NCBI RefSeq assembly: GCF_003945765.1
Contig: NZ_CP027712.1
Location: 3,782,001-3,846,000 of the forward strand
DNA from: Pseudomonas chlororaphis subsp. chlororaphis
Lineage (GTDB): Bacteria; Pseudomonadota; Gammaproteobacteria; Pseudomonadales; Pseudomonadaceae
Length of the DNA: 64,000 bases
Direction of reading: 5' to 3'
Part shown: positions 1 through 64,000 of the stretch, in pieces
How positions within the stretch are numbered: position 1 is the stretch's first letter
Layout: every line of letters starts with the position of its first letter
Position numbers and translations under genes: made by a program
The notes under the pieces: model-generated
Seen by the model: only the letters and a program-made list of their open reading frames with translations
What the model was told of the DNA's origin: nothing
The model's database searches: none

Positions 1-1
1 G

Positions 2-46
2 GGCGCGCCGCGCACGGTGCAGGCGGGGATTGCCTACACCTTCTAA
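2..46 (+). CDS. TonB-dependent receptor, C-terminal end only
   Basis: The first frame ends with GAPRTVQAGIAYTF and a TAA stop. An aromatic C-terminal residue after alternating hydrophobic residues is the last beta-strand signature of outer-membrane barrels, and the 'PRxVxxGIxYxF' form is typical of TonB-dependent siderophore or substrate receptors. Only 14 residues lie in the window, so the substrate cannot be named. A hairpin follows directly. Confidence 0.6.
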   Translation, partial: GAPRTVQAGIAYTF

Positions 47-61
47 TTGAAAGGCTTGTTC

Positions 62-91
62 CAGGGCGTGCACCGAAGAACTGCACGCCTG
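62..91 (+). terminator. Hairpin after the TonB receptor gene
   Basis: CAGG-G-CGTGCA pairs with TGCACGCCTG around a 9-nt loop, 16 nt after the receptor stop codon. The T-tract is weak (a GCTTTT stretch lies about 10 nt further on). Position and stem strength suggest an intrinsic terminator. Confidence 0.5.
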
Positions 92-429
92 CCTGTGAGG
101 GCTTTTGCAGATCCCCCCCTGTGAAGGCCCTTGCATTGGCCGCTCACGCAGCGGCACCGCCCCTGTCGACCTCCGCGCCCTCCCTGGCGGCATTGTCCCG
201 TCGCCCACAACCCAGCCGCCCAGCGTTCGCCATCCGTCATTCGGTCGCGGCTATTTCACCACGCTTCACCGGAGGCGAGCCGTTCCTCAGGCTGCCGGGT
301 GGCCCGGGCGCCTTGCGCGGCGTGCAACGCCTACCCAGCGAAAATATGCCCACTGCCGAGCAAAATCCGCTGCAGCGCCGGCCCGTGGAGCGGGTATCGT
401 GGAGCAAAACCATCGGCCAGAGGTGCACT
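92..429. other. Leader/intergenic region before the LysR gene
   Basis: This stretch of about 340 bases holds no convincing gene. The LysR reading frame is open back to position 121, but the extra 103 codons are low-complexity (A/P/R/S-rich) and do not resemble a LysR N-terminus. It probably contains the promoter of the LysR gene. I see no clear operator. Confidence 0.5.
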
Positions 430-1341
430 GTGGCGTCCTATTCCTTGCGTCAATTGAAGTATTTCGTCACCACCGTCGACTGTGGCAGCGTCGCCGAGGC
501 GTCGCGCAAGCTGTACATCGCCCAGCCGTCGATCTCCACGGCGGTCAAGGGCCTGGAAGACAGCTTCGGCGTGCAGTTGCTGATCCGCCATCACGCCCAG
601 GGCGTGTCCCTGACCCCGGGCGGCGCGCGTTTCTACCGCAAGGCCCAGGAACTGCTGCGCATGGCTCATGAGTTCGAGCAGAACGCCCTGGCCGACAACG
701 ACGTGGTGTGCGGGCAGATCGATATCGGTTGCTTCGAGACGGTCGCCCCGCTCTACCTGCCACGGCTGATCGCCGGCTTTCGCCAGCGTTTTCCGGGGGT
801 GGAGATCCGCCTGCAGGACGGCGAGCAGCAGGAACTGGTGCAGGGCCTGACCGGCGGACGCTTCGACCTGGCGATCTTCTACGAACACGACCTGGACAGC
901 ACCATCGAGACCGAGGCGCTGATGGCGCCGCAACGGCCGTATGCCCTGGTGCCGGCCGGGCACCGTTTTGCCGGACAGGCCCAGGTGTCACTGCGCGACC
1001 TGGTGCTGGAGCCGATGATCCTGCTGGATGTGCAGCCCAGCCGCACCTACTTCGTGAGCATCTTCGAGGAGCTGCAACTGACGCCGAATATCGTCTTCGG
1101 CTCGCCGTCGATCGAGATGGTGCGCGGCATGGTCGGCCAGGGGTTCGGCTTTGCCTTGCTGGTGACCAGGCCCCACGGCAACAGCACCTATGACGGCCAG
1201 GAAGTGGTCTGTGTGGAGATTGCCGAAGATGTCACCGGCTCGGCGCTGGTGGCCGGCTGGCTGAAACGGGCGCAGCTGACCAAGCCTGCGCAGTTGTTCG
1301 TCGATTACTGCAAGGAGCAGTTCAAGGCCTGGCTCGCCTGA
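430..1341 (+). CDS. LysR-family transcriptional regulator
   Basis: A 303-residue LysR regulator, the usual family length. Residues 1-60 carry the winged helix-turn-helix (LRQLKYFVTTVDCGSVAEAS then AQPSISTAVKGLE). The rest is the periplasmic-binding-protein-like effector domain (GQIDIGCFETVAPLYLPRLI onward). The GTG at 430 is chosen because it begins exactly where LysR homology begins and has an AGAGG ribosome site 6 nt upstream; an open extension to 121 is rejected. It lies between a TonB receptor gene and a convergent MHS transporter operon. Its target is unknown, though it could serve either. The co-inducer cannot be read from sequence. Confidence 0.85.
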   Translation: MASYSLRQLKYFVTTVDCGSVAEASRKLYIAQPSISTAVKGLEDSFGVQLLIRHHAQGVSLTPGGARFYRKAQELLRMAHEFEQNALADNDVVCGQIDIGCFETVAPLYLPRLIAGFRQRFPGVEIRLQDGEQQELVQGLTGGRFDLAIFYEHDLDSTIETEALMAPQRPYALVPAGHRFAGQAQVSLRDLVLEPMILLDVQPSRTYFVSIFEELQLTPNIVFGSPSIEMVRGMVGQGFGFALLVTRPHGNSTYDGQEVVCVEIAEDVTGSALVAGWLKRAQLTKPAQLFVDYCKEQFKAWLA

Positions 1342-1444
1342 GGGCCAGCGAGCAGGAGCGGATCGCCCCGCCCGATGCATTGCCCATCATTGACCCATAC
1401 CGACGTCCTTGCCATCCGGCCGGGGCCGGCGCTGACAGGTGGGC

Positions 1445-2785
1445 TTAAGCTTGCGGATTGACCAGGAGTTGCGCAGCCCCATGCCCCTGGTGCCGGACGT
1501 CGCGGGTACAGGCGACGAAGTCTTCCTTGCGCAGCACTAGCAGGGCCAGCAGCGACGCGATCCCGGTCGCCACGTAGAAGTACCAGGGCGCGGTGATGTC
1601 GCCAGTGAGCTTGATCAGCCAGGTGGAAATCAGCGGCGCGCTACCGCCGAACACCGCCACCGGGATGTTGTAGGCCACGGCGATGCCGGTGGAGCGGATA
1701 CGGGTCGGCAGCAGCTCGCTCATCAGCGCGTAGGTCGAGGACGCATAGAGCCCGAACAGGATCGCCACGGCCATCAGCGGCCAGAACAAGGTGGCCGGGG
1801 TGGCGTTGGGCGCGGCCTTGAAGAACCAGTACATGGCCAGGGTCGCCAGGGTACCGATCACCATCAGGAACGGCTTGCGTCCGTAGCGATCGGTGAAGGC
1901 GCCGCCGAAGGGCATGACCACCGCCGCCGAGAGGCTGGCGACAAATACATAGAGCAAGGTGGTGCCACTGTCGAACTTGAGGGTGTTGGACATGTAGGTC
2001 GAGGCGAAGGTCAGCACCAGGTAAAAGATCGAGCTATGCAGGGTGATGATGAAGAACACCAAAGCGATCGGGCGCTTCCACTGCCAAACCTCGCGCAGCG
2101 GCGCCTTGGAGGTCTGCCCGGCCTGCAGCAAGGCGAGGAATTCCGGGCTGTCCTCCAGTTTCAGGCGGATATACAGCGAGATGAAGCCCAGGGGACCTGC
2201 GATCAGGAACGGGATCCGCCAGCCCCAATCCTGCATCAGCTCGGCGCCCAGGGCCCAGGTCATGCCATTGGCCACGGCGCCGCCCAGGAGCAGGCCGAGC
2301 ACAGCGGTGACCATCAGCCAGCAGGTGGCGAATCCCCGGCGCCCTGGGCTGGCGTATTCGGAAATGAAGCTGGTGATGGTGCCGATCTCGCCACCGGCAG
2401 AGAAACCCTGCACACAGCGGACCAGCACCAGGATCACCGGCGCGGCGATGCCGATGCTGGCGTAGGTCGGCAACAGGCCCAGCAGGCAGGTGGAGCCGGC
2501 CATCATCACCAGCACCGTGATCAGGGTCTTGCGTCGGCCGATCTTGTCGGCCAGAGGGCCGAAGAACAGGCCGCCCAGGGGCCGGATGAAGAAGCTCAGG
2601 GCAAAGGCCGCGAAGCTTGCCAGAAGGCTGCTGGTGGGATCGTCGGAAACGAAGAAGGCCTTGCCGATGTACAAGGCCAGGAAACCGTAGACGCCATAGT
2701 CGTACCACTCGATCAAGTGGCCGGAAGTGGCGCCGATGAAGGCCCGGCGCCGCTGGCGCTGGGGGTTGGAAGGTGGCACGCCCAT
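1445..2785 (-). CDS. MHS-family MFS metabolite:proton symporter
   Basis: Predicted inner-membrane symporter of the metabolite:H+ symporter (MHS) branch of the major facilitator superfamily, which takes up organic acids such as citrate, alpha-ketoglutarate or shikimate. The N-terminus RRRAFIGATSGHLIEWYDYG and the loop 2-3 motif GPLADKIGRRKTL are diagnostic, with about twelve hydrophobic segments in 446 residues. The ATG at 2785 is preferred because AGGAG lies 8 nt upstream. An in-frame ATG at 2815 would add ten residues but has no ribosome site. It is the last gene after thiolase and acyl-CoA ligase, which suggests it imports the acid that the ligase activates. The exact substrate is unknown. 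Confidence 0.85.
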   Translation of the reverse strand: MGVPPSNPQRQRRRAFIGATSGHLIEWYDYGVYGFLALYIGKAFFVSDDPTSSLLASFAAFALSFFIRPLGGLFFGPLADKIGRRKTLITVLVMMAGSTCLLGLLPTYASIGIAAPVILVLVRCVQGFSAGGEIGTITSFISEYASPGRRGFATCWLMVTAVLGLLLGGAVANGMTWALGAELMQDWGWRIPFLIAGPLGFISLYIRLKLEDSPEFLALLQAGQTSKAPLREVWQWKRPIALVFFIITLHSSIFYLVLTFASTYMSNTLKFDSGTTLLYVFVASLSAAVVMPFGGAFTDRYGRKPFLMVIGTLATLAMYWFFKAAPNATPATLFWPLMAVAILFGLYASSTYALMSELLPTRIRSTGIAVAYNIPVAVFGGSAPLISTWLIKLTGDITAPWYFYVATGIASLLALLVLRKEDFVACTRDVRHQGHGAAQLLVNPQA

Positions 2786-2828
2786 CGTGGGGACTCCTGT
2801 CGTAGTGCTATCCATGAAATGCCGCGTT

Positions 2829-4370
2829 TCAGAGGTTGCTCAAGGGCCCGGTGGGGTCCTGCAACCACTGGCGCAAGCGGGTCTTGAGAATCTTGCCATA
2901 GCTATTCTTGGGCAGCTCGGCGCAAAACAGGTACTTCTTCGGTTTCTTGAACGAGGCCATGCGCGCCAGGAACCAAAGGTTGAGCGCCTGCGCATCGAGG
3001 TTTCCGGGCGAACGCAGGACCACGAAGGCCACCACCGACTCGCCCCACTGCGGGTCGGCCTCCCCCACCACGCACACTTCGAATACCTCGGGGTGCTGGA
3101 TCAGCACTTCCTCGACTTCCCGCGGGTAGATGTTGCTGCCGCCGGAGATGATCACATCCTTGCAGCGATCGGTCAGGGTCAGGTAACCCCGCTCATTCAG
3201 GAAACCGATGTCACCGGTGAGCAGCCAGCCGTCCACCAGGGCCTCCCGGGTGGCTTGCGGATTGTCCCAGTACCCCTGCATCACCACAGCCCCGCGCACG
3301 GCGATTATCCCCCTCTCCCCGGCAGCCAGGGGTTGGCCCGCAGTATCCACCACGCGCACCTCAACGCAGGCGTGGGCACGCCCTACCGAGGCAGCAATGG
3401 TCGGCCAGTCAGCATGCCCGCGGTCGGCAATGGTCTCCCTGGACAGGGCGCTGATGGTCATTGGGCATTCGCCCTGGCCGTAGATCTGCACCAGCCGCGG
3501 GCCGAAGGTGTCCAGGGCCTGGGCGAGATCCGCCAGGTACATCGGGCCGCCGCCGTAGACGATGGTCTTGATCCCTTCGCCGCAATAGCCCTGCTGCCGG
3601 GCCTGCTGCACCATGCGCTTGAGCATGGTCGGCGCGGCAAACAGGCTGACCTGGCCCAGCGCCTGCGCCAGCTCGAACAACTCCGCCGCCTGGAACCCCT
3701 GGGACGTCGGCACCACATGCCGGGCGCCACAGCGCACATGGATGAAGTTGTAGAGGCCGGCGCCGTGAGACATCGGCGCGGCATAGACCACTGCGTCATC
3801 AGCGGCCACCGGATCCACGTCCAGCGGATAACACAAGGACATGGCGATCAGGTTGCCATGGGACAACATCACCCCCTTGGGGCGGCCAGTGGTCCCGGAG
3901 GTGTAGAACAGCCAGGCCAGGTCGTTGTCCTCCCGCAGGTGCGGCTCCACCAGTTCATCGCCCGGCACCCCGCCTTGCACGGCCAGCCCGGGCGCGGCCA
4001 GTTCGCGGCAGCCGGCAGGCAGGGCCTCGGCGTCGAAGCTCTGGCCCTCATCGGTGTAGATCAGCCGGGCCCCGGCATTGCCGGCAATCCAGGCGGCTTC
4101 CAGTGCATGCAGCTTGCTGTTGATCGGAACCGCCACCGCCCCGCTCCACCAGATGGCGTACAACAGTTCGAGATAACCGCAGCTGTTCTTCAGCAGCAGC
4201 GCCACTCGGTCGCCAGGCTCGATGCCGTACTCATGGCGCAGTTGCAGGGCACGTGCCCTGGCCTGCTCGGCAAACGCCTGGTAGTCAGCGACCTGGCGGC
4301 GACCCTCGAACAGAGCTCCCCGCCGCGGCCAGCGCTGGGCCGCATCGCGCAGCCAATGGGCGATGTTCAT
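2829..4370 (-). CDS. AMP-dependent acyl-CoA synthetase/ligase
   Basis: A 513-residue member of the ANL superfamily that should convert a carboxylic acid, ATP and CoA to an acyl-CoA. Visible motifs are the P-loop LFYTSGTTGRPKGVMLSH, a YGQGECP segment in the A5 position, LLTGDIGFLNERGYLTLTDR with the hinge region (DRCKDVIISGGSNIYPREVEE), and the C-terminal catalytic lysine in SYGKILKTRLRQW. The start codon lies 2 nt after the thiolase stop and its AAGG site sits inside the thiolase end, so the two are translationally coupled. With the thiolase and transporter it forms a small acid-catabolism operon. Medium/long-chain or aromatic specificity cannot be separated here. Confidence 0.85.
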   Translation of the reverse strand: MNIAHWLRDAAQRWPRRGALFEGRRQVADYQAFAEQARARALQLRHEYGIEPGDRVALLLKNSCGYLELLYAIWWSGAVAVPINSKLHALEAAWIAGNAGARLIYTDEGQSFDAEALPAGCRELAAPGLAVQGGVPGDELVEPHLREDNDLAWLFYTSGTTGRPKGVMLSHGNLIAMSLCYPLDVDPVAADDAVVYAAPMSHGAGLYNFIHVRCGARHVVPTSQGFQAAELFELAQALGQVSLFAAPTMLKRMVQQARQQGYCGEGIKTIVYGGGPMYLADLAQALDTFGPRLVQIYGQGECPMTISALSRETIADRGHADWPTIAASVGRAHACVEVRVVDTAGQPLAAGERGIIAVRGAVVMQGYWDNPQATREALVDGWLLTGDIGFLNERGYLTLTDRCKDVIISGGSNIYPREVEEVLIQHPEVFEVCVVGEADPQWGESVVAFVVLRSPGNLDAQALNLWFLARMASFKKPKKYLFCAELPKNSYGKILKTRLRQWLQDPTGPLSNL

Positions 4371-4372
4371 CC

Positions 4373-5551
4373 TCAGACCTTGACCGCTTGCAGGACGCTG
4401 GCGTAGTTGGCCACCGCCATGCCGCCCATGTTGAACAGCAAGCCGAACTCGGCACCGGGCACACCCAGGCCGATGGGTTTGCCGATCAGTTGGGCAAAGC
4501 CCAGGGCATGCATCGATACCCCGGTGGCCCCCACCGGATGCCCCTTGGCCTTGAGCCCGCCGGACAGGTTCACCGGCAGGCGTCCGCCCTGGCGCACGGT
4601 GCCGTCGTCGAGGGCCCGGTGCCCCTCGCCCCTGGGCGCCAGGCCCATGGCTTCGTAGATCAGCAATTCAGCGATGGTGAAGCAGTCGTGTACCTCAGCG
4701 AAACTCAGGTCGCCAAGGGTCACGCCGGCCTGGCGCAGGGCCCCGTGGATGGCCCGTCGCGGCCCCTCGAAGGCCAGCATGTCACGGCTCGACAAGGGCA
4801 GGAAGTCGTTCACCTGGGTCATGGCACGAATCGCCACCTGGCGTCGCATCGAACGGGCGCGCTGGGGCGAGGCCAGGATGATCGCCGCCGCACCGTCACT
4901 GATCAACGAGCAGTCGGTCAGGCGCAGTGGCGGTGCGATCAGCGGGTTGCCCTGGGAAACGTTGTTGCAGTGTTCAAAATCCATCACGCGGTGCATCTGT
5001 GCCAGGGGGTTGGCCATGGCATTGGCGTGGTTCTTCACCGCAATCATGGCCATCGAGGACAACGGGCTGTGGTAGCGGTCGGCGTACTGCTGCGCCACCC
5101 GGCCAAAAAGCTGGGCGAAACTCATGCCGGCCTCCTGGAGGGCGTTCTGGTAGCCGGCGCCGGCCAGGGCCCGAGTGACTTCGACGGTGCTGTTGCCGGT
5201 CATTTTCTCCGCGCCAACCACCAGTACCAGTTCGGCGGCGCCGCTGCGGATCGCGTTGATCCCGGCCTGGATCGCCGCCGAACCGGAGGCGCAAGCGTTC
5301 TCGCAGCGAGTGGCGGGCTTGAAGCGCAGTTGCGGATCGGCCTGGAGCATCAGCGAGGCGGGGAAACCATCCGCCACCAGGCCGGAGTTGAAGTGCCCGA
5401 GAAACAGCGCGTCGATTTGTGCAGCCTCGATCTCAGCGTCTGCCAGGGCCTCGCGGGTAACCTGGACGATCAGGTCCTCGAGGTTCAGGCCGTCCAGACG
5501 ACCGAAAGGGCTATGGGCGGCAGCGACGATGGATACGGAATCGTGAATCAT
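4373..5551 (-). CDS. Thiolase (acetyl-CoA acetyltransferase family)
   Basis: A 392-residue thiolase-fold enzyme. The nucleophilic cysteine lies in TRCENACASGSAAI (about C87), and the C-terminal GGLKAKGHPVGATGVSMH supplies the active-site histidine. The CENACASG form and NxSGGLKAKGHP are closest to the SCP-x/lipid-transfer type thiolases rather than FadA. Its probable role is thiolytic cleavage of a beta-ketoacyl-CoA made from the acid activated by the next gene. It is first in the minus-strand operon and divergent from the PAS-LuxR gene, which is a likely regulator. Confidence 0.85.
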   Translation of the reverse strand: MIHDSVSIVAAAHSPFGRLDGLNLEDLIVQVTREALADAEIEAAQIDALFLGHFNSGLVADGFPASLMLQADPQLRFKPATRCENACASGSAAIQAGINAIRSGAAELVLVVGAEKMTGNSTVEVTRALAGAGYQNALQEAGMSFAQLFGRVAQQYADRYHSPLSSMAMIAVKNHANAMANPLAQMHRVMDFEHCNNVSQGNPLIAPPLRLTDCSLISDGAAAIILASPQRARSMRRQVAIRAMTQVNDFLPLSSRDMLAFEGPRRAIHGALRQAGVTLGDLSFAEVHDCFTIAELLIYEAMGLAPRGEGHRALDDGTVRQGGRLPVNLSGGLKAKGHPVGATGVSMHALGFAQLIGKPIGLGVPGAEFGLLFNMGGMAVANYASVLQAVKV

Positions 5552-5618
5552 GTGATTTTCTTCTTCCTTGAAGCGGGTATTCCATACAATGATTCAACAC
5601 CCGAATCACACGCTAGTT

Positions 5619-5651
5619 GGGGGAACTACGTACGGCAGTAAGTAGTCCCCC
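5619..5651. promoter_or_regulatory. Dyad between thiolase operon and LuxR gene
   Basis: GGGGGAACTAC (5619-5629) and GTAGTCCCCC (5642-5651) form a near-perfect dyad with one extra A in the left arm, lying between divergent genes. LuxR-type regulators bind dyads of roughly this size, so it is a candidate operator for the adjacent PAS-LuxR protein. It is directly followed by homopolymer runs of seven C, seven A and four G. The binding protein is inferred only from position. Confidence 0.4.
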
Positions 5652-5700
5652 GCCCCCCCAAAAAAAGGGGTGCGCCGACAAACCCGAGGCAGGATGCCTG

Positions 5701-6273
5701 ATGACCCTACACGCCCAGCAATTCCAGGACCTCGAGCGCCTGGCCTTCCAGGTTTCCCCCGCACCGCAGATGATCACCGGGCATCGCCGGATGCTCGATT
5801 GCAACCAGGCCTTCGTACGCCTGTTCGGCTACGAGCGCGAACACTTGCAAGGCCACCTGACCCTGCTGTTGTACCCCTCCCAGGCCGACTACCAGAGCAT
5901 CGGCGAACGCAGCGAGCACTGGCTGCGCAACGGACCCGGCACCTTCTACTCCGACGAACGCTTCATGCAGCATCGCAACGGCGAGGTGTTCTGGGCCCGC
6001 GCCCACGGTTTTTCCCTGACGGCCGAGGACCCGTTCAAGCTGATGGTCTGGCATTTCGAGCGCCTGGACCGCCAACCGGCGCCGATGATCCAGTTGACCC
6101 CGCGCGAACGGGAAATCTCGCTGCATATCGTCAATGGCCTGACCTGCAAGGAAGTGGCGCGCAAGCTGGGCATTTCCCACCGCACCGTGGAAGTCCACCG
6201 CGCCCGGCTGATGAAGAAGCTTCAGGCCAAGAACAGCGCAGAACTGGTGTCGAAGATCATCTTCATCAGTTGA
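5701..6273 (+). CDS. PAS domain LuxR-family transcriptional regulator
   Basis: 190 residues. Residues about 8-120 form a PAS-like sensor (ITGHRRMLDCNQAFVRLFGY is the typical start). Residues about 132-188 form a LuxR/FixJ helix-turn-helix (LTPREREISLHIVNGLTCKE, GISHRTVEVHRARLMKKL). There is no receiver domain, so a ligand sensed by the PAS domain rather than phosphorylation is likely. The ATG at 5701 is used; the frame is open upstream through the homopolymer tract but without PAS homology. It is divergent from the thiolase/ligase/transporter operon, which is probably its target. Confidence 0.85.
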   Translation: MTLHAQQFQDLERLAFQVSPAPQMITGHRRMLDCNQAFVRLFGYEREHLQGHLTLLLYPSQADYQSIGERSEHWLRNGPGTFYSDERFMQHRNGEVFWARAHGFSLTAEDPFKLMVWHFERLDRQPAPMIQLTPREREISLHIVNGLTCKEVARKLGISHRTVEVHRARLMKKLQAKNSAELVSKIIFIS

Positions 6274-6277
6274 GCGC

Positions 6278-6382
6278 CTAGGCAAGCATGTCGCCGGCAC
6301 TGATGCGCAGCAGCTGCAATGGCCCGATAGTCGGGCCCTCCACGCTGCCGTCCTCTGCCAGGACCTGGTGGACGGCCCCCAT
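6278..6382 (-). CDS. Possible 34-residue ORF or gene remnant
   Basis: A short minus-strand frame reads MGAVHQVLAEDGSVEGPTIG and then PLQLLRISAGDMLA before a TAG stop. Its composition looks protein-like rather than like a GC-shadow frame, and the frame stays open a little further upstream (FLAFKMGAVHQ). No ribosome site is seen before the ATG. It may be the C-terminal remnant of a decayed gene, with the adjacent hairpin at 6396-6425. I do not recognise the family. Confidence 0.25.
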   Translation of the reverse strand: MGAVHQVLAEDGSVEGPTIGPLQLLRISAGDMLA

Positions 6383-6395
6383 CTTGAAAGCCAAA

Positions 6396-6425
6396 AAAAT
6401 CCGATGCCTTACGACATCGGATTTT
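6396..6425. terminator. Bidirectional intrinsic terminator
   Basis: AAAATCCGATG and CATCGGATTTT are perfect 11-bp arms around an 8-nt loop, flanked by a run of seven A on the left and T4 on the right. It can stop transcription from the LuxR gene on the plus strand and from the chitinase operon on the minus strand. Confidence 0.8.
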
Positions 6426-6508
6426 CATTGCTTGCCCTCAGCGATCCAGTCAATAGGCTTGACTGTCGAGCATCCGGCACGTCTGCCGGATGCCTCCTTG
6501 ATCGAGTG

Positions 6509-7567
6509 CTAGTAGGCGGTCTGCGGGTGGGGCTCATCCTGGGTTGAGGAGGACAGCTTGCCACCGTTGATCAACGGCCCGTAGCGCCGGCTGAACTCCT
6601 GGTTGTAGGGCACGTGGTCCTTGTTGACCCCGCTGTCCCAATTGACCGACCAGGTCATCAGGCCCTTGATCGACAGCCCTTTGGCATCGAGGCGTTTGAA
6701 CGCATTGGCAACGGCCGCCGGGTTGACCACGTATCCGGTGGCCGCGGCATCGACGTTGGCGGGCAGGCCAATGACGAATTTGTCAGCGGCAATCCTGGTG
6801 AAACCGCGAGTACCACTCACCAGGCTTTCGGTCAGGTAATAGAGGAAGTCCTCTTTCATGGCGTCGTTGTTCTGGGCGATCCAGGCCCCCTTGCCGTTGT
6901 TGGCCTCCTGAACCCAGAGGCCATCGCCGCCCTGGTTGTAGAACTGCGGCGCGATGAAGTCGTAGTAGCCTTCCAGCGCCTTGAGGTAGTCGACGTATCG
7001 ACCGGCAGCAGTCAGGTAGGGGAACTCCGGCGCCATGCTGATGATGAAATGCTTGCCCTCGGCAGCATAGTGATCCTTGACCAGCTTCAGCGCGGCCGGC
7101 AGGACGATCTTGTTGCTGGCGAAGTCAATCGCGCTCTGTTCAAGATCGATGTCCAGCCCGTCAAAGCCGTAGGTTTCCACCAGACGGATGATTTCATTGG
7201 CCAGGGGCTGTTCGTGGCCCGGGTTCAACGCGATATGAGCATCGGCGCCCCCCAGGGACATCAGCACCGCCCTGCCCTGGCTGTTCAGCACGCCCACCTG
7301 GCGACGAAACTCGGCATCGGACAGGTTGTACGGCTTGAACGTCGGAATACCGCTGCCTTTCATGAACGCCACGGCCACCACGTTGTAGTCGCGGGGCACA
7401 TCCTCCAGGTTCATATTGGCAAACTGCCCGCGCTGGTAGCCGTCCGAGGGACCGGCCGGCCAGTTGTGCCAGTAGCCCATGAGGATTTTCTTGCCATCCA
7501 GGCTCGGCATCCGCGACGCGGCATCGTCCTGCGTCGTTTTCAGTTGGGTAAAGTCAATCTGTGACAT
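6509..7567 (-). CDS. GH18 chitinase without signal peptide
   Basis: A 352-residue single-domain family 18 glycoside hydrolase, expected to cut chitin by substrate-assisted retaining catalysis. The catalytic motif is FDGLDIDLEQ (D136, D139, D141, E143 as acid/base). SLGGADAH is the preceding conserved strand, APQFYNQ the substrate-binding Tyr strand, and MTWSVNWD the terminal Trp strand. The start has AAGGA 7 nt upstream, and the protein begins MSQIDFTQLKTTQDD, which is hydrophilic with no Sec, Tat or lipobox signal. It follows the LPMO gene by 37 bp, forming a two-gene operon. Other signal-less Pseudomonas chitinases (ChiC of P. aeruginosa) reach the medium by non-classical release. Confidence 0.9.
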   Translation of the reverse strand: MSQIDFTQLKTTQDDAASRMPSLDGKKILMGYWHNWPAGPSDGYQRGQFANMNLEDVPRDYNVVAVAFMKGSGIPTFKPYNLSDAEFRRQVGVLNSQGRAVLMSLGGADAHIALNPGHEQPLANEIIRLVETYGFDGLDIDLEQSAIDFASNKIVLPAALKLVKDHYAAEGKHFIISMAPEFPYLTAAGRYVDYLKALEGYYDFIAPQFYNQGGDGLWVQEANNGKGAWIAQNNDAMKEDFLYYLTESLVSGTRGFTRIAADKFVIGLPANVDAAATGYVVNPAAVANAFKRLDAKGLSIKGLMTWSVNWDSGVNKDHVPYNQEFSRRYGPLINGGKLSSSTQDEPHPQTAY

Positions 7568-7604
7568 GTTCTAATCCTTCAGAACGTTTTAATGATCCGC
7601 AGAC

Positions 7605-8240
7605 TTATTTGAAGTCGACGTCGAAGGCCTGATAGAAGGCGTTGCCGGTATTGGCCACGATCCACATCAGGACTATCACGTGACGGCCCTTTTTATTGGC
7701 CGGCAGCTTCACTTCATGATCGACCTTGGCCTTCAGTTCGCCGGCATGGCTGTAGTAAGGCACCTGCGGATAGAAGTCCTCGGCGAAAGGTTGAGCCTCC
7801 AGTTGGGCGCGGGTGATGCGCTGTTTCGGGTCCCAGCCGTCCTTGGTGATCAGCCAGCGATAACCACGGGTGGTGTGCGGCGCGGTGTACTGCCAGGTCA
7901 CCTTGAAGATCTGGCCGGGGTTGACGTTGAGCGTCGGCCAGGCGAAGGCGCGACCGAGCTTCTTGCTCATCTCCTCATCGGTGAAGTTGACGCAGTCCCG
8001 GGCATCGGTCTTGCCACCGCTGAGGATGAAGCCATCGGCCGGCGGCACGTCGCTTGGGTTATCCGTGTTGAACGGTGCAGGGAACGGACCCGCGGCCAGG
8101 GCCGGGAAGTTCTTGCCGCCTTCCATCTCATTGACCTGCCAACCGCCCAACAGGCCCAGGTCGATGGCGACTGCGCCGCGGGAGGCTGGGGAGGTGACGC
8201 GACCGTGGCGAAGCGGTGATTGGGTTTGTGGTTTGTTCAT
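7605..8240 (-). CDS. AA10 chitin-active lytic polysaccharide monooxygenase
   Basis: A 211-residue single-domain AA10 (CBM33) protein that should oxidatively cleave crystalline chitin with copper. HGRVTSPASRG holds the first histidine-brace residue (H12), PHTTRGYRW the second (H122), and GNAFYQAFDVDF the axial aromatic residue. In known LPMOs the first histidine is the mature N-terminus created by signal peptidase. Here it is preceded only by MNKPQTQSPLR, and the start is fixed by GGAG 8 nt upstream of the ATG, with no signal-like sequence upstream in any frame. Removal of 11 residues after Arg11 by some other route would be needed. First gene of an operon with the chitinase. Confidence 0.9.
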   Translation of the reverse strand: MNKPQTQSPLRHGRVTSPASRGAVAIDLGLLGGWQVNEMEGGKNFPALAAGPFPAPFNTDNPSDVPPADGFILSGGKTDARDCVNFTDEEMSKKLGRAFAWPTLNVNPGQIFKVTWQYTAPHTTRGYRWLITKDGWDPKQRITRAQLEAQPFAEDFYPQVPYYSHAGELKAKVDHEVKLPANKKGRHVIVLMWIVANTGNAFYQAFDVDFK

Positions 8241-8371
8241 GTTTATTGCTCCATTGATTTAAGAAACTCTCCCTTTCCAAAGGAGAGGTCTTCAAATTAA
8301 CCGAGCTGGATTTTCTGTCCACGGGCCCATTTTTCGGTCTGCATCACGCTGGCAGCGGAATCTCCCGAGAA

Positions 8372-8391
8372 TACTGGATATATAACCAGTA
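8372..8391 (-). promoter_or_regulatory. LexA-like (SOS-box) palindrome upstream of LPMO-chitinase operon
   Basis: TACTGGATATATAACCAGTA has the CTG-N10-CAG spacing, AT-rich core and TA flanks of a LexA site. By eye it agrees at 17 of 20 positions with the enterobacterial consensus. The deviations are the T after CTG (here G) and the two bases before CAG. It lies about 130 bp upstream of the LPMO start. LexA or another phage-type repressor is the inferred binder; no promoter elements could be fixed with confidence. Confidence 0.45.
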
Positions 8392-8481
8392 CCACTAGAT
8401 TTCTCCTACCCAACTTGAAGCAAAAGTCCTACCTGTCCAGGCGGCGCTTGCCGGCGATGCGGCCAATACCCAATCTGCATC

Positions 8482-8560
8482 TGCAGGAGCGCAGCTTGCT
8501 CGCGAAGCGTCGCATCAGGCACACCGCGTTGCCTCTATCGCCAGCAAGCCGGCTCCTACA
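8482..8560. repeat. REP-type inverted pair (GTAGGAGC family)
   Basis: TGCAGGAGCGCAGCTTGCTCGCG at the left and a degenerate reverse copy (TATCGCCAGCAAGCCGGCTCCTAC) at the right form the paired palindrome seen repeatedly in this window. The rest of the 8241-8602 gap holds the LPMO leader and the LexA-like site, with no gene visible. Confidence 0.7.
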
Positions 8561-8602
8561 AAGAGCGGGTGCCCTCCTTTACGAAGCCGGCGGCCATTGA
8601 CC

Positions 8603-9643
8603 TCAGCGCGCCGCCCAGGCGTTGAAGCGCTGTTCCAGCTCCTCGCCATGGTCCACCCAGAACTCCGCGTCCACCGCCCGCGCGCCGGCCAGGTTGGCCT
8701 CGGCGGTGGGCAGCTGCCGTTGCACCGCCGCCGGCAGCAACGCCAGCGCGTCACGGTGCACCGGCCCGTAGGGGATCTCCTCGGAGAACACCTTCTGGGT
8801 CTGCGGCTGGCTGGCGAAGGCGATGAAGTCTTCGGCCAGCGCCTTGTTCGGCGTGCCCTTGACCACCGCCCAGTACTCCGGGTCGTACAGGCTTTGCGGC
8901 CAGACGATGCTCAGTTTCATGCCTTCCTTCTGCGCCGAGGCGATCCGCCCGTTGTAGGCCGCGCTCATCACCACGTCACCGGCGATCAGCCATTGCGGCG
9001 GCTGCGCGCCCGCCTCCCACCACTGGATATTGCCCTTGATCTGATCGAGCTTGGCGAACGCCCGGGTCACGCCCTCGGGAGTGCCCAGCACCTGGTACAG
9101 CTGGTCCGGCTTGACCCCGTCGGCGAGCAAGGCGATTTCCAGGGTGTACTTGGCGCCCTTGCGCAAGCCGCGCTTGCCGGGGAAGTCGGCGACGTTCCAG
9201 AAGTCTGCCCAGGAGGTCGGCGCCTTGGCCAGCTTGTCCTGGTCGTAGGCCATGACCATCGACCAGACATAGGTGGCCACCCCGCATTCGCTCAGGGTCC
9301 CCGGCACGAATTGCGCCGCGTCGCCGAAGCGCGCCGGGTCGAGGCGTTCGAACAAGCCTTCGTCACAGCCGCGCAACAGCTCCGGGCTTTCGACTTCGAC
9401 CACGTCCCAACTGGTATGGCCGACATCGACCATGGCCTTGATTTTCGACAGCTCACCGTTGTATTCGCCGGCGACCACGCGTCCTGCGCCGCTGGCGGTG
9501 AAAGGTTGGAAGTAGGCCTTGTCCTGGGCCTGCTTGGTGGCACCGCCAAAGGAGATGACGGTGAGGCTCTGCGGTGCGGCCGCAACCGCGGTGCACAACA
9601 GGGCCAGGGCAAAGGGAACACAGCAACGCAAGGATCTGGACAT
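8603..9643 (-). CDS. ABC transporter substrate-binding protein, polyamine type
   Basis: 346 residues with a Sec signal peptide (SLRCCVPFALALLCTAVAAA) and the PotD/spermidine-putrescine-binding fold (LTVISFGGATKQAQDKAYFQ near the N-terminus; SWADFWNVADFPGKRGL, and WWEAGAQPPQWLIAGDVVMS). It is periplasmic and should bind an amine-like solute. No ATPase or membrane component is present in the operon; the operon's own importer is an APC permease. It may hand ligand to a transporter encoded elsewhere or act in sensing. Last gene of the 17.7-8.6 kb operon, 54 bp after the transaminase. Confidence 0.85.
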   Translation of the reverse strand: MSRSLRCCVPFALALLCTAVAAAPQSLTVISFGGATKQAQDKAYFQPFTASGAGRVVAGEYNGELSKIKAMVDVGHTSWDVVEVESPELLRGCDEGLFERLDPARFGDAAQFVPGTLSECGVATYVWSMVMAYDQDKLAKAPTSWADFWNVADFPGKRGLRKGAKYTLEIALLADGVKPDQLYQVLGTPEGVTRAFAKLDQIKGNIQWWEAGAQPPQWLIAGDVVMSAAYNGRIASAQKEGMKLSIVWPQSLYDPEYWAVVKGTPNKALAEDFIAFASQPQTQKVFSEEIPYGPVHRDALALLPAAVQRQLPTAEANLAGARAVDAEFWVDHGEELEQRFNAWAAR

Positions 9644-9697
9644 GTAGCGGTTCCTCGAATAGGCCGACGCGCCCGCGCGCGCCGGCCGCTTTTGGGC

Positions 9698-11080
9698 CTA
9701 CAGACGACCGTATTCGCGGGCGGTCCTGTCTACGGCGGTACGGGTCTTGTCGACCAGTTCATCAATGTCGGCGTGGCTGGCCACCAGGGCCGGGGCCATG
9801 ATCATCCGGCCCAGGGTCGAGCGGATGATCAGGCCCTCTTCGAAGCCGATGGTGCGGCAACGCCAGGCCATGTCGTTCTCGTTGGCGAAGCGCTTGCGGC
9901 TGGCCTTGTCTTCGGCGAACTGCAAGGCGGCGACCAGACCCGCGCCCTGCACTTCGCCAATCAACGGATGGTTGTCGAACACCTCGCGCAGGCAGCGCTG
10001 CAGGTACGGCCCGGTCTCGTGCTTGACCCGGCTGACGATGCCTTCGTCGCGCAGGGCCTTGAGGTTGGCGATGGCCACCGCCGCCGCCACCGGGTGGCCG
10101 GAATAGGTCAGGCCGTGGGCGAACACCCCGCCCTGCTCCACCAGCACCTCGGCCATGCGCCTGGAGAGGATCAGACCGCCCATGGGGATGTAGCCGCTGG
10201 TCAGGCCCTTGGCGATCGACAGGGTGTCGGGCTCGAAGCCGAAATGCTGGTGGGCGAACCACTCGCCGGTACGGCCGAAACCGCCGATCACTTCGTCGGC
10301 GCACAGCAGCACGTCGTACTGGCGGCAGATGCGCTGGATTTCCGGCCAGTAGCTTTCTGGCGGGAAGATCATGCCGCCGGCGCCCTGGAAGGGTTCGGCG
10401 ACGAAGGCCGCGACATTCTCGGCGCCCAGTTCGAGGATCTTCTCCTCCAGCTGCCGCGCAGCGCGCAGGCCGAACTCGGCCGGGGTCAGGTCGCCTTCGT
10501 GGGCGAACCAGTACGGCTCGTCGATGTGCGCCACGTCCGGGATCACCCCGCCCATGTCGTGCATGAACTTCATCCCGCCCAGCGCCGTGGCGCCGAGGGT
10601 CGAGCCGTGGTAGCCGTTCCAGCGGCCGATCATGATCTTCTTCTGCGGCTTGCCGAGGATCTGCCAGTAGCGGCGCACGGTGCGGATCAGCACCTCGTTG
10701 GCCTCGGAGCCGGAGTTGGTGTAGATCGCGTGGCTGTAGTGCGCGGGCAGCAGGCTGAACAGCAGCTCCGACAGCTCGACCACCGCCGGGTGGGTGGTGT
10801 GGAAGAACATGTTGTAGTACGGCAGCTGCTCGAGCTGCTGGCTGGCGGCCGCGGCCAGGTCCTTGCGGCCGTAGCCGAGGTTGGTGCACCACAGGCCCGA
10901 CATGCCGTCCAGGTAGCGCTTGCCGTCATTGTCCCAGAGCGCCAGGCCCTCACCGCGCACGATCACCCGCGGCCCTTCGGCGTTCAGCGCCTTCTGATCG
11001 AGGAACGCATGAATGTGGTGCGCGGCATCCGCGGCCTGGTAGTCGCCGGTGCTGCGCACGGGTTTGATCTGAACGGTCAT
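9698..11080 (-). CDS. Class III PLP-dependent aminotransferase
   Basis: 460 residues, fold type I. The Schiff-base lysine is in SIAKGLTSGYIPMGG, the PLP phosphate-binding NSGSEANE and the aspartate in LLCADEVIGGFGRTG are all present, and SGLWCTNLGYGRKDLA is typical of omega-amino acid/diamine:pyruvate transaminases (SpuC-like). It should convert a terminal amine to an aldehyde, feeding the aldehyde dehydrogenase of the same operon. Its ATG overlaps the permease stop by 4 bp. The amine is not identified; putrescine-like compounds are a reasonable guess because the binding protein is of the polyamine type. Confidence 0.88.
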   Translation of the reverse strand: MTVQIKPVRSTGDYQAADAAHHIHAFLDQKALNAEGPRVIVRGEGLALWDNDGKRYLDGMSGLWCTNLGYGRKDLAAAASQQLEQLPYYNMFFHTTHPAVVELSELLFSLLPAHYSHAIYTNSGSEANEVLIRTVRRYWQILGKPQKKIMIGRWNGYHGSTLGATALGGMKFMHDMGGVIPDVAHIDEPYWFAHEGDLTPAEFGLRAARQLEEKILELGAENVAAFVAEPFQGAGGMIFPPESYWPEIQRICRQYDVLLCADEVIGGFGRTGEWFAHQHFGFEPDTLSIAKGLTSGYIPMGGLILSRRMAEVLVEQGGVFAHGLTYSGHPVAAAVAIANLKALRDEGIVSRVKHETGPYLQRCLREVFDNHPLIGEVQGAGLVAALQFAEDKASRKRFANENDMAWRCRTIGFEEGLIIRSTLGRMIMAPALVASHADIDELVDKTRTAVDRTAREYGRL

Positions 11081-12513
11081 TGCGAGTCTCCTTGCGGGTT
11101 TTTATCGAGAGTGCCGAGCACGCTGGCCAGCGGCTCCGGCTTGAACAGTGGCTTGCCCATCACGCCCTTGATCCACAGCACGGCGATGATCGAGACGATC
11201 AGCAGCACCAGGCCTGCGTAGGCAAAAATCGAAAAGGTCATCTCCGGGCTGGGCGAGACGTTCCAGATCGCAAACAGCATGCCGACGATGCCGAACAGCT
11301 GCGGCAAGGGGTAGAACGGCGTACGGAACGGCCGCGCCACCTGCGGGTAACGGCGACGCAGGGCGATGACATTGACGTGGGTGATGATGTAGGCCAGCAG
11401 CCAGGCCAGGGCCGCCGAGAGCAGCAGCTGGTTGATCGCGTCGGCATGGTCGTGCATCAGCAGCAACGGCAGGCCGGTGACCGCGGCGATGAACAGCACC
11501 GCCACCCAGGGCGCGCCGGTGCGCTTGCCCTGAAGCTTGAACATGCCAAAGGCCTGGCCATTGCGAGCCATGCCGAACAGCATGCGCGGGATCGCTGCCA
11601 GCGAACTGTTGAGGGTGCTGCAGGTGGCGGTGATCGCGGCGGTCACCAGGAACACCTTGCCCGCCTCGCCGAACACCGTGGTGGCGAACAGGTAATGCGG
11701 CAGGCCGTTGCTGGCCAGTTCCGCCTGGGGCACGGTGAGCAAGGCGCCCAGGCCATACAGACTGATGATCACGAAGATGATGGTCAGGCCGAGCATCATC
11801 GAGCCCGGGATATTGCGCTCCGGACGCCGGGTTTCTTCCACCAGCGGGCAGACGAACTCGGCGCCGACGAAGCCCCAGACCGCCATCGCCGTCAGGGCGA
11901 CCACCCCCAGGCCCAGGGGGTTCCAGTGGGCGCTGTCGAACAACGTCGGGTTGGGCGCGACAATGTCGCTGTTCATCGCGCTCAGGCCCATCACCAGCAG
12001 GACCACGGTCATCACCACCGCCAGCACCGTCTGCAGGCGGGCGAAGATGTCGATGTTGAACAGGTTGAGCACGGTGAACAGCGCCAGTACCCCCAGGGCC
12101 ACGGTCAGCGGCGGCATGGCGTGCGGGTAGACCTTGTCGATGATGAACTCCATCAGCAACAGCTCGGCCGACAAGGCGAACATCGCTACCACTATGTAGC
12201 CGGAAAAGGTCGCCAGGATCGCCGGGAACTGGCCGATGGCGACCTCGGTGTAAGTGCTCAGGCTGCCGGCGCGGGGGATCATCAGCGCCAGTTCGGAGAA
12301 CGAACAGGCGTAGCTCAGGGCCAGCAGGTAGGCCAGGCCCAGGGGCACGATAAAGCCCAGGCCAGCGATGCCGACGCCTTGCAGCATCAGCACCATCACG
12401 CCTTGTGAGACCACCAGGCCGATGGCCACCGCCAACAGCGCGGTGAGGCCGAGTTTCTTGCGACTCGCGGGCGGCGCCAGGGCGCCGGTTTGCACGCTTG
12501 CATTGCTGTTCAT
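11077..12513 (-). CDS. APC-superfamily amino acid/amine permease
   Basis: 478 residues with about twelve membrane segments, in the amino acid-polyamine-organocation superfamily. The N-terminal unwound-helix region (VSQGVMVLMLQGVGIAGLGF) and GSLSTYTEVAIGQFPA match APC members, and VWGFVGAEFVCPLVEETRRP is the conserved loop after helix 6. It is expected to import the operon's amine or amino acid substrate at the inner membrane. It is coupled with the transaminase gene by a 4-bp overlap and lies 57 bp after the aldehyde dehydrogenase gene. Confidence 0.88.
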   Translation of the reverse strand: MNSNASVQTGALAPPASRKKLGLTALLAVAIGLVVSQGVMVLMLQGVGIAGLGFIVPLGLAYLLALSYACSFSELALMIPRAGSLSTYTEVAIGQFPAILATFSGYIVVAMFALSAELLLMEFIIDKVYPHAMPPLTVALGVLALFTVLNLFNIDIFARLQTVLAVVMTVVLLVMGLSAMNSDIVAPNPTLFDSAHWNPLGLGVVALTAMAVWGFVGAEFVCPLVEETRRPERNIPGSMMLGLTIIFVIISLYGLGALLTVPQAELASNGLPHYLFATTVFGEAGKVFLVTAAITATCSTLNSSLAAIPRMLFGMARNGQAFGMFKLQGKRTGAPWVAVLFIAAVTGLPLLLMHDHADAINQLLLSAALAWLLAYIITHVNVIALRRRYPQVARPFRTPFYPLPQLFGIVGMLFAIWNVSPSPEMTFSIFAYAGLVLLIVSIIAVLWIKGVMGKPLFKPEPLASVLGTLDKNPQGDSQ

Positions 12514-12570
12514 CGGTTGCTCCGTCTTGTTGTTCTATTTTTTTGAAGATCGGTGCCGCGTTTCGGGGCC

Positions 12571-14064
12571 TCAGCCGCGCAGTTGAATCCAGGTGGTTTT
12601 CAGCTGGGTGTACTTGTCGAACGAATGCAGCGACAGGTCGCGGCCGAAGCCCGACTGCTTGCCGCCGCCGAAGGGCACGGTGACATCCAGCGCATCGACG
12701 GTATTCACCGACACGGTCCCGGCATTCAGCCGCCGCGCCACTCGATGCGCGCGATTGAGGTCGTCGGTCCACAGCGAAGCGGCCAGGCCATAGATGTGCT
12801 GGTTGGCCAGGGCCACCGCCTGGTCTTCGTCGTCGAACAGCGTGATCGCCAGCACCGGGCCGAACACCTCTTCGCGGGCCAGGGTCATGTCGGCGGTCAC
12901 GCCGCTGAAGATGGTCGGCTCGATAAAGTTGCTCGAACCGTCGATGCTCAACTGCCGACCGCCGCACACCAACTGCGCGCCCTCGGCCTGGGCCTGCTCG
13001 ATGTACTGCCTTATGCGCCGGGCCTGCCGCGCATCGACGATGGCCCCGGCCCGGCTCGCCGGGTCCAGCGGATTGCCCGGCTGCCACTGGCGCGCCTTGG
13101 CCACCAGGCGCTCGATGAACCCATCGGCGATCGAGCGCTGCACCAGCAGGCGCGAGTTGGCCGAGCAGACTTCGCCCTGGTTGAAGAAGATGCCGAACGC
13201 GGCTTTCTCGGCCGCCAGGTCCAGGTCCTGGCAATCGGCGAACACCAGGTTCGGGCTCTTGCCGCCGCACTCCAGCCAGACCTGCTTGAGGTTCGATTGC
13301 GCGGCGTACTGCATGAAGTACTTGCCGACCTCGGTGGAACCGGTGAACACCAGGGCATCCACCTCCATGTGCAGGCCGAGGGCGCGACCGGCCTCCTCGC
13401 CCAGGCCCGGCACCACGTTGAGCACGCCCTTGGGAAAGCCGGCTTCGATGGCCAGCTCGGCCAGGCGCAGGGCCGAGAACGGCGACTGTTCGGCCGGCTT
13501 GAGCACCACGCTGTTACCGGCGGCCAGGGCCGGGGCCAGCTTCCAGGCAGCCATGTCCAACGGGAAATTCCACGGCACCACCGCGCCGATCACTCCCAGC
13601 GGCACCCGGGTGATGGTCGCCAGGACATTGCTGGCGCTCGGCGCCACCTGGTCATAGAGCTTGTCGAGGCTTTCGCCGTACCAGGCAAATACATGGGCCG
13701 CGCCCGGCACATCGATATTCCAGGCATCCATCACCGGCTTGCCCATGCTCAGGGAATCGAGCAAGGCCAGTTCGTCGCGGTGCTCCAGCATCAGCTGCGA
13801 CAGGCGCAGCAGGATCGCCTTGCGCTCGCCCGGCGCCATCCTGGCCCAGGAGCCCTGCTCGAACGCACGACGGGCGCTGCGCACCGCCCGGTCGACCTCG
13901 ACCGCACCGCAGGCGGCCACCTGGGCCAGGCGTTTCTCGGTGGCCGGGTTGACCACATCGAAGCGTGCGCCGCTCTCGGCCTGGCACGCCTCACCGTCGA
14001 TAAAGGCGCTGTCGATCAGGCGTTGGCGTTGCGCCAGGGCTGTCCACTCGTTGAAATCTTTCAC
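12571..14064 (-). CDS. NAD(P)-dependent aldehyde dehydrogenase
   Basis: 497 residues, standard ALDH length. The cofactor/substrate motif LECGGKSPNLVF holds the general-base glutamate, and FNQGEVCSANSRL holds the catalytic cysteine. The set resembles PuuC/KauB enzymes that oxidise omega-amino aldehydes. The start is GTG at 14064 with AAGGA about 7 nt upstream. It should act on the aldehyde produced by the transaminase in the same operon. The downstream permease starts after a 57-bp gap. Confidence 0.88.
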   Translation of the reverse strand: MKDFNEWTALAQRQRLIDSAFIDGEACQAESGARFDVVNPATEKRLAQVAACGAVEVDRAVRSARRAFEQGSWARMAPGERKAILLRLSQLMLEHRDELALLDSLSMGKPVMDAWNIDVPGAAHVFAWYGESLDKLYDQVAPSASNVLATITRVPLGVIGAVVPWNFPLDMAAWKLAPALAAGNSVVLKPAEQSPFSALRLAELAIEAGFPKGVLNVVPGLGEEAGRALGLHMEVDALVFTGSTEVGKYFMQYAAQSNLKQVWLECGGKSPNLVFADCQDLDLAAEKAAFGIFFNQGEVCSANSRLLVQRSIADGFIERLVAKARQWQPGNPLDPASRAGAIVDARQARRIRQYIEQAQAEGAQLVCGGRQLSIDGSSNFIEPTIFSGVTADMTLAREEVFGPVLAITLFDDEDQAVALANQHIYGLAASLWTDDLNRAHRVARRLNAGTVSVNTVDALDVTVPFGGGKQSGFGRDLSLHSFDKYTQLKTTWIQLRG

Positions 14065-14097
14065 CGCGGATTCCTTGTTCTTATTGAAAAATCGTTA

Positions 14098-15258
14098 TCA
14101 ATGCTTGCAGAGGTATTCGGCCAGGCGGTCCATCAGCCGGTCGCAGGCCGCCATCTGCTCGACGCTGACGAACTCGTCCGGCTTATGGCCCTGGTCCATG
14201 CTGCCGGGGCCGCAGACCACCGCCGGGATGCCGGCCTGGTCGAACAATCCGCCTTCGGTGCCAAAGGCCACGGTGCCGAAGGCATCGCTCCCGCACAGTT
14301 GCGCCACCAGTTGCGCGGCGGCGCTTTCGGGAGCAGTCGCCAAACCTGGATAAGCCGAGATCGCTTCGAAGCGGATCGCCGTATCGGCCTTGATTGCCTG
14401 CATCGTCGGCAACAGCTCCTGTTCGGCATAGCCTTGCAGTTCGTCCACCACTGCCCGGGGTTCGAAGGCCGGCAAGGCGCGCACCTCGAAGTCGAAGCGG
14501 CAGTCGGCCGGGACGATATTCAGCGCCGTGCCGCCCTGGATCACCCCGACCTGCACGGTGGAAAACGCCGGGTCGAAGCGGGCGTCGTGATGCTCGGGGG
14601 CCGCCAGGCGCCGGCCGATCTCCCCCAGCCGGCCGATCAGCCGCGCCGCCTGCTCGATGGCGTTGACCCCATAAGGCGCATAGGCCGAGTGGCACGGTGC
14701 GCCGTGCACATGGCAACGCATGGCCAACTTGCCCTTGTGGCCTAGCACCGGTTTGAGCTCGGTGGGCTCGCCGATCAGGCACAGCGCCGGTTGCGGGATG
14801 CGCTGTGGCAGCACTTCCAGCAGGCTGCGCACGCCGAGGCAGCCGACTTCCTCGTCATAGGAGAACGCCAGGTGCACCGGCCGGCGCAGCGGGCTTTCGA
14901 GAAACAGCGGCACCGCGGCCAGCACCGAGGCCAGGTAGCCTTTCATGTCGGCGGTGCCGCGCCCGTAGAGCTTGCCGTCGCGCTCGGTCAGGCTGAAGGG
15001 TTCAAGCGTCCAGGGCTGGCCGTCCACCGGCACCACGTCGGTGTGCCCGGACAGCACGATGCCGCCTTCCAGCGCCGGACCGATGCTGGCCAGCAGGTTG
15101 GCCTTGGTCCGTTCGGCGTTGTAGATCAGCTCGCAGCTCACGCCCAGGCCGTGCAGGTAGTCGCGCACGAACTCGATCAAGGCCAGGTTCGAATCGCGGC
15201 TGACCGTGGCAAAGCCCACCAGCCTGGCCAGCAAGGCGCGGCTGCGCAGCTCACTCAT
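14098..15258 (-). CDS. M20-family metallohydrolase, ArgE-like
   Basis: A 386-residue dizinc amidohydrolase annotated in relatives as acetylornithine deacetylase. Metal and catalytic residues are visible in LSGHTDVVPVDGQPW, GTADMKGYLAS and YDEEVGCLG, with a dimerisation-domain histidine in HDARFDPAFSTVQVG. In an operon with transaminase and aldehyde dehydrogenase genes it more probably removes an acyl, formyl or carbamoyl group from a catabolic intermediate than makes arginine. Its start overlaps the DUF1028 stop by 8 bp. Confidence 0.85.
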   Translation of the reverse strand: MSELRSRALLARLVGFATVSRDSNLALIEFVRDYLHGLGVSCELIYNAERTKANLLASIGPALEGGIVLSGHTDVVPVDGQPWTLEPFSLTERDGKLYGRGTADMKGYLASVLAAVPLFLESPLRRPVHLAFSYDEEVGCLGVRSLLEVLPQRIPQPALCLIGEPTELKPVLGHKGKLAMRCHVHGAPCHSAYAPYGVNAIEQAARLIGRLGEIGRRLAAPEHHDARFDPAFSTVQVGVIQGGTALNIVPADCRFDFEVRALPAFEPRAVVDELQGYAEQELLPTMQAIKADTAIRFEAISAYPGLATAPESAAAQLVAQLCGSDAFGTVAFGTEGGLFDQAGIPAVVCGPGSMDQGHKPDEFVSVEQMAACDRLMDRLAEYLCKH

Positions 15259-15925
15259 CGCCCGGCACTCCGTAGCTCGGCGCCAGGGTCGGATTGAGGG
15301 CGCGGGTCAGGTAATCCTGCAACTGCGGCTCGTAGGCGCTCCAGAGCCTGTGCAACTCGCCGATGGGGTTGGCCTCGGCCCAGTCCACCCGCAGGTCGAC
15401 GATCGGCCAGACCAGCTCGCCGACCACCGACAGCGCCGCCGAATGCACCGCGCCCGCCTCGCCCCCGGCGTCCTGCCCGGCCTGCAGCGCGCTGAGCAGC
15501 CGCGCCGCCAGGCAGCCCTCGCTGCTTTCGAAGGCCTCGACCATGCGCTCGATCACCGCGCTGCTGGCCAGCAGGTTGCCGGCCGCCACGCATTGCTCAC
15601 CGGCCACCGCGTTGTTAATGCCCAGCGCGTGATTGCCGCTGAACACCGCCGTGCGCCCCCGGGCATCCACCACCGCTACCTGGCGGTACTGGCTGTAGCC
15701 GTTGCGGGTCAGCGCCTGGTCCAGGGCCTGCGCCGGCGCCAGGCCTTCGCCCAGGCCGTCGAGCACCTGGGGGCCGAGGGCCGGCAAGGTGATGTTCTGG
15801 CTCGACACCGCGCCCACGCCGCTGCGCAGCCAGGGGCAGCGGGCGCCGACGGCGATGCTCGAAGAGCTGATGGCAATGCCCAACTGGCCGGTTTCGGCGC
15901 AGCGGCCGACGATGGAAAAAGTCAT
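15251..15925 (-). CDS. DUF1028 family protein (Ntn-hydrolase fold)
   Basis: 224 residues. MTFSIVGRCAETGQLGIAIS at the N-terminus and the glycine-rich GVGAVSSQNITLPALGP are the DUF1028 signature. The family has the N-terminal nucleophile hydrolase fold, with Thr2 exposed once Met1 is removed. It has no established reaction; amidase or peptidase activity is inferred from the fold. It sits between the Rid gene and the M20 hydrolase gene, so two different amide-type hydrolases are adjacent in the operon. Confidence 0.85.
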   Translation of the reverse strand: MTFSIVGRCAETGQLGIAISSSSIAVGARCPWLRSGVGAVSSQNITLPALGPQVLDGLGEGLAPAQALDQALTRNGYSQYRQVAVVDARGRTAVFSGNHALGINNAVAGEQCVAAGNLLASSAVIERMVEAFESSEGCLAARLLSALQAGQDAGGEAGAVHSAALSVVGELVWPIVDLRVDWAEANPIGELHRLWSAYEPQLQDYLTRALNPTLAPSYGVPGDE

Positions 15926-15935
15926 GGCGAACTCC

Positions 15936-16346
15936 TTATTCGGGGATGACCGCGATCACGTCGATTTCCATCAGCCACTGCGGCTGGCCCAGGGCGCTGA
16001 CCACCAGTCCGGTGGAGATTGGGAACACGCCCTTGAGCCATTTGCCGACCTCCTGGTAGACCGGCCCGCGGTAACGCGGGTCGATCAGGTAGGTGGTGGT
16101 CTTGACGATATGGCTGAGGTCGCTGCCAGCCTCTTCCAGCAGTTGCTTGACGTTGCGCATGGCCTGCTCGGCCTGGGCCCGCGGGTCGCCGAGGCCGACC
16201 AGCTGGCCATTGAAGTCGGTGCCGACCTGGCCGCGCACATACACGGTGTTGCCGGCGCGCACCGCCTGGCACAGGTCGTTGTCCAGGCTCTGGTTCGGGT
16301 AGGTGTCTTTGGTGTTGAACATGCGGATGCGGGTATGCGTAGGCAT
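15936..16346 (-). CDS. Rid-family (YjgF/YER057c/UK114) protein lacking the RidA arginine
   Basis: 136 residues in the trimeric Rid fold (NTVYVRGQVGTDFNGQLV, QAMRNVKQLLEEAGSDLSHI and KTTTYL are typical). In E. coli RidA an arginine in FPARSCVEV makes imine/enamine deamination possible. Here the aligned segment is FPISTGLVV, with Ser111 at that place. Rid subgroups without this arginine are not known to deaminate imines, so its activity is open. The ATG overlaps the monooxygenase stop by 1 bp (TGATG), so the two are translated together. Confidence 0.85.
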   Translation of the reverse strand: MPTHTRIRMFNTKDTYPNQSLDNDLCQAVRAGNTVYVRGQVGTDFNGQLVGLGDPRAQAEQAMRNVKQLLEEAGSDLSHIVKTTTYLIDPRYRGPVYQEVGKWLKGVFPISTGLVVSALGQPQWLMEIDVIAVIPE

Positions 16347-17662
16347 CAGCGGGCTCCCATGCGGCTGGCGGATTGAACGGAGGATTCGCGCTCGGCTTGA
16401 CGCTGCGCGGCGTCGCGGTAATCGAAGTAGAGGCGCTGTTTGACGATGTGCTCGGCGATGTGCCGGGCGTCGTGCCACACGCCCCAGATAAACGCCGAGC
16501 CACGGCGCGACAGCCACGGCAGGCCGACGAAATAGACCCCGGGCTCGCTGGACACACCGCGCTGGTGCCGGGGCTTGCCGTTATCCTTGAAGGCATCGAC
16601 CTGCAGCCAGCTGTAGTCCACCGAATAACCGGTGGCCCAGATGATGGTGCCGACGCCTGCCTTGGCCAGGTCGAGTTCGAGGAGCGGCTGGGTCAGGCAC
16701 GGCGGGTCCGGCAGCATCACCCGGGCTTCGGGCTCTTGCGGCAGGTCCAGGCCGTTACGGGCGATGTAGGCATCGGCGGCGTCGAGCAGCGCCAGGTAGT
16801 TTTCGTCGCCGCGGGCAATGTTCTCGGCCAGGTTGGCCTCGAAGCTGACCACGCCGTTATCGAAGGCCTTGGTCAGGCCGACCAGGGTCATGCCCTGGTG
16901 GGCCAGCCGGCGGAAGTCCACGGTATGCCCGCCACGGGCGCCGCTGACGGCGATGGTCACGTGCTCCTTGCCCGGCTGCATGGTCTCGGCATCCCACTCA
17001 CCTAGCACCCCCAGCCACCAGCAGAAGTCACGGTTGCGGTAGGCCCGCGGCGGGCGGTCATGGGCCCCGACCGAGAGGTAGACCTGCTTGCCGGCGCGTT
17101 GCAGCTCATCGGCGATCTGCACCCCCGAAGAGCCCGCCCCCACCACCAGCACCGCGCCTTCGGGCAGCTGTTGCGGATTGCGGTAGGCCGCCGAGTGCAT
17201 CTGCAGCACACGCTGATCCTGCGGGGCGATCGGCGGGATCACCGGGCACTGGAACGGACCGGTGGCCACCACCACTTGCCGGGCTTCGATCACCCCGTCG
17301 CTGGTGTCCACGGTGAAGCCCGGGCGGGCGGTGTTGCGCACCACTTTCCTGACTTCGACGCCAGTACGTATCGGCGCGTTGAACTTGCGGGCGTAGGTTT
17401 CGAAGTAGTCGGCGACCTGGTCCTTGCCGGCGAAGGCATCGGGGTCCAGGTCTTCGAATTCCAGGCCCGGAAAGCGGTCATGCCAAGCCGGGCCGTTGGC
17501 CACCAGCGAATCCCAGCGCCCGCTGCGCCAGGCTTCGGCGATGCGGTTGCGCTCCAGCACCAGATGCGGCACGCCCAGGCGGCTCAGGTGTTCGCTCATG
17601 GCCACGCCGGCTTGGCCGGCGCCCACTACAAGCGTGTCGATTATTGTTTTATGGGTTGTCAT
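16346..17662 (-). CDS. Flavin-containing monooxygenase (FAD/NADPH)
   Basis: 438 residues. The FAD Rossmann motif VVGAGQAGVAMSEHL is near the N-terminus, the second nucleotide-binding motif VVGAGSSGVQIADEL is central, and IIWATGYSVDYSWL is the late ATG/GD-like segment of class B flavoprotein monooxygenases. Many relatives are annotated CzcO or 'potassium-transport flavoprotein' with no evidence for it. It is first in the operon and probably N- or C-oxygenates the incoming substrate so that the later hydrolases, transaminase and dehydrogenase can act. The substrate is unknown. Confidence 0.85.
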   Translation of the reverse strand: MTTHKTIIDTLVVGAGQAGVAMSEHLSRLGVPHLVLERNRIAEAWRSGRWDSLVANGPAWHDRFPGLEFEDLDPDAFAGKDQVADYFETYARKFNAPIRTGVEVRKVVRNTARPGFTVDTSDGVIEARQVVVATGPFQCPVIPPIAPQDQRVLQMHSAAYRNPQQLPEGAVLVVGAGSSGVQIADELQRAGKQVYLSVGAHDRPPRAYRNRDFCWWLGVLGEWDAETMQPGKEHVTIAVSGARGGHTVDFRRLAHQGMTLVGLTKAFDNGVVSFEANLAENIARGDENYLALLDAADAYIARNGLDLPQEPEARVMLPDPPCLTQPLLELDLAKAGVGTIIWATGYSVDYSWLQVDAFKDNGKPRHQRGVSSEPGVYFVGLPWLSRRGSAFIWGVWHDARHIAEHIVKQRLYFDYRDAAQRQAERESSVQSASRMGAR

Positions 17663-17683
17663 GTCTGCGCCCTGTTGAGTGAT

Positions 17684-17703
17684 CCCACGTAGGCAGCCGT
17701 GGG
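17684..17703. promoter_or_regulatory. Inverted repeat in leader of the monooxygenase operon
   Basis: CCCACGTAGGCAGCCGTGGG has 6-bp arms around 8 nt, 21 bp upstream of the monooxygenase ATG. It could be an operator or a leader hairpin. No regulator gene lies in or beside the operon. The remaining gap to 17920 is AT-richer and probably holds divergent promoters. Confidence 0.3.
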
Positions 17704-17920
17704 CGGTGTAGGACGCATTCTGGGAGAAGGCGGGAAATGCCGAAATTATGATTTTTGTGGTTGCTAGAGAGTAAAAAACTGTCTGGCTATCGGGGGGCCC
17801 TGCATCAGCCCTACAACCGAATCAGCCACTGCCCAGCCTCTTGCAGAATCCTCCTAAATCCCTGCCCCGCCATTGCCGGTACGGTTTTCAGCGACCCTTT
17901 CGCTTGAACCAGGACCCGTC

Positions 17921-19503
17921 ATGGCCAGCAACGGACCCGGGCCGATGCCCAATCTTCTACGGCCCGCCAATCCCAACCAGTATCCCAACCAGCTCCCAGC
18001 GGAGCGCGCCGCCGAAACCGAACAGCCCAGCTACGGCGAACAGCTCTGGGCCCAGTACGAGAAATACGCCAAAGAGCCCGCGCCACCGCCCGAAAAGATT
18101 CAGGTGGCGCTGCGCATCGGCGTGTTCTTCGATGGTACCGGCAACAATGCCAGCAACTCGGCCATGGGCCAGCTGTGTGGCGCCCAGCATCCTATTGAGG
18201 CCAAGGATCTCGATGGCAGTTGCAAGCCGTATATGAGGGATCCGGAGAGCAGTTATGGGAATGATGTGAGCAATATAAAATTGTTGAGAGAGCTGTACCA
18301 CGCCCCCCAAAAAGTCGAAGGTGAAGGTCTACACAAGCCTTTCGCTCAATCTATATCGAGGGCATCGGCACAAAGACAGGCGAGAAAGACAGCGTGATTA
18401 CCTCTGGAACCGGGCGTGGAGAAAGAGGTGTCTTGGGGTGTGTACAAAGGGCATTTCGGGAAATAGAGGAACTTGTCCGTGAACCCCATAAAGAGAATCT
18501 CGAAAGTGAAATCACTTCACTGACCTTCGATGCCTTCGGCTTTAGCCGAGGTGCGGCGGCAGCCCGACATTTCGCCAATGAAGTGGTGCGCTGGCTCGGA
18601 CCGCTGCAACTGATTTTGCATAGCCATTGCGAGGCCCTCAGTCCCAACTTCAACCGGCAGTACGGCCACGATGTCGATATGGGGTTTATCGGTCTGTTCG
18701 ACACCGTGCCTTCGGTTGCCGGCTTGAGCAATCTGGGCAATGTGCGCAGCGCCATTGCTCCCGGTATCAAGCTCCACCTTGACCGCCGCTACTTTCGCTC
18801 GGTGGTGCAGCTGGTCGCCCGCGACGAGTATCGGGCCAACTTCGCCCTGAGCCGGGTCAAACCCGATCACGCCGAAATCACCCTGCCCGGCGCGCATTCG
18901 GATATCGGCGGCGGTTATCTGGATGAGGTGCAGGAGTGTGTACTGGTCAGCCCGATGCAGGCGCTGGAAGTCTCAATCAATACTGATGTGACCCACACCT
19001 CGATTTACCGGGATGCGCTCCAGGCAAGAGCACACTGGCTGGCCAAGGGTTGGCCTGCGCAATGGCTGGAAATCGTCACACCGGAGCCGCTGTTGCTGCC
19101 CCAGGATCCACAGAATCGCCTCGGACCACGAAGAAAACGGGTGTATGCCGGCCTGCAACTCAAGAGGCCAATGAGCAATAAGCTGGCGGGAGTAACTTTG
19201 CGCGTCATGTATGAGCTGGCCAGGCAGAACGGTGTGCAATTCGAGGAAATCCCGGAGACACCCGAGTACGCGATTCCAACGGAGCTTCAAGCACTATGTG
19301 ACAGGTTTGTCGCCGGTGACTACAGTACGACGCCAGCCGAGGAGGCCATGCTCAAGCTGCGTTATATCCATCTCTCGGCCCACTGGAACCACCCGCTTGG
19401 CAAACAGCATGGCGGCAGCCTTAAAGTCGTCTATATCAACGCCCCCACGGTGGATGCCGTGCGTGTGCAACACCCTCACGTACCTGACTGGACGCTTTGG
19501 TAA
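17921..19503 (+). pseudogene. Frameshifted DUF2235 lipase, Tle1-like T6SS effector
   Basis: Two adjoining frames make one DUF2235 (Tle1-type phospholipase) protein. Part 1 (17921-18397) reads RIGVFFDGTGNNASNSAMG and NDVSNIKLLRELY, then ends shortly after FAQSISR. The domain continues in another frame as IYIEGIGTKTGEKDS, then DAFGFSRGAAAARHF (GxSxG nucleophile serine), GLFDTVPSV, and GAHSDIGGGY, to the TAA at 19501-19503. One extra base near 18355 (for example CAAATC for CAATC) would restore a single frame of about 527 residues. ATG 17921 has AGGA 6 nt upstream. No VgrG or PAAR gene is nearby. Inactivation, a sequencing error or programmed -1 slippage are all possible. Confidence 0.75.
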
Positions 19504-20162
19504 TGAGAGCATTTATCGCACTGCTGGGCGCACTACTGCTAAGTGGCTGCCAAGCCACTGATCCACTTTCTGGAAAGAATGACCCGAAAGCCCCCTGGTG
19601 GCAGCTTGGCTTTATCGAGCCGTTCTACATGAAAGTCTGGGTCGAAGACAGCGCCGTCGAAGACATCAATGGCCAGCTATTCACCCACACTGGCAGCGGC
19701 TCCGCGGCAGGTGGCGACCTCGGTTATGAGAAAGAGTGGGCCCGGGGCTGGGAAGATAAAGTTGGAGGCAATGGATGGTCAGTGGTGGGAGCCGACCTGC
19801 CCAAGCGTATTTACGTACGTTGGCAATCCATCGTGGAACCACAGACTTATCGGGCGTGGGTGGAGATCTCCGAAGAGGCCCGAAAAATCATGCGGGCCTC
19901 AACTAACCGACGCTGCTCGGAAACACCGGACCAGACCGCCCGCTATATGGCGTCCGTCTATCTGGGTTTGGCGCCGGGCGGCATTGTTCAAGTGTGGGTA
20001 AGAGATGAATGCCGCCACACAGTCAAAGTCGCTCGAGCTCAAGCTGAAGTCGAACCATTGGGACCCAGCCAAGGAAAAAACAACGGCCGTTACGCCTATA
20101 AAGTCAGCGAAAAATCCAAACGCTATATAGAGAAGTACGGCATCCCCTATGGCAGTTGGTAA
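19503..20162 (+). CDS. Lipoprotein, probable immunity to the Tle1-like effector
   Basis: 219 residues starting at an ATG that overlaps the lipase stop (TAATG). The N-terminus RAFIALLGALLLSGCQA is a type II signal with a lipobox cysteine, so a periplasmic lipoprotein is expected. The body (PWWQLGFIEPFYMKVWVEDS onward) resembles DUF2931 proteins, which commonly lie next to DUF2235 lipases and act as immunity proteins (Tli). Its role, binding the cognate lipase in the periplasm, is inferred from linkage and signal type. It is intact although the effector frame is broken. Confidence 0.75.
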   Translation: MRAFIALLGALLLSGCQATDPLSGKNDPKAPWWQLGFIEPFYMKVWVEDSAVEDINGQLFTHTGSGSAAGGDLGYEKEWARGWEDKVGGNGWSVVGADLPKRIYVRWQSIVEPQTYRAWVEISEEARKIMRASTNRRCSETPDQTARYMASVYLGLAPGGIVQVWVRDECRHTVKVARAQAEVEPLGPSQGKNNGRYAYKVSEKSKRYIEKYGIPYGSW

Positions 20163-20345
20163 TGAAAGCACTCACCTCCCTGCCGGGCAGACCGCAACCA
20201 GGACGACAATCCTTGCGATAACACCTTATGCCGTCACCGCCCTCGCCGCCCGACCCTTGCAATCGCGGAAACAATGAAATTCCATTTAAGTAATTGATAG
20301 CACCCTAACGAAAGGTGCATGCTAGAGGGCTTTCATCGCGCTTAT

Positions 20346-20360
20346 ATCATTCCGAATGAT
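20346..20360 (+). promoter_or_regulatory. Nod-box-like LysR site upstream of mexE
   Basis: ATCATTCCGAATGAT is a perfect palindrome with the ATC-N9-GAT form of LysR nod-box sites, about 85 bp before the mexE start. MexEF-OprN operons are activated by the LysR protein MexT through such boxes, so MexT is the likely binder. The rest of 20163-20444 shows no gene. Confidence 0.5.
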
Positions 20361-20444
20361 AGTTACCTTCGGCTCATTCGATTCGTGCGATACAACCCCT
20401 GCCGAGCATCATCCGCCCATCTCAAATACATTGGCGGATGATCC

Positions 20445-21701
20445 ATGGAACAGTCACTCAAACACTTACGCTTCCCTCTCGCATTATTGGCTGTGCTGGT
20501 GATGAGCGCCTGTGGTAAGGCGCCGCAAACGGCCGCCAACATGCCCGCCGCCAAAGTCAGTGTGGCCAAGGTGCTGGAGCAACCGGTCAACGAATGGGAC
20601 GAGTTCACCGGGCGCCTCGAGGCGCCGGAAACCGTAGAGATCCGCCCACGGGTTTCCGGCCAGATCGACCAGGTGGCCTTCACCGAAGGAGCCCTGGTGA
20701 AAAAAGGCGACCTGCTGTTCCAGATCGACCCACGGCCGTTCCAGGCCGAAGTGCGCCGCCTGGAAGCCCAGCTGCAACAAGCCCGGGCCACCGCCACCCG
20801 TAGTGCCAATGAAGCCCAGCGCGGCCAGCGCCTGCTGACCAGCAACGCGATCTCCGCCGAGCTGGCCGACACCCGCACCAGCGCCGCCCAGGAAGCCCGC
20901 GCCGGAGTCGACGCAATCCAGGCGCAACTGGACGTGGCCAAGCTCAACCTGAGTTTCACCCGGGTCAGCGCGCCCATCAGCGGTCGCGTCAGCCGTGCGC
21001 AAATCACCGCCGGCAACCTGGTGACCGCCGATGTCACCCCGCTGACCAGCGTGGTCTCCACCGACAAGGTCTACGCCTACTTCGACGCCGACGAGCGTGT
21101 GTACCTCAAGTACACCCAGCTCGCTCGCCAGGGCCAGCGTGGCCAGACCACCCCGGTCTACCTCGGCCTGTCCAATGAAGAAGGCCACCCGCACCTGGGC
21201 CAGATGAACTTCGTCGACAACCAGGTCAACCCGCAGACCGGCACCATCCGCGGTCGCGCGGTGTTCGATAACGCCGACGGCAGCTACACCCCGGGCCTGT
21301 ATGCGCGCCTGAAACTGGTGGGCAGCGGCACCTACTCCGCCGTGCTGATCAACGACGAAGCGGTGGGGACCGACCTGGGCAAGAAGTTCGTGCTGGTGAT
21401 GGATGCCGACAACAAGCCGGCGTACCGCGCCGTCGAGCTGGGGCCGAAGATCGAAGGCCTGCGCATCGTGCGCAACGGCCTGAACAAGGACGACACCATC
21501 ATCGTCAAGGGTCTGCAGCGCGCCCGTCCGGGCGCACCGGTCAGCCCTGAAGTGGTACCGATGGCCAGCAAGGAAACCCTCGCCGCCCTGGCGCAACAAA
21601 GAAAGGCCCTGGAAGCCAGCAACCTGCCTCAAGTCGCCCCCGCCAAGGGTGCGTCTGAAGCGGCTGCGAAACTGGCCAGCGCTGCGACTCCACGCGGTTA
21701 A
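20445..21701 (+). CDS. mexE: RND efflux periplasmic adaptor, MexE type
   Basis: A 418-residue membrane fusion protein. FPLALLAVLVMSACGKA is a lipoprotein signal. RVSGQIDQVAFTEGALVKKG is the lipoyl half-motif, followed by a coiled-coil hairpin (about 105-175) and the second lipoyl half VSAPISGRVSRAQITAGNL. It bridges the RND pump and the outer-membrane channel encoded next. MexE is the best match because of the MexF-like partner and the length. Other adaptors of the family are possible. Confidence 0.85.
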   Translation: MEQSLKHLRFPLALLAVLVMSACGKAPQTAANMPAAKVSVAKVLEQPVNEWDEFTGRLEAPETVEIRPRVSGQIDQVAFTEGALVKKGDLLFQIDPRPFQAEVRRLEAQLQQARATATRSANEAQRGQRLLTSNAISAELADTRTSAAQEARAGVDAIQAQLDVAKLNLSFTRVSAPISGRVSRAQITAGNLVTADVTPLTSVVSTDKVYAYFDADERVYLKYTQLARQGQRGQTTPVYLGLSNEEGHPHLGQMNFVDNQVNPQTGTIRGRAVFDNADGSYTPGLYARLKLVGSGTYSAVLINDEAVGTDLGKKFVLVMDADNKPAYRAVELGPKIEGLRIVRNGLNKDDTIIVKGLQRARPGAPVSPEVVPMASKETLAALAQQRKALEASNLPQVAPAKGASEAAAKLASAATPRG

Positions 21702-21716
21702 GGGAAAAGACTCAAG

Positions 21717-24700
21717 ATGAATTTCTCCCAATTCTTCATTTCACGGCCGATCTTCGCAGCGGTGCTGTCGCTGCTGATCCTGATCGCCGGCTCCATCTCG
21801 CTGTTCCAGCTGCCCATCAGCGAATACCCGGAAGTGGTACCGCCGACCGTGGTGGTGCGCGCCAACTTCCCGGGCGCCAACCCGAAAGTCATCGGCGAAA
21901 CCGTGGCCGCGCCCCTGGAGCAGGCCATCACCGGGGTCGAGAACATGCTCTACATGTCCTCGCAGTCCACCGCCGACGGCAAGATCACCCTGACCATCAC
22001 CTTCGCCCTGGGCACCGACCTGGACAACGCCCAGGTGCAGGTGCAGAACCGCGTGACCCGCACCGAGCCCAAGCTGCCTGAAGAGGTGACGCGCATCGGC
22101 ATCACCGTGGATAAGGCCTCGCCCGACCTGACCATGGTCGTGCACTTGACCTCGCCGGACAAACGCTACGACATGCTCTACCTGTCCAACTACGCCATCC
22201 TCAATATCAAGGATGAGCTGGCGCGCCTGGGCGGCGTCGGCGATGTGCAGCTGTTCGGCATGGGCGACTACTCGCTGCGGGTCTGGCTCGATCCGAACAA
22301 GACCGCTTCGCGCAACCTGACCGCCACCGACGTGGTCACCGCCATTCGCGAGCAGAACCGCCAGGTCGCCGCCGGTACCCTGGGCGCCCCGCCCGCGCCG
22401 AGCGCCACCAGCTTCCAGCTATCGGTCAACACCCAGGGCCGCCTGGTGACCGAGGAAGAGTTCGAGAACATCATCATCCGCTCCGGCGACAACGGCGAGA
22501 TCACCCGCCTGAAAGACATCGCCCGGGTCGAGCTGGGTTCCAACCAGTACGCCCTGCGTTCGCTGCTGAACAACCAGCCGGCGGTGGCGATCCCGATCTT
22601 CCAGCGCCCTGGCTCCAACGCCATCGAGATTTCCAACGAAGTGCGGGCCAAGATGGCCGAGCTGAAACAGAGCTTCCCGCAAGGCATGGACTTCAGCATC
22701 GTCTACGACCCGACCATCTTCGTGCGTGGCTCCATCGAGGCAGTGGTGCATACCCTGTTCGAAGCGCTGATCCTGGTGGTGCTGGTGGTGATCCTGTTCC
22801 TGCAGACCTGGCGCGCCTCGATCATCCCGCTGGTGGCGGTGCCGGTCTCGCTGATCGGTACCTTTGCCGTGATGCACCTGTTCGGCTTCTCGCTCAACGC
22901 CCTGTCGCTGTTCGGGCTGGTACTGGCGATCGGTATCGTGGTGGACGACGCCATCGTGGTGGTGGAAAACGTCGAGCGTAATATCGGCCTCGGCCTGAAT
23001 CCGGTGGAAGCCACCAAGCGCGCCATGCGCGAAGTGACCGGGCCGATCATCGCCACCGCCCTGGTGCTCTGCGCGGTGTTCGTGCCGGCGGCCTTCATCA
23101 GCGGCCTGACCGGGCAGTTCTACAAGCAGTTCGCCCTGACCATCGCGATCTCCACGGTGATCTCGGCCTTCAACTCCCTGACCCTGTCGCCGGCCCTGGC
23201 CGCGGTATTGCTCAAGGATCACCACGCACCGAAGGACGGCTTCTCCAAGTTCCTCGACAGGTTGCTGGGTGGCTGGCTGTTCAAACCCTTCAACCGCTTC
23301 TTCGACCGCGCAAGTGGTGGCTACGTCGGCACCGTGCGCCGGGTGATCCGTGGCAGCGGCATCGCCCTGTTCCTCTACGCGGGCCTGATGGTGCTGACCT
23401 GGTTCGGCTTCGCCCATACGCCGATGGGCTTCGTCCCGGCCCAGGACAAGCAATACCTGGTGGCCTTCGCCCAACTGCCGGACGCCGCGAGCCTGGACCG
23501 CACCGAGGACGTGATCAAGCGCATGTCCGACATCGCCCTGAAGCAACCGGGCGTGGAAAGCGCGGTGGCCTTCCCCGGCCTGTCGATCAACGGTTTCACC
23601 AACAGCCCGAACAACGGCATCGTGTTCGTGACCCTCAAGCCCTTCGACGAGCGCAAGGACCCGAGCATGTCCGCCGGGGCCATCGCCGGCGCCCTGAACG
23701 GCAAGTACGCCGATATCCAGGAAGCCTACATGGCGATCTTCCCACCGCCGCCGGTACAGGGCCTGGGAACCATCGGCGGCTTCCGCCTGCAGGTCGAGGA
23801 CCGCGGCGGCATGGGCTACGAAGAGCTGTATAAGGAAGTGCAGAACGTCATCACCAAGAGTCGCAGCGTGCCGGAACTGGCCGGGCTGTTCACCAGCTAC
23901 CAGGTCAACGTGCCTCAGGTCGATGCCGCCATCGACCGGGAAAAGGCCAAGACCCACGGCGTGGCCATCAGCGATATCTTCGACACCCTGCAGGTTTACC
24001 TGGGCTCGCTGTATGCCAACGACTTCAACCGTTTTGGCCGTACCTACCAGGTCAACGTCCAGGCTGAACAGCAGTTCCGTCTCGAGGCCGAGCAGATCGG
24101 CCAGCTGAAAGTACGCAACAACAAGGGTGAGATGATCCCGCTGGCGACCTTCATCAAGGTCAGCGATACCTCGGGGCCGGACCGCGTGATGCACTACAAC
24201 GGCTTCGTCACCGCGGAAATCAACGGCGCGGCCGCACCGGGCTACAGCTCCGGCCAGGCGGAAGCGGCGATCGAGAAACTGCTCAAGGAAGAACTGCCCA
24301 ACGGCATGACCTACGAATGGACCGAGCTGACCTACCAGCAGATCCTGGCCGGTAACACCGCGCTGTTCGTCTTCCCGCTCTGCGTGCTGCTGGCCTTCCT
24401 GGTACTGGCCGCGCAATACGAGAGCTGGAGCCTGCCGCTGGCGGTGATCCTGATCGTGCCCATGACCCTGCTGTCGGCCATCGCCGGGGTGATCCTGTCC
24501 GGTGGCGACAACAACATCTTTACCCAGATCGGCCTGATCGTACTGGTGGGCCTGGCGTGCAAGAACGCGATCCTGATCGTCGAGTTCGCCAAGGACAAGC
24601 AGGAAGAAGGCCTCGACCCGCTGGCCGCGGTCCTGGAAGCCTGCCGCCTGCGCCTGCGGCCGATCCTGATGACCTCGTTCGCCTTCATCATGGGTGTGGT

Positions 24701-24896
24701 GCCCCTGGTGTTCTCCAGCGGCGCCGGCGCGGAAATGCGTCATGCCATGGGTGTCGCGGTGTTCTCCGGGATGCTCGGGGTGACCTTCTTCGGCCTGCTG
24801 CTGACCCCGGTGTTCTACGTCCTGATCCGCAACTATGTGGAGCGCAGCGAAGCCCGCAAAGCGACCCGTGCCCTGAAACTGGAGGCGCAACAATGA
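21717..24896 (+). CDS. mexF: RND multidrug efflux pump, MexF type
   Basis: A 1059-residue HAE1 proton-driven antiporter. FFISRPIFAAVLSLLILIAG is helix 1. The proton-relay helix 4 carries VLAIGIVVDDAIVVVENVER with the two essential aspartates, and the C-terminal helix region ends with GLACKNAILIVEFAKDKQEE and ARK-rich residues. It starts 15 bp after the adaptor gene with an AGGGAA site. Chloramphenicol, quinolone and quorum-signal-precursor export is known for MexEF-OprN in P. aeruginosa. The same substrates are assumed here, not shown. Confidence 0.88.
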   Translation: MNFSQFFISRPIFAAVLSLLILIAGSISLFQLPISEYPEVVPPTVVVRANFPGANPKVIGETVAAPLEQAITGVENMLYMSSQSTADGKITLTITFALGTDLDNAQVQVQNRVTRTEPKLPEEVTRIGITVDKASPDLTMVVHLTSPDKRYDMLYLSNYAILNIKDELARLGGVGDVQLFGMGDYSLRVWLDPNKTASRNLTATDVVTAIREQNRQVAAGTLGAPPAPSATSFQLSVNTQGRLVTEEEFENIIIRSGDNGEITRLKDIARVELGSNQYALRSLLNNQPAVAIPIFQRPGSNAIEISNEVRAKMAELKQSFPQGMDFSIVYDPTIFVRGSIEAVVHTLFEALILVVLVVILFLQTWRASIIPLVAVPVSLIGTFAVMHLFGFSLNALSLFGLVLAIGIVVDDAIVVVENVERNIGLGLNPVEATKRAMREVTGPIIATALVLCAVFVPAAFISGLTGQFYKQFALTIAISTVISAFNSLTLSPALAAVLLKDHHAPKDGFSKFLDRLLGGWLFKPFNRFFDRASGGYVGTVRRVIRGSGIALFLYAGLMVLTWFGFAHTPMGFVPAQDKQYLVAFAQLPDAASLDRTEDVIKRMSDIALKQPGVESAVAFPGLSINGFTNSPNNGIVFVTLKPFDERKDPSMSAGAIAGALNGKYADIQEAYMAIFPPPPVQGLGTIGGFRLQVEDRGGMGYEELYKEVQNVITKSRSVPELAGLFTSYQVNVPQVDAAIDREKAKTHGVAISDIFDTLQVYLGSLYANDFNRFGRTYQVNVQAEQQFRLEAEQIGQLKVRNNKGEMIPLATFIKVSDTSGPDRVMHYNGFVTAEINGAAAPGYSSGQAEAAIEKLLKEELPNGMTYEWTELTYQQILAGNTALFVFPLCVLLAFLVLAAQYESWSLPLAVILIVPMTLLSAIAGVILSGGDNNIFTQIGLIVLVGLACKNAILIVEFAKDKQEEGLDPLAAVLEACRLRLRPILMTSFAFIMGVVPLVFSSGAGAEMRHAMGVAVFSGMLGVTFFGLLLTPVFYVLIRNYVERSEARKATRALKLEAQQ

Positions 24897-26314
24897 GCCT
24901 GAAAGTCTTCCTGCCGAGCTTGCTGGCACTGGCCCTGAGCGCCTGTGCCGTGGGCCCGGACTACCAGACCCCGACCACCGAGGCGGCCCATATCGCGGCC
25001 GCCGCCGATGGCGCCGCGGGCCAGAAGAATTTTGACCGCGCGCGCTTCGAAGGCATCTGGTGGCAGCAGTTCGACGACCCGGTGCTCAACCAGCTGGTGA
25101 CAAAGTCCCTGCAGGGTAACCGTGAATTGCGCGTGGCCTTCGCCCGTCTGCGGGCCGCCCGGGCGATCCGCGACGACGCCAGCAACGATGCGATGCCGAC
25201 CATCACCAGCCGCGCCAGCAGCGATCTGGCCAAGGGTCAGATCCCTGGGCAGACAACCCGCCGGGTCAACAGCGAACGCTACGACCTGGGCCTGGACATG
25301 GCCTGGGAGCTGGACCTGTTCGGCCGCATCCAGCGCAACCTGGAAGCCAGCGAAGCCGACCAGCAGGCCGCCGAGGCCGACCTCTATCAGCTGCAAGTCA
25401 CCATGATTGCCGAGCTGGTGGACGCCTACGGCCAACTGCGCGGCGCCCAGCTGCGGGAAAAGATCGCCCTGGCCAACCTGGACAACCAGCAGGAGTCGCG
25501 CAAGATCACCGAAAGCCTGCGTGACGCCGGCGTCGGCGACCAGCTCGACGTGGTCCGCGCCGATGCGCGCCTGGCCGCGGTAGAGGCCAGCGTGCCGCAA
25601 CTGCAGGCCGAACAGGTGCGCCAGCGCAACCGTATCGCCACCCTGCTGGGCGAGCGCCCGGACAAGCTCAGTGTCGATCTCAAGCCCGCGCAGTTGCCGG
25701 CGATTGCCAAGGCCCTGCCGATCGGCGACCCGGGCGAACTGCTGCAACGGCGTCCCGACATCCTCAGCGCCGAACGCCAGCTGGCCGCCGCCACCGCGCG
25801 GATCGGCGTGGCCAAGGCCGACCTGTTCCCGCGGGTCAGCCTCAGCGGCTTCCTCGGCTTTACCGCCGGCCGTGGTTCGCAGATCGGCTCCTCGGCCGCC
25901 AATGCCTGGGCCCTGGGCCCGAGCATTACCTGGGCGGCCTTCGACCTGGGTAGCGTGCGCGCCCGCCTGCGGGGCGCCAATGCCGACGCCGACGGCGCCC
26001 TGGCGACCTACGAGCAGCAAGTGCTGCTGGCCCTGGAAGAGTCGGAAAACGCTTTCAGCGACTACGGCAAGCGCCAGCAACGCCTGATCTCGCTGATTCG
26101 CCAGAGCGAGTCGAGCCGCGCCGCGGCCGACCTGGCAGAGATCCGCTACCGCGAAGGCACCGTCGACTTCCTGGTGCTGCTCGACGCCCAGCGCGAACGC
26201 CTGGCCGCCGAAGACTCCCAGGCCCAGGCCGAGGTCGATCTGTACCGTGGCATCGTCGCCATCTACAAGGCCCTGGGTGGCGGCTGGCAGCCTGAGACGG
26301 TGGCCAGCAAGTAA
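24893..26314 (+). CDS. oprN: Outer-membrane efflux channel lipoprotein, OprN type
   Basis: A 473-residue TolC-like outer-membrane factor of the NodT family. The lipobox is LLALALSACAVGPDYQTP, and the two outer-membrane-efflux repeats include WWQQFDDPVLNQLV and ELDLFGRIQRNLEASEAD, then LLQRRPDILSAERQLAAATA and RYREGTVDFLVLLDAQR. The ATG overlaps the mexF stop by 4 bp (ATGA), so the tripartite pump is one operon. A terminator follows. Confidence 0.87.
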   Translation: MSLKVFLPSLLALALSACAVGPDYQTPTTEAAHIAAAADGAAGQKNFDRARFEGIWWQQFDDPVLNQLVTKSLQGNRELRVAFARLRAARAIRDDASNDAMPTITSRASSDLAKGQIPGQTTRRVNSERYDLGLDMAWELDLFGRIQRNLEASEADQQAAEADLYQLQVTMIAELVDAYGQLRGAQLREKIALANLDNQQESRKITESLRDAGVGDQLDVVRADARLAAVEASVPQLQAEQVRQRNRIATLLGERPDKLSVDLKPAQLPAIAKALPIGDPGELLQRRPDILSAERQLAAATARIGVAKADLFPRVSLSGFLGFTAGRGSQIGSSAANAWALGPSITWAAFDLGSVRARLRGANADADGALATYEQQVLLALEESENAFSDYGKRQQRLISLIRQSESSRAAADLAEIRYREGTVDFLVLLDAQRERLAAEDSQAQAEVDLYRGIVAIYKALGGGWQPETVASK

Positions 26315-26360
26315 GGCTTCAACCGAGCTCCTTTGGTTGGCCGCAACCAACCAAATTTTT

Positions 26361-26396
26361 GCCCCGTGTTCTCATTCGGTCGCGGGGCTTTTTTTT
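26361..26396 (+). terminator. Intrinsic terminator of the mexEF-oprN operon
   Basis: GCCCCG (26361-26366) pairs with CGGGGC (26383-26388), followed by a run of eight T, 46 bp after the oprN stop. Confidence 0.85.
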
Positions 26397-26410
26397 GGCC
26401 CTGGAAAAGC

Positions 26411-26488
26411 ATCGCGGGCAAGTCGGATCGCCGCCCGCTCGCTCCTGCAGATTCATACGCTTTCGTAGGAGCGAGGCTTGCCCGCGAT
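26411..26488. repeat. REP-type inverted pair (GTAGGAGC family)
   Basis: Left half ATCGCGGGCAAGTCGGATCG with a 14-nt insertion not present in the right half; right half GTAGGAGCGAGGCTTGCCCGCGAT. The same long left-half variant recurs at 41053-41090. Confidence 0.8.
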
Positions 26489-26514
26489 AGCCTCCTTCCC
26501 GGCACCGCCGCACG

Positions 26515-27462
26515 TTACTCCAGCACCGTCACCGTCGCCGTGGTGCCGGCGCGCAACCTGTCCTTGCCCGGGTAATCGGGGTCGATGGCGATCCGCACCG
26601 GCACCCGCTGCGCCAGCTTGACCCAGGTGTAGCTGGGATTGATGTTGGCCAGCAGGCGGCTGCCCTGGGAGTTCTCGCGGTCGGTAATGGCAAAGGCGAT
26701 GCTCTGCACCTTGCCGTTGAAGGTCTCGCCGCTCATCAGCTGGATGCGCACCGCGCTGCCCTCCTCGATCCGCGGCAGCTTGGTCTCCTCGAAGTAGCCG
26801 CTGACATAGAAAGAAGCGCTGTCCACCAGCGCCAGCAAGGCCGCGCCGGCAGCGGCATGGTCGCCCTGGCGGGTCTGCAGGTTGGTCACGTAGCCGCTGA
26901 CCGGGGCCTCGACCCGGGTGCGCTGCAGGTCCAGTTCGGCCTGCTTCAGCGCCGCCTGGGCCAGGTGCACGTTGGCCTGGGCCAGGCCGAGGTTGGCCTG
27001 GTCGCGCAACAGGTCGGCCTGGGCCACCGCCACATCGGTATTGGACTTTTCCCACTCCTCGCCGGAAATCGCAAAGCCCTGCTTCAGGGTCCGCCGCCGG
27101 CGCTCTTCGCTTTGCCGCTGCTTGAGCTGCGCCGCGCTGGCGGCAATCGCCGCCTCGGACTGGCCGAGGGTGGCGACCGCCACTTCCACCGAGCGCTTGG
27201 CATGTTCCACGGCCAGGGCATATTGCGCCGGGTCGATCTCCAGCAACAGCTGGCCCTTGTCCACGTGCTGGTTGTCCTGCACCCGCAGGCTGACAATGCG
27301 CCCGGCGACGTCCGCCGACAGGGTCACCACATCGGCCCGCACCCGTGCGTCGCGGGTCCAGGGCGCCCGGGTGTAATGCTCCCAGGCGAACCAGCCCAGC
27401 ACCAGCGCCAGCACTACCGCCACCAGGGTGATCGAACGGGCCAGGGTATTTTTCAGATTCAT
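26515..27462 (-). CDS. HlyD/AaeA-type periplasmic adaptor
   Basis: 315 residues. One N-terminal membrane helix (LARSITLVAVVLALVLGWFA) anchors it. DVAGRIVSLRVQDNQHVDKG is the lipoyl motif, a coiled-coil hairpin follows (about 80-165), and VEAPVSGYVTNLQTRQGDHA is the second half. It is the adaptor of an aromatic-acid-type exporter with the two genes upstream, overlapping DUF1656 by 4 bp. No outer-membrane channel gene is included, so it must share one. Confidence 0.85.
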   Translation of the reverse strand: MNLKNTLARSITLVAVVLALVLGWFAWEHYTRAPWTRDARVRADVVTLSADVAGRIVSLRVQDNQHVDKGQLLLEIDPAQYALAVEHAKRSVEVAVATLGQSEAAIAASAAQLKQRQSEERRRRTLKQGFAISGEEWEKSNTDVAVAQADLLRDQANLGLAQANVHLAQAALKQAELDLQRTRVEAPVSGYVTNLQTRQGDHAAAGAALLALVDSASFYVSGYFEETKLPRIEEGSAVRIQLMSGETFNGKVQSIAFAITDRENSQGSRLLANINPSYTWVKLAQRVPVRIAIDPDYPGKDRLRAGTTATVTVLE

Positions 27463-27662
27463 AGGCTTCCCATCAACAGAATGACCGTGGCGCAGACGCA
27501 GGCATACAGCGCCCCTTCGAACAACGCTTCGTGCCAGACGAAACGCAATACACCGAGGCGCCGCAGCCCCCAGTCGAGCAGCAGGAAAATCGGCAAGGCC
27601 AGCAACAGGGCCTGGGCAATGGGCGGCAGGTAGACGCCGCCGAATTCGAAATCAATGGGCAA
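27459..27662 (-). CDS. DUF1656 small membrane protein (AaeX-like)
   Basis: 67 residues with two predicted membrane helices (YLPPIAQALLLALPIFLLLD, and ALYACVCATVILLMGSL). DUF1656/AaeX proteins are always found between FUSC permease and HlyD adaptor genes; their exact role is not known. It overlaps both neighbours (11 bp with the FUSC gene and 4 bp with the adaptor gene). Confidence 0.8.
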   Translation of the reverse strand: MPIDFEFGGVYLPPIAQALLLALPIFLLLDWGLRRLGVLRFVWHEALFEGALYACVCATVILLMGSL

Positions 27663-29799
27663 GGGCCGGTTCTCCTGTTTCCGTGGGTTGCAGCATGGGG
27701 CGGTAGCGCTCCAGGAAAGCGCCGACGATCAGCAGCGAAACGCGCATGCGGAACACCGACCACAGCTGTTCGTGGGCCTGGGGTCGGTCGTCGGCGTGCA
27801 ACTGGTCCAGGTGGTCGCCCAGCTCCCGCAGCCGCGCCAGCAGTGGGTCCACATCCAGCCCCGGACGCCCCGCTACATACCGCCCGACCCGCCGCAGCAA
27901 CTGCTGCAGGTCGGCGTTGGCCGCGCCGCTCAGCCAGGGGTTGTCCAGGCTCTGCTGTTTGAGCTGGTTCATCGCCACGCCCAGGGTCATGCAGGCCAGG
28001 CTGGTCTCGAAACGTTCGGCGGAAACCCGGTCACCGGCGGCGGGCAACAGCCCGAGCATCTGGGTCAGGCGGTCGACCATGCGGCTCTCGAAGACAAACT
28101 GCTCCTCATCGCTGGCCGTGGTTTTCTGCAAGGCGTACACCTGCTCGCGGGTGTCGCGGAACAAGCGGCGAATGCGCAGCACCGGGTTGAACGGGAAAAT
28201 GAACGCATAGACCAGCAACGACAGCACCCCGCCGCTGACATAGGCCCCGGCGAACTCGAACCATTGAGCGGCATTGTTCTGCCAGGCGCCGATGTTCTGC
28301 GGGCCGATCATCAGCAGGCTCGACAGCCCCAGGCCCATGCCGATCCCGGCGGTCATCGGGCTGGCCAGGCCCACCGCGACCGTATACAGCAGCGGCACCA
28401 GCAACAGCGCCAGCCATTCGAAATCGCCGATCAAGGGCACCAGGGCGAAGACGTAGACCGCCGAGACCAGCAGCGCCAGGGCCTGGCCGCGCATATAGCT
28501 TTGCGCCGCCGCCAAGGGCCGCGGGAAGGTCGCCATCAGCGAACAGAGAATGCCCACCAAGACCATGCTCGAACGCGCGCCGTCCCAGGCGGTTTCGATC
28601 CAGATCAGCCCGGCGACCAGCAGCGCGGTGAAGGCCCGCAGCGCATTCATCGCCGCCAGCGGCCAGTCCAGGTGCAGTGGGTTTGAGCGACCCTGGCGGT
28701 ACAGGCAACTGGCCTGGCGGCCGTCCTGGATGGCATCGCTGAATTCGAGAATGTCTTCGAGCTGCTTGAGCATCCGCGCCTGTTCCCAGCGCAGGGCCCA
28801 GGCCAGGGAACGCAAGGTGGCGGGCAAGGCATCGGCCTCGCGCTCGGCGCGCCGCGCCTGTTCGTCGAAGCGCTGCTGCAAGTGCGCGAACTGCTGCCGC
28901 GAGGCGGCGGGCAAGGCACGCCCGTGCTGCGCCAGTTCATCGAGAAACGCCAGCTCGTCGGCGCGCAGTTGCTGGATCGCCTCCGGCAGCTCGCCGACCC
29001 AGCGCGCCCGCAGCAGCTCGCGCTGGTGGCGCAGCACGGTGAGGCGCGAGGTCAGCAGCACCAGCTGGTTGCCCAGCAATTGCACCAGGCCGTCGGCGCT
29101 GCGCAGGCGTGGCGCGTCGAAATACAAGTGGCGGCGCAACCCTTCCAGGGCGCTGATCTCGCCCAGCAACTGCATCTGCCGCTTGTGGAAGTCGGCCTCG
29201 CTTTCGTCGGTGCGAATCGCCGCCGCGGCGTGGGTCGCCAGCAACTTGAGCACCTGGTCGATCTTGGCGAAGTAACCATGGGCCACGGCCTCGGGCCGCG
29301 CCGTCAGCAGGCTGACCACGCAGACGCAGGCCACCGCCAGCAGGGTTTCGGTGACCCGGGTAATGGCCAGCATCAGGGTGTTGCCTTGGTCGGGGATCGC
29401 CAGCATCGCCACCACCACCGCGGTGTAGCCACTGAGCACGAACGCCTGGGAGCTGGTGTAGCGCAGCAAGGTGCCGCCGGCGGTGCACAACGCCAGCCAC
29501 AGGCCGAGGGTGACCAGGAACGGCAGCGGCGCCTGGGGGAAGATCGCCATGATCAGCACCGCCACCGCGGCCCCCAGGGTGGTGCCAACCACCTGGCCGA
29601 AGCTGCGGGCCAGGGCCATGCCGGCCAGGGGCTGGCTGACGATGATCACCGCCATCAGCGACCACTTGGGCTGGTCGAGGTCGAAGATGAACGCCAGGTA
29701 CAGGGTCAACAGGCCCGCGGCGATGGTACGCAGGGCGAAGCGCAGCACCGCGCCTCCCGGGTGGATCACGACCTTGAAGTAATTGATCAGTGGCTGCAT
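27652..29799 (-). CDS. FUSC-family efflux permease (AaeB-like)
   Basis: About 715 residues with two repeats of membrane helices separated by a long soluble domain, the fusaric acid resistance/AaeB layout. LRFALRTIAAGLLTLYLAFI starts repeat one; MNALRAFTALLVAGLIWIET starts repeat two. It probably expels hydroxylated aromatic acids or fusaric acid-like compounds with the adaptor encoded downstream. The ATG at 29799 (MQPLINYFKV) is used; the open extension to 29892 lacks homology. No LysR regulator (AaeR) is adjacent. Confidence 0.83.
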   Translation of the reverse strand: MQPLINYFKVVIHPGGAVLRFALRTIAAGLLTLYLAFIFDLDQPKWSLMAVIIVSQPLAGMALARSFGQVVGTTLGAAVAVLIMAIFPQAPLPFLVTLGLWLALCTAGGTLLRYTSSQAFVLSGYTAVVVAMLAIPDQGNTLMLAITRVTETLLAVACVCVVSLLTARPEAVAHGYFAKIDQVLKLLATHAAAAIRTDESEADFHKRQMQLLGEISALEGLRRHLYFDAPRLRSADGLVQLLGNQLVLLTSRLTVLRHQRELLRARWVGELPEAIQQLRADELAFLDELAQHGRALPAASRQQFAHLQQRFDEQARRAEREADALPATLRSLAWALRWEQARMLKQLEDILEFSDAIQDGRQASCLYRQGRSNPLHLDWPLAAMNALRAFTALLVAGLIWIETAWDGARSSMVLVGILCSLMATFPRPLAAAQSYMRGQALALLVSAVYVFALVPLIGDFEWLALLLVPLLYTVAVGLASPMTAGIGMGLGLSSLLMIGPQNIGAWQNNAAQWFEFAGAYVSGGVLSLLVYAFIFPFNPVLRIRRLFRDTREQVYALQKTTASDEEQFVFESRMVDRLTQMLGLLPAAGDRVSAERFETSLACMTLGVAMNQLKQQSLDNPWLSGAANADLQQLLRRVGRYVAGRPGLDVDPLLARLRELGDHLDQLHADDRPQAHEQLWSVFRMRVSLLIVGAFLERYRPMLQPTETGEPALAH

Positions 29800-29871
29800 G
29801 AATGGGTTCTGGACAAAGGTGCACCTGCGGCTAGCGTAGTCAGTCTGCGGCCGGGAAAGCTTATCGTCCCG

Positions 29872-29898
29872 GCCTTCCCGGCAGGAAGGCAATTTTTT
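29872..29898 (+). terminator. Terminator-like hairpin in the FUSC upstream region
   Basis: GCCTTCC and GGAAGGC form a perfect 7-bp stem with a 5-nt loop, followed by AATTTTTT on the plus strand. No plus-strand gene ends here. It would block antisense transcripts or insulate the downstream TPR gene. Confidence 0.5.
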
Positions 29899-30089
29899 CC
29901 GAACTGTCGATCCTTCGCGCCAATCGCTTGGTCAAGCAGACTGATTGGACCGGCCGGCGCCGCTCTTCCAGCCTCGCCCCGCCGCAAAAACCCGAGTCGT
30001 GCTCGCCGCCCCGCAAGCGGGTTTGACTCCGAGGGGAAGCTGACCGAAGCTTGCGCCTTCGTAAAGCCGCCCCCGCCATGGATGCCTGC

Positions 30090-31145
30090 ATGACCAAGCC
30101 CCGCCGCACCCTGTTGATCAGTCTCCTCGTCGTATTGGCCCTGGGCCTGGCGTGGCTGTTCCTGCGTACCACGCCGCCGGTGGTGCCGGATGCGATCAGG
30201 CACGGTTACGGCAAGGCGCTGGAACAGGCGCGCAACGGCCAGCCCGGCGCGGCGCGGGTGCTGTATCAACAGCTGGGGCGTCCGGACCTGTCGGACAGCC
30301 GGCGCATCCGCCTGCTCGCCGAGCTGCACAACTACCCCAGCCCACAGGCACTGAAACTGGCCGACGCCGGCCTGCACCACACCGAGCCCGAGGTCCGCGA
30401 GGCCGCCATCCAGGCGGTGCTCGGCCTGGTCCCGGCACGCCAGCGCAGTCTGCTGATCGGCCCGCTGCTGGACGATGAAGTGCAAAGCGTGCGCTTCGCC
30501 GCCGTCACCGCCCTGCTCGGCTTGTCGCCGGATGAACAGGGCCTGTATTTCGGGCCGCTGCAGCAAGTGATCGATGAGTACACCCAGGTGCTCAAGGCCC
30601 AGCCGGAGAACGTCGAGGCGCAATACCAGCTGGCGCGCCTGTACCTGCACAACGCCAACCTGGACCAGGCCCAGCAGACGCTGGAGCACGCCTTGAGCCT
30701 GCAACCGGACAACCTGCAAGCGGTGATCCTGCAACTGGAGGTGCTCGACCGCCAGGGCCGCAGCGAAGCCGCCCGCCAGTTGCTGGCCAAACAGCTGCAG
30801 GCACAACAGGATTCCGCCTACCTGCAACACGCCCTGGGCATGTGGCTGCTGCACCACGACCAGAGCGAGTTCGCCCTGCTTGGCCTGTCCCGCGCCGTGG
30901 AACTGGAGCCGAACAACGCCGACTACCGCTATGACCTGGCCACCACCCTGCACAGCGAAGAAGAGCTGGAAGCGGCGCAGAAACAGCTCGAGGAAATCGT
31001 CCAGCGCCAACCCGCCAACCGCAAGGCGCGGGTGCTGTTGATCAAGTATTGGAAGGAAAGCGGCCAGTTGCAGAACGTGCAGATCCTCCTGGCCCAGCTG
31101 GAGCAACAGAACCCCGACGATCCGGCCTTGCAGCAGGGCCTGTAA
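30090..31145 (+). CDS. Membrane-anchored TPR-repeat protein
   Basis: About 351 residues. One N-terminal helix (RTLLISLLVVLALGLAWLFL) should anchor it, with the rest in the periplasm. Residues about 40-165 look like HEAT/armadillo-like helices, and three to four TPR units follow (AQYQLARLYLHNANLDQAQQ; LQHALGMWLLHHDQSEFALL; YRYDLATTLHSEEELEAAQK). TPR arrays bind other proteins; the partner is not known. Two earlier in-frame starts (30051, 30078) are possible. No operon partner on this strand. Confidence 0.7.
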   Translation: MTKPRRTLLISLLVVLALGLAWLFLRTTPPVVPDAIRHGYGKALEQARNGQPGAARVLYQQLGRPDLSDSRRIRLLAELHNYPSPQALKLADAGLHHTEPEVREAAIQAVLGLVPARQRSLLIGPLLDDEVQSVRFAAVTALLGLSPDEQGLYFGPLQQVIDEYTQVLKAQPENVEAQYQLARLYLHNANLDQAQQTLEHALSLQPDNLQAVILQLEVLDRQGRSEAARQLLAKQLQAQQDSAYLQHALGMWLLHHDQSEFALLGLSRAVELEPNNADYRYDLATTLHSEEELEAAQKQLEEIVQRQPANRKARVLLIKYWKESGQLQNVQILLAQLEQQNPDDPALQQGL

Positions 31146-31156
31146 AGGCTATTCCC

Positions 31157-31244
31157 TGTAGCCGCTGCCGCAGGCGCAAGTCCTGAACATGCATGTTGTC
31201 TGATACGCCGCGAGGGTCGATTGACGATCTTGCTAGCGGCTACA
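31157..31244. repeat. Degenerate REP pair (TGTAGCCGCTGCCG family)
   Basis: TGTAGCCGCTGCCGCAGG at the left and a shortened reverse copy (TAGCGGCTACA) at the right. It sits between convergent genes. Confidence 0.5.
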
Positions 31245-31267
31245 TGCCCGCTGCCGGCTGCGGGAGG

Positions 31268-31645
31268 TTACGCCAGCAGGCGCTGGATCTGCTCTTGCAG
31301 GCTGTCGAGGTCGAAGGGCTTGGCCAGGATCGGCGCGCTTCTCGCGATGGGGCTGCCGGATTCGAGAATCTCAGTGGGATAGCCGCTGATGAAAATCACC
31401 TTGAGGTCGGGGCGCAGTTTCACCGCGGGCTCGGCGATCATCACCCCGGTAATCCCGCCCGGCAGCCGGTAGTCGGTGATCATCACATCCAGGTGCGGTT
31501 TGCTGGCGAGGATCTCGAATGCCTGCTCGCCGTTTTCCGCCTGCAACACCCGGTAGCCCAGGCCCGACAGATAGTCGGCGAGCAACATCAGAATCACCGG
31601 TTCATCTTCGACGATCAGTACGACGTCTTGTGCATCTTCACTCAT
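31268..31645 (-). CDS. Single-domain response regulator (receiver only)
   Basis: 125 residues forming one REC domain with the acidic pair ED (13-14), the phospho-acceptor Asp58 in MITDYRLPGG, and the conserved Lys in ILAKPFD. There is no output domain. It is last in the kinase/CheR/CheB cluster, 78 bp after the REC-kinase gene, and may act as a phosphate sink or a CheY/CpdR-like protein-binding output. The ATG at 31645 is chosen over the open upstream frame. Confidence 0.85.
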   Translation of the reverse strand: MSEDAQDVVLIVEDEPVILMLLADYLSGLGYRVLQAENGEQAFEILASKPHLDVMITDYRLPGGITGVMIAEPAVKLRPDLKVIFISGYPTEILESGSPIARSAPILAKPFDLDSLQEQIQRLLA

Positions 31646-31723
31646 GAGAAGCCTTTGTTCGGTCAATAGCTGCTGATACGACCATCCGGTCATCCAGAAG
31701 GTTGCGTGGGAGCCGGTGTTTTC

Positions 31724-32905
31724 CTACAGCGGCAGACAAACGCGAAACAGGGCACCTTCGCCGATCCTGCTGTCGACTTCGATGGTGCCGCCATGGGCGG
31801 TGACGATCTGCTCGGAAATGAACAACCCCAGCCCGAGCCCGGCCACCGCATGATTGACAGAGACGCGCTCGAACTGCTGGAAGATACGCGCCTGGTTTTC
31901 CTCGCTGATGCCAATCCCGTGATCGCGCACTTCGACCCGCGCCTGCCCCCCTGTGCTGTAGACCCGTACTTCGATCGGGCTCTTGGCGCCATAACGCAAG
32001 GCATTGGTCAGCAGGTTGGAGATCACCTGTTCGATGCGGAACTCGTCCCACTGGCCGAGCACCGAGTCTTCGGCGCTCAAGGCAATCGACGACTCGGCGG
32101 CCTCGACCTGGGGCGCGAAATTCTCCAGCAGGCCGCGAACCAGCTGCACCAGGTCGACCCGGCTCGGGCGGATCGACAGCTTGCCGGTACGGATCCGCGA
32201 GATGTCCAGCATGTCCTCGATCAGGCGGATCAGGCTTTTGATCTGGCGCTCGTCGCGGTCGACCATGGCGTGCATCTTGTCCAGGGTGAAGGCGGCGGCG
32301 TTGTCGCGGGCCAGGTGCATCTTGCGCAGCTGGGTTTCCAGGATCAGGCCGTTCAGCGGCGTGCGCACCTCGTGGGCGACGATCGACATGAAATCGTCAC
32401 GCATGCGCACCGCCTGCTCCAGCTCGTTCTGGGTCGCCTGCAACTGCTTGAGCAACGCCTCCTGCTCACGCCGGCTCTGCTCCAGGGCTTCGACCTGCTG
32501 CTTCATGGCCTTGCTCTGCCGGTACAGGTCGACGAACACATTGACCTTGCTCTTCACCGCATGGGTATCCAGCGGCTTGTGCAAAAAGTCCACCGCGCCG
32601 CTTTCGTAGCCCTTGAAGGCATAGTCGAGCTCGCGCCCGGCGGCGCTGACGAACACGATGGGGATGTTCTTGGTCTTCTCGGTGCCGCGCATCAGCTCGG
32701 CCAGCTCGAAGCCGTTCATGCCGGGCATCTGCACATCGAGGATGGCCATGGCGAACTCATGCTGGAGCAACAGCGACAATGCCTCGTCCGCTGACAGCGC
32801 CTTGTACACCTGGCGGTCCTCGCGCTTGATCAGCGCTTCGAGGGCCAACAGGTTCTCTGGCAGATCGTCGACGATCAGCAGCTTGGCTTGGATATTACTT
32901 AACAT
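31724..32905 (-). CDS. REC-histidine kinase (inverted hybrid)
   Basis: 393 residues. An N-terminal receiver (Asp57 in AILDVQMPGMNG) is followed by a coiled-coil (about 125-165), HisKA with His178 in VAHEVRTPLNG, and an HATPase domain (NLLTNALRYG, DHGIGI, GLGLGLFISEQIV). There is no membrane segment, so it is cytoplasmic. Receiver-first kinases usually take phosphate or signals from an upstream kinase, here probably the large hybrid kinase. Its start overlaps the CheB stop by 7 bp. Confidence 0.87.
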   Translation of the reverse strand: MLSNIQAKLLIVDDLPENLLALEALIKREDRQVYKALSADEALSLLLQHEFAMAILDVQMPGMNGFELAELMRGTEKTKNIPIVFVSAAGRELDYAFKGYESGAVDFLHKPLDTHAVKSKVNVFVDLYRQSKAMKQQVEALEQSRREQEALLKQLQATQNELEQAVRMRDDFMSIVAHEVRTPLNGLILETQLRKMHLARDNAAAFTLDKMHAMVDRDERQIKSLIRLIEDMLDISRIRTGKLSIRPSRVDLVQLVRGLLENFAPQVEAAESSIALSAEDSVLGQWDEFRIEQVISNLLTNALRYGAKSPIEVRVYSTGGQARVEVRDHGIGISEENQARIFQQFERVSVNHAVAGLGLGLFISEQIVTAHGGTIEVDSRIGEGALFRVCLPL

Positions 32906-33504
32906 GCGATTCGTTCCAGCTCGACAAGCAGACGGCTGATGCCGTGCAAAGGGAGAATGTAATCCGGTCGGTGCAGCGCGATGGCCGCCTCGGGCATGGT
33001 CGCCACCTGGGCCTCGGCCGGGTCCTGGACAATGCTCAGGCCACCGCGCCGCTTGACCTGGGCCAGGCCATGGGCGCCGTCCTGGTTGGCCCCGGTCAGC
33101 AGCACCGCGGCCAGGCGCGGGCCATAGGCATCGGCGGCGGAGTCGAACAGGTAATCGATGGCGGGACGCGAATGATGCACGCGCTCCTCCTGGCTCAGGG
33201 ACAGGCTGCGGTCCTGCTCCACCGACAAGTGATAACCGGGCACCGCGAAATACAGGGTGCCGCGCTCGATGGTCTGCTTGTCGCGGGCCTCTTTCACGGG
33301 CAGCGCCAGGCGCTGGGCGAACAGCTCGGCCAACTGGCTGCGATGCTCTTCGGGCAGGTGCAGCACCACCACTATCGGCAGGCTGAAGCCCTCGGGAAAC
33401 GCCGTGAAGATTTTCAGCAATGCCTCGACGCCGCCGGCCGACGCACCTATCACTATGGCCTCGACCCGCGGCAAGGCGGATTGCCCGTTGGCGTCATCGT
33501 TCAT
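32899..33504 (-). CDS. CheB-type methylesterase domain protein, no receiver
   Basis: 201 residues. The catalytic serine is in IGASAGG (S22), with His49 in VVLHLPEEH and Asp142 in GANQDGAHG. The regulatory receiver found in chemotaxis CheB is missing. Its substrate would be methyl-glutamate on a receptor-like protein. No chemoreceptor gene is present in the window, so the coiled-coil of the adjacent hybrid kinase is a candidate. It overlaps the CheR gene by 4 bp. Confidence 0.87.
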   Translation of the reverse strand: MNDDANGQSALPRVEAIVIGASAGGVEALLKIFTAFPEGFSLPIVVVLHLPEEHRSQLAELFAQRLALPVKEARDKQTIERGTLYFAVPGYHLSVEQDRSLSLSQEERVHHSRPAIDYLFDSAADAYGPRLAAVLLTGANQDGAHGLAQVKRRGGLSIVQDPAEAQVATMPEAAIALHRPDYILPLHGISRLLVELERIAC

Positions 33505-34316
33505 GATTTGCGGTAGACCCGTTCTTGTTTGACCAGCGGCTCGAAATGCTCGCCGTAGGCCGAGAAGTCCAGGGTTTCCTTGCTGCCCAGCACCAGGAAC
33601 CCACGGTGGCAGAGCGACTCGTGGAACAGGCCGAAGGCCCGGTCCTGCAACTTCTTGTTGAAATAGATCAGCACGTTGCGACAGGAAATCAGCTGGGTTT
33701 CGGAAAACACGCTGTCGGTCGCCAGGCTGTGATCGGCGAAGGTCACGTTCTCACGCAAGGTCTTGTCGAAGATAGCGTAGTCGTAGGCCGCCGTGTAGTA
33801 GTCGGCAAAGGAGCGCAAACCGCCGGCCTGCTGGTAGTTCTGGGTGTAGGCGCGGATGTTCTCCAGGGAAAAGATGCCCTGCTTGGCCTTCTCCAGGGAG
33901 CTGGGATTGATATCGGTGGCGTAGATGATGGTGCGCTCCAGCAACCCTTCCTCGCGCAACAGGATGGCCATGGAATAGACCTCTTCGCCGGTGCTGCAGC
34001 CAGCGATCCAGACCTTGATCGAGGGATAGGTCTTGAGCAGCGGCACCACTTCCTGGCGAATCGCCAGGAAGTGCGACGGGTCGCGAAACATCTCGCTGAC
34101 CGGGATCGTCAGGAACTGCAGCAGCTGCATGAACGCGCCCGGATCGTGCAGCACCCGCTCCTGCAGGGCGGAAATGGTCTTGCATTCGAACTGGCGCAGC
34201 GCATGGTTGATCCGGCGCTTGATCGAGGCGCCGGAGTAATCGCGGAAGTCGTAGCTGTACTTGAGGTAGATAGCTTCGATCAACAGGCGCAGTTCGATCT
34301 CGGTATTGCGCTCCAC
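33501..34316 (-). CDS. CheR-type protein-glutamate methyltransferase
   Basis: 271 residues with the N-terminal helical CheR domain (YDFRDYSGASIKRRINHALR) and the SAM-binding domain (VWIAGCSTGEEVYSMAILL, IIYATDINPSSLEKAKQG, LISCRNVLIYF). It would methylate glutamates on a receptor-like partner. It touches the kinase stop by one base and the CheB start by 4 bp, so the three are strictly co-expressed. Confidence 0.88.
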   Translation of the reverse strand: MERNTEIELRLLIEAIYLKYSYDFRDYSGASIKRRINHALRQFECKTISALQERVLHDPGAFMQLLQFLTIPVSEMFRDPSHFLAIRQEVVPLLKTYPSIKVWIAGCSTGEEVYSMAILLREEGLLERTIIYATDINPSSLEKAKQGIFSLENIRAYTQNYQQAGGLRSFADYYTAAYDYAIFDKTLRENVTFADHSLATDSVFSETQLISCRNVLIYFNKKLQDRAFGLFHESLCHRGFLVLGSKETLDFSAYGEHFEPLVKQERVYRKS

Positions 34317-37300
34317 TAGATTCTTTCCATCTTGGGTAACCAGACTCGAATGAGGGAAAACAGCCGGTCGAGGTCGATCGGCTTGGCCAGGTAATCGTTG
34401 GCCCCGGCCTGCAGGCAGCGCTCCTGATCGTCCTTCATGGCCTTGGCGGTCACCGCGATGATCGGCAGCTTGCGCCAGCGCGGCTGCTTGCGGATTTCCT
34501 GGGTGGCTTCGTAGCCGTCCATCTCGGGCATCATCACATCCATCAGCACCAGGTCGATGTCCTCGACTTCGTTGAGCTTGGCGATCGCCTCATGGCCGTT
34601 GCGGCCGATGACCACGATCGCGCCTTTCTGCTCCAGGGCGCTGGTGAGGGCGAAGATATTGCGCACGTCGTCGTCCACCAGCAGGACCTTGCGCCCCTCG
34701 AAGACCTTGTCGCGGCTGCGGGCGGCCTTGAGCATCTTCTGCCGCTCGTGGGACAGCTGCGACTCGACCTTGTGCAGGAACAGGGTCACTTCGTCCAGCA
34801 GGCGCTCGGGCGAGCGCGCGCCCTTGATGATGATCGAGCGCGAATACTTGCGCAGCTCCGCCTCTTCGTCGCGGGTCAGGTTGCGCCCGGTATAGACGAT
34901 CACCGGCGGGAACGAGCAGATGTCCTCGGTGGACATGCGCTTGAGCAGGTCGTTGCCGAGCATGTCCGGCAGCTTCAGGTCGATGACCATGCAGTCGTAG
35001 AGGTTGTCGCGCAGCAGCTCCAGGGCCTCCTGGGCCAGGCCGACGGCGGTGATCTCGATGTCGTCGTCGCCGATCAGCCGGGCGATGCTGTCGCGCTGCA
35101 GATCGTCGTCCTCCACCAGCAGCACACGCTTGACCTTCTGGGTGAGCTTGGCCTCCAGGCGGGCGAACACGTCCTTGAGCTCTTGCCGGGTGGTGGGCTT
35201 GACCGCGTAGCCGATGGCGCCCATGTGCATGGCGGCCTCGACCCGGTCTTCCACGGAGATCACATGCACCGGGATATGCCGGGTGGTGGCATGCGCCTTA
35301 AGGCGCTGCAACACCGTCAGGCCGGAATGATCCGGCAGGCGCATGTCCAGCAGGATCGCGTCCGGCACGAACTGCTCGGCCAGGCTGTAGCCCTCGTCGG
35401 CGCCGTGGGCCACCAGGCACTGGTAACCCAGCTCGTGGGCCAGGTCATACAGAATGTGGGCAAAGTTCGGTTCGTCCTCCACCACCAGGATGCAGCGGGT
35501 GGCGAACGGCGCCTTGTCGCGATCGTCGGCGAAACGCGCAATCTCCACCTCGGGCACCGGGGGAACCGGCGGCGTAGCCGGTTTGCTCGGCGCCGGCATC
35601 ACCCGCACGGCGGCGGGCCTGGCCGCCTCTTGCGGCTCTGGTGCGTGCTCGACGTATTGTTCCGGCAGCACCAGGGTGAAGACACTGCCCTGCCCCGGCT
35701 CGCTGGCGACCGTGATCGAACCGCCGAGCAATGCCGCCAGGTCGCGGGAAATCGACAACCCCAGGCCCGTGCCGCCGTAACGGCGATTGGTGGTGCCATC
35801 GGCCTGGCGGAAGGCTTCGAAAATGCTTTCCTGCTGTTCCGGGGCGATGCCTATCCCTGAGTCGCGCACAGCAAAGGCAATGCCCGCCTCCGGCTCGCGC
35901 GACACGGTCAGGCTGACCTGGCCCTTCTCGGTGAACTTCACCGCGTTGGACAGCAGGTTCTTGAGAATCTGCTCGACCCGCTGGCAGTCGGTGAACAGCA
36001 TCGAAGGCGCGCCGGGCTGCAACTCGACACGAAATTCCAGGCCCTTGTCCGCGGTCAGCGGCTGGAACAGCCCGCGCAGGCCTTCCACCAGGCGCGCGAC
36101 GCTGGCGTTTTCCGGACGCACTTCGAGCTTGCCGGCTTCTACCTTGGAAATATCGAGAATGTCGTTGATCAGGTTGAGCAGATCGTTGCCTGCCGAATAA
36201 ATCGACTCGGCGAACTGCACCTGTTCGGCACTGAGGTTTTCCTCGGCGTTTTCCGCCAGCAGCTTGGCCAGGATCAGCGAGCTGTTCAGCGGCGTGCGCA
36301 GCTCGTGGGACATATTGGCGAGGAATTCGGACTTGTACTTGCTCGAACGCTGCAGCTCCTCGGCACGCTCCTGCAACTGCACCTGGGCCTGGTTCAGCTC
36401 GCCGTTCTTGCGGTCCATGGCGTCGCGCTGCTCCGCCAGCTGCTCGTTGGTCTGCTCCAGCTCCACCTGCTGGGCCTCCAGGTGCACCTGGGACTCCTTG
36501 AGCACCCGCGACTGTTCCTCGAGCTCCTCGTTGGCGGTCTTCAGTTCTTCCTGTTGCACTTGCAGCTCTTCGTTGAGCTGCTGGGTTTCGGCCAGCACTT
36601 CCTGCAGGCGCTGGCGATAACGCGCGCCCTCGATGGCGGTGCCGATATTGCCGGCGATCAGTTCCAGCAGCTCGACATCACGCTCGCTGAGGGCGCGCAG
36701 GAAGCCCAGCTCGATCACCCCGTTGACCCGGTCGTCGTCGCTGGTCGGCACCACCAGCACGCTGCGCGGCACGCCTTCGCCCAGGCCGGAGCTGACCTTG
36801 AAGTAATCGGCGGGCACCTCGTCCAGGCGGATCAGCCGGTCCTGCTGGGCCGCCTGGCCGACCATGCCTTCACCGAGGAAAATCGACTGTTCGCGCTCTT
36901 CCTGTTCGCGGGAGAAACCGTAGGCGGCCACGCGCTTGAGGCTGCCGTGCTCTTCACGCACGTACAGCGCCGCCACCACGCTGCCCAGGTATTGCGCGCA
37001 GAACTGCAGGAGGTTGCGCCCCAGCAGGTTCAGCGTCAGTTGCCCCAGCAACTGCTCGGCCAGTTCGGTCTGGCCACTGCGCAGCCAGGCCTGTTGCGCC
37101 AGGCTCCGGGCACTTTGCTGCTGGGCCTCGAGGTTGGCGCTGTAGCTCTTCGACAGGTTGAGCAGGTCGCGGCGCCCGATATAGGCCAGCAGGCCGCTGA
37201 TCACCACCACGAACAGCAGGTACAGGACCACGCTGAGGATCGTGGTGCGTGTGACATTCGCGTTGCGATCGACCCGCAGTTGCTGCTCCATCGCCACCGC

Positions 37301-37792
37301 TTCGTCGTATTCCTTGCGCATCTGGTCGGTCAGGCGCTTGCCCCGGCCGGACTGCACCGAGCGGCGATAATCGCCCTCCTGGCGGCGCATCTCGATCATG
37401 TTTTTCGCGTGCAGGCCCCACTCTTCCTGCAAGGCTTCCAGGCGTTTGAAGCGGTCCACCTGCTGCGGATTGTCCGCCACCAGCCCGCGCAGCTCGCGCA
37501 ATTCGCTGAAGATCTGCGGCTTGGCCACTTCATATGGGTCGAGAAAATGCTCGTCGCCGGTGATCAGGAAGCCGCGCATGCCGGTTTCCAGGTCGACCGT
37601 CAGCTTGGCGGCCTGGTTGATGCCGTTGATCACCCGATCGCTGTGCTGGACCCACTGGATCGCCGAGAGCAGATAGCTGATCAGGGACACGAAGACCACC
37701 GCGCTGAGCACGCCCACGCCCAGGGGAAGCGCGATGTTGCGGCTTAGCAGCTTGCGAAAACTCTGTTCATCGACCGAAGACGAAGAGATCAT
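34316..37792 (-). CDS. Hybrid histidine kinase: CHASE3-GAF-HisKA-HATPase-3xREC
   Basis: About 1158 residues. The N-terminus holds a membrane helix (LGVGVLSAVVFVSLISYLLS), a CHASE3 periplasmic domain, and a second helix (LSVVLYLLFVVVISGLLAYI). A GAF domain (about 255-390) and a coiled-coil of some 90 residues rich in E/Q follow. HisKA carries the phospho-histidine in ANMSHELRTPLNSS (about H496), then HATPase_c, and three receivers (LLDMRLPDHSG, VIDLKLPDMLG, LMDVMMPEMDG). The ATG at 37792 has AAGG upstream and starts the membrane-anchor region. It heads the operon with cheR and cheB homologues, REC-kinase and a receiver. Signal unknown. Confidence 0.87.
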   Translation of the reverse strand: MISSSSVDEQSFRKLLSRNIALPLGVGVLSAVVFVSLISYLLSAIQWVQHSDRVINGINQAAKLTVDLETGMRGFLITGDEHFLDPYEVAKPQIFSELRELRGLVADNPQQVDRFKRLEALQEEWGLHAKNMIEMRRQEGDYRRSVQSGRGKRLTDQMRKEYDEAVAMEQQLRVDRNANVTRTTILSVVLYLLFVVVISGLLAYIGRRDLLNLSKSYSANLEAQQQSARSLAQQAWLRSGQTELAEQLLGQLTLNLLGRNLLQFCAQYLGSVVAALYVREEHGSLKRVAAYGFSREQEEREQSIFLGEGMVGQAAQQDRLIRLDEVPADYFKVSSGLGEGVPRSVLVVPTSDDDRVNGVIELGFLRALSERDVELLELIAGNIGTAIEGARYRQRLQEVLAETQQLNEELQVQQEELKTANEELEEQSRVLKESQVHLEAQQVELEQTNEQLAEQRDAMDRKNGELNQAQVQLQERAEELQRSSKYKSEFLANMSHELRTPLNSSLILAKLLAENAEENLSAEQVQFAESIYSAGNDLLNLINDILDISKVEAGKLEVRPENASVARLVEGLRGLFQPLTADKGLEFRVELQPGAPSMLFTDCQRVEQILKNLLSNAVKFTEKGQVSLTVSREPEAGIAFAVRDSGIGIAPEQQESIFEAFRQADGTTNRRYGGTGLGLSISRDLAALLGGSITVASEPGQGSVFTLVLPEQYVEHAPEPQEAARPAAVRVMPAPSKPATPPVPPVPEVEIARFADDRDKAPFATRCILVVEDEPNFAHILYDLAHELGYQCLVAHGADEGYSLAEQFVPDAILLDMRLPDHSGLTVLQRLKAHATTRHIPVHVISVEDRVEAAMHMGAIGYAVKPTTRQELKDVFARLEAKLTQKVKRVLLVEDDDLQRDSIARLIGDDDIEITAVGLAQEALELLRDNLYDCMVIDLKLPDMLGNDLLKRMSTEDICSFPPVIVYTGRNLTRDEEAELRKYSRSIIIKGARSPERLLDEVTLFLHKVESQLSHERQKMLKAARSRDKVFEGRKVLLVDDDVRNIFALTSALEQKGAIVVIGRNGHEAIAKLNEVEDIDLVLMDVMMPEMDGYEATQEIRKQPRWRKLPIIAVTAKAMKDDQERCLQAGANDYLAKPIDLDRLFSLIRVWLPKMERI

Positions 37793-37931
37793 TGAAAGGC
37801 CTTGGTAAAGGGTCAAAAACCATGGAGTTTGCCCCAAAGGAGGGCAGCGTATCTATGCTTGCGACAAGCTCGGTGGCAATTTTTCATCCTGCACTGCCCA
37901 CCCTCGATCAGACAGGTTATTCTGGCACAGC

Positions 37932-37957
37932 TTGTACAGGATTACTTTTTTGTACAG
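37932..37957. promoter_or_regulatory. TTGTACAG direct repeats in divergent promoter region
   Basis: Two copies of TTGTACAG (37932-37939 and 37950-37957), 18 bp start to start, lie between the divergent hybrid kinase and lone receiver genes. Each contains the TGTACA palindrome. They may be a binding site for a regulator encoded elsewhere. The flanking 260 bases hold T-rich runs and no gene. Confidence 0.35.
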
Positions 37958-38054
37958 CTTTGGGAACTTGTCATTGCGCGCTATTTACTGATGCAAGAGA
38001 CAAGCACTTTTTTCCGCTGCCGTCTTTTTTTTCCATTTTTTCGAGAGCCTTGCC

Positions 38055-38414
38055 ATGCCCCCCACCGATTCCACCATCCTGGTCGTCGAAGACGATGCCA
38101 TCGTGCGCATGCTGATTGTCGATGTGCTGGAAGAGCTGGAATTCAAGGTACTGGAAGCCGCAGGCAGCGAAGAGGCCCTGGCTCGGTTGCAGGACCGCGC
38201 GCTGCGGATCGACCTGATGATGACCGACGTCGGCCTGCCCGGCATGGACGGCAAGGAACTGGCGGCCAGCGCCCGCGCCTTGCGCCCGGAGTTGCCGGTA
38301 CTGTTCGCCAGCGGCTACGCGGAAAACATCGAGGTGCCCGCCGGCATGGCGGTGATCGGCAAGCCCTTCTCCATCGACCAGTTGCGCGACAAGGTCCGCG
38401 CCATCCTCGGCTGA
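38055..38414 (+). CDS. Single-domain response regulator (receiver only)
   Basis: 119 residues, one REC domain with ED/D acidic residues (12-14), phospho-acceptor Asp58 in MMTDVGLPGMDG, and Lys in VIGKPFS. No output domain. It is divergent from the hybrid kinase operon and is a likely phosphorelay partner of it. Confidence 0.85.
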   Translation: MPPTDSTILVVEDDAIVRMLIVDVLEELEFKVLEAAGSEEALARLQDRALRIDLMMTDVGLPGMDGKELAASARALRPELPVLFASGYAENIEVPAGMAVIGKPFSIDQLRDKVRAILG

Positions 38415-38543
38415 ACCCTCGGTAACCCGCGCCGACCCGACGAGCGCCTCGGCCATGGGCGCCAGGGCGGCCGCGCCAGCGCCCTGCTGTGGTTTAATGG
38501 CGCCCCCCGCAGACACCCCCGCGTTTTTCAGGAATACCCACTC

Positions 38544-39836
38544 ATGAGTCCGACCGCCGCCACCAAAGTCCTGGTCATTGGTTATGTCTGGCCCGAACCC
38601 CGCTCATCGGCGGCCAGCGGGCACCTGATGCAGATCCTCCAGGTCTTGCTCGGGCAAGGCTGGGACATCACCTTCAGCAGCCCGGCCAACCCCGGCGAGC
38701 ACAAGGAAGACCTGAGCGCCCTGGGCATCCGCGAGTGCCCGATCGAACTGAACAACAGCAGTTTTGACCGTTTCATCGCCGAACTGGCGCCGGATATCGT
38801 GCTGTTCGACCAGTTCATGATGGAGGAACAGTTCGGCTGGCGCGTCGAGCAGCAGTGCCCCGGCGCGCTGCGCGTGCTCGAGACCTCCGACCTGCAGAGC
38901 CTGCGCCACGCCCGCCATCAGCGCCTCAAGGAGCGCCTCAAGGCCAGCGACGACAACGATGACTTCAGCGCCCTGTTCGCCCCCGCCGCCGCTCAGGAGT
39001 TCGCCGCCATGGCCGACACCGACCAGGCCCGGCGCGAAATCGCCGCGCTGTACCGCTGCGACCTGAGCCTGATGATCTCCGAGTTCGAGATCGAGTTGCT
39101 GGTCAAGCAATTCGGTTTGCCGCCGGCCTTGCTGCACTGGTGCCCGCTGATGCCCGAGCACATGCCGCACAGCTATGTGCCCTTCGCCGAACGGGCGCAC
39201 TTCCTGAGCATCGGCAACTTCCGCCACGCGCCGAACTGGGACGCGGTGCTGTGGATGAAGAACACCGTGTGGCCGCTGATCCGCCAGCAGCTGCCGGGCG
39301 CGCAGTTGCATCTCTATGGCGCCTACACCCCGCCCAAGGCCGCGGCCCTGCACAACCCGGCCCAGGGTTTCCTGGTGATGAACTGGGCCGAGGATGCCTT
39401 GCAAGTCATGTCCGCCGCGCGAATCTGCCTGGCGCCGCTACGCTTCGGCGCGGGCATCAAGGGCAAGCTGCTGGACGCCATGCTTTGTGGCACGCCGAGC
39501 GTCACCACCCCGGTCGGCGCCGAAGCCATGCACGGTGACGCGCCCTGGCCGGGAGCGGTGGCCGAGTCGGCCAGCGCCATCGCCGCAGCGGCGGTGCGCC
39601 TGTACCAGGACCAGGCGCTGTGGAGCGCGGCCCAGGAACAGGGGCGCCAACTGTTGCTTGCGCGCTATCGGCAACAGGTCCACGGCCCGGCCCTGATCGA
39701 GCGCCTGCTGCACTGCCGGGCGAACCTGGCGCAACTGCGCCGCGACAACTTCACCGGCGGCATGCTGCGTCACCATCACCACAAGAGCACCCAGTACATG
39801 GCGCAGTGGATCGAAGCGAAAAACCGCCTGGCCTGA
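38544..39836 (+). CDS. Glycosyltransferase family 4-type protein
   Basis: 430 residues, GT-B fold. VLVIGYVWPEPRSSAASGHL is the N-terminal acceptor-domain start. FLSIGNFRHAPNWDAVLWMK, LHLYGAYTP and LAPLRFGAGIKGKLLDAMLCGTPSVTTPVG are typical of the sugar-nucleotide-binding half of GT4 enzymes. The C-terminus has a histidine run (LRHHHHKST). There is no signal or membrane anchor, so it is probably cytoplasmic. It stands alone, with no surface-polysaccharide cluster around it, and neither acceptor nor donor can be inferred. Confidence 0.75.
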   Translation: MSPTAATKVLVIGYVWPEPRSSAASGHLMQILQVLLGQGWDITFSSPANPGEHKEDLSALGIRECPIELNNSSFDRFIAELAPDIVLFDQFMMEEQFGWRVEQQCPGALRVLETSDLQSLRHARHQRLKERLKASDDNDDFSALFAPAAAQEFAAMADTDQARREIAALYRCDLSLMISEFEIELLVKQFGLPPALLHWCPLMPEHMPHSYVPFAERAHFLSIGNFRHAPNWDAVLWMKNTVWPLIRQQLPGAQLHLYGAYTPPKAAALHNPAQGFLVMNWAEDALQVMSAARICLAPLRFGAGIKGKLLDAMLCGTPSVTTPVGAEAMHGDAPWPGAVAESASAIAAAAVRLYQDQALWSAAQEQGRQLLLARYRQQVHGPALIERLLHCRANLAQLRRDNFTGGMLRHHHHKSTQYMAQWIEAKNRLA

Positions 39837-39879
39837 GGCACGCCCGCCGATCCCCGGACGTCCAGGCGACAGCCGACCC

Positions 39880-39981
39880 TGTAGCCGCTGGCGCAGGCTG
39901 CGATCGACCCCGAAGGGGGCGCCGCTCTTGCGGGCCCTGAAGGTCCTGCGGACCTTATCGCAGGCTGCGCCAGCGGCTACA
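39880..39981. repeat. REP-type inverted pair (TGTAGCCGCTG family)
   Basis: TGTAGCCGCTGGCGCAGGCT and its full reverse complement bracket about 55 bases that hold a smaller hairpin (GGGCCCTGAAGG region). Confidence 0.85.
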
Positions 39982-40022
39982 GGTGTAACGGCCGGCACTG
40001 GTGCTGAGGGTTTGAAGGAGGC

Positions 40023-40964
40023 ATGATCAGGCGCAACAATGATAAAAAGCGCAGCGCCATGAGCCGATCAGCGAGAGTCACCGACCCTTCCTACGAATTG
40101 ATGGACGACCATAACGGCCTGTCGATCATCTATCGCCAGCACGGCTTCCCCTGCCCCCTGGTGCGCTGGCACTTCCACAAGGAATACGAGCTGCACCTGA
40201 TCGTCGCCAGCTCCGGCAAGGTGTTCATCGGCGACTACATCGGCAACTTCCACCCCGAATCGCTGTTCCTCACCGGCCCCAACCTGCCCCACAACTGGAT
40301 CAGCCAGGTGGCCGAGGACGAAGTGGTGGCCAAGCGCGACATGCTGGTGAACTTCACCGACGAGCTGTTCGAAAGCGGCTATCAGGTGTTCGCCGAACTC
40401 AAGAGCCTGACGCCGCTGCTGGAGCGCGCGCAGTACGGCATCGAGTTTCGCTGCAAGCGCACCATCGCCCAGGCCATGGACCTGATGCAGCGCATCGCCG
40501 ACTCCAGCGGCATCACCCGCCTCGGGCACTTTTTCATCCTGCTGGAACTGCTGGCCGCCTGTGACGATTACCAGTTGCTGTCCGGCGCCACCAACGTGCA
40601 ACTGGCCGACGAGCACAACGTCGACCGCACCAACCGCGCGGTGGACTACATCTTCGCCCACTACGCCCGCGAACTGCCGCTGGAAGAAGTCGCCGACTAT
40701 CTGGGCATGAAACCCACCTACTTCTCCCGGGTGTTCAAGCAGGCCACCGGCCGCTGCTTCGTCGAGTTCGTCAACCGCCTGCGCATCAGCAAATCCTGCG
40801 AGTTGCTGGCCGACGGCGACAAGCCGGTGACCGACGTGTGCTTCGAGTCCGGCTTCAACAACATTTCCAACTTCAACCGGCGCTTCCAGCAACTCAAGGG
40901 CATGACCCCTTCCCACTACCGACGCCTGGCCGTGCAGCGCCTGACCGAACAGAACCTGGCCTGA
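40023..40964 (+). CDS. AraC-family transcriptional regulator, cupin type
   Basis: 313 residues from the first ATG, which has AAGGAG only 2 nt upstream; ATG 40059 (MSRSARVTD) is an alternative. The N-terminal cupin holds VRWHFHKEYELHLIVASSGK, and the C-terminal double helix-turn-helix holds LPLEEVADYLGMKPTYFSRV and DVCFESGFNNISNFNRRFQ. The sequence is close in style to the Pseudomonas polyol regulator MtlR, but no sugar-alcohol genes are near, so the name is not given. Target unknown. Confidence 0.83.
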   Translation: MIRRNNDKKRSAMSRSARVTDPSYELMDDHNGLSIIYRQHGFPCPLVRWHFHKEYELHLIVASSGKVFIGDYIGNFHPESLFLTGPNLPHNWISQVAEDEVVAKRDMLVNFTDELFESGYQVFAELKSLTPLLERAQYGIEFRCKRTIAQAMDLMQRIADSSGITRLGHFFILLELLAACDDYQLLSGATNVQLADEHNVDRTNRAVDYIFAHYARELPLEEVADYLGMKPTYFSRVFKQATGRCFVEFVNRLRISKSCELLADGDKPVTDVCFESGFNNISNFNRRFQQLKGMTPSHYRRLAVQRLTEQNLA

Positions 40965-40989
40965 CCCCACAAACACCGCCGCACCCTTC

Positions 40990-41090
40990 GTAGGAGCGAG
41001 GCTTGCCCGCGATGCAGGCACTGCGGTGTGTCAGGCATTGTGCGGCGTGGCTATCGCGGGCAAGTCGGATCGCCGCCCGCTCGCTCCTAC
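40990..41090. repeat. REP-type inverted pair (GTAGGAGC family)
   Basis: GTAGGAGCGAGGCTTGCCCG at the left and the long variant with the CGGATCGCCGCCCG insertion at the right, with a 38-nt spacer. Confidence 0.85.
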
Positions 41091-41162
41091 AGACACAAAC
41101 ACGCGCCCCGCGAAACGCGCTCCGTTCAGCTCACGTTCAGCAAATAGCAATCATAGCCATTT

Positions 41163-41181
41163 GTGAATACGTATCATTATG
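41163..41181 (+). promoter_or_regulatory. Candidate Fur box upstream of efeU
   Basis: GTGAATACGTATCATTATG agrees at 12 of 19 positions with the GATAATGATAATCATTATC Fur consensus by eye, strongest in the right half. It lies 41 bp before the efeU start. Iron repression is expected for Efe systems. Confidence 0.45.
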
Positions 41182-41221
41182 TTACAACTTAGCTCCCTAT
41201 CTATCTCCCCGCCGGTGCTGA

Positions 41222-42064
41222 ATGCTCGTTCCATTTCTGATCATGCTGCGCGAAGGGATCGAAGCCACGCTCATCGTTGGCATCATCGCCAGTTACCTGC
41301 AACAGACCGGGCGCGGCCAGTGGATGCCGGCCGTGTGGATCGGAGTGTTTCTCGCCGCGGCCCTGGCGCTGCTGGTGGGGGGCGGCCTGGAGCTGATGAG
41401 CGCCGAGTTTCCGCAAAAGCAGCAGGAACTCTTCGAAGGCATCGTCGGCCTGGTGGCCGTGGGTATCCTCAGTTCCATGGTGTTCTGGATGCGCAAGGTC
41501 GCGCGTTCGCTCAAGCACTCCCTGCAAGCCTCGCTGGACCAGGCGCTGATCGGCTCCCGGCACCAGGTCACGGCGCTGATCGCCATGGTGTTCTTCGCCG
41601 TGGCCCGCGAAGGCCTGGAAACCGTGTTCTTCCTCCTCGCGGTGTTCCAGCAGAGCCAAGGCCCCACTGCGCCCATCGGCGCCCTGCTCGGCCTGGTAGT
41701 GGCGATCATTGTCGGTTGGCTGATCTACAGCGGCAGCATGCGCCTGAACCTCAGCGCGTTCTTCCGCTGGACCGGCCTGTTCATCCTGGTGGTGGCCGCC
41801 GGCATCCTCGCCAACTCGGTGCAGGCCCTGCATGAAGCCGGGGTCTGGAACCACCTGCAGACGGTGCTGTTCGACTTCAGCGCCAGCCTGCCGATGGACG
41901 GCCCGCTGGGTTCGGTGCTGGCCGGCATGTTCGGTTACCAGGACGCGCCGACCGTCAGCACCCTGGGCGCCTATCTGATCTACCTGCTGGTGACCCTGGT
42001 GCTGTTCTTCATGCCCGGCGCGGCACCCGCCGCCAGCCCATCGTCTTCCGTTTCCAGCCAGTAA
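41222..42064 (+). CDS. efeU: EfeU/FTR1-family iron permease
   Basis: 280 residues with about seven membrane helices. The two iron-binding REXXE motifs are present: MLREGIEATLIVG near the N-terminus and AREGLETVFFLLA in the fourth helix. It should import ferrous/ferric iron across the inner membrane. It is first of four genes with efeO, efeB and a second M75 protein, with gaps of 9, 18 and 30 bp. Confidence 0.9.
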   Translation: MLVPFLIMLREGIEATLIVGIIASYLQQTGRGQWMPAVWIGVFLAAALALLVGGGLELMSAEFPQKQQELFEGIVGLVAVGILSSMVFWMRKVARSLKHSLQASLDQALIGSRHQVTALIAMVFFAVAREGLETVFFLLAVFQQSQGPTAPIGALLGLVVAIIVGWLIYSGSMRLNLSAFFRWTGLFILVVAAGILANSVQALHEAGVWNHLQTVLFDFSASLPMDGPLGSVLAGMFGYQDAPTVSTLGAYLIYLLVTLVLFFMPGAAPAASPSSSVSSQ

Positions 42065-42073
42065 GGCCTTTCC

Positions 42074-43273
42074 ATGACCCAGCAAGCCTCCCCACAGCCC
42101 CCGACACCGAGCGTCCTGCGCTGGGCACTCGCGGGCTCCGTGATGGTGATGATCGCCGCCGGCGGGCTGTTCTATTACGCCTCGCAGCTGGCCGCCAGCA
42201 AGCGCCAGGCGCACCAGGACGAAATCACCGTGACCATCCACCCCCGCAGCTGCGAGCCGAACGCCCTGAGCGTGCCGGCCGGGCCAGCGAGCTTTCGTAT
42301 CGTCAACCGTTCGGACCGCGCCGTGGAATGGGAAATCCTCGACGGCGTGCTGGTGGTCGAAGAACGGGAAAACATCGCGCCGGGCCTGAGCCAGGTGATC
42401 AACGCCAGGCTGCAGCCCGGCGACTACGCCATCACCTGCGGCCTGCTGAGCAACCCGCGCGGCACCCTGCATGTGACCCCGACGGCCGAGTCCGACGCCC
42501 AGGCCAAGGCCCGACCGTCGATGGTCGCCTTTATCGGTCCGCTGTCGGAGTTCAGGGTCTACCTGAGCAGCCAAGGCACAGCCCTGATCAAGGCCGTGAG
42601 CGAGCTGGAGCACGCCATCCAGGCCGGCGACCTGGCCCAGGCCCAGGCCTTGTACCCGCCGGCCCGCGCGGCCTACCAGCGTCTTGCTCCGGCCGCCCAG
42701 CGCCTGGGCGAACTGGACAACAGCATCAACGCCCGCGCCGACTACTTCGAAAAACGCGAGCAGGACCCCGCTTTCGTCGGCTTCCACCGCCTCGAATACG
42801 CGCTGTTCCAGCAACGCGACCTGAGTGGCCTGGCGCCGATCGCCCAGCGCCTGCTCAGCGATGTCACCACGCTCAAGCAACAACTGCTGGCCCAGTCGCT
42901 GCCACCGGAGCAACTGGTCAGCCTGGTCGCGCGCACCCAGCGCAGCATCGCCGAGGTGCGCGCCGCCAGCGGCGAGGAAGAACGCTACAGCCACAGCGAC
43001 CTCAACGGCTTTGCCGCCAACCTGGAAACCACGCGCAAGGTCGTCGACCTGCTGCGACCCTTGCTGGCCAAGCCCGCCACCCCGCTGCTGGCGCAGATCG
43101 ACAGCGCCCTCGGCGCCCTCGACAGCCAGTACAGCGCCTTGCGCAGCGCCGAGGGCTATGCCTCCTACGACAGTGTCGGCGCCGATCAGCGCAAGCGGAT
43201 CGCCGACCAGGCCAAGGTTCTGGCCGATGCACTCGATGGAATCGATCCCGTCCTTGGCCTCTCCGGCCTGTAA
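42074..43273 (+). CDS. efeO: EfeO, cupredoxin-M75 iron-binding periplasmic protein
   Basis: 399 residues. An N-terminal helix (LAGSVMVMIAAGGLFYYASQ) should anchor or export it. A cupredoxin-like domain (residues about 50-140, with CEPNALSVPAGPASF) precedes the M75/imelysin domain, which carries the HXXE motif in GFHRLEYALF. It should bind iron in the periplasm for EfeU. Standard fusion layout of EfeO. Confidence 0.88.
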   Translation: MTQQASPQPPTPSVLRWALAGSVMVMIAAGGLFYYASQLAASKRQAHQDEITVTIHPRSCEPNALSVPAGPASFRIVNRSDRAVEWEILDGVLVVEERENIAPGLSQVINARLQPGDYAITCGLLSNPRGTLHVTPTAESDAQAKARPSMVAFIGPLSEFRVYLSSQGTALIKAVSELEHAIQAGDLAQAQALYPPARAAYQRLAPAAQRLGELDNSINARADYFEKREQDPAFVGFHRLEYALFQQRDLSGLAPIAQRLLSDVTTLKQQLLAQSLPPEQLVSLVARTQRSIAEVRAASGEEERYSHSDLNGFAANLETTRKVVDLLRPLLAKPATPLLAQIDSALGALDSQYSALRSAEGYASYDSVGADQRKRIADQAKVLADALDGIDPVLGLSGL

Positions 43274-43291
43274 GCAGAAGACCTCCGCCCG

Positions 43292-44614
43292 ATGAACGAT
43301 TCAGACGCTTCCAATCCAGATTTCTCCGCCCAACGCCGTCGCGTGCTGCTGGGCATGGGCGCCGCCGGTGTGGCTCTGGCCGGCAGCAGCCTGAGCTGCC
43401 CGGCGCTAGCAGCCCAGACCGGGAAAGCCGCCGCCCAGGTCACGCAAGCACCGAGCAGCGACCAGACCCAGGACCGCCACGACTTCCATGGCCAGCACCA
43501 AAGCGGCATCGTCACCCCGCGTCCGGCGGCCGGCATGTTGGTGGCGTTCGACGTGCTGGCCAGCGACCGCGAAGACCTGGAGCGGCTGCTGCGTACCCTC
43601 GACCAGCGCATCCGCTTCCTGATGACCGGCGGCCCGGTGCGTCAAGTCGATCCGAAACTGCCGCCGCTGGACTCGGGCATCCTCGGCCCGGTGGTGACCC
43701 CGGACAACCTGACCATCACCGTCTCGGTGGGCGCCTCGCTGTTCGACGAGCGCTTCGGCCTGGCCGCGGCCAAGCCAAAGCGCCTGATACGCATGGTCGG
43801 CTTCCCCAACGATGCGCTGGAGCCCGACTGCTGCCACGGCGACCTGAGCCTGCAGTTCTGCGCCAACACCGCCGACACCAATATCCACGCCCTGCGCGAC
43901 ATCGTGAAAAACCTCCCGGACCTGCTGCTGGTGCGCTGGAAGCAGGAAGGCAGCGTGCCGCCCCAGGCCCCGGCGCGTCCTGGCGAGCCGGCGCAGAGCG
44001 CGCGCAACTTCCTCGGTTTTCGCGACGGCTCGGCCAACCCCGACTCCAACGACCGCAAGGCCATGGAGCGGATCGTCTGGGTCCAGCCAGACGGCGACGA
44101 ACCGGCCTGGACCGCCCACGGCAGCTATCAGGCGGTGCGCATCATCCGCAACTTCGTCGAACGCTGGGACCGCACGCCCTTGCAGGAACAGCAAAGCATC
44201 ATCGGCCGGGTCAAGGCCTCGGGCGCGCCCATGGACGGCCAGCAGGAACACCAGGTGCCGGACTACCGCAAGGACCCGCACGGCCAGCTGACCAGGCTCG
44301 ACGCCCACATCCGCCTGGCCAACCCGCGCACCGCCGAGACCCAGCGCAATCTGATCCTGCGCCGGCCGTTCAACTACTCCAACGGGGTGAACAAGAACGG
44401 CCAGCTGGACATGGGCCTGTTGTTCATCTGCTACCAGGCCGACCTGGAGCAAGGCTTCATCGCGGTGCAGACCCGCCTCAACGGCGAGCCCCTGGAGGAA
44501 TACCTCAAGCCGGTGGGCGGCGGTTATTTCTTCACACTGCCCGGCGTCAGCGGCGAGCAGGACTTCCTCGGCCGCACGCTGCTCGAGGCCACCCAAGCGA
44601 AAACCCGTGCCTGA
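43292..44614 (+). CDS. efeB: EfeB, Tat-exported DyP-type heme peroxidase
   Basis: 440 residues. The twin-arginine signal is [20 protein letters not shown]. The dye-decolorising peroxidase motif GXXDG appears as [10 protein letters not shown], and the C-terminal region holds [20 protein letters not shown]. It is expected in the periplasm with heme, oxidising ferrous iron for EfeU or releasing iron from heme. Reported deferrochelatase activity in E. coli is disputed. Confidence 0.9.
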
Positions 44615-44644
44615 CCACCCTCCATCCCCCCACGGAAACGTCCC

Positions 44645-45469
44645 ATGAAAAAGTCGCCCCTCGCTGTGTTGCTGACCCTTGGCCTGCTGCATGTTCCGCT
44701 GTCGGCGGTTGCTGCCACCTCGCCGCTGGAGCTGGTGGGGCCGATTTCCGACTACAAGATCTACGTCACCGAGCAGCTCGACGAGCTGGCGAGCCACACC
44801 CAGGCCTTTACCGACGCGGTGAAGAAAGGTGATTTGGCTACGGCTAAAAAACTCTACGCACCGACCCGGGTGTACTACGAGTCGATCGAGCCGATCGCCG
44901 AACTGTTCAGCGACCTCGACGCGGCCATCGACTCGCGGGTCGACGACCACGAACAAGGCGTCGAGACCGAGGACTTCACTGGCTTCCACCGCATCGAGTA
45001 TTCGTTGTTCGCCCAGAACTCCACCCAGGGCCTGGACGCCCTGGCCGACCGCCTGAACAAGGACGTCAAGGACCTGCAGGTCCGCGTCGCCGGCCTGACC
45101 TTCCCACCGGAAAAAGTCGTCGGTGGCGCCGCCGCCCTGCTGGAGGAAGTGGCCGCGACCAAGGTCTCCGGCGAGGAAGACCGCTACAGCCATACCGACC
45201 TCTACGACTTCCAGGGCAACATCGACGGGGCGAAGAAAATCGTCGACCTGTTCCGTGCGCAGATCGAGCAGCAGGACCCGGCCTTCGTCGCCAAGGTCGA
45301 CAAGAACTTCGCCACGGTGAACAAGATCCTGGCCAAGTACAAAACCGCCGACGGCGGCTTCGAGACCTACGACAAGGTCAAGGACAACGACCGCAAGGCG
45401 CTGGTGGGCCCGGTCAATACCCTGGCCGAAGACCTCTCGACCCTGCGCGGCAAGCTGGGGCTGGACTGA
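44645..45469 (+). CDS. Second M75/imelysin periplasmic iron-binding protein (EfeM-like)
   Basis: 274 residues with a Sec signal (SPLAVLLTLGLLHVPLSAVA) and only the M75 domain, with HXXE in GFHRIEYSLF. It lacks the cupredoxin domain of EfeO. This matches EfeM, the short form found in Pseudomonas efe operons. It is about half similar by eye to the EfeO C-terminal domain, so a duplication is likely. It is last in the operon; no clear terminator is seen. Confidence 0.85.
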   Translation: MKKSPLAVLLTLGLLHVPLSAVAATSPLELVGPISDYKIYVTEQLDELASHTQAFTDAVKKGDLATAKKLYAPTRVYYESIEPIAELFSDLDAAIDSRVDDHEQGVETEDFTGFHRIEYSLFAQNSTQGLDALADRLNKDVKDLQVRVAGLTFPPEKVVGGAAALLEEVAATKVSGEEDRYSHTDLYDFQGNIDGAKKIVDLFRAQIEQQDPAFVAKVDKNFATVNKILAKYKTADGGFETYDKVKDNDRKALVGPVNTLAEDLSTLRGKLGLD

Positions 45470-45495
45470 TCTCCGGGTACCCGGCCCGATCTTGC

Positions 45496-45593
45496 GTAGG
45501 AGCGAAGCTTGCTCGCGATAAGTTCGCCAGGACAACGCGGTGAAATTTGACGACCGCCGCTGCGCGGCTATCGCGAGCAAGCTTCGCTCCTAC
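45496..45593. repeat. REP-type inverted pair (GTAGGAGC family)
   Basis: GTAGGAGCGAAGCTTGCTCG and its full reverse complement, 98 bp overall. It lies between the efe operon and the MFS gene. Confidence 0.85.
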
Positions 45594-45736
45594 AGACAAG
45601 CGTCCGGCCGGCGTGCCGATGACTCGCCCCGTCACCTGCCCTGCTGGGCTACCATCACCTGCGCCAATAACCCTGGGCGCGGGCGCGTTTTGTCTATAAC
45701 GTCCCGCGCACTCCCGACTTTCATGGAAGACCCTGC

Positions 45737-46936
45737 ATGTCCACTGCCACGGCCCAACCGCCGCAGACCGCCGCGCCGTTCAAACTGCTGCCGCTGATGC
45801 TCGCCTACATGGCCTGCACCATGTCGATGATGGCCTTCGTCTCGCTGATCGGCCCGATCGTGCGCGTGCTCGGCCTGGCCACCTGGCAGGCCGGCGCGGC
45901 GGTGACCGTCTCCGGGGTGATCTGGATGCTCCTGGCACGCCCCTGGGGCCAGGCCAGCGACCGCTTCGGGCGCCGTCGGGTGCTGCTGCTCGGCACGGCC
46001 GGCTTCACCCTCGCCTACTGGGCGCTGTGCCTGTTCATCGATGTCTCGCTGCACCTGCTGCCGGGCATGTGGCTGGCCTTTATCGGCCTGATGCTCGGGC
46101 GCGGCCTGATCGGGGTGTTCTACGCGGCCATTCCGGTGGGCGGCTTTGCCCTGATCGCCGACAACGTCGAACCCGAGCATCGGGCCCGCGCCATGGCCAC
46201 CCTGGGCGCCGCCAACGCCGTCGGCCTGGTGCTGGGGCCGGCCGTGGCCGCGCTGCTGGCCCGGGTCAGCCTGAGCCTGCCGCTGTACGCCATGGCCGTG
46301 CTGCCGCTGGCGGCGTTCCTGGTGCTGCTGTACAAGCTGCCGCGCCAGGAACTGCACCTCAAGCAGGCGCCGCGCTCGGTACGCCTGAGCGACCCACGGC
46401 TACGCCGGCCCATGGCGGTGGCCTTCGTCGCCATGCTTTGTGTGTCCATCGCGCAGATCACCGTGAGCTTCTACGCCCTCGACCGCCTGGGCCTGGACAG
46501 CGCCGACGCCGCCCAGGCCGCCGGCATCGCCCTGGCCATGGTCGGCGTGGCGCTGATCTGCTCGCAACTGGTGGTGCGCAAACTCGAATGGCCGCCGCTG
46601 CGGATGATCCGCGCCGGCGCGCTGCTGGCCGCCAGCGGTTTTGCCGGCTGCATGCTGGTGGAAAGCGCCTGGGGACTGTGGCTGGGGTTCTTCGTCTCGG
46701 CGGCGGGCATGGGTGCGATCTTCCCGTCCTTCTCCGCCCTGGCGGCCAACGCCGTGGACGCCTCCGAACAAGGCGCCACCGCCGGTTCGATTGGCGCGGC
46801 CCAGGGATTCGGCGTGGTGATCGGCCCGTTGGCCGGCTCGCTGATCTACGCCGTCGAACCGCGCCTGCCCTACCTGATTGCCACGCTGTTGCTGCTGTTG
46901 GTGGCGGTCTGGCCGGCGGCGAAAAGCCCCAGCTGA
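45737..46936 (+). CDS. MFS transporter, drug efflux type
   Basis: 399 residues, about twelve helices. The loop 2-3 motif GQASDRFGRRRVLLLG and the antiporter motif C-like GLVLGPAVAALLA in helix 5 place it among proton-drug antiporters of the DHA1 (Tet/Bcr) type. The substrate is unknown. It follows the iron operon but is separated from it by a REP pair, so co-regulation is uncertain. Confidence 0.83.
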   Translation: MSTATAQPPQTAAPFKLLPLMLAYMACTMSMMAFVSLIGPIVRVLGLATWQAGAAVTVSGVIWMLLARPWGQASDRFGRRRVLLLGTAGFTLAYWALCLFIDVSLHLLPGMWLAFIGLMLGRGLIGVFYAAIPVGGFALIADNVEPEHRARAMATLGAANAVGLVLGPAVAALLARVSLSLPLYAMAVLPLAAFLVLLYKLPRQELHLKQAPRSVRLSDPRLRRPMAVAFVAMLCVSIAQITVSFYALDRLGLDSADAAQAAGIALAMVGVALICSQLVVRKLEWPPLRMIRAGALLAASGFAGCMLVESAWGLWLGFFVSAAGMGAIFPSFSALAANAVDASEQGATAGSIGAAQGFGVVIGPLAGSLIYAVEPRLPYLIATLLLLLVAVWPAAKSPS

Positions 46937-46954
46937 TCCGGCCGCTGATACAGC

Positions 46955-47391
46955 TGTAGCCACTGCCGCAGGCTGCATACGTCCCGAAGAGGCGCGACGA
47001 TCTCGAGACCGATGAAGGCCCTGCGGGCCTTGTCGCAGCCTCGCGGGCTCGGCAGCGGCTACAGGATCGGGGCCTGGCTTCGTGTAGCCGCTGCCGAAGG
47101 CTGCGTACGTCCTGAAGGGGCGCGGTGATCTCGAGACCGATGAAGGCCCTGCGGGCCTTATCGCAGCCTCGCGGGCTCGGCAGCGGCTACAGGATCGGGG
47201 CCTGGCTTCGTGTAGCCGCTGCCGAAGGCTGCGTACGTCCTGAAGGGGCGCGGTGATCTCGAGACCGATGAAGGCCCTGCGGGCCTTATCGCAGCCTCGC
47301 AGGCTCGGCAGCGGCTACAGGATCGGGGCCTGGCTTCGTGTAGCCGCTGCCGCAGGCTGCGATAAGCCCCGCAGGGGCTTCAGGGCCAGCA
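46955..47391. repeat. Tandem array of three 128-bp REP-derived repeats plus partial copy
   Basis: Copies begin at 46955, 47083 and 47211 (exact 128-bp period), with a fourth broken copy at 47339. Each begins TGTAGCCGCTGCCG, ends with the reverse complement CGGCAGCGGCTACA plus an 18-base linker (AGGATCGGGGCCTGGCTTCG region), and holds an inner hairpin AAGGCCCTGCGGGCCTT. Copies 2 and 3 differ by one base, copy 1 by several. The fourth ends in AAGCCCCGCAGGGGCTT. It fills the 490-base gap between the MFS gene and pssA; no gene is visible in it. Confidence 0.9.
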
Positions 47392-47426
47392 AGAACGCCC
47401 CCATCGTGGGTCGTTCGCCGCGGACC

Positions 47427-48770
47427 TCAGAGGATGCGGTAGAGCAACCGCTCGATGCGCACCCGGCTGACCCGGCGCAGGAACTTGCCGACGGCCGCCG
47501 GGTAGTCCACCAGGGTTTCCAGGCGCTGGAAGTGCTCGATGCGCCGGGTGTGGCGGAAGATCGTTTCCAGCTCCTGGCGCCGCGGTTCCAGCAACTCGCC
47601 CTTGGGGTCGTCGAGCAACAAGGCGTTTTCCAGGTCGAGGCGGAAGGCCCGCGGGTTGAGGTTGTTGCCGGTGAGCAAGGTGTAGCGCTGGTCCACCCAC
47701 ATGCCCTTGAGGTGGTAGGTGTTGTCGCCATCGCGCCACAGGTGCAGGTTCAGGCGACCGCTGTCGATGGCCTTCTGATGCCGCTTGGCGAAGCGCCGCA
47801 GGCTGATCTCGTAGAGGTACGGCAGCGCGGCGATGACCTTGAACGGCTCGCTCGGCGGAATGTAGAAGTCGTTGGCGGTCTTGTCGCCGACGATGATGTC
47901 GATCTTCACCCCGCGCGCCAGGGCGCGGTTGATTTCCCGGGTCACCGCCAGCGGCAGGTTGAAGTACGGCGTGCAGATGGTCAGTTGCTGCTGGGCGCTG
48001 GCGATCAGTTCGCAGATGACCCGGCTCAACGGGTTGTTCTTGCCCACCCCGAGCAGCGGGCTGACCGACAACTGGTCCTTGAGCACCCCGCCGGCACTGG
48101 TGTCGTAGGCCGCATGCTTGAGGCGGCTGCGCAGGTCGCCGATATCGTTGCGCAGGCTGCGGGTGGTCGGCAGGTTCGGCAGGTCCAGGCGATGCACCGC
48201 CCGCGACGCCACCAGGCCATGCTGGACCAGGTGCTGCATGGAGTCGGCCAGGTCGCGGTTGTGCAGCAGGTGGTAGCGGTCGAAGCGGTATTTGTCGAAC
48301 TTGTGCAGGTACACGTTGTTCAGGCTGGCGCCGCTGTAGATCACGCAATCGTCGATCACGAAACCCTTCAGGTGCAGCACGCCGAACAGCTCGCGGGTCT
48401 GCACCGGCACGCCGTACACCGGCACTACGCTTTCGTGGGTGCGGGTCATTTCCTGGTACCAGGCCGAGTTGCCCGGCTGCTTGCCGGCGCCGATCAGCCC
48501 GCGCTGGGCGCGCAGCCAGTCGACCACGACCACCACGTCCAGCTCCGGACGCGCGGCCTTGGCGGCGTGCAAGGCATCGAGAACTTCCTGGCCGGCCTCG
48601 TCCTGTTGCAGGTACAGCGCGACGATATAGATGCGCCGGGTGGCCTGGGCGATCTTCTCCAGCAGGCAACGGCGGAATTCGGCGGCGCCATTGAGGATGG
48701 ACAGGTCATCGGTAGCCAGCGGAAAGCTGCGCAATTTGGGCAGCAGGGAACGTTTGAAAAGCGACGGCAT
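47427..48770 (-). CDS. pssA: CDP-diacylglycerol-serine O-phosphatidyltransferase
   Basis: A 447-residue phospholipase D superfamily enzyme, the length of E. coli PssA (451). The first HKD motif is HLKGFVIDD (H133). The second, HLKGMWVDQ followed by GNNLNPRAFRLDLEN, is in the C-terminal half. It makes phosphatidylserine, the precursor of phosphatidylethanolamine, and is peripheral to the membrane. It is monocistronic on this strand; the repeat array follows its 3' end. Confidence 0.92.
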   Translation of the reverse strand: MPSLFKRSLLPKLRSFPLATDDLSILNGAAEFRRCLLEKIAQATRRIYIVALYLQQDEAGQEVLDALHAAKAARPELDVVVVVDWLRAQRGLIGAGKQPGNSAWYQEMTRTHESVVPVYGVPVQTRELFGVLHLKGFVIDDCVIYSGASLNNVYLHKFDKYRFDRYHLLHNRDLADSMQHLVQHGLVASRAVHRLDLPNLPTTRSLRNDIGDLRSRLKHAAYDTSAGGVLKDQLSVSPLLGVGKNNPLSRVICELIASAQQQLTICTPYFNLPLAVTREINRALARGVKIDIIVGDKTANDFYIPPSEPFKVIAALPYLYEISLRRFAKRHQKAIDSGRLNLHLWRDGDNTYHLKGMWVDQRYTLLTGNNLNPRAFRLDLENALLLDDPKGELLEPRRQELETIFRHTRRIEHFQRLETLVDYPAAVGKFLRRVSRVRIERLLYRIL

Positions 48771-48940
48771 AGGGCTCGCAGAAGGTCGAATCCAAAAGAG
48801 CGCAAGAGCTTACACCAAGGTGCCGGCCCGGGTCTTGCGGGGCGCTGTGAAGATTTGTCGCCTGCCCTCTCGCGCCTGCCGCGCAAGCGCGGGTGACGGG
48901 ATGGGCCGCGACAATAAATTCATCGATCGAAAATAACTTA

Positions 48941-48969
48941 TTGACCAAGGAGAACGATCATTCTACTGT
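48941..48969 (+). promoter_or_regulatory. Promoter with embedded palindrome before the TetR gene
   Basis: TTGACC (48941-48946) and TACTGT (48964-48969) are spaced by 17 bp. The spacer holds the near-palindrome AGAACGATCATTCT (48951-48964) centred on GATC. It would place transcription start at or within a base or two of the ATG at 48977, giving a nearly leaderless mRNA. The TetR protein itself is a likely binder. The -10 element is weak. Confidence 0.4.
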
Positions 48970-48976
48970 ACGCCAC

Positions 48977-49555
48977 ATGAACGAAATCACTAGCAACGAC
49001 ACACGCGACATCATTCTGGATGTCACCGAAAAGTTGATCTATAAAAGTGGCATTGCCGCCACGGGCATGGATCTTCTGGTGAAGACCGCCGGCGTCTCCA
49101 GAAAGAGCATCTACCGCTACTTCACCACCAAGGACGAACTGGTGGTGGCCGCCCTGCAACGCCGCGACCTGCGCTGGATGCACTGGTTTCGCAGCGAAGT
49201 GGACAAGGCCCCGACCGCGGCCGCGCGCCTGCTCAACCTGTTCACGGTGCTGGGCGGCTGGTTCGCCTCGGAGGACTTTCGCGGCTGCGCCTTCATCAAT
49301 ACCAGCGGCGAGACCGGCGACCCGCAGGACCCGGTACGGGTGGTGGCCAGGGCGCACAAACAGAAACTGTTCGACTACGTGTTCGAGCTCTGCAAGGAAC
49401 ACGCCTCGGAAAAAACCGGCACCGAAGATCCGGAGGAGCAAGCCAGACAGCTGCTGATCCTGATTGACGGGGCCATTACCGTTGCACTTGTGATGGGTGA
49501 TCGCAGTGCCGCCGATAATGCGCAATGCATGGCGCGAAAGTTATTGGACCTGTAA
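48977..49555 (+). CDS. TetR-family transcriptional repressor
   Basis: 192 residues. The helix-turn-helix is in LIYKSGIAATGMDLLVKTAG then SRKSIYRYFTTKDELVVAAL; the remainder is a ligand-binding domain. The ATG at 48977 fits where homology begins but has no ribosome site close by (AAGGAG at 48947 is 24 nt away), and an overlapping promoter suggests a leaderless start. The next gene (DUF1348) begins 54 bp later on the same strand, so autoregulation with that gene is likely. Confidence 0.83.
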   Translation: MNEITSNDTRDIILDVTEKLIYKSGIAATGMDLLVKTAGVSRKSIYRYFTTKDELVVAALQRRDLRWMHWFRSEVDKAPTAAARLLNLFTVLGGWFASEDFRGCAFINTSGETGDPQDPVRVVARAHKQKLFDYVFELCKEHASEKTGTEDPEEQARQLLILIDGAITVALVMGDRSAADNAQCMARKLLDL

Positions 49556-49609
49556 TCGTTTAAAACAAGTTCGACACTGCTGAACCTCAACTTTCATTGG
49601 AGACTTTAA

Positions 49610-50089
49610 ATGTCATCTAACGCTGAAGTTCGTCCGCCACTTCCCCCTTTCACCCGCGAATCGGCCATTGAAAAGGTCCGCCTGGCCGAAGACGGTTGGA
49701 ACTCCCGCGACCCGCAGCGGGTGTCCCTGGCCTACACCCTGGACACCCAATGGCGAAACCGCGCCGAGTTCGCCCACAACCGCGAAGAAGCCAAGGGATT
49801 CCTGACCCGCAAATGGGCCAAGGAACTGGACTATCGCCTGATCAAGGAACTCTGGGCCTTTACCGACAACCGCATCGCCGTGCGTTACGCCTACGAATGG
49901 CACGACGACTCGGGCAACTGGTTCCGCTCCTACGGCAACGAGAACTGGGAGTTCGACGAGCACGGCCTGATGGCCAACCGCTACGCCTGCATCAACGACA
50001 TGCCGATCAAGGAAAGCGAGCGCAAGTTCCACTGGCCGCTGGGCCGGCGCCCGGATGACCATCCGGGGCTGTCCGACCTGGGCCTGTAA
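49610..50089 (+). CDS. DUF1348 family protein (NTF2/SnoaL-like fold)
   Basis: 159 residues. [40 protein letters not shown] and RFAYEWHDD-like [20 protein letters not shown] are DUF1348 hallmarks. The fold is a cone-shaped NTF2-like barrel; no enzymatic role is established. GGAG lies about 8 nt before the ATG. It forms a pair with the TetR gene, suggesting an inducible, perhaps detoxifying, function. Confidence 0.85.
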
Positions 50090-50098
50090 CCTTCTTCT

Positions 50099-50191
50099 GT
50101 AGGAGCGGCCGGTCGACGCTCGATTGCGCGCGATGCTGGCGACGCGGTGTGTCCGCTAAACCGCTATCGCGAGCAAGCTTCGCTCCTACAG
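50099..50191. repeat. Hybrid REP-type inverted pair (GTAGGAGC family)
   Basis: The left half TGTAGGAGCGGCCGGTCGAC is a variant resembling the short element at 52915. The right half is the standard ATCGCGAGCAAGCTTCGCTCCTACA. The arms are therefore of different REP subtypes. Confidence 0.75.
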
Positions 50192-50197
50192 TCCACC

Positions 50198-51292
50198 TCA
50201 AGCCGCGGCATCCTCGCGCTTCAGCGCCGCCTTGGCTTCCAGCTCGCGCACCAGTGGCAACACACGCTTGCCGAAGTACTCCACCTCTTCCTGGAAATGC
50301 AGGAACCCCGCCAGCACCAGGTCCACGCCCACGGCCTTCAAGGCGACGATGCGCTCGGCGATCTGCTGCGGCGTGCCGATCAGGTTGGTCTTGAACCCGT
50401 CGTTGTACTGCACCAGGTCCTCGAAAGTGGACTTGGCCCAGTTGCCCTCGCCTTCCGGCGAGGCCTTGCCCGCCTGTTTCGCCGCGTCGCCAAAGGCGTT
50501 CACCGCTTCCGGATCGGCCTGGTCGATGATCTCGGCCAGCACCGCGTGTGCTTCCTCCTCGGTGTCGCGGGCAATCACGAAGGCATTGACCCCGACCTTC
50601 ACCGAATGCTTGTTCGCCGCGGCCTTGGCACGGATGTCGTCAACCTGGGCCTTGATGCCTTCCGGCGTGTTGCCGTTGGTGAAATACCAGTCGGAGACGC
50701 GTGCCGCCATATCCCGCGCGGCGCGGGAGCTGCCGCCCTGGAACACTTCCGGCTGACCCAGCGGCTTGGGCTTGAGGCTGTAGTTGTCGAAGCGATAGAA
50801 GTCGCCACGGAAGCTGAAGTTGTCCTGGCTCCAGATGCCCTTGAGGGAACGGATGAACTCTTCGGAACGCCGATAGCGCTCGTCGTGCTCCAGCCAGTGT
50901 TCGCCGATGGCCTGGAACTCGCCCTTGAACCAGCCGCTGACGATGTTCACCGCGATCCGACCATGGGTCAGCTGGTCGATGGTTGCCAGCTGCTTGGCCG
51001 CCAGCGCCGGTTGCCAGGGGCCGGGCAGGATCGCCGCGATCACCTTGAGCTTGTCGGTGGCGGCCAGCAGCGCATGGCTGAACGCCACGGACTCATGCTG
51101 GAACTCGGCGCCGTAACCGGCGGTGAAACGGATCTGGGTCAGGGCGTACTCGAAACCGGCGGCCTCGGCCAGCTGCGCCAGCTTGCGGTTGTAGTCGATG
51201 CCCCAGTGGGTGCGCTGCTCGATCTTGCTGACCACCAGCCCGCCGCTGACGTTCGGTACCCAGTAGGCAAATTTGACGGCTTGCTGACTCAT
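50198..51292 (-). CDS. sfnG: FMNH2-dependent dimethylsulfone monooxygenase
   Basis: 364 residues, bacterial luciferase-like flavin monooxygenase (FAYWVPNVSGGLVVSKIEQR, TSF-style LPGPWQPALAAKQLATIDQL, GRIAVNIVSGWFKGEF). The length and N-terminus match SfnG, which converts dimethylsulfone to methanesulfinate when sulfate is scarce. The ATG at 51292 has GAGGA upstream. It is divergent from an SfnB-like gene and preceded by a sigma-54 promoter. FMNH2 would be supplied by a reductase elsewhere. Confidence 0.87.
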   Translation of the reverse strand: MSQQAVKFAYWVPNVSGGLVVSKIEQRTHWGIDYNRKLAQLAEAAGFEYALTQIRFTAGYGAEFQHESVAFSHALLAATDKLKVIAAILPGPWQPALAAKQLATIDQLTHGRIAVNIVSGWFKGEFQAIGEHWLEHDERYRRSEEFIRSLKGIWSQDNFSFRGDFYRFDNYSLKPKPLGQPEVFQGGSSRAARDMAARVSDWYFTNGNTPEGIKAQVDDIRAKAAANKHSVKVGVNAFVIARDTEEEAHAVLAEIIDQADPEAVNAFGDAAKQAGKASPEGEGNWAKSTFEDLVQYNDGFKTNLIGTPQQIAERIVALKAVGVDLVLAGFLHFQEEVEYFGKRVLPLVRELEAKAALKREDAAA

Positions 51293-51330
51293 TGGCGTGT
51301 CCTCGCGACTGAAGTGTCCGGGGAACAGAG

Positions 51331-51345
51331 CAGCAACCGTGCCAG
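51331..51345 (-). promoter_or_regulatory. Sigma-54 promoter of sfnG
   Basis: Read on the minus strand, TGGCACGGTTGCTGC has the -24 GG and -12 GC separated by ten bases, and matches TGGCACG-N4-TTGC closely. The distance to the ATG (51292) is about 40 bp. SfnR, an enhancer-binding protein of sulfone use in Pseudomonas, is the expected activator. Confidence 0.7.
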
Positions 51346-51371
51346 CCACAAGGCGCCAGGCACCAGAGGCC

Positions 51372-51476
51372 CTGTAGCCGCTGCCGCAGGCTGCGCAAAG
51401 GCCCGAAGGGCCTTCCTGCGTCGGCAAAGGCGGCGTCTGCTGCGCAGCCGATCGCAGCCTGCGGCAGCGGCTACAG
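51372..51476. repeat. REP-type inverted pair (TGTAGCCGCTGCCG family)
   Basis: CTGTAGCCGCTGCCGCAGGC and its reverse complement enclose a GGCCCGAAGGGCC hairpin. It sits between the two sigma-54 promoters of the divergent sulfur genes. Confidence 0.85.
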
Positions 51477-51590
51477 GTAGACCGTCGAACCCGCCTGAAC
51501 AGGTCGATTTGTTGATGCGCTGTTGGCTGGGCAACAGTTACCGACCAACCGCCCTGCGCCCGGCCCGCTGATTACGGCCACCCGCCTCCC

Positions 51591-51604
51591 GGCACGGACC
51601 GTGC
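51591..51604 (+). promoter_or_regulatory. Sigma-54 promoter of the sfnB-like gene
   Basis: GGCACGGACCGTGC has GG-N10-GC spacing; the -24 half matches well (GGCACG), the -12 half is GTGCA instead of TTGCA. It lies about 53 bp upstream of the ATG at 51657. Confidence 0.6.
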
Positions 51605-51656
51605 AATCCCCTCCGCGCAACCCACGCTTTCACTGCCGACTCAAGGAGCTGTGCCC

Positions 51657-52895
51657 ATGACCGAACACCAGGTGATCAATCCATTGTCCGTAGGCGTCGA
51701 CTACGAAGCCCTGGCCGGGCGCTTCCGCCCGATCTTCAAGCGGATCGCCGCTGGCGCGGTGGAGCGCGAGCAATCGCGCAGCCTGCCGTACGAGGCGATC
51801 GGGTGGCTCAAGGAAGCCGGTTTTGGCGCGGTGCGGGTGCCGGTGGAATACGGTGGCGGCGGCGCCTCCCTGCCGCAGTTGTTCCAGTTGCTGATCGAAC
51901 TGGCCGAGGCCGACTCCAACGTGCCGCAAGCCTTGCGCGGGCATTTCGCCTTTGCCGAGGACCGCCTCAACGCTGCCCCGGGACCGGCACGGGACCTGTG
52001 GTTCAAGCGTTTCGTCGAGGGCGACATCGTCGGTTGCGCCTGGACCGAGATCGGCAGCGTGGCCATTGGCGAGGTGATCACCCAGGTCTCGCCGGCCGGC
52101 GACAAGTGGCGGCTCAACGGCGAGAAGTTCTACAGCACCGGGAGCATTTTCTCCGACTGGATCGATGTCTACGCCCGGCGCAGCGACACCGGTGGCGACG
52201 TGATCGCCGCGGTGCGCACCCGCCAGCCGGGCATCGTACAGAGCGACGACTGGGACGGCTTCGGCCAGCGCACCACGGGCAGCGGCACCTCGCGCTTTGT
52301 CGATGCCGAGGTGGAGGCCGAGAACCTTATCGACTTCGCCACCCGCTTCAAATACCAGACCGCGTTCTATCAATTGGTGCTGCTGGCGACACTGGCGGGC
52401 GTCGGCCGCGCCGCGGTGCGCGATGTGGCCCACGAGGTGCGCGCGCGCAAGCGCATCTACAGCCACGGCAACGCGCCCCGGGCCAGCGAGGATGCCCAGG
52501 TACAGCAGGTGGTCGGGGAGATCTCGGCCCTGGTGTATGCCGCCGAGGCCAGCGCGGTGCGCGCGGCGGAACCGGCGCAGCAGGCCTACCTGGCACGTTT
52601 TGCCGGGAATGACGAGGCGGAGCGGGCAGCCAATGTCGCGGCGGAAATCCAGTCGGCCACGGCCCAGGTGGTGGTCACCGAGCTGATCCAGCGCGCCACC
52701 AGCGAGCTGTTCAATGCCCTGGGCGCTTCGGATATCCGCCAGGGCAAGGCCCTCGATCGTCACTGGCGCAACGCCCGTACCCTGTCGTCGCACAACCCGG
52801 TGATCTACAAGGCGCGCATCGTCGGCGATTGGCTGATCAATGGCAGCGAACCGCCGTTCGTGTGGCAGATCGGCAACGGGCCGCAGCGCCAATAA
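51657..52895 (+). CDS. sfnB: SfnB-like acyl-CoA dehydrogenase-fold monooxygenase
   Basis: 412 residues with the acyl-CoA dehydrogenase fold used by DszC/SfnB flavin monooxygenases (AGFGAVRVPVEYGGGGASLP; AWTEIGSV near the flavin site; STGSIFSDWIDVYARR; C-terminal LDRHWRNARTLSSHNPVIYK, typical of the DszC/SfnB branch). SfnB takes part in sulfur acquisition from organosulfur compounds. ATG at 51657 has AAGGAG 8 nt upstream. Divergent from sfnG with its own sigma-54 promoter, so likely co-induced under sulfate limitation. The exact substrate is inferred only. Confidence 0.85.
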   Translation: MTEHQVINPLSVGVDYEALAGRFRPIFKRIAAGAVEREQSRSLPYEAIGWLKEAGFGAVRVPVEYGGGGASLPQLFQLLIELAEADSNVPQALRGHFAFAEDRLNAAPGPARDLWFKRFVEGDIVGCAWTEIGSVAIGEVITQVSPAGDKWRLNGEKFYSTGSIFSDWIDVYARRSDTGGDVIAAVRTRQPGIVQSDDWDGFGQRTTGSGTSRFVDAEVEAENLIDFATRFKYQTAFYQLVLLATLAGVGRAAVRDVAHEVRARKRIYSHGNAPRASEDAQVQQVVGEISALVYAAEASAVRAAEPAQQAYLARFAGNDEAERAANVAAEIQSATAQVVVTELIQRATSELFNALGASDIRQGKALDRHWRNARTLSSHNPVIYKARIVGDWLINGSEPPFVWQIGNGPQRQ

Positions 52896-52914
52896 CAGCC
52901 TCACCGCCCTCAAC

Positions 52915-52941
52915 GTAGGAGCGTCGACCGGCCGCTCCTAC
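52915..52941. repeat. Short REP-like hairpin
   Basis: GTAGGAGCG and CGCTCCTAC around TCGACCGGC, 9-bp perfect arms, 20 bp after the sfnB stop. It could also slow transcription after that gene. Confidence 0.7.
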
Positions 52942-53033
52942 AGAATGGGGACGGTCGCGGTCGTGAAAGGTTATGGGTAAGATACCGACCTTTCGCGCAG
53001 CTCTTCTGCGCCCCGCCGAAATAAGTCGATCCC

Positions 53034-53813
53034 ATGCCTTTCGAACTCAGCGTAGATTTGACCACCCTCGCCATTCTGGCCCTCGTCGCCTTCATTGCCG
53101 GTTTTATCGATGCCATTGCCGGCGGCGGCGGCCTGCTCACCACCCCGGCGCTGCTCACCGCCGGCCTGCCGCCGCACCTGGTGCTGGGCACCAACAAGCT
53201 GAGTTCGACCTTCGGCTCGGCCACCGCCAGCTTCACCTTCTACCGGCGCAAGCTGTTCCACCCGCGGCAATGGACCCACGCCATCGTCGGCACCCTGGTG
53301 GGCGCGCTGACCGGCGCGGTGGTGGCCCATTACCTGCCGGCCGAATGGCTGAACAAGATGCTGCCGGTGATCGTCTTCGCCTGTGGCGTGTACCTGCTGT
53401 TCGGCGGCACGCCGAAAGCGCCGCTGGACAGCGAAGCGCCGATCAAGAAAAAGTGGCAATCGACCCAGGGCTTCAGCCTCGGTTTCTACGACGGCGTGGC
53501 CGGCCCCGGCACTGGCGCCTTCTGGACCGTCAGCAGCCTGCTGCTCTACCCCATCGACCTGGTCAAGGCCAGCGGCGTGGCGCGCAGCATGAACTTCGTC
53601 AGCAACGCGGCGGCGCTGTCGATCTTCATTTTCTCCGGCCAGGTGGATTGGGCCATCGGCCTGAGCATGGGCCTGTCGCTGATGGTCGGCGCCTTCTTCG
53701 GCGCCCGCACCGCCATCAGCGGCGGCGCGAAATTCATTCGCCCGGTGTTCATCACCGTGGTCCTGGGCCTGACCGTGCGCCTGGCCTGGCAGCACTGGTT
53801 CAGCGCCGTTTGA
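53034..53813 (+). CDS. TSUP (TauE/SafE) family sulfite/organosulfonate permease
   Basis: 259 residues with about eight membrane helices. The two family repeats are visible as FIAGFIDAIAGGGGLLTTPA with LGTNKLSSTFGSATA, and GFYDGVAGPGTGAFWTVSSL. TSUP members export sulfite or sulfoacetate or move other anions. It lies 138 bp after the sulfur-scavenging gene, so sulfite or sulfinate handling is reasonable but not proved. A convergent terminator follows. Confidence 0.85.
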   Translation: MPFELSVDLTTLAILALVAFIAGFIDAIAGGGGLLTTPALLTAGLPPHLVLGTNKLSSTFGSATASFTFYRRKLFHPRQWTHAIVGTLVGALTGAVVAHYLPAEWLNKMLPVIVFACGVYLLFGGTPKAPLDSEAPIKKKWQSTQGFSLGFYDGVAGPGTGAFWTVSSLLLYPIDLVKASGVARSMNFVSNAAALSIFIFSGQVDWAIGLSMGLSLMVGAFFGARTAISGGAKFIRPVFITVVLGLTVRLAWQHWFSAV

Positions 53814-53825
53814 CCCACTGAAACG

Positions 53826-53861
53826 ACAGCGGGCGAACCCAGTGGATTCGCCCGCGCTGTT
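53826..53861. terminator. Intrinsic terminator between convergent genes
   Basis: ACAGC-GGGCGAA pairs with TTCGCCC-GC-GCTGT (2-base bulge) around 9 nt, followed by TGTATTTC. It lies between the permease and nudC stops. Confidence 0.75.
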
Positions 53862-53888
53862 GTATTTCGGCTTCCTTCCAGCCGGGGC

Positions 53889-54719
53889 TCAACCCGGCAA
53901 TACAGGCTCCGCCAAGCCCAGGCGCCGGGCCACATACAGATCGATAAGGTAACGGGCAATCGAGCGTGACGCCGGCAGCGGCGGCAACGCATGCACGTTG
54001 AACCACTGCGCATCCTCGATCTCGTCTTCCTGCGGCACGATCTCGCCGCCTGCGTACTCGGCATGAAAACCCAGCATCATCGAATGCGGGAACGGCCAGC
54101 ACTGGCTGCCGATGTACTGGATATTCTTGACCTCGATCTGCACCTCTTCACGCACCTCGCGCACCAGGCAGTCCTCGGCCGACTCGCCCGGTTCGGCGAA
54201 CCCGGCCAGGGTGCTGTAGACCCCGGGGACGAAACGCGGCGACCGCGCCAGCAACACCTCGTCGCCGCGAGTGATCAGCACGATCATGCTCGGCGAAATC
54301 CGCGGGTAGCTGCGCAGGTCGCAGGGCTCGCAGTACATCGCCCGCTCGCGCATCACCTGGGTCATGGGTTGGCCGCAGTTGCCGCAGAAGCGGTGCTCGC
54401 GGGCCCAGGTGCCGATCTGCGCGGCATAGCCCAGGACCTTGTACAGGGTGTGATCGCCGTCGAGCATGAACGCCCGCAGGCCTTTCCAGTTGCAGCCCGG
54501 CACCTCGGAAACGCTCTTGAGCTCCAGCAGGTACACCGGCTCGCCATCCAGGTGGCCGATGCCGTGCTCGGCGAGGATCGGCAGGTCCTGGCGCTTGAGC
54601 CATTCGCGGGGGAACAGCGCGCCGTTGTCGTCGAACAGAAAGCCCTGCGGGCCACGGGCCACGGCCCAGCCGCCGGGAAGGTCGATATCCAGTACTGCGG
54701 TGGTCCAGCGTGAAGTCAT
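53889..54719 (-). CDS. nudC: NADH pyrophosphatase / NAD-RNA decapping hydrolase
   Basis: 276 residues. The zinc ribbon is FCGNCGQ and YCEPCD. The Nudix box [20 protein letters not shown] follows at about 175, and the downstream [14 protein letters not shown] motif is the NADH-specific SQPWPFP signature with Cys in place of Pro. It hydrolyses NADH to NMNH and AMP and removes NAD caps from RNA. The start is ATG 54719, 6 bp after the crotonase stop, so the two are in one operon. Confidence 0.9.
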
Positions 54720-54725
54720 GTTCAA

Positions 54726-55538
54726 TCAGTCCAGAAATTCAGGTTTCTGTTTGCTCATATGGGCGGCCATGGCCACGCGCAGGTCGGTGGATTGCAGCAT
54801 GGCGGCGTTCCAGGTAGCGATGTATTCCAGGCCGTCGTCGATGCGATGGTCGCGCATGTAGCTGATCATTTCCTTGGTACCGCTGACGGCGATCGGCGAC
54901 TTGCTGGCGATTTCCCAGGCAATGCCCATCACGCCGTCGAGCAGGCTTTCGCTGTCGGCGTAGGTGCGATTGACCAGGCCGATGCTGCGTGCCTCCTCGG
55001 CGCCGAAGGTGCGCCCAGTGTAAGCCAGTTCGCGCAGCATGCCGTCACCGATGATACGCGGCAAACGTTGCAACGTGCCGACATCGGCGGCCATGCCGAT
55101 ATCGATTTCCTTGATCGAGAATTGCGCGTCCGCGGCAGCGTAGCGCATGTCGCAGGCAGCGATCAGGTCGATGGCGCCGCCCAGGCAGTAGCCCTGGATC
55201 GCCGCCAGCACCGGCTTGCGGCAGTTGTCGACGGCATTGAAGGATGCCTGCAGCTGCAGGATCTTGCGCCGCAGCAGGCGCGCGTTGCGCCCGACGTCCT
55301 TGCCCAGTTCGTTGGCCACGCCGGCCAGCATCATCAGGTCGATGCCCGAGGAAAAGTGCTTGCCGGCACCGCTCAGCACCACCACGCGGACCGCGTCGGT
55401 ATCGTCGATCCAGCGGAAGATCTCGATGATCTCGCTCCAGAACGCGGCGTTCATCGAGTTGATCTTTTCCGGCCGGTTGATCTGCACATGGGCGATGTTG
55501 TCAGAAAGTTCGACGCGAAAGGCTTGATATTCGGACAT
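54726..55538 (-). CDS. Enoyl-CoA hydratase/isomerase (crotonase fold)
   Basis: 270 residues. VLSGAGKHFSSGIDLMMLAG forms the first oxyanion-hole segment, and AAIQGYCLGGAIDLIAACDM the second. KEIDIGMAADVGTLQRLPRI carries the aspartate pattern (IDIGMAADVG) of delta3,5-delta2,4-dienoyl-CoA isomerases (ECH1-like). It probably isomerises dienoyl-CoA in unsaturated fatty-acid oxidation. ATG at 55538 is chosen where homology begins. The nudC gene follows. Confidence 0.87.
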   Translation of the reverse strand: MSEYQAFRVELSDNIAHVQINRPEKINSMNAAFWSEIIEIFRWIDDTDAVRVVVLSGAGKHFSSGIDLMMLAGVANELGKDVGRNARLLRRKILQLQASFNAVDNCRKPVLAAIQGYCLGGAIDLIAACDMRYAAADAQFSIKEIDIGMAADVGTLQRLPRIIGDGMLRELAYTGRTFGAEEARSIGLVNRTYADSESLLDGVMGIAWEIASKSPIAVSGTKEMISYMRDHRIDDGLEYIATWNAAMLQSTDLRVAMAAHMSKQKPEFLD

Positions 55539-55651
55539 GGCAGCATTCCTTACCGGGCAAAAAAATGAGGCCGAACTATAGCAAGGGCCTGTGCCGCGCA
55601 GTAAGGCAGCGCATCGGCCAAAACCGGGACTGCTCTCTCCTGCAAAAGCAA

Positions 55652-56434
55652 TCAGGGGATTTTGTGGGCCCAGAACGCCGCGGTTTCGTAAGGCACGCTG
55701 ACCACGCATTTATCCCGCAGCTCCGGTTCTTCGGCGATCAAGGCGGCGATCTGCCGGTCGACCTCCGCCCTCTGCGCATCCGGCAAGGCCGCAATAAAGC
55801 TGGTGGAGCGCACCCGATCGAAAATCACGTTCTGCGGCGCGCCGCTGTGGCTGTTGCGAAAGTGCTGCTCCTGCAAGGGCGTGAAACTCGGATGGGGAAA
55901 GGCCTGGCGCCAGGCCCCGGTGTAATAGCGCGGCGTGTCGCCTTGCAGGGCGTTGACGATCCGATCCAGGCGCTGCACCCACGGCACCCGCGCATCGCGC
56001 AGGTTCCACACCAGGCCCAGGCGGCCGCCCGGCTTGAGCACCCGGGCGATTTCGCTCAACGCCTCATGGCTGGCGAACCAGTGAAAGGCCTGAGCGCAGA
56101 CCACGGCGTCCACCGATTCGTCGGCCAGCGCAATAGCAGTGGCGGTGCCGCTCAGGGTTTCGGCCTGGGGATAGCTGGCGGCGAGCCTGGCGCGCATCTG
56201 CGCCACCGGCTCCACGGCAATCACCCGCGCCCCGGTCGCCAGCAGGCGCCCGGTGAACTTGCCGGTGCCGGCGCCGAGATCGACCGCCACCTGGCCGGCC
56301 TGCAAGCCCAGGCTTGTGCGCAGCCACTGGTCCAGTGCCGGCGGGTAGTCCGGGCGGCCACGCACATAGGTGTCGGCCGCGCCCTTGTAGCCGTCGGCGG
56401 CAGCATGATGGATCGCAGGTTGCGGGTCTTTCAT
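55652..56434 (-). CDS. SAM-dependent methyltransferase, class I
   Basis: 260 residues with the Rossmann motif VAVDLGAGTGKFTGRLLATG (motif I), VIAVEPVAQM (motif II), VDAVVCAQAFHWF and LKPGGRLGLVWN. The family is annotated as UbiE/methyltransferase type 11 (DUF-like C-terminus with RVRSTSFI and the final FWAHKIP). The substrate is not predictable. It is a lone gene; the crotonase is 114 bp away in the same direction with its own leader. Confidence 0.82.
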   Translation of the reverse strand: MKDPQPAIHHAAADGYKGAADTYVRGRPDYPPALDQWLRTSLGLQAGQVAVDLGAGTGKFTGRLLATGARVIAVEPVAQMRARLAASYPQAETLSGTATAIALADESVDAVVCAQAFHWFASHEALSEIARVLKPGGRLGLVWNLRDARVPWVQRLDRIVNALQGDTPRYYTGAWRQAFPHPSFTPLQEQHFRNSHSGAPQNVIFDRVRSTSFIAALPDAQRAEVDRQIAALIAEEPELRDKCVVSVPYETAAFWAHKIP

Positions 56435-56579
56435 CGGTCGGCTCCAGATCATTGGCCAGTGCTGCCCAGCATAGCCCCGCCCAGGCGACTGACGGCATGA
56501 AAAATCTGTCAGTTTGGGCAGCGCGGCCAGGGCGATGGACCTTTAATGGAGGGACCGCTATCCGCATGGAGACCGCGCG

Positions 56580-56840
56580 ATGAACATCCCTGCCCTCGTC
56601 TTCGGCGCCCCGCTGCTGCTCGCCGGCGGCCTGCTGACGACCTTGCTGGCGGTCGCCGCCAACTGCCCGGACGGCCAGGTCTGGGACAGCAAGAACCAGC
56701 GCTGCGTCAGCCAGCGCACCACCCGGCTACCGGACGCCAACCGCACCGACCAGGCCAGTGGCCTGCTCCCCCATGACCGCTATGAAGAGGCCATCGCCGC
56801 TGGCGGCAAGACCCGAGGTCAGTCGATTCCCACGCCCTGA
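56580..56840 (+). CDS. Small exported hypothetical protein
   Basis: 86 residues. A hydrophobic N-terminus (ALVFGAPLLLAGGLLTTLLA) followed by VAANCPDGQVWDSKNQRCV suggests a signal peptide and two cysteines in a CPxGQxWD...C spacing, reminiscent of chitin-binding/peritrophin-like loops but too short to assign. The start has no strong ribosome site. Function unknown. It precedes pncA by 78 bp and may be cotranscribed. Confidence 0.6.
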   Translation: MNIPALVFGAPLLLAGGLLTTLLAVAANCPDGQVWDSKNQRCVSQRTTRLPDANRTDQASGLLPHDRYEEAIAAGGKTRGQSIPTP

Positions 56841-56918
56841 CCGGCGGAACGGCGCCATGGAACGGGCACGCTATGCTCTGGGAGAATGGACTCATTGCTC
56901 AACCCAGGGAGCTTGCAC

Positions 56919-57581
56919 ATGCCTACTGCCAAAACCGCCAGCAGCCGCCGCTCACGCAAGGCGCTGCTGGTCATCGACGTACAGAACGACTTCATCCCCG
57001 GTGGCGCGCTGGCCGTGCCCGGAGGCGACCAGATCGTGCCCTTGATCAATCGCCTGGGCAGCCACTTCAAGCAGGTGGTGATCGCCCAGGACTGGCACCC
57101 GGCCGGGCATATCTCGTTCGCCTCCAGCCACGACGGCCACGCACCGAACGACATCATCCAATTGCCCTATGGTCCGCAGGTGCTGTGGCCGGACCATTGC
57201 GTACAGGCCAGCCGTGGCGCCGAACTGCACCCCAAGCTCAACCTGCCCCACGCCCAGTTGATCCTGCGCAAGGGTTGCAATCCGGATATCGACAGTTACT
57301 CGGCCTTCGTCGAGGCGGACCGCAGCACCACGACCGGCCTGGCCGGCTACCTGAGCCAGCGCGGCATCGACACGGTGTATCTGGTGGGGCTGGCCCTGGA
57401 CTACTGCGTGGCCTGGTCGGCGCTGGATGCGCGGGCGGCGGGGTTCAATACCTTCGTGATCGTCGATGCCTGCCGGGCCATCGACATGGACGGCTCGCTG
57501 GACAAGGCCACCCGGCAGATGCGCGCGGCGGGGGTGAACCTGATCAAGGCCAGCGAGCTGCAGCCGACCGCATTGTGCTGA
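56919..57581 (+). CDS. pncA: Nicotinamidase
   Basis: 220 residues, isochorismatase-like hydrolase. The catalytic triad is D in LLVIDVQNDF, K in ILRKGCNPD, and C in LALDYCVAWSAL. The metal-site residues lie in QDWHPAGHISF. It hydrolyses nicotinamide to nicotinate for NAD salvage. ATG at 56919 has AGGGAG upstream. Convergent with the kinase gene across a strong terminator. Confidence 0.92.
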   Translation: MPTAKTASSRRSRKALLVIDVQNDFIPGGALAVPGGDQIVPLINRLGSHFKQVVIAQDWHPAGHISFASSHDGHAPNDIIQLPYGPQVLWPDHCVQASRGAELHPKLNLPHAQLILRKGCNPDIDSYSAFVEADRSTTTGLAGYLSQRGIDTVYLVGLALDYCVAWSALDARAAGFNTFVIVDACRAIDMDGSLDKATRQMRAAGVNLIKASELQPTALC

Positions 57582-57608
57582 TGCAACACCTTCCCTAAAC
57601 GCCGGTGT

Positions 57609-57641
57609 GCCGGGCATTCCCCATCGCCGGGGGTGCCCGGC
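57609..57641. terminator. Hairpin between convergent pncA and kinase genes
   Basis: GCCGGGCA pairs with TGCCCGGC around a CCCC/GGGG extension, 28 bp after pncA and 6 bp before the kinase stop. It works in both directions, though the T-tracts are short. Confidence 0.65.
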
Positions 57642-57646
57642 GAGGC

Positions 57647-58948
57647 TCAGGCCGGCATCGGCAGCCACAGGCGGAAACGCGCGCCGCCCAGCGGTGAGGC
57701 TTCGACGGTCAGGGTTCCGCCCTGGGCTTCCAGGGCCCGGCGGCTGATGGCCAGGCCGAGGCCGAAGCCGCCGGTGGCGCGATCGCGGCTGCGGTCCAGG
57801 CGGTAAAAGGGTTCGAACACCCGCTCGCGCTCGTCGTCGGGAATGCCGATGCCATCGTCGTCGACCCAGATTTCACAGCCGCGCTCGCTGACGTGCACCC
57901 CCACCTGGATACGCTTTTCGCAATAGCGCGTGGCGTTGCGCAGCAGGTTCTGGATCGCCCGGGCGGTCAGCCGCGGGTCGAGGCTGAAGCGCTCCAGGCT
58001 GCCGTGCAGCAGCACATCGATGACGATGTCCGGGGATTCCAGTTCGTCGTCGACGCTGCCGAGGATGCTGTCGATGAACTCGTCCAGCGACACCTCGACC
58101 TGCTCCGGCAACTGCGCCGGGATCTGCAGACGGCTGTAGGACAGCAGCTCGAGCACCAGTTCGTCCAGCTCGCGAATATGCGCCACCAGCCCTTGCAGGC
58201 GCTCGCGGCTGGTGGCCGGCAGGTCGTCGGAGAGCGCCAGCGCCAGGCCGAAGTCGAGACGGGTCAAGGGCGTGCGCAGCTCGTGGGACACCGCGTTGAG
58301 CAGGTCGCGTTGCTGGTTCAGCAGGTTCTCGATGTCGCCGGCCATGGTGTCGAAGACATTGGCCAGGCTGCCGATATTGGAGCTCGAGGGGATCTGCGTG
58401 CGCTCGCTCAAATGGCCCTTGCCGAAACGCTCGGCGGCGTGCTTCAGGCGCTCCAGGTCGCGCCAGTGCGGCCGTAGCCAGAGCAACAGGCAGGCGAGCA
58501 TGGTCGCGCCGATCAGCACGTTGATGCTCCAGTACAGCAGGCTGACGTCGATCGGGTCCGGCGGCACCACCATCTGCACTGCCATCTGCTCGTCCAGCGG
58601 CGCCACCGCGAGGGTGCGCCAGCCCCAGTCGCCGACCCGCACCACGTTCTCGCCGCGTTGCAGGCGTTCGCGCTCGTACAGGGTGAAATCGGCATCGTCG
58701 TTGCGGGTCAGGACGATGTGCAGCGGCTGGAATTCCTGGTCCATCTCCGCGGCCAGGGCCGGCCACTGCTCCGAGGGCACACCGCGAAACTGCTTGACGA
58801 TCAGGGTCTGCAGGCCCCGGGAATAATCCAGGTTGTAAGTGACGAAACGCTCGTGGAAGACCTTCACCACCAGCTCCGGCACCAGGTAGATCGCCGCGCT
58901 GAACGAGACGATGGTCACCAGGTACAGGCGAATCAGGATTCTCAGCAT
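57647..58948 (-). CDS. OmpR-partner sensor histidine kinase (RstB-like)
   Basis: 433 residues. Two membrane helices (LIRLYLVTIVSFSAAIYLVP; SINVLIGATMLACLLLWLRP) flank a periplasmic sensor of about 130 residues. HAMP, then HisKA with NAVSHELRTPLTRLDFGLAL, and HATPase_c (LLRNATRYC, DDDGIGIPDDER, GFGLGLAISRRA) complete it. ATG at 58948 is used. It is 4 bp after its response regulator and divergent from an RND operon, which is a likely target. Confidence 0.87.
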   Translation of the reverse strand: MLRILIRLYLVTIVSFSAAIYLVPELVVKVFHERFVTYNLDYSRGLQTLIVKQFRGVPSEQWPALAAEMDQEFQPLHIVLTRNDDADFTLYERERLQRGENVVRVGDWGWRTLAVAPLDEQMAVQMVVPPDPIDVSLLYWSINVLIGATMLACLLLWLRPHWRDLERLKHAAERFGKGHLSERTQIPSSSNIGSLANVFDTMAGDIENLLNQQRDLLNAVSHELRTPLTRLDFGLALALSDDLPATSRERLQGLVAHIRELDELVLELLSYSRLQIPAQLPEQVEVSLDEFIDSILGSVDDELESPDIVIDVLLHGSLERFSLDPRLTARAIQNLLRNATRYCEKRIQVGVHVSERGCEIWVDDDGIGIPDDERERVFEPFYRLDRSRDRATGGFGLGLAISRRALEAQGGTLTVEASPLGGARFRLWLPMPA

Positions 58949-58952
58949 CGAC

Positions 58953-59654
58953 TCAGCATTCCCATTCGGAACGACTGAACAGGTAACCCTTGCCCCACAC
59001 GGTCTTGATCTTGCGCGCCTCGCCGGCATGGTCGTCGAACTTGCGCCGCAGCTTGGAAATCGCCACGTCCACCGAGCGGTCGGTGCCGTTGAACTCGATG
59101 CCCCGCAGGCGTTGCAGGATCTGGTCGCGGCTCAGCACCTCGCCGGCATGCCGGGCCAGCACCACCAGCAGGTTGTATTCGCCGCTGGACAGCTCCACCA
59201 GTTGGTCGCGCCAGCTCACGGTGCGCTCCGACAGGTCGATGCACAGGTTGCCCATGAGGATCCGGTCGCTGGCGGTCTGCGGCTCGCCGAGGCTGCTGCG
59301 GCGCAACAGGGTGCGCACTCGCGCCAGCAGCACCCGCGGCTCGCAAGGCTTTGTCACATAATCGTCGGCGCCCATTTCCAGACCCAGCACCTGATCATGG
59401 CTATCATCACGGGCGGTCAGCATCAGGATCGGCAGCGACGCCGAATCGGCCCGCAGCAGGCGGCAGACCTGCAGGCCGTCGAGGCCGGGCAACATCAGGT
59501 CGAGAATCACCAGGTCCGGCGGGTTGACCCGCGCCCGTTCGCGCACCTGGTCGCCGCGGCTGATGACATTGACCTGATAGCCGTTGCGCTCCAGGTAACT
59601 GGCGATCAGTTCGGAGAGCGCGGAGTCGTCTTCGACCAGAAGGATGTTGGGCAT
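58953..59654 (-). CDS. OmpR-family response regulator
   Basis: 233 residues. REC domain with phospho-acceptor Asp52 in VILDLMLPGLDG and Lys in YVTKPCEPR. The C-terminal winged helix holds ELSSGEYNLLVVLARHAGEV and RSVDVAISKLRRKFDD. It should bind tandem direct repeats; TTCACAC repeats lie in the divergent region. RstA-like by sequence style. The gene pair probably controls the neighbouring efflux operon. Confidence 0.88.
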   Translation of the reverse strand: MPNILLVEDDSALSELIASYLERNGYQVNVISRGDQVRERARVNPPDLVILDLMLPGLDGLQVCRLLRADSASLPILMLTARDDSHDQVLGLEMGADDYVTKPCEPRVLLARVRTLLRRSSLGEPQTASDRILMGNLCIDLSERTVSWRDQLVELSSGEYNLLVVLARHAGEVLSRDQILQRLRGIEFNGTDRSVDVAISKLRRKFDDHAGEARKIKTVWGKGYLFSRSEWEC

Positions 59655-59779
59655 GGGAATTGAAGTCTTTGAGTGAATAAAAACACAGCGACAACGTTCC
59701 TTAGAATGTTCCCTGGGAAGCCGTCGCCCGATCAGCGAGGCACAAAGGATATACAACCTCGCGCCCGCCCGAGCATTCG

Positions 59780-59818
59780 TTTCACACTTTTTCACACAGC
59801 ACCTACACAGCTTCACAG
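59780..59818 (+). promoter_or_regulatory. TTCACAC direct repeats upstream of the RND operon
   Basis: TTTCACAC occurs at 59780 and 59790 (10 bp apart), with TTCACAG at 59812. OmpR-family regulators bind such 10-11 bp-spaced direct repeats. The site is about 55-90 bp before the adaptor gene and on the far side of the response regulator gene. Confidence 0.4.
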
Positions 59819-59870
59819 CGGTCCTGGCGGCATGCCCTTAGCATGCCGCAGTCATCATTGGGGTATCAGC

Positions 59871-61028
59871 ATGTCGAAAAACCTGTTTGCGCCGTTCTGC
59901 CTGTTGTTGCTGGCAGCCGCGCTGAGCGCTTGCGACCAGGCCTCCACCGCCGAAGAACAGGCGCCGTTGGCCAAGGTCCGGATCGAAACCGTCGAGACTC
60001 GCCCGCTGTCGATCAGCAGCGAACTGAGCGGGCGCATCGCCGCGCCGCGTATCGCCGAGGTGCGCGCACGGGTGGCTGGGGTGGTGCTGCAACGGACCTT
60101 CCGCGAAGGCACCGACGTCAAGCAGGGCGACGTGCTGTTTCGCATCGATCCGGCACCGTTCAAGGCCGACCTCGACAGCGCCCTGGCCAGCCTGCGCAAG
60201 GCCGAGGCCAACGCTTTCCAGGCCCGCTTGCAGGAGCAGCGCTACGCCCAGTTGATCGCAGACCAAGCCATCAGCGCCCAGGAATACGACAACGCCCGGG
60301 CCAACGCGCGCCAGACCGCCGCCGACGTAGCCGCCAACCAGGCCGCCGTGCAGCGCGCCCGGCTGAACCTGGGCTATGCCACCGTCACCGCGCCGATTTC
60401 CGGGCGCGTCGGCCGCGCCCTGGTCACCGAAGGCGCACTGGTGGGCCAGAACGAAACCACGCCGCTGGCGCTGATCCAGCAACTGGACCCGATCCACGCC
60501 GACCTCACCCAGTCGACCCGCGAGCTCAACGACCTGCGCCGCGCCTTCCGCGCCGGCCAGTTGCAGCAGGTCGGCCAGGACCAGGCCAAGGCCACGCTGA
60601 TCCAGGACGACGGCAGCCTCTACCCGCTGCCGGGCAAGCTGCTGTTCGCCGACCTCAGCGTCGACCCGAGCACCGGCCAGATCATCCTGCGCAGCGAGTT
60701 CCCCAACCCGGACCTCGACCTGCTGCCCGGCAGCTTCATTCGCGTACGCCTGGAGCAGGCGGTGAACCGCCAGGGCATCAGCGTGCCGCAGCGGGCCATC
60801 CAGCGCGACAGCGCCGGCATCGCCCAGGTGCTGCTGGTGGATGCCGAGCAGCGGGTGGTGCAGCGTCCGGTGCAACTGGGCGCCGTGCAACAGGACCGCT
60901 GGATCGTCAGCGACGGCCTCAAGGCCGGCGACCGTATCGTCGTCGAGGGCCTGCAGCACGCCCGTCCGGGCGAAAAGGTGCAGATCGACGACAGCCCTCT
61001 TCCCCTTGCCCAGACCACTGGACAGTAG
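59871..61028 (+). CDS. RND efflux periplasmic adaptor (AcrA/MexC type)
   Basis: 385 residues. The lipobox is LLLAAALSACDQA. RVAGVVLQRTFREGTDVKQG is the first lipoyl half, a coiled-coil hairpin follows (about 105-155), and VTAPISGRVGRALVTEGALV is the second half. The ATG at 59871 begins at the signal. It is a second RND system in the window, different from MexE, and its partner is MexD-like. It is divergent from a two-component system. Confidence 0.87.
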   Translation: MSKNLFAPFCLLLLAAALSACDQASTAEEQAPLAKVRIETVETRPLSISSELSGRIAAPRIAEVRARVAGVVLQRTFREGTDVKQGDVLFRIDPAPFKADLDSALASLRKAEANAFQARLQEQRYAQLIADQAISAQEYDNARANARQTAADVAANQAAVQRARLNLGYATVTAPISGRVGRALVTEGALVGQNETTPLALIQQLDPIHADLTQSTRELNDLRRAFRAGQLQQVGQDQAKATLIQDDGSLYPLPGKLLFADLSVDPSTGQIILRSEFPNPDLDLLPGSFIRVRLEQAVNRQGISVPQRAIQRDSAGIAQVLLVDAEQRVVQRPVQLGAVQQDRWIVSDGLKAGDRIVVEGLQHARPGEKVQIDDSPLPLAQTTGQ

Positions 61029-61040
61029 GTAGGAACCCTC

Positions 61041-64000
61041 ATGCCGCAATTCTTTATCGACCGTCCGGTGTTCGCCTGGGTGGTCGCCCTGTTTATCCTG
61101 CTGGCCGGCGCCCTTTCCATCCCGCAGTTGCCAGTGGCGCAGTACCCCAACGTCGCCCCGCCGAGCATCGAGATCTACGCCGTGTACCCGGGCGCCTCGG
61201 CGCAGACCGTGGACGAAAGCGTGGTCAGCCTGATCGAGGAAGAACTCAACGGCGCCGACCACCTGCTGTACTTCTCGTCCCAGAGCAGCCTGGGCAGCGC
61301 CACCATCACCGCGACCTTCCAGCCGGGCACCAACCCGGAAATGGCCCAGGTCGACGTGCAGAACCGCCTCAAGGTGGTCGAGCCGCGCCTGCCGCAGGCG
61401 GTGACCCAACAGGGCCTGCAGGTGGAAAAAGTCTCGGCCGGCTTCCTGCTGCTGATCACCCTCACCTCCAGCGACGGCAAGCTCGACGACACCGCGCTCA
61501 GCGACTATCTGGCGCGTAACGTGATGAACGAGATCCGCCGCCTGGACGGGGTCGGCAAGGCCCAGCTGTACGGCGCCGAGCGCGCCATGCGGGTGTGGAT
61601 CGACCCGCAGAAGCTGATCGGCTTCAACCTGACCCCGGCCGACGTCAACGCGGCGATCGTCGCGCAGAACGCCCAGGTCTCGGCCGGCAGCATCGGCGAC
61701 CTGCCGAGCCGCTCGAGCCAGGAAATCACCGCCACGGTACTGGTCAAGGGCCAGCTGTCGACCCCGCAAGAGTTCGCCGATATCGTCCTGCGGGCCAATC
61801 CGGACGGCTCCACCGTGCGCATAGGCGACGTCGCCCGGGTGGAAGTCGGCAGCCAGGAATACCAGTTCTCCACCCGCCTCAACGGCAAGCCTTCCACTGC
61901 GGTCGGCGTGCAGCTGTCGCCGGGGGCCAACGCCCTGAGCACCGCGACCCTGATCCGGGCGAAGATGGACGAGCTGTCGCGCTACTTCCCGGCCGGCGTG
62001 GAATACAAGATCCCCTACGACACCTCGCCCTTCGTCAAGGTCTCGATCACCAAGGTGGTCTACACCCTGGGCGAAGCCATGTTGCTGGTGTTCGCGGTGA
62101 TGTTCCTGTTCCTGCAGAACATCCGCTATACGCTGATCCCGACCCTGGTGGTGCCGGTGGCACTGATGGGCACCTTCGCCACCATGCTGGCGCTGGGTTT
62201 CTCGATCAACGTGCTGACCATGTTCGGCATGGTCCTGGCCATCGGCATCCTGGTGGACGACGCCATTGTGGTGGTGGAGAACGTCGAACGGATCATGGCC
62301 AGCGAGGGCCTGTCGCCCAGGGAGGCGACGCGCAAGGCGATGCAACAGATCACCGGCGCCATCGTCGGCATCACCCTGGTACTGGTGGCGGTGTTCCTGC
62401 CGATGGCCTTCATGCCGGGTTCGGTGGGCGTCATCTACCAGCAGTTCTCGCTGTCGATGGCCACCTCGATCCTGTTCTCGGCCTTCCTCGCCCTGACCCT
62501 GACCCCGGCCCTGTGCGCCACCCTGCTCAAGCCGATCGCCAAGGGCGAGCACCATGAAAAAGGCGGCTTCTTCGGCTGGTTCAACCGGCGCTTCGAAAAC
62601 CTCAGCGACGGCTACCAGCGCTGGGTCGCCTACGCGCTGAAACGCTGCGGCCGCTACCTGCTGGTGTACGGCGTGCTGCTGGTGGGCCTGGGGCTGCTGT
62701 TCAGCCGCCTGCCCTCTTCGTTCCTGCCGGTGGAAGACCAGGGCTACACCATCACCGACATCCAGCTGCCACCGGGCGCGAGCAAGAACCGCACGATCCA
62801 GGTGGTGGAACAGATCGAGGCGCACAACGCCAGCGAGCCGGGAGTCGGCGACAGCACGGTGATTCTCGGCTTCAGCTTCTCCGGCAGCGGGCAGAACGCC
62901 GCGCTGACCTTCACCACCCTCAAGGACTGGTCGCAGCGCGGCAGCGACGACTCGGCGCAATCCATCGCCGACCGGGCCAACGCCGCCTTCAGTGAAATCA
63001 AGGACGCGGTGTCCTACGCCGTGTTGCCACCGCCGGTGGACGGCCTGGGCACCTCCAGCGGCTTCGAGTTCCGCCTGCAGGACCGCGGCGGCCTCGGCCA
63101 TGCCGCGCTGATGCAGGCCCGCACCGACTTGCTGGCCGCCGCGGAAAAGAGCCCGATCCTCGTCAACGTGCGCGAAAGCGCCCTGGCCGAGGCGCCGCAG
63201 GTGCACCTGGAAGTCGACCGCAAGCAGGCCAATGCCCTGGGCGTGTCCTTTGCCGACATCGGCAATGTGCTGTCCACCGCGGTCGGTTCCAGCTACATCA
63301 ACGACTTCCCCAACCAGGGACGGATGCAGCGAGTGGTGGTCCAGGCCGAGGGCGATCGACGCAGCCAGGTGGAAGACCTGCTGAAGATCAACGTGCGCAA
63401 CAACCTCGGCAAGATGGTGCCGCTGTCGGCCTTTGCCCAGGCGCGCTGGACCCAGGGCCCGACCCAGTTGACCCGCTACAACGGCTACCCGGCCATCAGC
63501 ATTTCCGGCGAGCCGAGCGCGGGCCACAGCACCGGCGAGGCCATGGCGGAAATCGAGCGCCTGGTCAGCCAGCTGCCCACCGGCCTGGGCCAGGAATGGA
63601 CCGGCCTGTCGTTGCAGGAACGCCTGTCCGGCAGCCAGGCGCCGCTGTTGCTCGGGCTGTCGTTGCTGATCGTGTTCCTGTGCCTGGCGGCGCTGTACGA
63701 GAGCTGGTCGATTCCGACCTCGGTGCTGCTGGTGGTGCCCCTGGGTGTGCTCGGCGCGGTGCTCGCGGTGACCCTGCGCGGCATGCCCAACGACGTGTTC
63801 TTCAAGGTCGGGCTGATCACCATCATCGGCCTGTCGGCGAAAAACGCGATCCTGATCATCGAGTTCGCCAAGAGCCTGTACGACGAAGGCCACGACCTGG
63901 TGGACGCTACGGTGCAGGCCGCGCGCCTGCGCCTGCGGCCGATCGTCATGACCTCGCTGGCGTTCATCCTCGGCGTGGTGCCCCTGGCCATCGCCAGCGG
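61041..64000 (+). CDS. RND efflux pump, MexD-like, cut by window end
   Basis: The first 986 codons of an HAE1 pump of about 1040 residues. PQFFIDRPVFAWVVALFILL is helix 1, VLAIGILVDDAIVVVENVER carries the two relay aspartates in helix 4, and GLSAKNAILIIEFAKSLYDE is in the C-terminal half. Segments such as QVDVQNRLK and GLQVEKVSAGFLLL resemble MexD more than MexB. It starts 12 bp after the adaptor gene. The C-terminus and any outer-membrane channel gene lie beyond the window. Confidence 0.88.
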   Translation, partial: MPQFFIDRPVFAWVVALFILLAGALSIPQLPVAQYPNVAPPSIEIYAVYPGASAQTVDESVVSLIEEELNGADHLLYFSSQSSLGSATITATFQPGTNPEMAQVDVQNRLKVVEPRLPQAVTQQGLQVEKVSAGFLLLITLTSSDGKLDDTALSDYLARNVMNEIRRLDGVGKAQLYGAERAMRVWIDPQKLIGFNLTPADVNAAIVAQNAQVSAGSIGDLPSRSSQEITATVLVKGQLSTPQEFADIVLRANPDGSTVRIGDVARVEVGSQEYQFSTRLNGKPSTAVGVQLSPGANALSTATLIRAKMDELSRYFPAGVEYKIPYDTSPFVKVSITKVVYTLGEAMLLVFAVMFLFLQNIRYTLIPTLVVPVALMGTFATMLALGFSINVLTMFGMVLAIGILVDDAIVVVENVERIMASEGLSPREATRKAMQQITGAIVGITLVLVAVFLPMAFMPGSVGVIYQQFSLSMATSILFSAFLALTLTPALCATLLKPIAKGEHHEKGGFFGWFNRRFENLSDGYQRWVAYALKRCGRYLLVYGVLLVGLGLLFSRLPSSFLPVEDQGYTITDIQLPPGASKNRTIQVVEQIEAHNASEPGVGDSTVILGFSFSGSGQNAALTFTTLKDWSQRGSDDSAQSIADRANAAFSEIKDAVSYAVLPPPVDGLGTSSGFEFRLQDRGGLGHAALMQARTDLLAAAEKSPILVNVRESALAEAPQVHLEVDRKQANALGVSFADIGNVLSTAVGSSYINDFPNQGRMQRVVVQAEGDRRSQVEDLLKINVRNNLGKMVPLSAFAQARWTQGPTQLTRYNGYPAISISGEPSAGHSTGEAMAEIERLVSQLPTGLGQEWTGLSLQERLSGSQAPLLLGLSLLIVFLCLAALYESWSIPTSVLLVVPLGVLGAVLAVTLRGMPNDVFFKVGLITIIGLSAKNAILIIEFAKSLYDEGHDLVDATVQAARLRLRPIVMTSLAFILGVVPLAIAS

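Follow-up and report, generated by a model that had tools for sequence, protein, structure and literature searches.

Group A and group B colicins and the bacteriocins of Pseudomonas are LexA or RecA dependent and are released by lysis. Group B colicins leave the cell by way of a prophage lysis module encoded elsewhere in the genome, and the idea that bacteriocins use such distant modules has also been put forward for Pseudomonas (PMC6240691). In P. protegens, tailocins are described as being released by explosive lysis upon treatment with mitomycin C (PMC7815802); in P. aeruginosa, explosive lysis is reported to be absent from a recA mutant (PMC4834629). In type 10 secretion (T10SS), represented by chiWXYZ of Serratia marcescens and by YenTc release in Yersinia entomophaga, chitinases need a holin and an endolysin to exit; release in Y. 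entomophaga occurs through lysis of a subpopulation of cells (PMC5778951, PMC10847048), and T10SS release is termed SOS insensitive by Sitsel et al. (PMC10847048).

Here, we describe a two-gene unit of Pseudomonas chlororaphis subsp. chlororaphis that encodes a lytic polysaccharide monooxygenase (LPMO) and a chitinase, both without signal peptides, behind a palindrome of the LexA type. The window, that is, the whole 64,000-nucleotide stretch analyzed, corresponds to positions 3782001-3846000 of a single 6.8 Mb contig. The LPMO gene (7605..8240, minus strand; 211 aa) comes first and the chitinase gene (6509..7567, minus strand; 352 aa) begins 37 bp further on, the pair spanning 6509-8240. Pfam profiles assign the LPMO to family AA10 (LPMO_10, E 1.1e-29; 104.9 bits against a cut-off of 23) and the chitinase to family GH18 (Glyco_hydro_18, E 3.8e-12; 47 bits against a cut-off of 29.6), and the chitinase translation contains DGLDIDLE, a form of the DxxDxDxE motif of GH18 chitinases. 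By sequence, the LPMO is nearest to the solved structure 3uam and the chitinase to 4axn (CHITINASE C1), from S. marcescens; the closest LPMO among the matches listed is from P. chlororaphis (97%). Judged by eye, the unit consists of these two genes only, with no immunity gene beside the cargo.

The preliminary description of this locus had called both enzymes signal-less, with their starts fixed by ribosome sites, and we reach the same result. By eye and by hydropathy, neither protein has a signal-like N-terminus, and 8 bases separate the ribosome site GGAG of the LPMO (8249..8252, minus strand) from its ATG. Longer products with signal peptides are excluded because in-frame stops upstream of both ATGs close the two reading frames. 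A third LPMO of the genome provides the contrast, with what looks like a classical signal peptide that ends in QQAFA directly before HGY (MRKLPLAITLGLASLASQQAFA followed by HGY; by eye and hydropathy). Given the missing signal, the LPMO and the chitinase of the window are presumably cytoplasmic before release. The same genome contains a paralogous pair of signal-less LPMO and chitinase (G000:C1:2280880-2281506; L104, L108), which has no LexA box.

The N-terminus of the LPMO shows a further feature. His12 (codon 8205-8207) aligns with residue His1 of CBP21 (2bem) and is preceded by the 11-residue prefix MNKPQTQSPLR (8208..8240, minus strand). The two copper histidines are present: His12 and His122 are invariant in 23 aligned rows, and a copper role is predicted for His122 because the ARHST motif of CBP21 aligns with it. 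Across 82 LPMOs (that of the window, the paralogue, and 80 relatives), the residue directly before the His1 equivalent is Arg in 67 and Lys in 15, Leu precedes this junction in 81, and the prefix comprises 11 residues in 69 and 9 in 13 and is otherwise variable; the signal-bearing third LPMO has Ala at the position held by Arg or Lys. A copper-active LPMO is stated, in general terms, to require this histidine as its free N-terminus (PMC9131454). Because the Arg/Lys-His junction is conserved in 82/82 proteins and a free N-terminal His is needed, we infer a maturation cut between Arg/Lys and His, and the junction suggests that the LPMO is activated by proteolysis. For ChiC of P. aeruginosa, a chitinase that the preliminary description had also called signal-less and for which PMC11218509 indicates no apparent signal peptide, the same source reports processing of the first 11 residues. 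The AlphaFold model of the LPMO, made with 23 rows in the alignment, is of low quality (mean pLDDT 63.8, with residues 1-13 and 33-78 below 50) and gives no further information on this point.

The palindrome upstream of the unit (8372..8391, minus strand) reads TACTGGATATATAACCAGTA, and TACTGGTTATATATCCAGTA on the gene strand, where its CTG lies at -149 from the LPMO start, and it equals its own reverse complement save at two central positions. It is present as originally reported and matches TACTGTATATATATACAGTA, the enterobacterial LexA consensus, at 17/20 positions. Across the 6,808,187-base chromosome, 6 sites, the palindrome included, lie within 3 mismatches of TACTGTATATATATACAGTA, compared with 0 for a reversed-pattern control. 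One of these sites precedes a radical SAM gene (PF04055), one precedes yebG (PF07130), two are located in a prophage region recognized by eye (G000:C1:1595000-1621000; L091, L092), and one, with 3 mismatches, lies between divergent genes, one of them without a Pfam match (G000:C1:1017477-1017496; L083). The prophage region also has an endolysin of its own, of the phrog_181 type. Within the window alone, TACTG-N10-CAGTA with as many as 2 mismatches allowed occurs about as often as chance predicts (10 times against 8.1 expected), but the palindrome is the sole mismatch-free instance.

In the preliminary description, the change at the fourth position of each half-site was held to weaken the LexA call. 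The recA box of this genome reads TACTGGCTACTTATACAGGT and the lexA boxes read CACTGTATATAATTCCAGTC and CACTGTATAAAAAGACAGAG; each has one changed half, and a single CTGG or CCAG half is therefore normal in the genome, which speaks for LexA. The first lexA box reads CTGTATATAATCCCAG in 26/30 Pseudomonas loci, and its CCAG half is found in 28/30. The window box, with both halves changed (CTGG...CCAG), is alone in this among the sites compared, the combination occurring in 0/7 other SOS sites of the genome. Scored with a position matrix built from the seven other SOS site groups, the window box reaches 27.7 bits, and the runner-up scores 16.1 bits in the 384 kb of this genome that were scanned (the window and 16 further stretches, each of 20 kb). 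Four of the seven groups were chosen for their match to the consensus, which biases the matrix toward consensus-like sites, and site 1017477 was left out. Leave-one-out scores were 32.5 bits for the radical SAM gene, 27.9 for yebG, 27.7 and 26.1 for the prophage sites, 20.3 and 17.9 for lexA, and 17.4 for recA; the window box thus outscores those of recA and lexA.

A scan with one genome per species yielded 124 encoding loci, the best 80 of which were used for comparison. The preliminary description had made its LexA reading depend on the palindrome recurring in close relatives, and the outcome favors LexA: in the window and in 66 of the best 80 relatives, CTG-N10-CAG lies 143-152 bp ahead of the LPMO start. 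In the tree of 82 LPMOs, a single branch (support 100/99) separates all 67 box-bearing rows from the other 15 LPMOs, the paralogue of the same genome among them, which have no box at that place. In one-per-cluster promoters (49 of the 67, less than 85% alike), the box holds 1.42 bits per column compared with 0.72 in the upstream flank and 0.54 in the downstream flank; since it is more conserved than its flanks in this dereplicated set, its conservation does not merely mirror kinship. CTG and CAGT are invariant in all 67 boxes and both arms are conserved, which argues against the palindrome being just a conserved part of the promoter, an AT-rich -10 region that happens to look palindromic; the near-invariant TATTT directly after CAG in the box clade would fit such a region, but we regard this explanation as very improbable.

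At the fourth position of the 67 boxes, T occurs 49 times and G 18 times, and the paired position holds C in 57 and A in 10, combining as T/C in 39, G/C in 18 (the window included), and T/A in 10. The doubly changed form of the window, found in these 18 of 67 box rows and seen at 0/7 other SOS sites of the genome, is a point against LexA control of the unit, and it could mean that the operator of this particular strain is a relic that LexA no longer binds. We consider that improbable, given that other species (L011, L017, and L020, besides L002, a P. chlororaphis) retain the 20-bp sequence without any change and that single changed halves occur in the recA and lexA boxes. Further points against LexA control come from relatives with weak boxes (10.4 bits in L055, 12.9 bits in L044 and L065). 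The CT-N12-AG spacing of the palindrome would also suit a LuxR-type (quorum sensing) box. LuxR boxes have a usual centre sequence, however, and it is absent from the palindrome. The core of the palindrome instead agrees with the boxes that lexA, recA, and yebG have in this genus, and canonical LexA forms are numerous among the relatives. We therefore rejected the LuxR-type box as the main reading and give it hardly any weight, even though chiC of P. aeruginosa is listed as regulated by quorum sensing and RpoS (PMC3224232).

A wider sample of the genus comprised 199 genomes, 58 of which (our own included) have a relative at E 1e-30; at the same threshold, a search of 368 further genomes sampled from the class gave no close relative of the LPMO outside the genus. 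From 59 matches outside our own genome, 7 of at most 53% identity were left out, and the 52 promoters fetched had the box in place in 36 cases, at -85 in 1, and not there in 14, with 1 not placeable. This sample overlaps the first 80 relatives (for example, L196 and L077) and is hence not independent, and its counts were made without a tree. One boxed and one box-less copy occur together in our own genome, in G176, and in G197. On the box-less side of the tree, L075 and L077 (= L196) have a palindrome, TACTGGCTGGAT(A/G)TCCAGTA, at -84/-85, perhaps gained independently. The LPMO and box of L005, labeled Pantoea sp. Cy-639, group with Pseudomonas rows, and this locus may be mislabeled or transferred.

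Taken together, this footprinting supports the identification of the palindrome as a LexA operator. The unit has two features expected of a LexA regulon member, namely, a genus-type CTG-N10-CAG operator upstream and the conservation of this operator beyond its surroundings in orthologues, and we predict from these sequences, with high confidence, that the operon is controlled by LexA. Of the interpretation offered in the preliminary description, SOS-controlled release, it is thus the LexA part that gains strong support, from the 67 box rows on one side of a branch, the 15 others without the box, and the genus-type box itself. A second LexA-like protein of the genome (4299643) was set aside as the regulator, because the LexA2 target known from P. 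putida differs from CTG-N10-CAG.

The chitinase gene directly follows the LPMO gene in 66/80 loci, with a gap of 36-49 bp. Seven box-bearing relatives (L025, L037, L040, L046, L047, L053, and L056) have no chitinase in the examined DNA of up to 4 kb on each side, which counts against the proposed LexA-controlled pair; the same lack was found, at the same range, in L075-L081. Four neighbors in the window, a PAS-LuxR regulator, a solute-binding protein, and an aminotransferase and a thiolase named by eye, gave 0 tblastn matches in the 80 loci within up to 4 kb on each side; the box therefore travels with the operon, and the LPMO-chitinase unit seems to move as a cassette together with its operator. 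The gene of the PAS-LuxR regulator (5617-6273), unmatched around the operon in the 80 relatives at this range, is convergent to the operon.

Another element of the promoter region points to further control, again a consideration against the simple LexA account. This second conserved element, about TGTAGG-N-CTTTTGC ... GGGTAGGA (8403..8434, minus strand), lies upstream of the LexA box and is perhaps the site of an additional regulator; traces of it can be seen by eye in paralogues without the box. In L036, it takes the form of an inverted repeat, TGTAGG-N6-CCTACA, reminiscent of GacA boxes. The leader contains a hairpin, CTCTCCTTTGGAAAGGGAGAG (8267..8287, minus strand), just before the ribosome site, similar by eye in many relatives, that could be a post-transcriptional control element; the fold of the leader as a whole is unexceptional (z -1.40; 24/200 shuffles as good). 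A terminator-like hairpin after the chitinase gene (6395..6426, minus strand) marks a possible end of the unit, 4 such sites occurring in the stretch compared with 2.1 expected by chance. The box is situated some 130 bp upstream of the ATG, and scanning its vicinity for the consensus revealed no sigma-70-like promoter (0.5 expected by chance), a further consideration against the simple LexA account.

As to the route of release, no holin or peptidoglycan hydrolase gene coupled to the operon was seen among the ORFs of window positions 1-16000 (by eye; two neighbors by Pfam), and no lysis gene was recognized beside the operon in the five relatives with ORFs listed. The lysis cassettes that we found are more than 2 Mb from the operon. 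A tailocin-type cluster is located between a mutS-like gene and recA (1345812-1381902; mutS and tail genes recognized by eye) and encodes, according to Pfam, a repressor with HTH and Peptidase_S24 domains, Phage_holin_3_5 (PF16085), Amidase_2 (PF01510), and a GH19-type endolysin (PF00182), along with an Rz-like spanin. The endolysin family phrog_181 is present in 37/37 box-bearing genomes and in 111/162 others (148/199 overall), and also in 13/14 genomes whose fetched LPMO promoters have no box in place; this association follows phylogeny, as those 13/14 box-less carriers indicate, and it was dropped as support for release.

Release by lysis is plausible and, if LexA does control the operon, likely. 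The lack of a linked lysis gene is nonetheless a point against it, and together with the distance of the lysis cassettes it would suit an operon that is controlled by LexA but whose enzymes exit otherwise, by slow leakage and ordinary cell death, in vesicles, or through another exporter. ChiC of P. aeruginosa is described as a secreted enzyme even though it has no identified signal peptide (PMC11218509). Two observations stand against such an exit, which we hold to be unlikely but the most serious of the alternatives: no N-terminal export signal was seen on the enzymes, and tailocin lysis in related strains is likewise triggered, in the laboratory, by the SOS response (PMC7815802).

The account that we favor, and think fairly likely as a whole, is that of a LexA-repressed two-gene unit that is induced by DNA damage, its products being released by tailocin lysis and the LPMO precursor being activated outside the cell. 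LexA would repress transcription of the LPMO-chitinase unit until DNA damage activates RecA and LexA cleaves itself, upon which both enzymes would accumulate in the cytoplasm. Through its self-cleaving (S24-type) repressor, the tailocin-type cluster would respond to the same signal; the holin, amidase, endolysin, and spanin of the cluster would burst the cell, and the two enzymes would be carried out in the lysate, in the way that prophage lysis frees group B colicins. The LPMO would be made as an inactive precursor, with its copper-binding His behind a prefix of 9-11 residues that has Arg or Lys at its end; after release, a protease outside the cell would expose this histidine. The enzymes might then attack fungi, insects, or other chitin, to the benefit of surviving kin. 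This account builds on the LexA-type operator and its conservation, the missing export signals, the lysis cassettes, and the Arg/Lys-His junction, all read from sequence; its predicted steps are the binding of LexA, induction, exit by lysis, activation by proteolysis, and the use of the enzymes.

More tentatively, and with somewhat less than balanced confidence, we propose a widespread, SOS-triggered form of "public goods by suicide," in which damaged Pseudomonas cells fill with chitinase and zymogen LPMO and burst via tailocin lysis, with a protease cut after Arg/Lys activating the LPMO only outside. If true, this would, to our knowledge, be the first case of an LPMO that matures without a signal peptidase and of a chitinolytic operon under LexA control. 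Searches of open-licence PMC papers turned up no account of an LPMO or chitinase operon under SOS control, nor any binding or induction results, and the preliminary description likewise knew of no SOS-controlled LPMO-chitinase operon. The proposal would bring the breakdown of extracellular polymers under control of the DNA damage response, and it would link the field of altruistic lysis (colicins, tailocins, T10SS) to the biology of LPMOs, in which the active site needs a free N-terminal His. It also offers a testable answer to how signal-less pseudomonad chitinases exit the cell, and one prediction is that plant-associated Pseudomonas attack chitin when competitors or hosts damage their DNA.

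Compared with the described systems, the operon shares SOS control, here predicted from its promoter, with the colicins and Pseudomonas bacteriocins, and, like group B colicins and Pseudomonas bacteriocins, it is without a lysis gene of its own (PMC6240691). A signal-less protein, an SOS box, and lysis functions elsewhere in the genome make up the profile of a colicin-like cargo, and all three are found here. Unlike colicins and bacteriocins, however, the operon has a chitin-degrading cargo, only two genes, and one LexA box rather than two overlapping ones. The tailocin-type cluster of the genome represents the probable exit route, the explosive lysis of tailocins and pyocins, whereas the operon lies outside this cluster and has a LexA-type box of its own. 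Its enzymes resemble ChiB and ChiC of Serratia in lacking signal peptides, but type 10 secretion differs in its coupled lysis cassette and ChiR regulator (PMC5778951, PMC10847048). Membership in T10SS was rejected, because no linked holin or endolysin was seen among the ORFs of window positions 1-16000 or beside the operon in five relatives, and T10SS release is described as insensitive to SOS (PMC10847048). With the AA10 LPMOs CBP21 and CbpD, the operon LPMO has the family and the copper histidines in common; Serratia CBP21 (Cbp21) has a Sec signal (PMC5778951), the removal of which leaves His1, whereas the operon LPMO has no signal but a short prefix ending in Arg or Lys. A phage origin of this LPMO was rejected, as tblastn against 50,697 phage records returned 8 records, all distant (at most 33.3% identity) and named as Listeria and Enterococcus phages. 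ChiC of P. aeruginosa is, like the operon chitinase, a GH18 enzyme without an apparent signal peptide (PMC11218509); it differs in its listing under quorum sensing and RpoS (PMC3224232) and in its FnIII and CBM5/12 domains, and the cited portions of these sources mention no LPMO partner. The combination of a LexA-type operator, a signal-less chitinolytic cargo, and a distant lysis cassette is different from each of these known cases.
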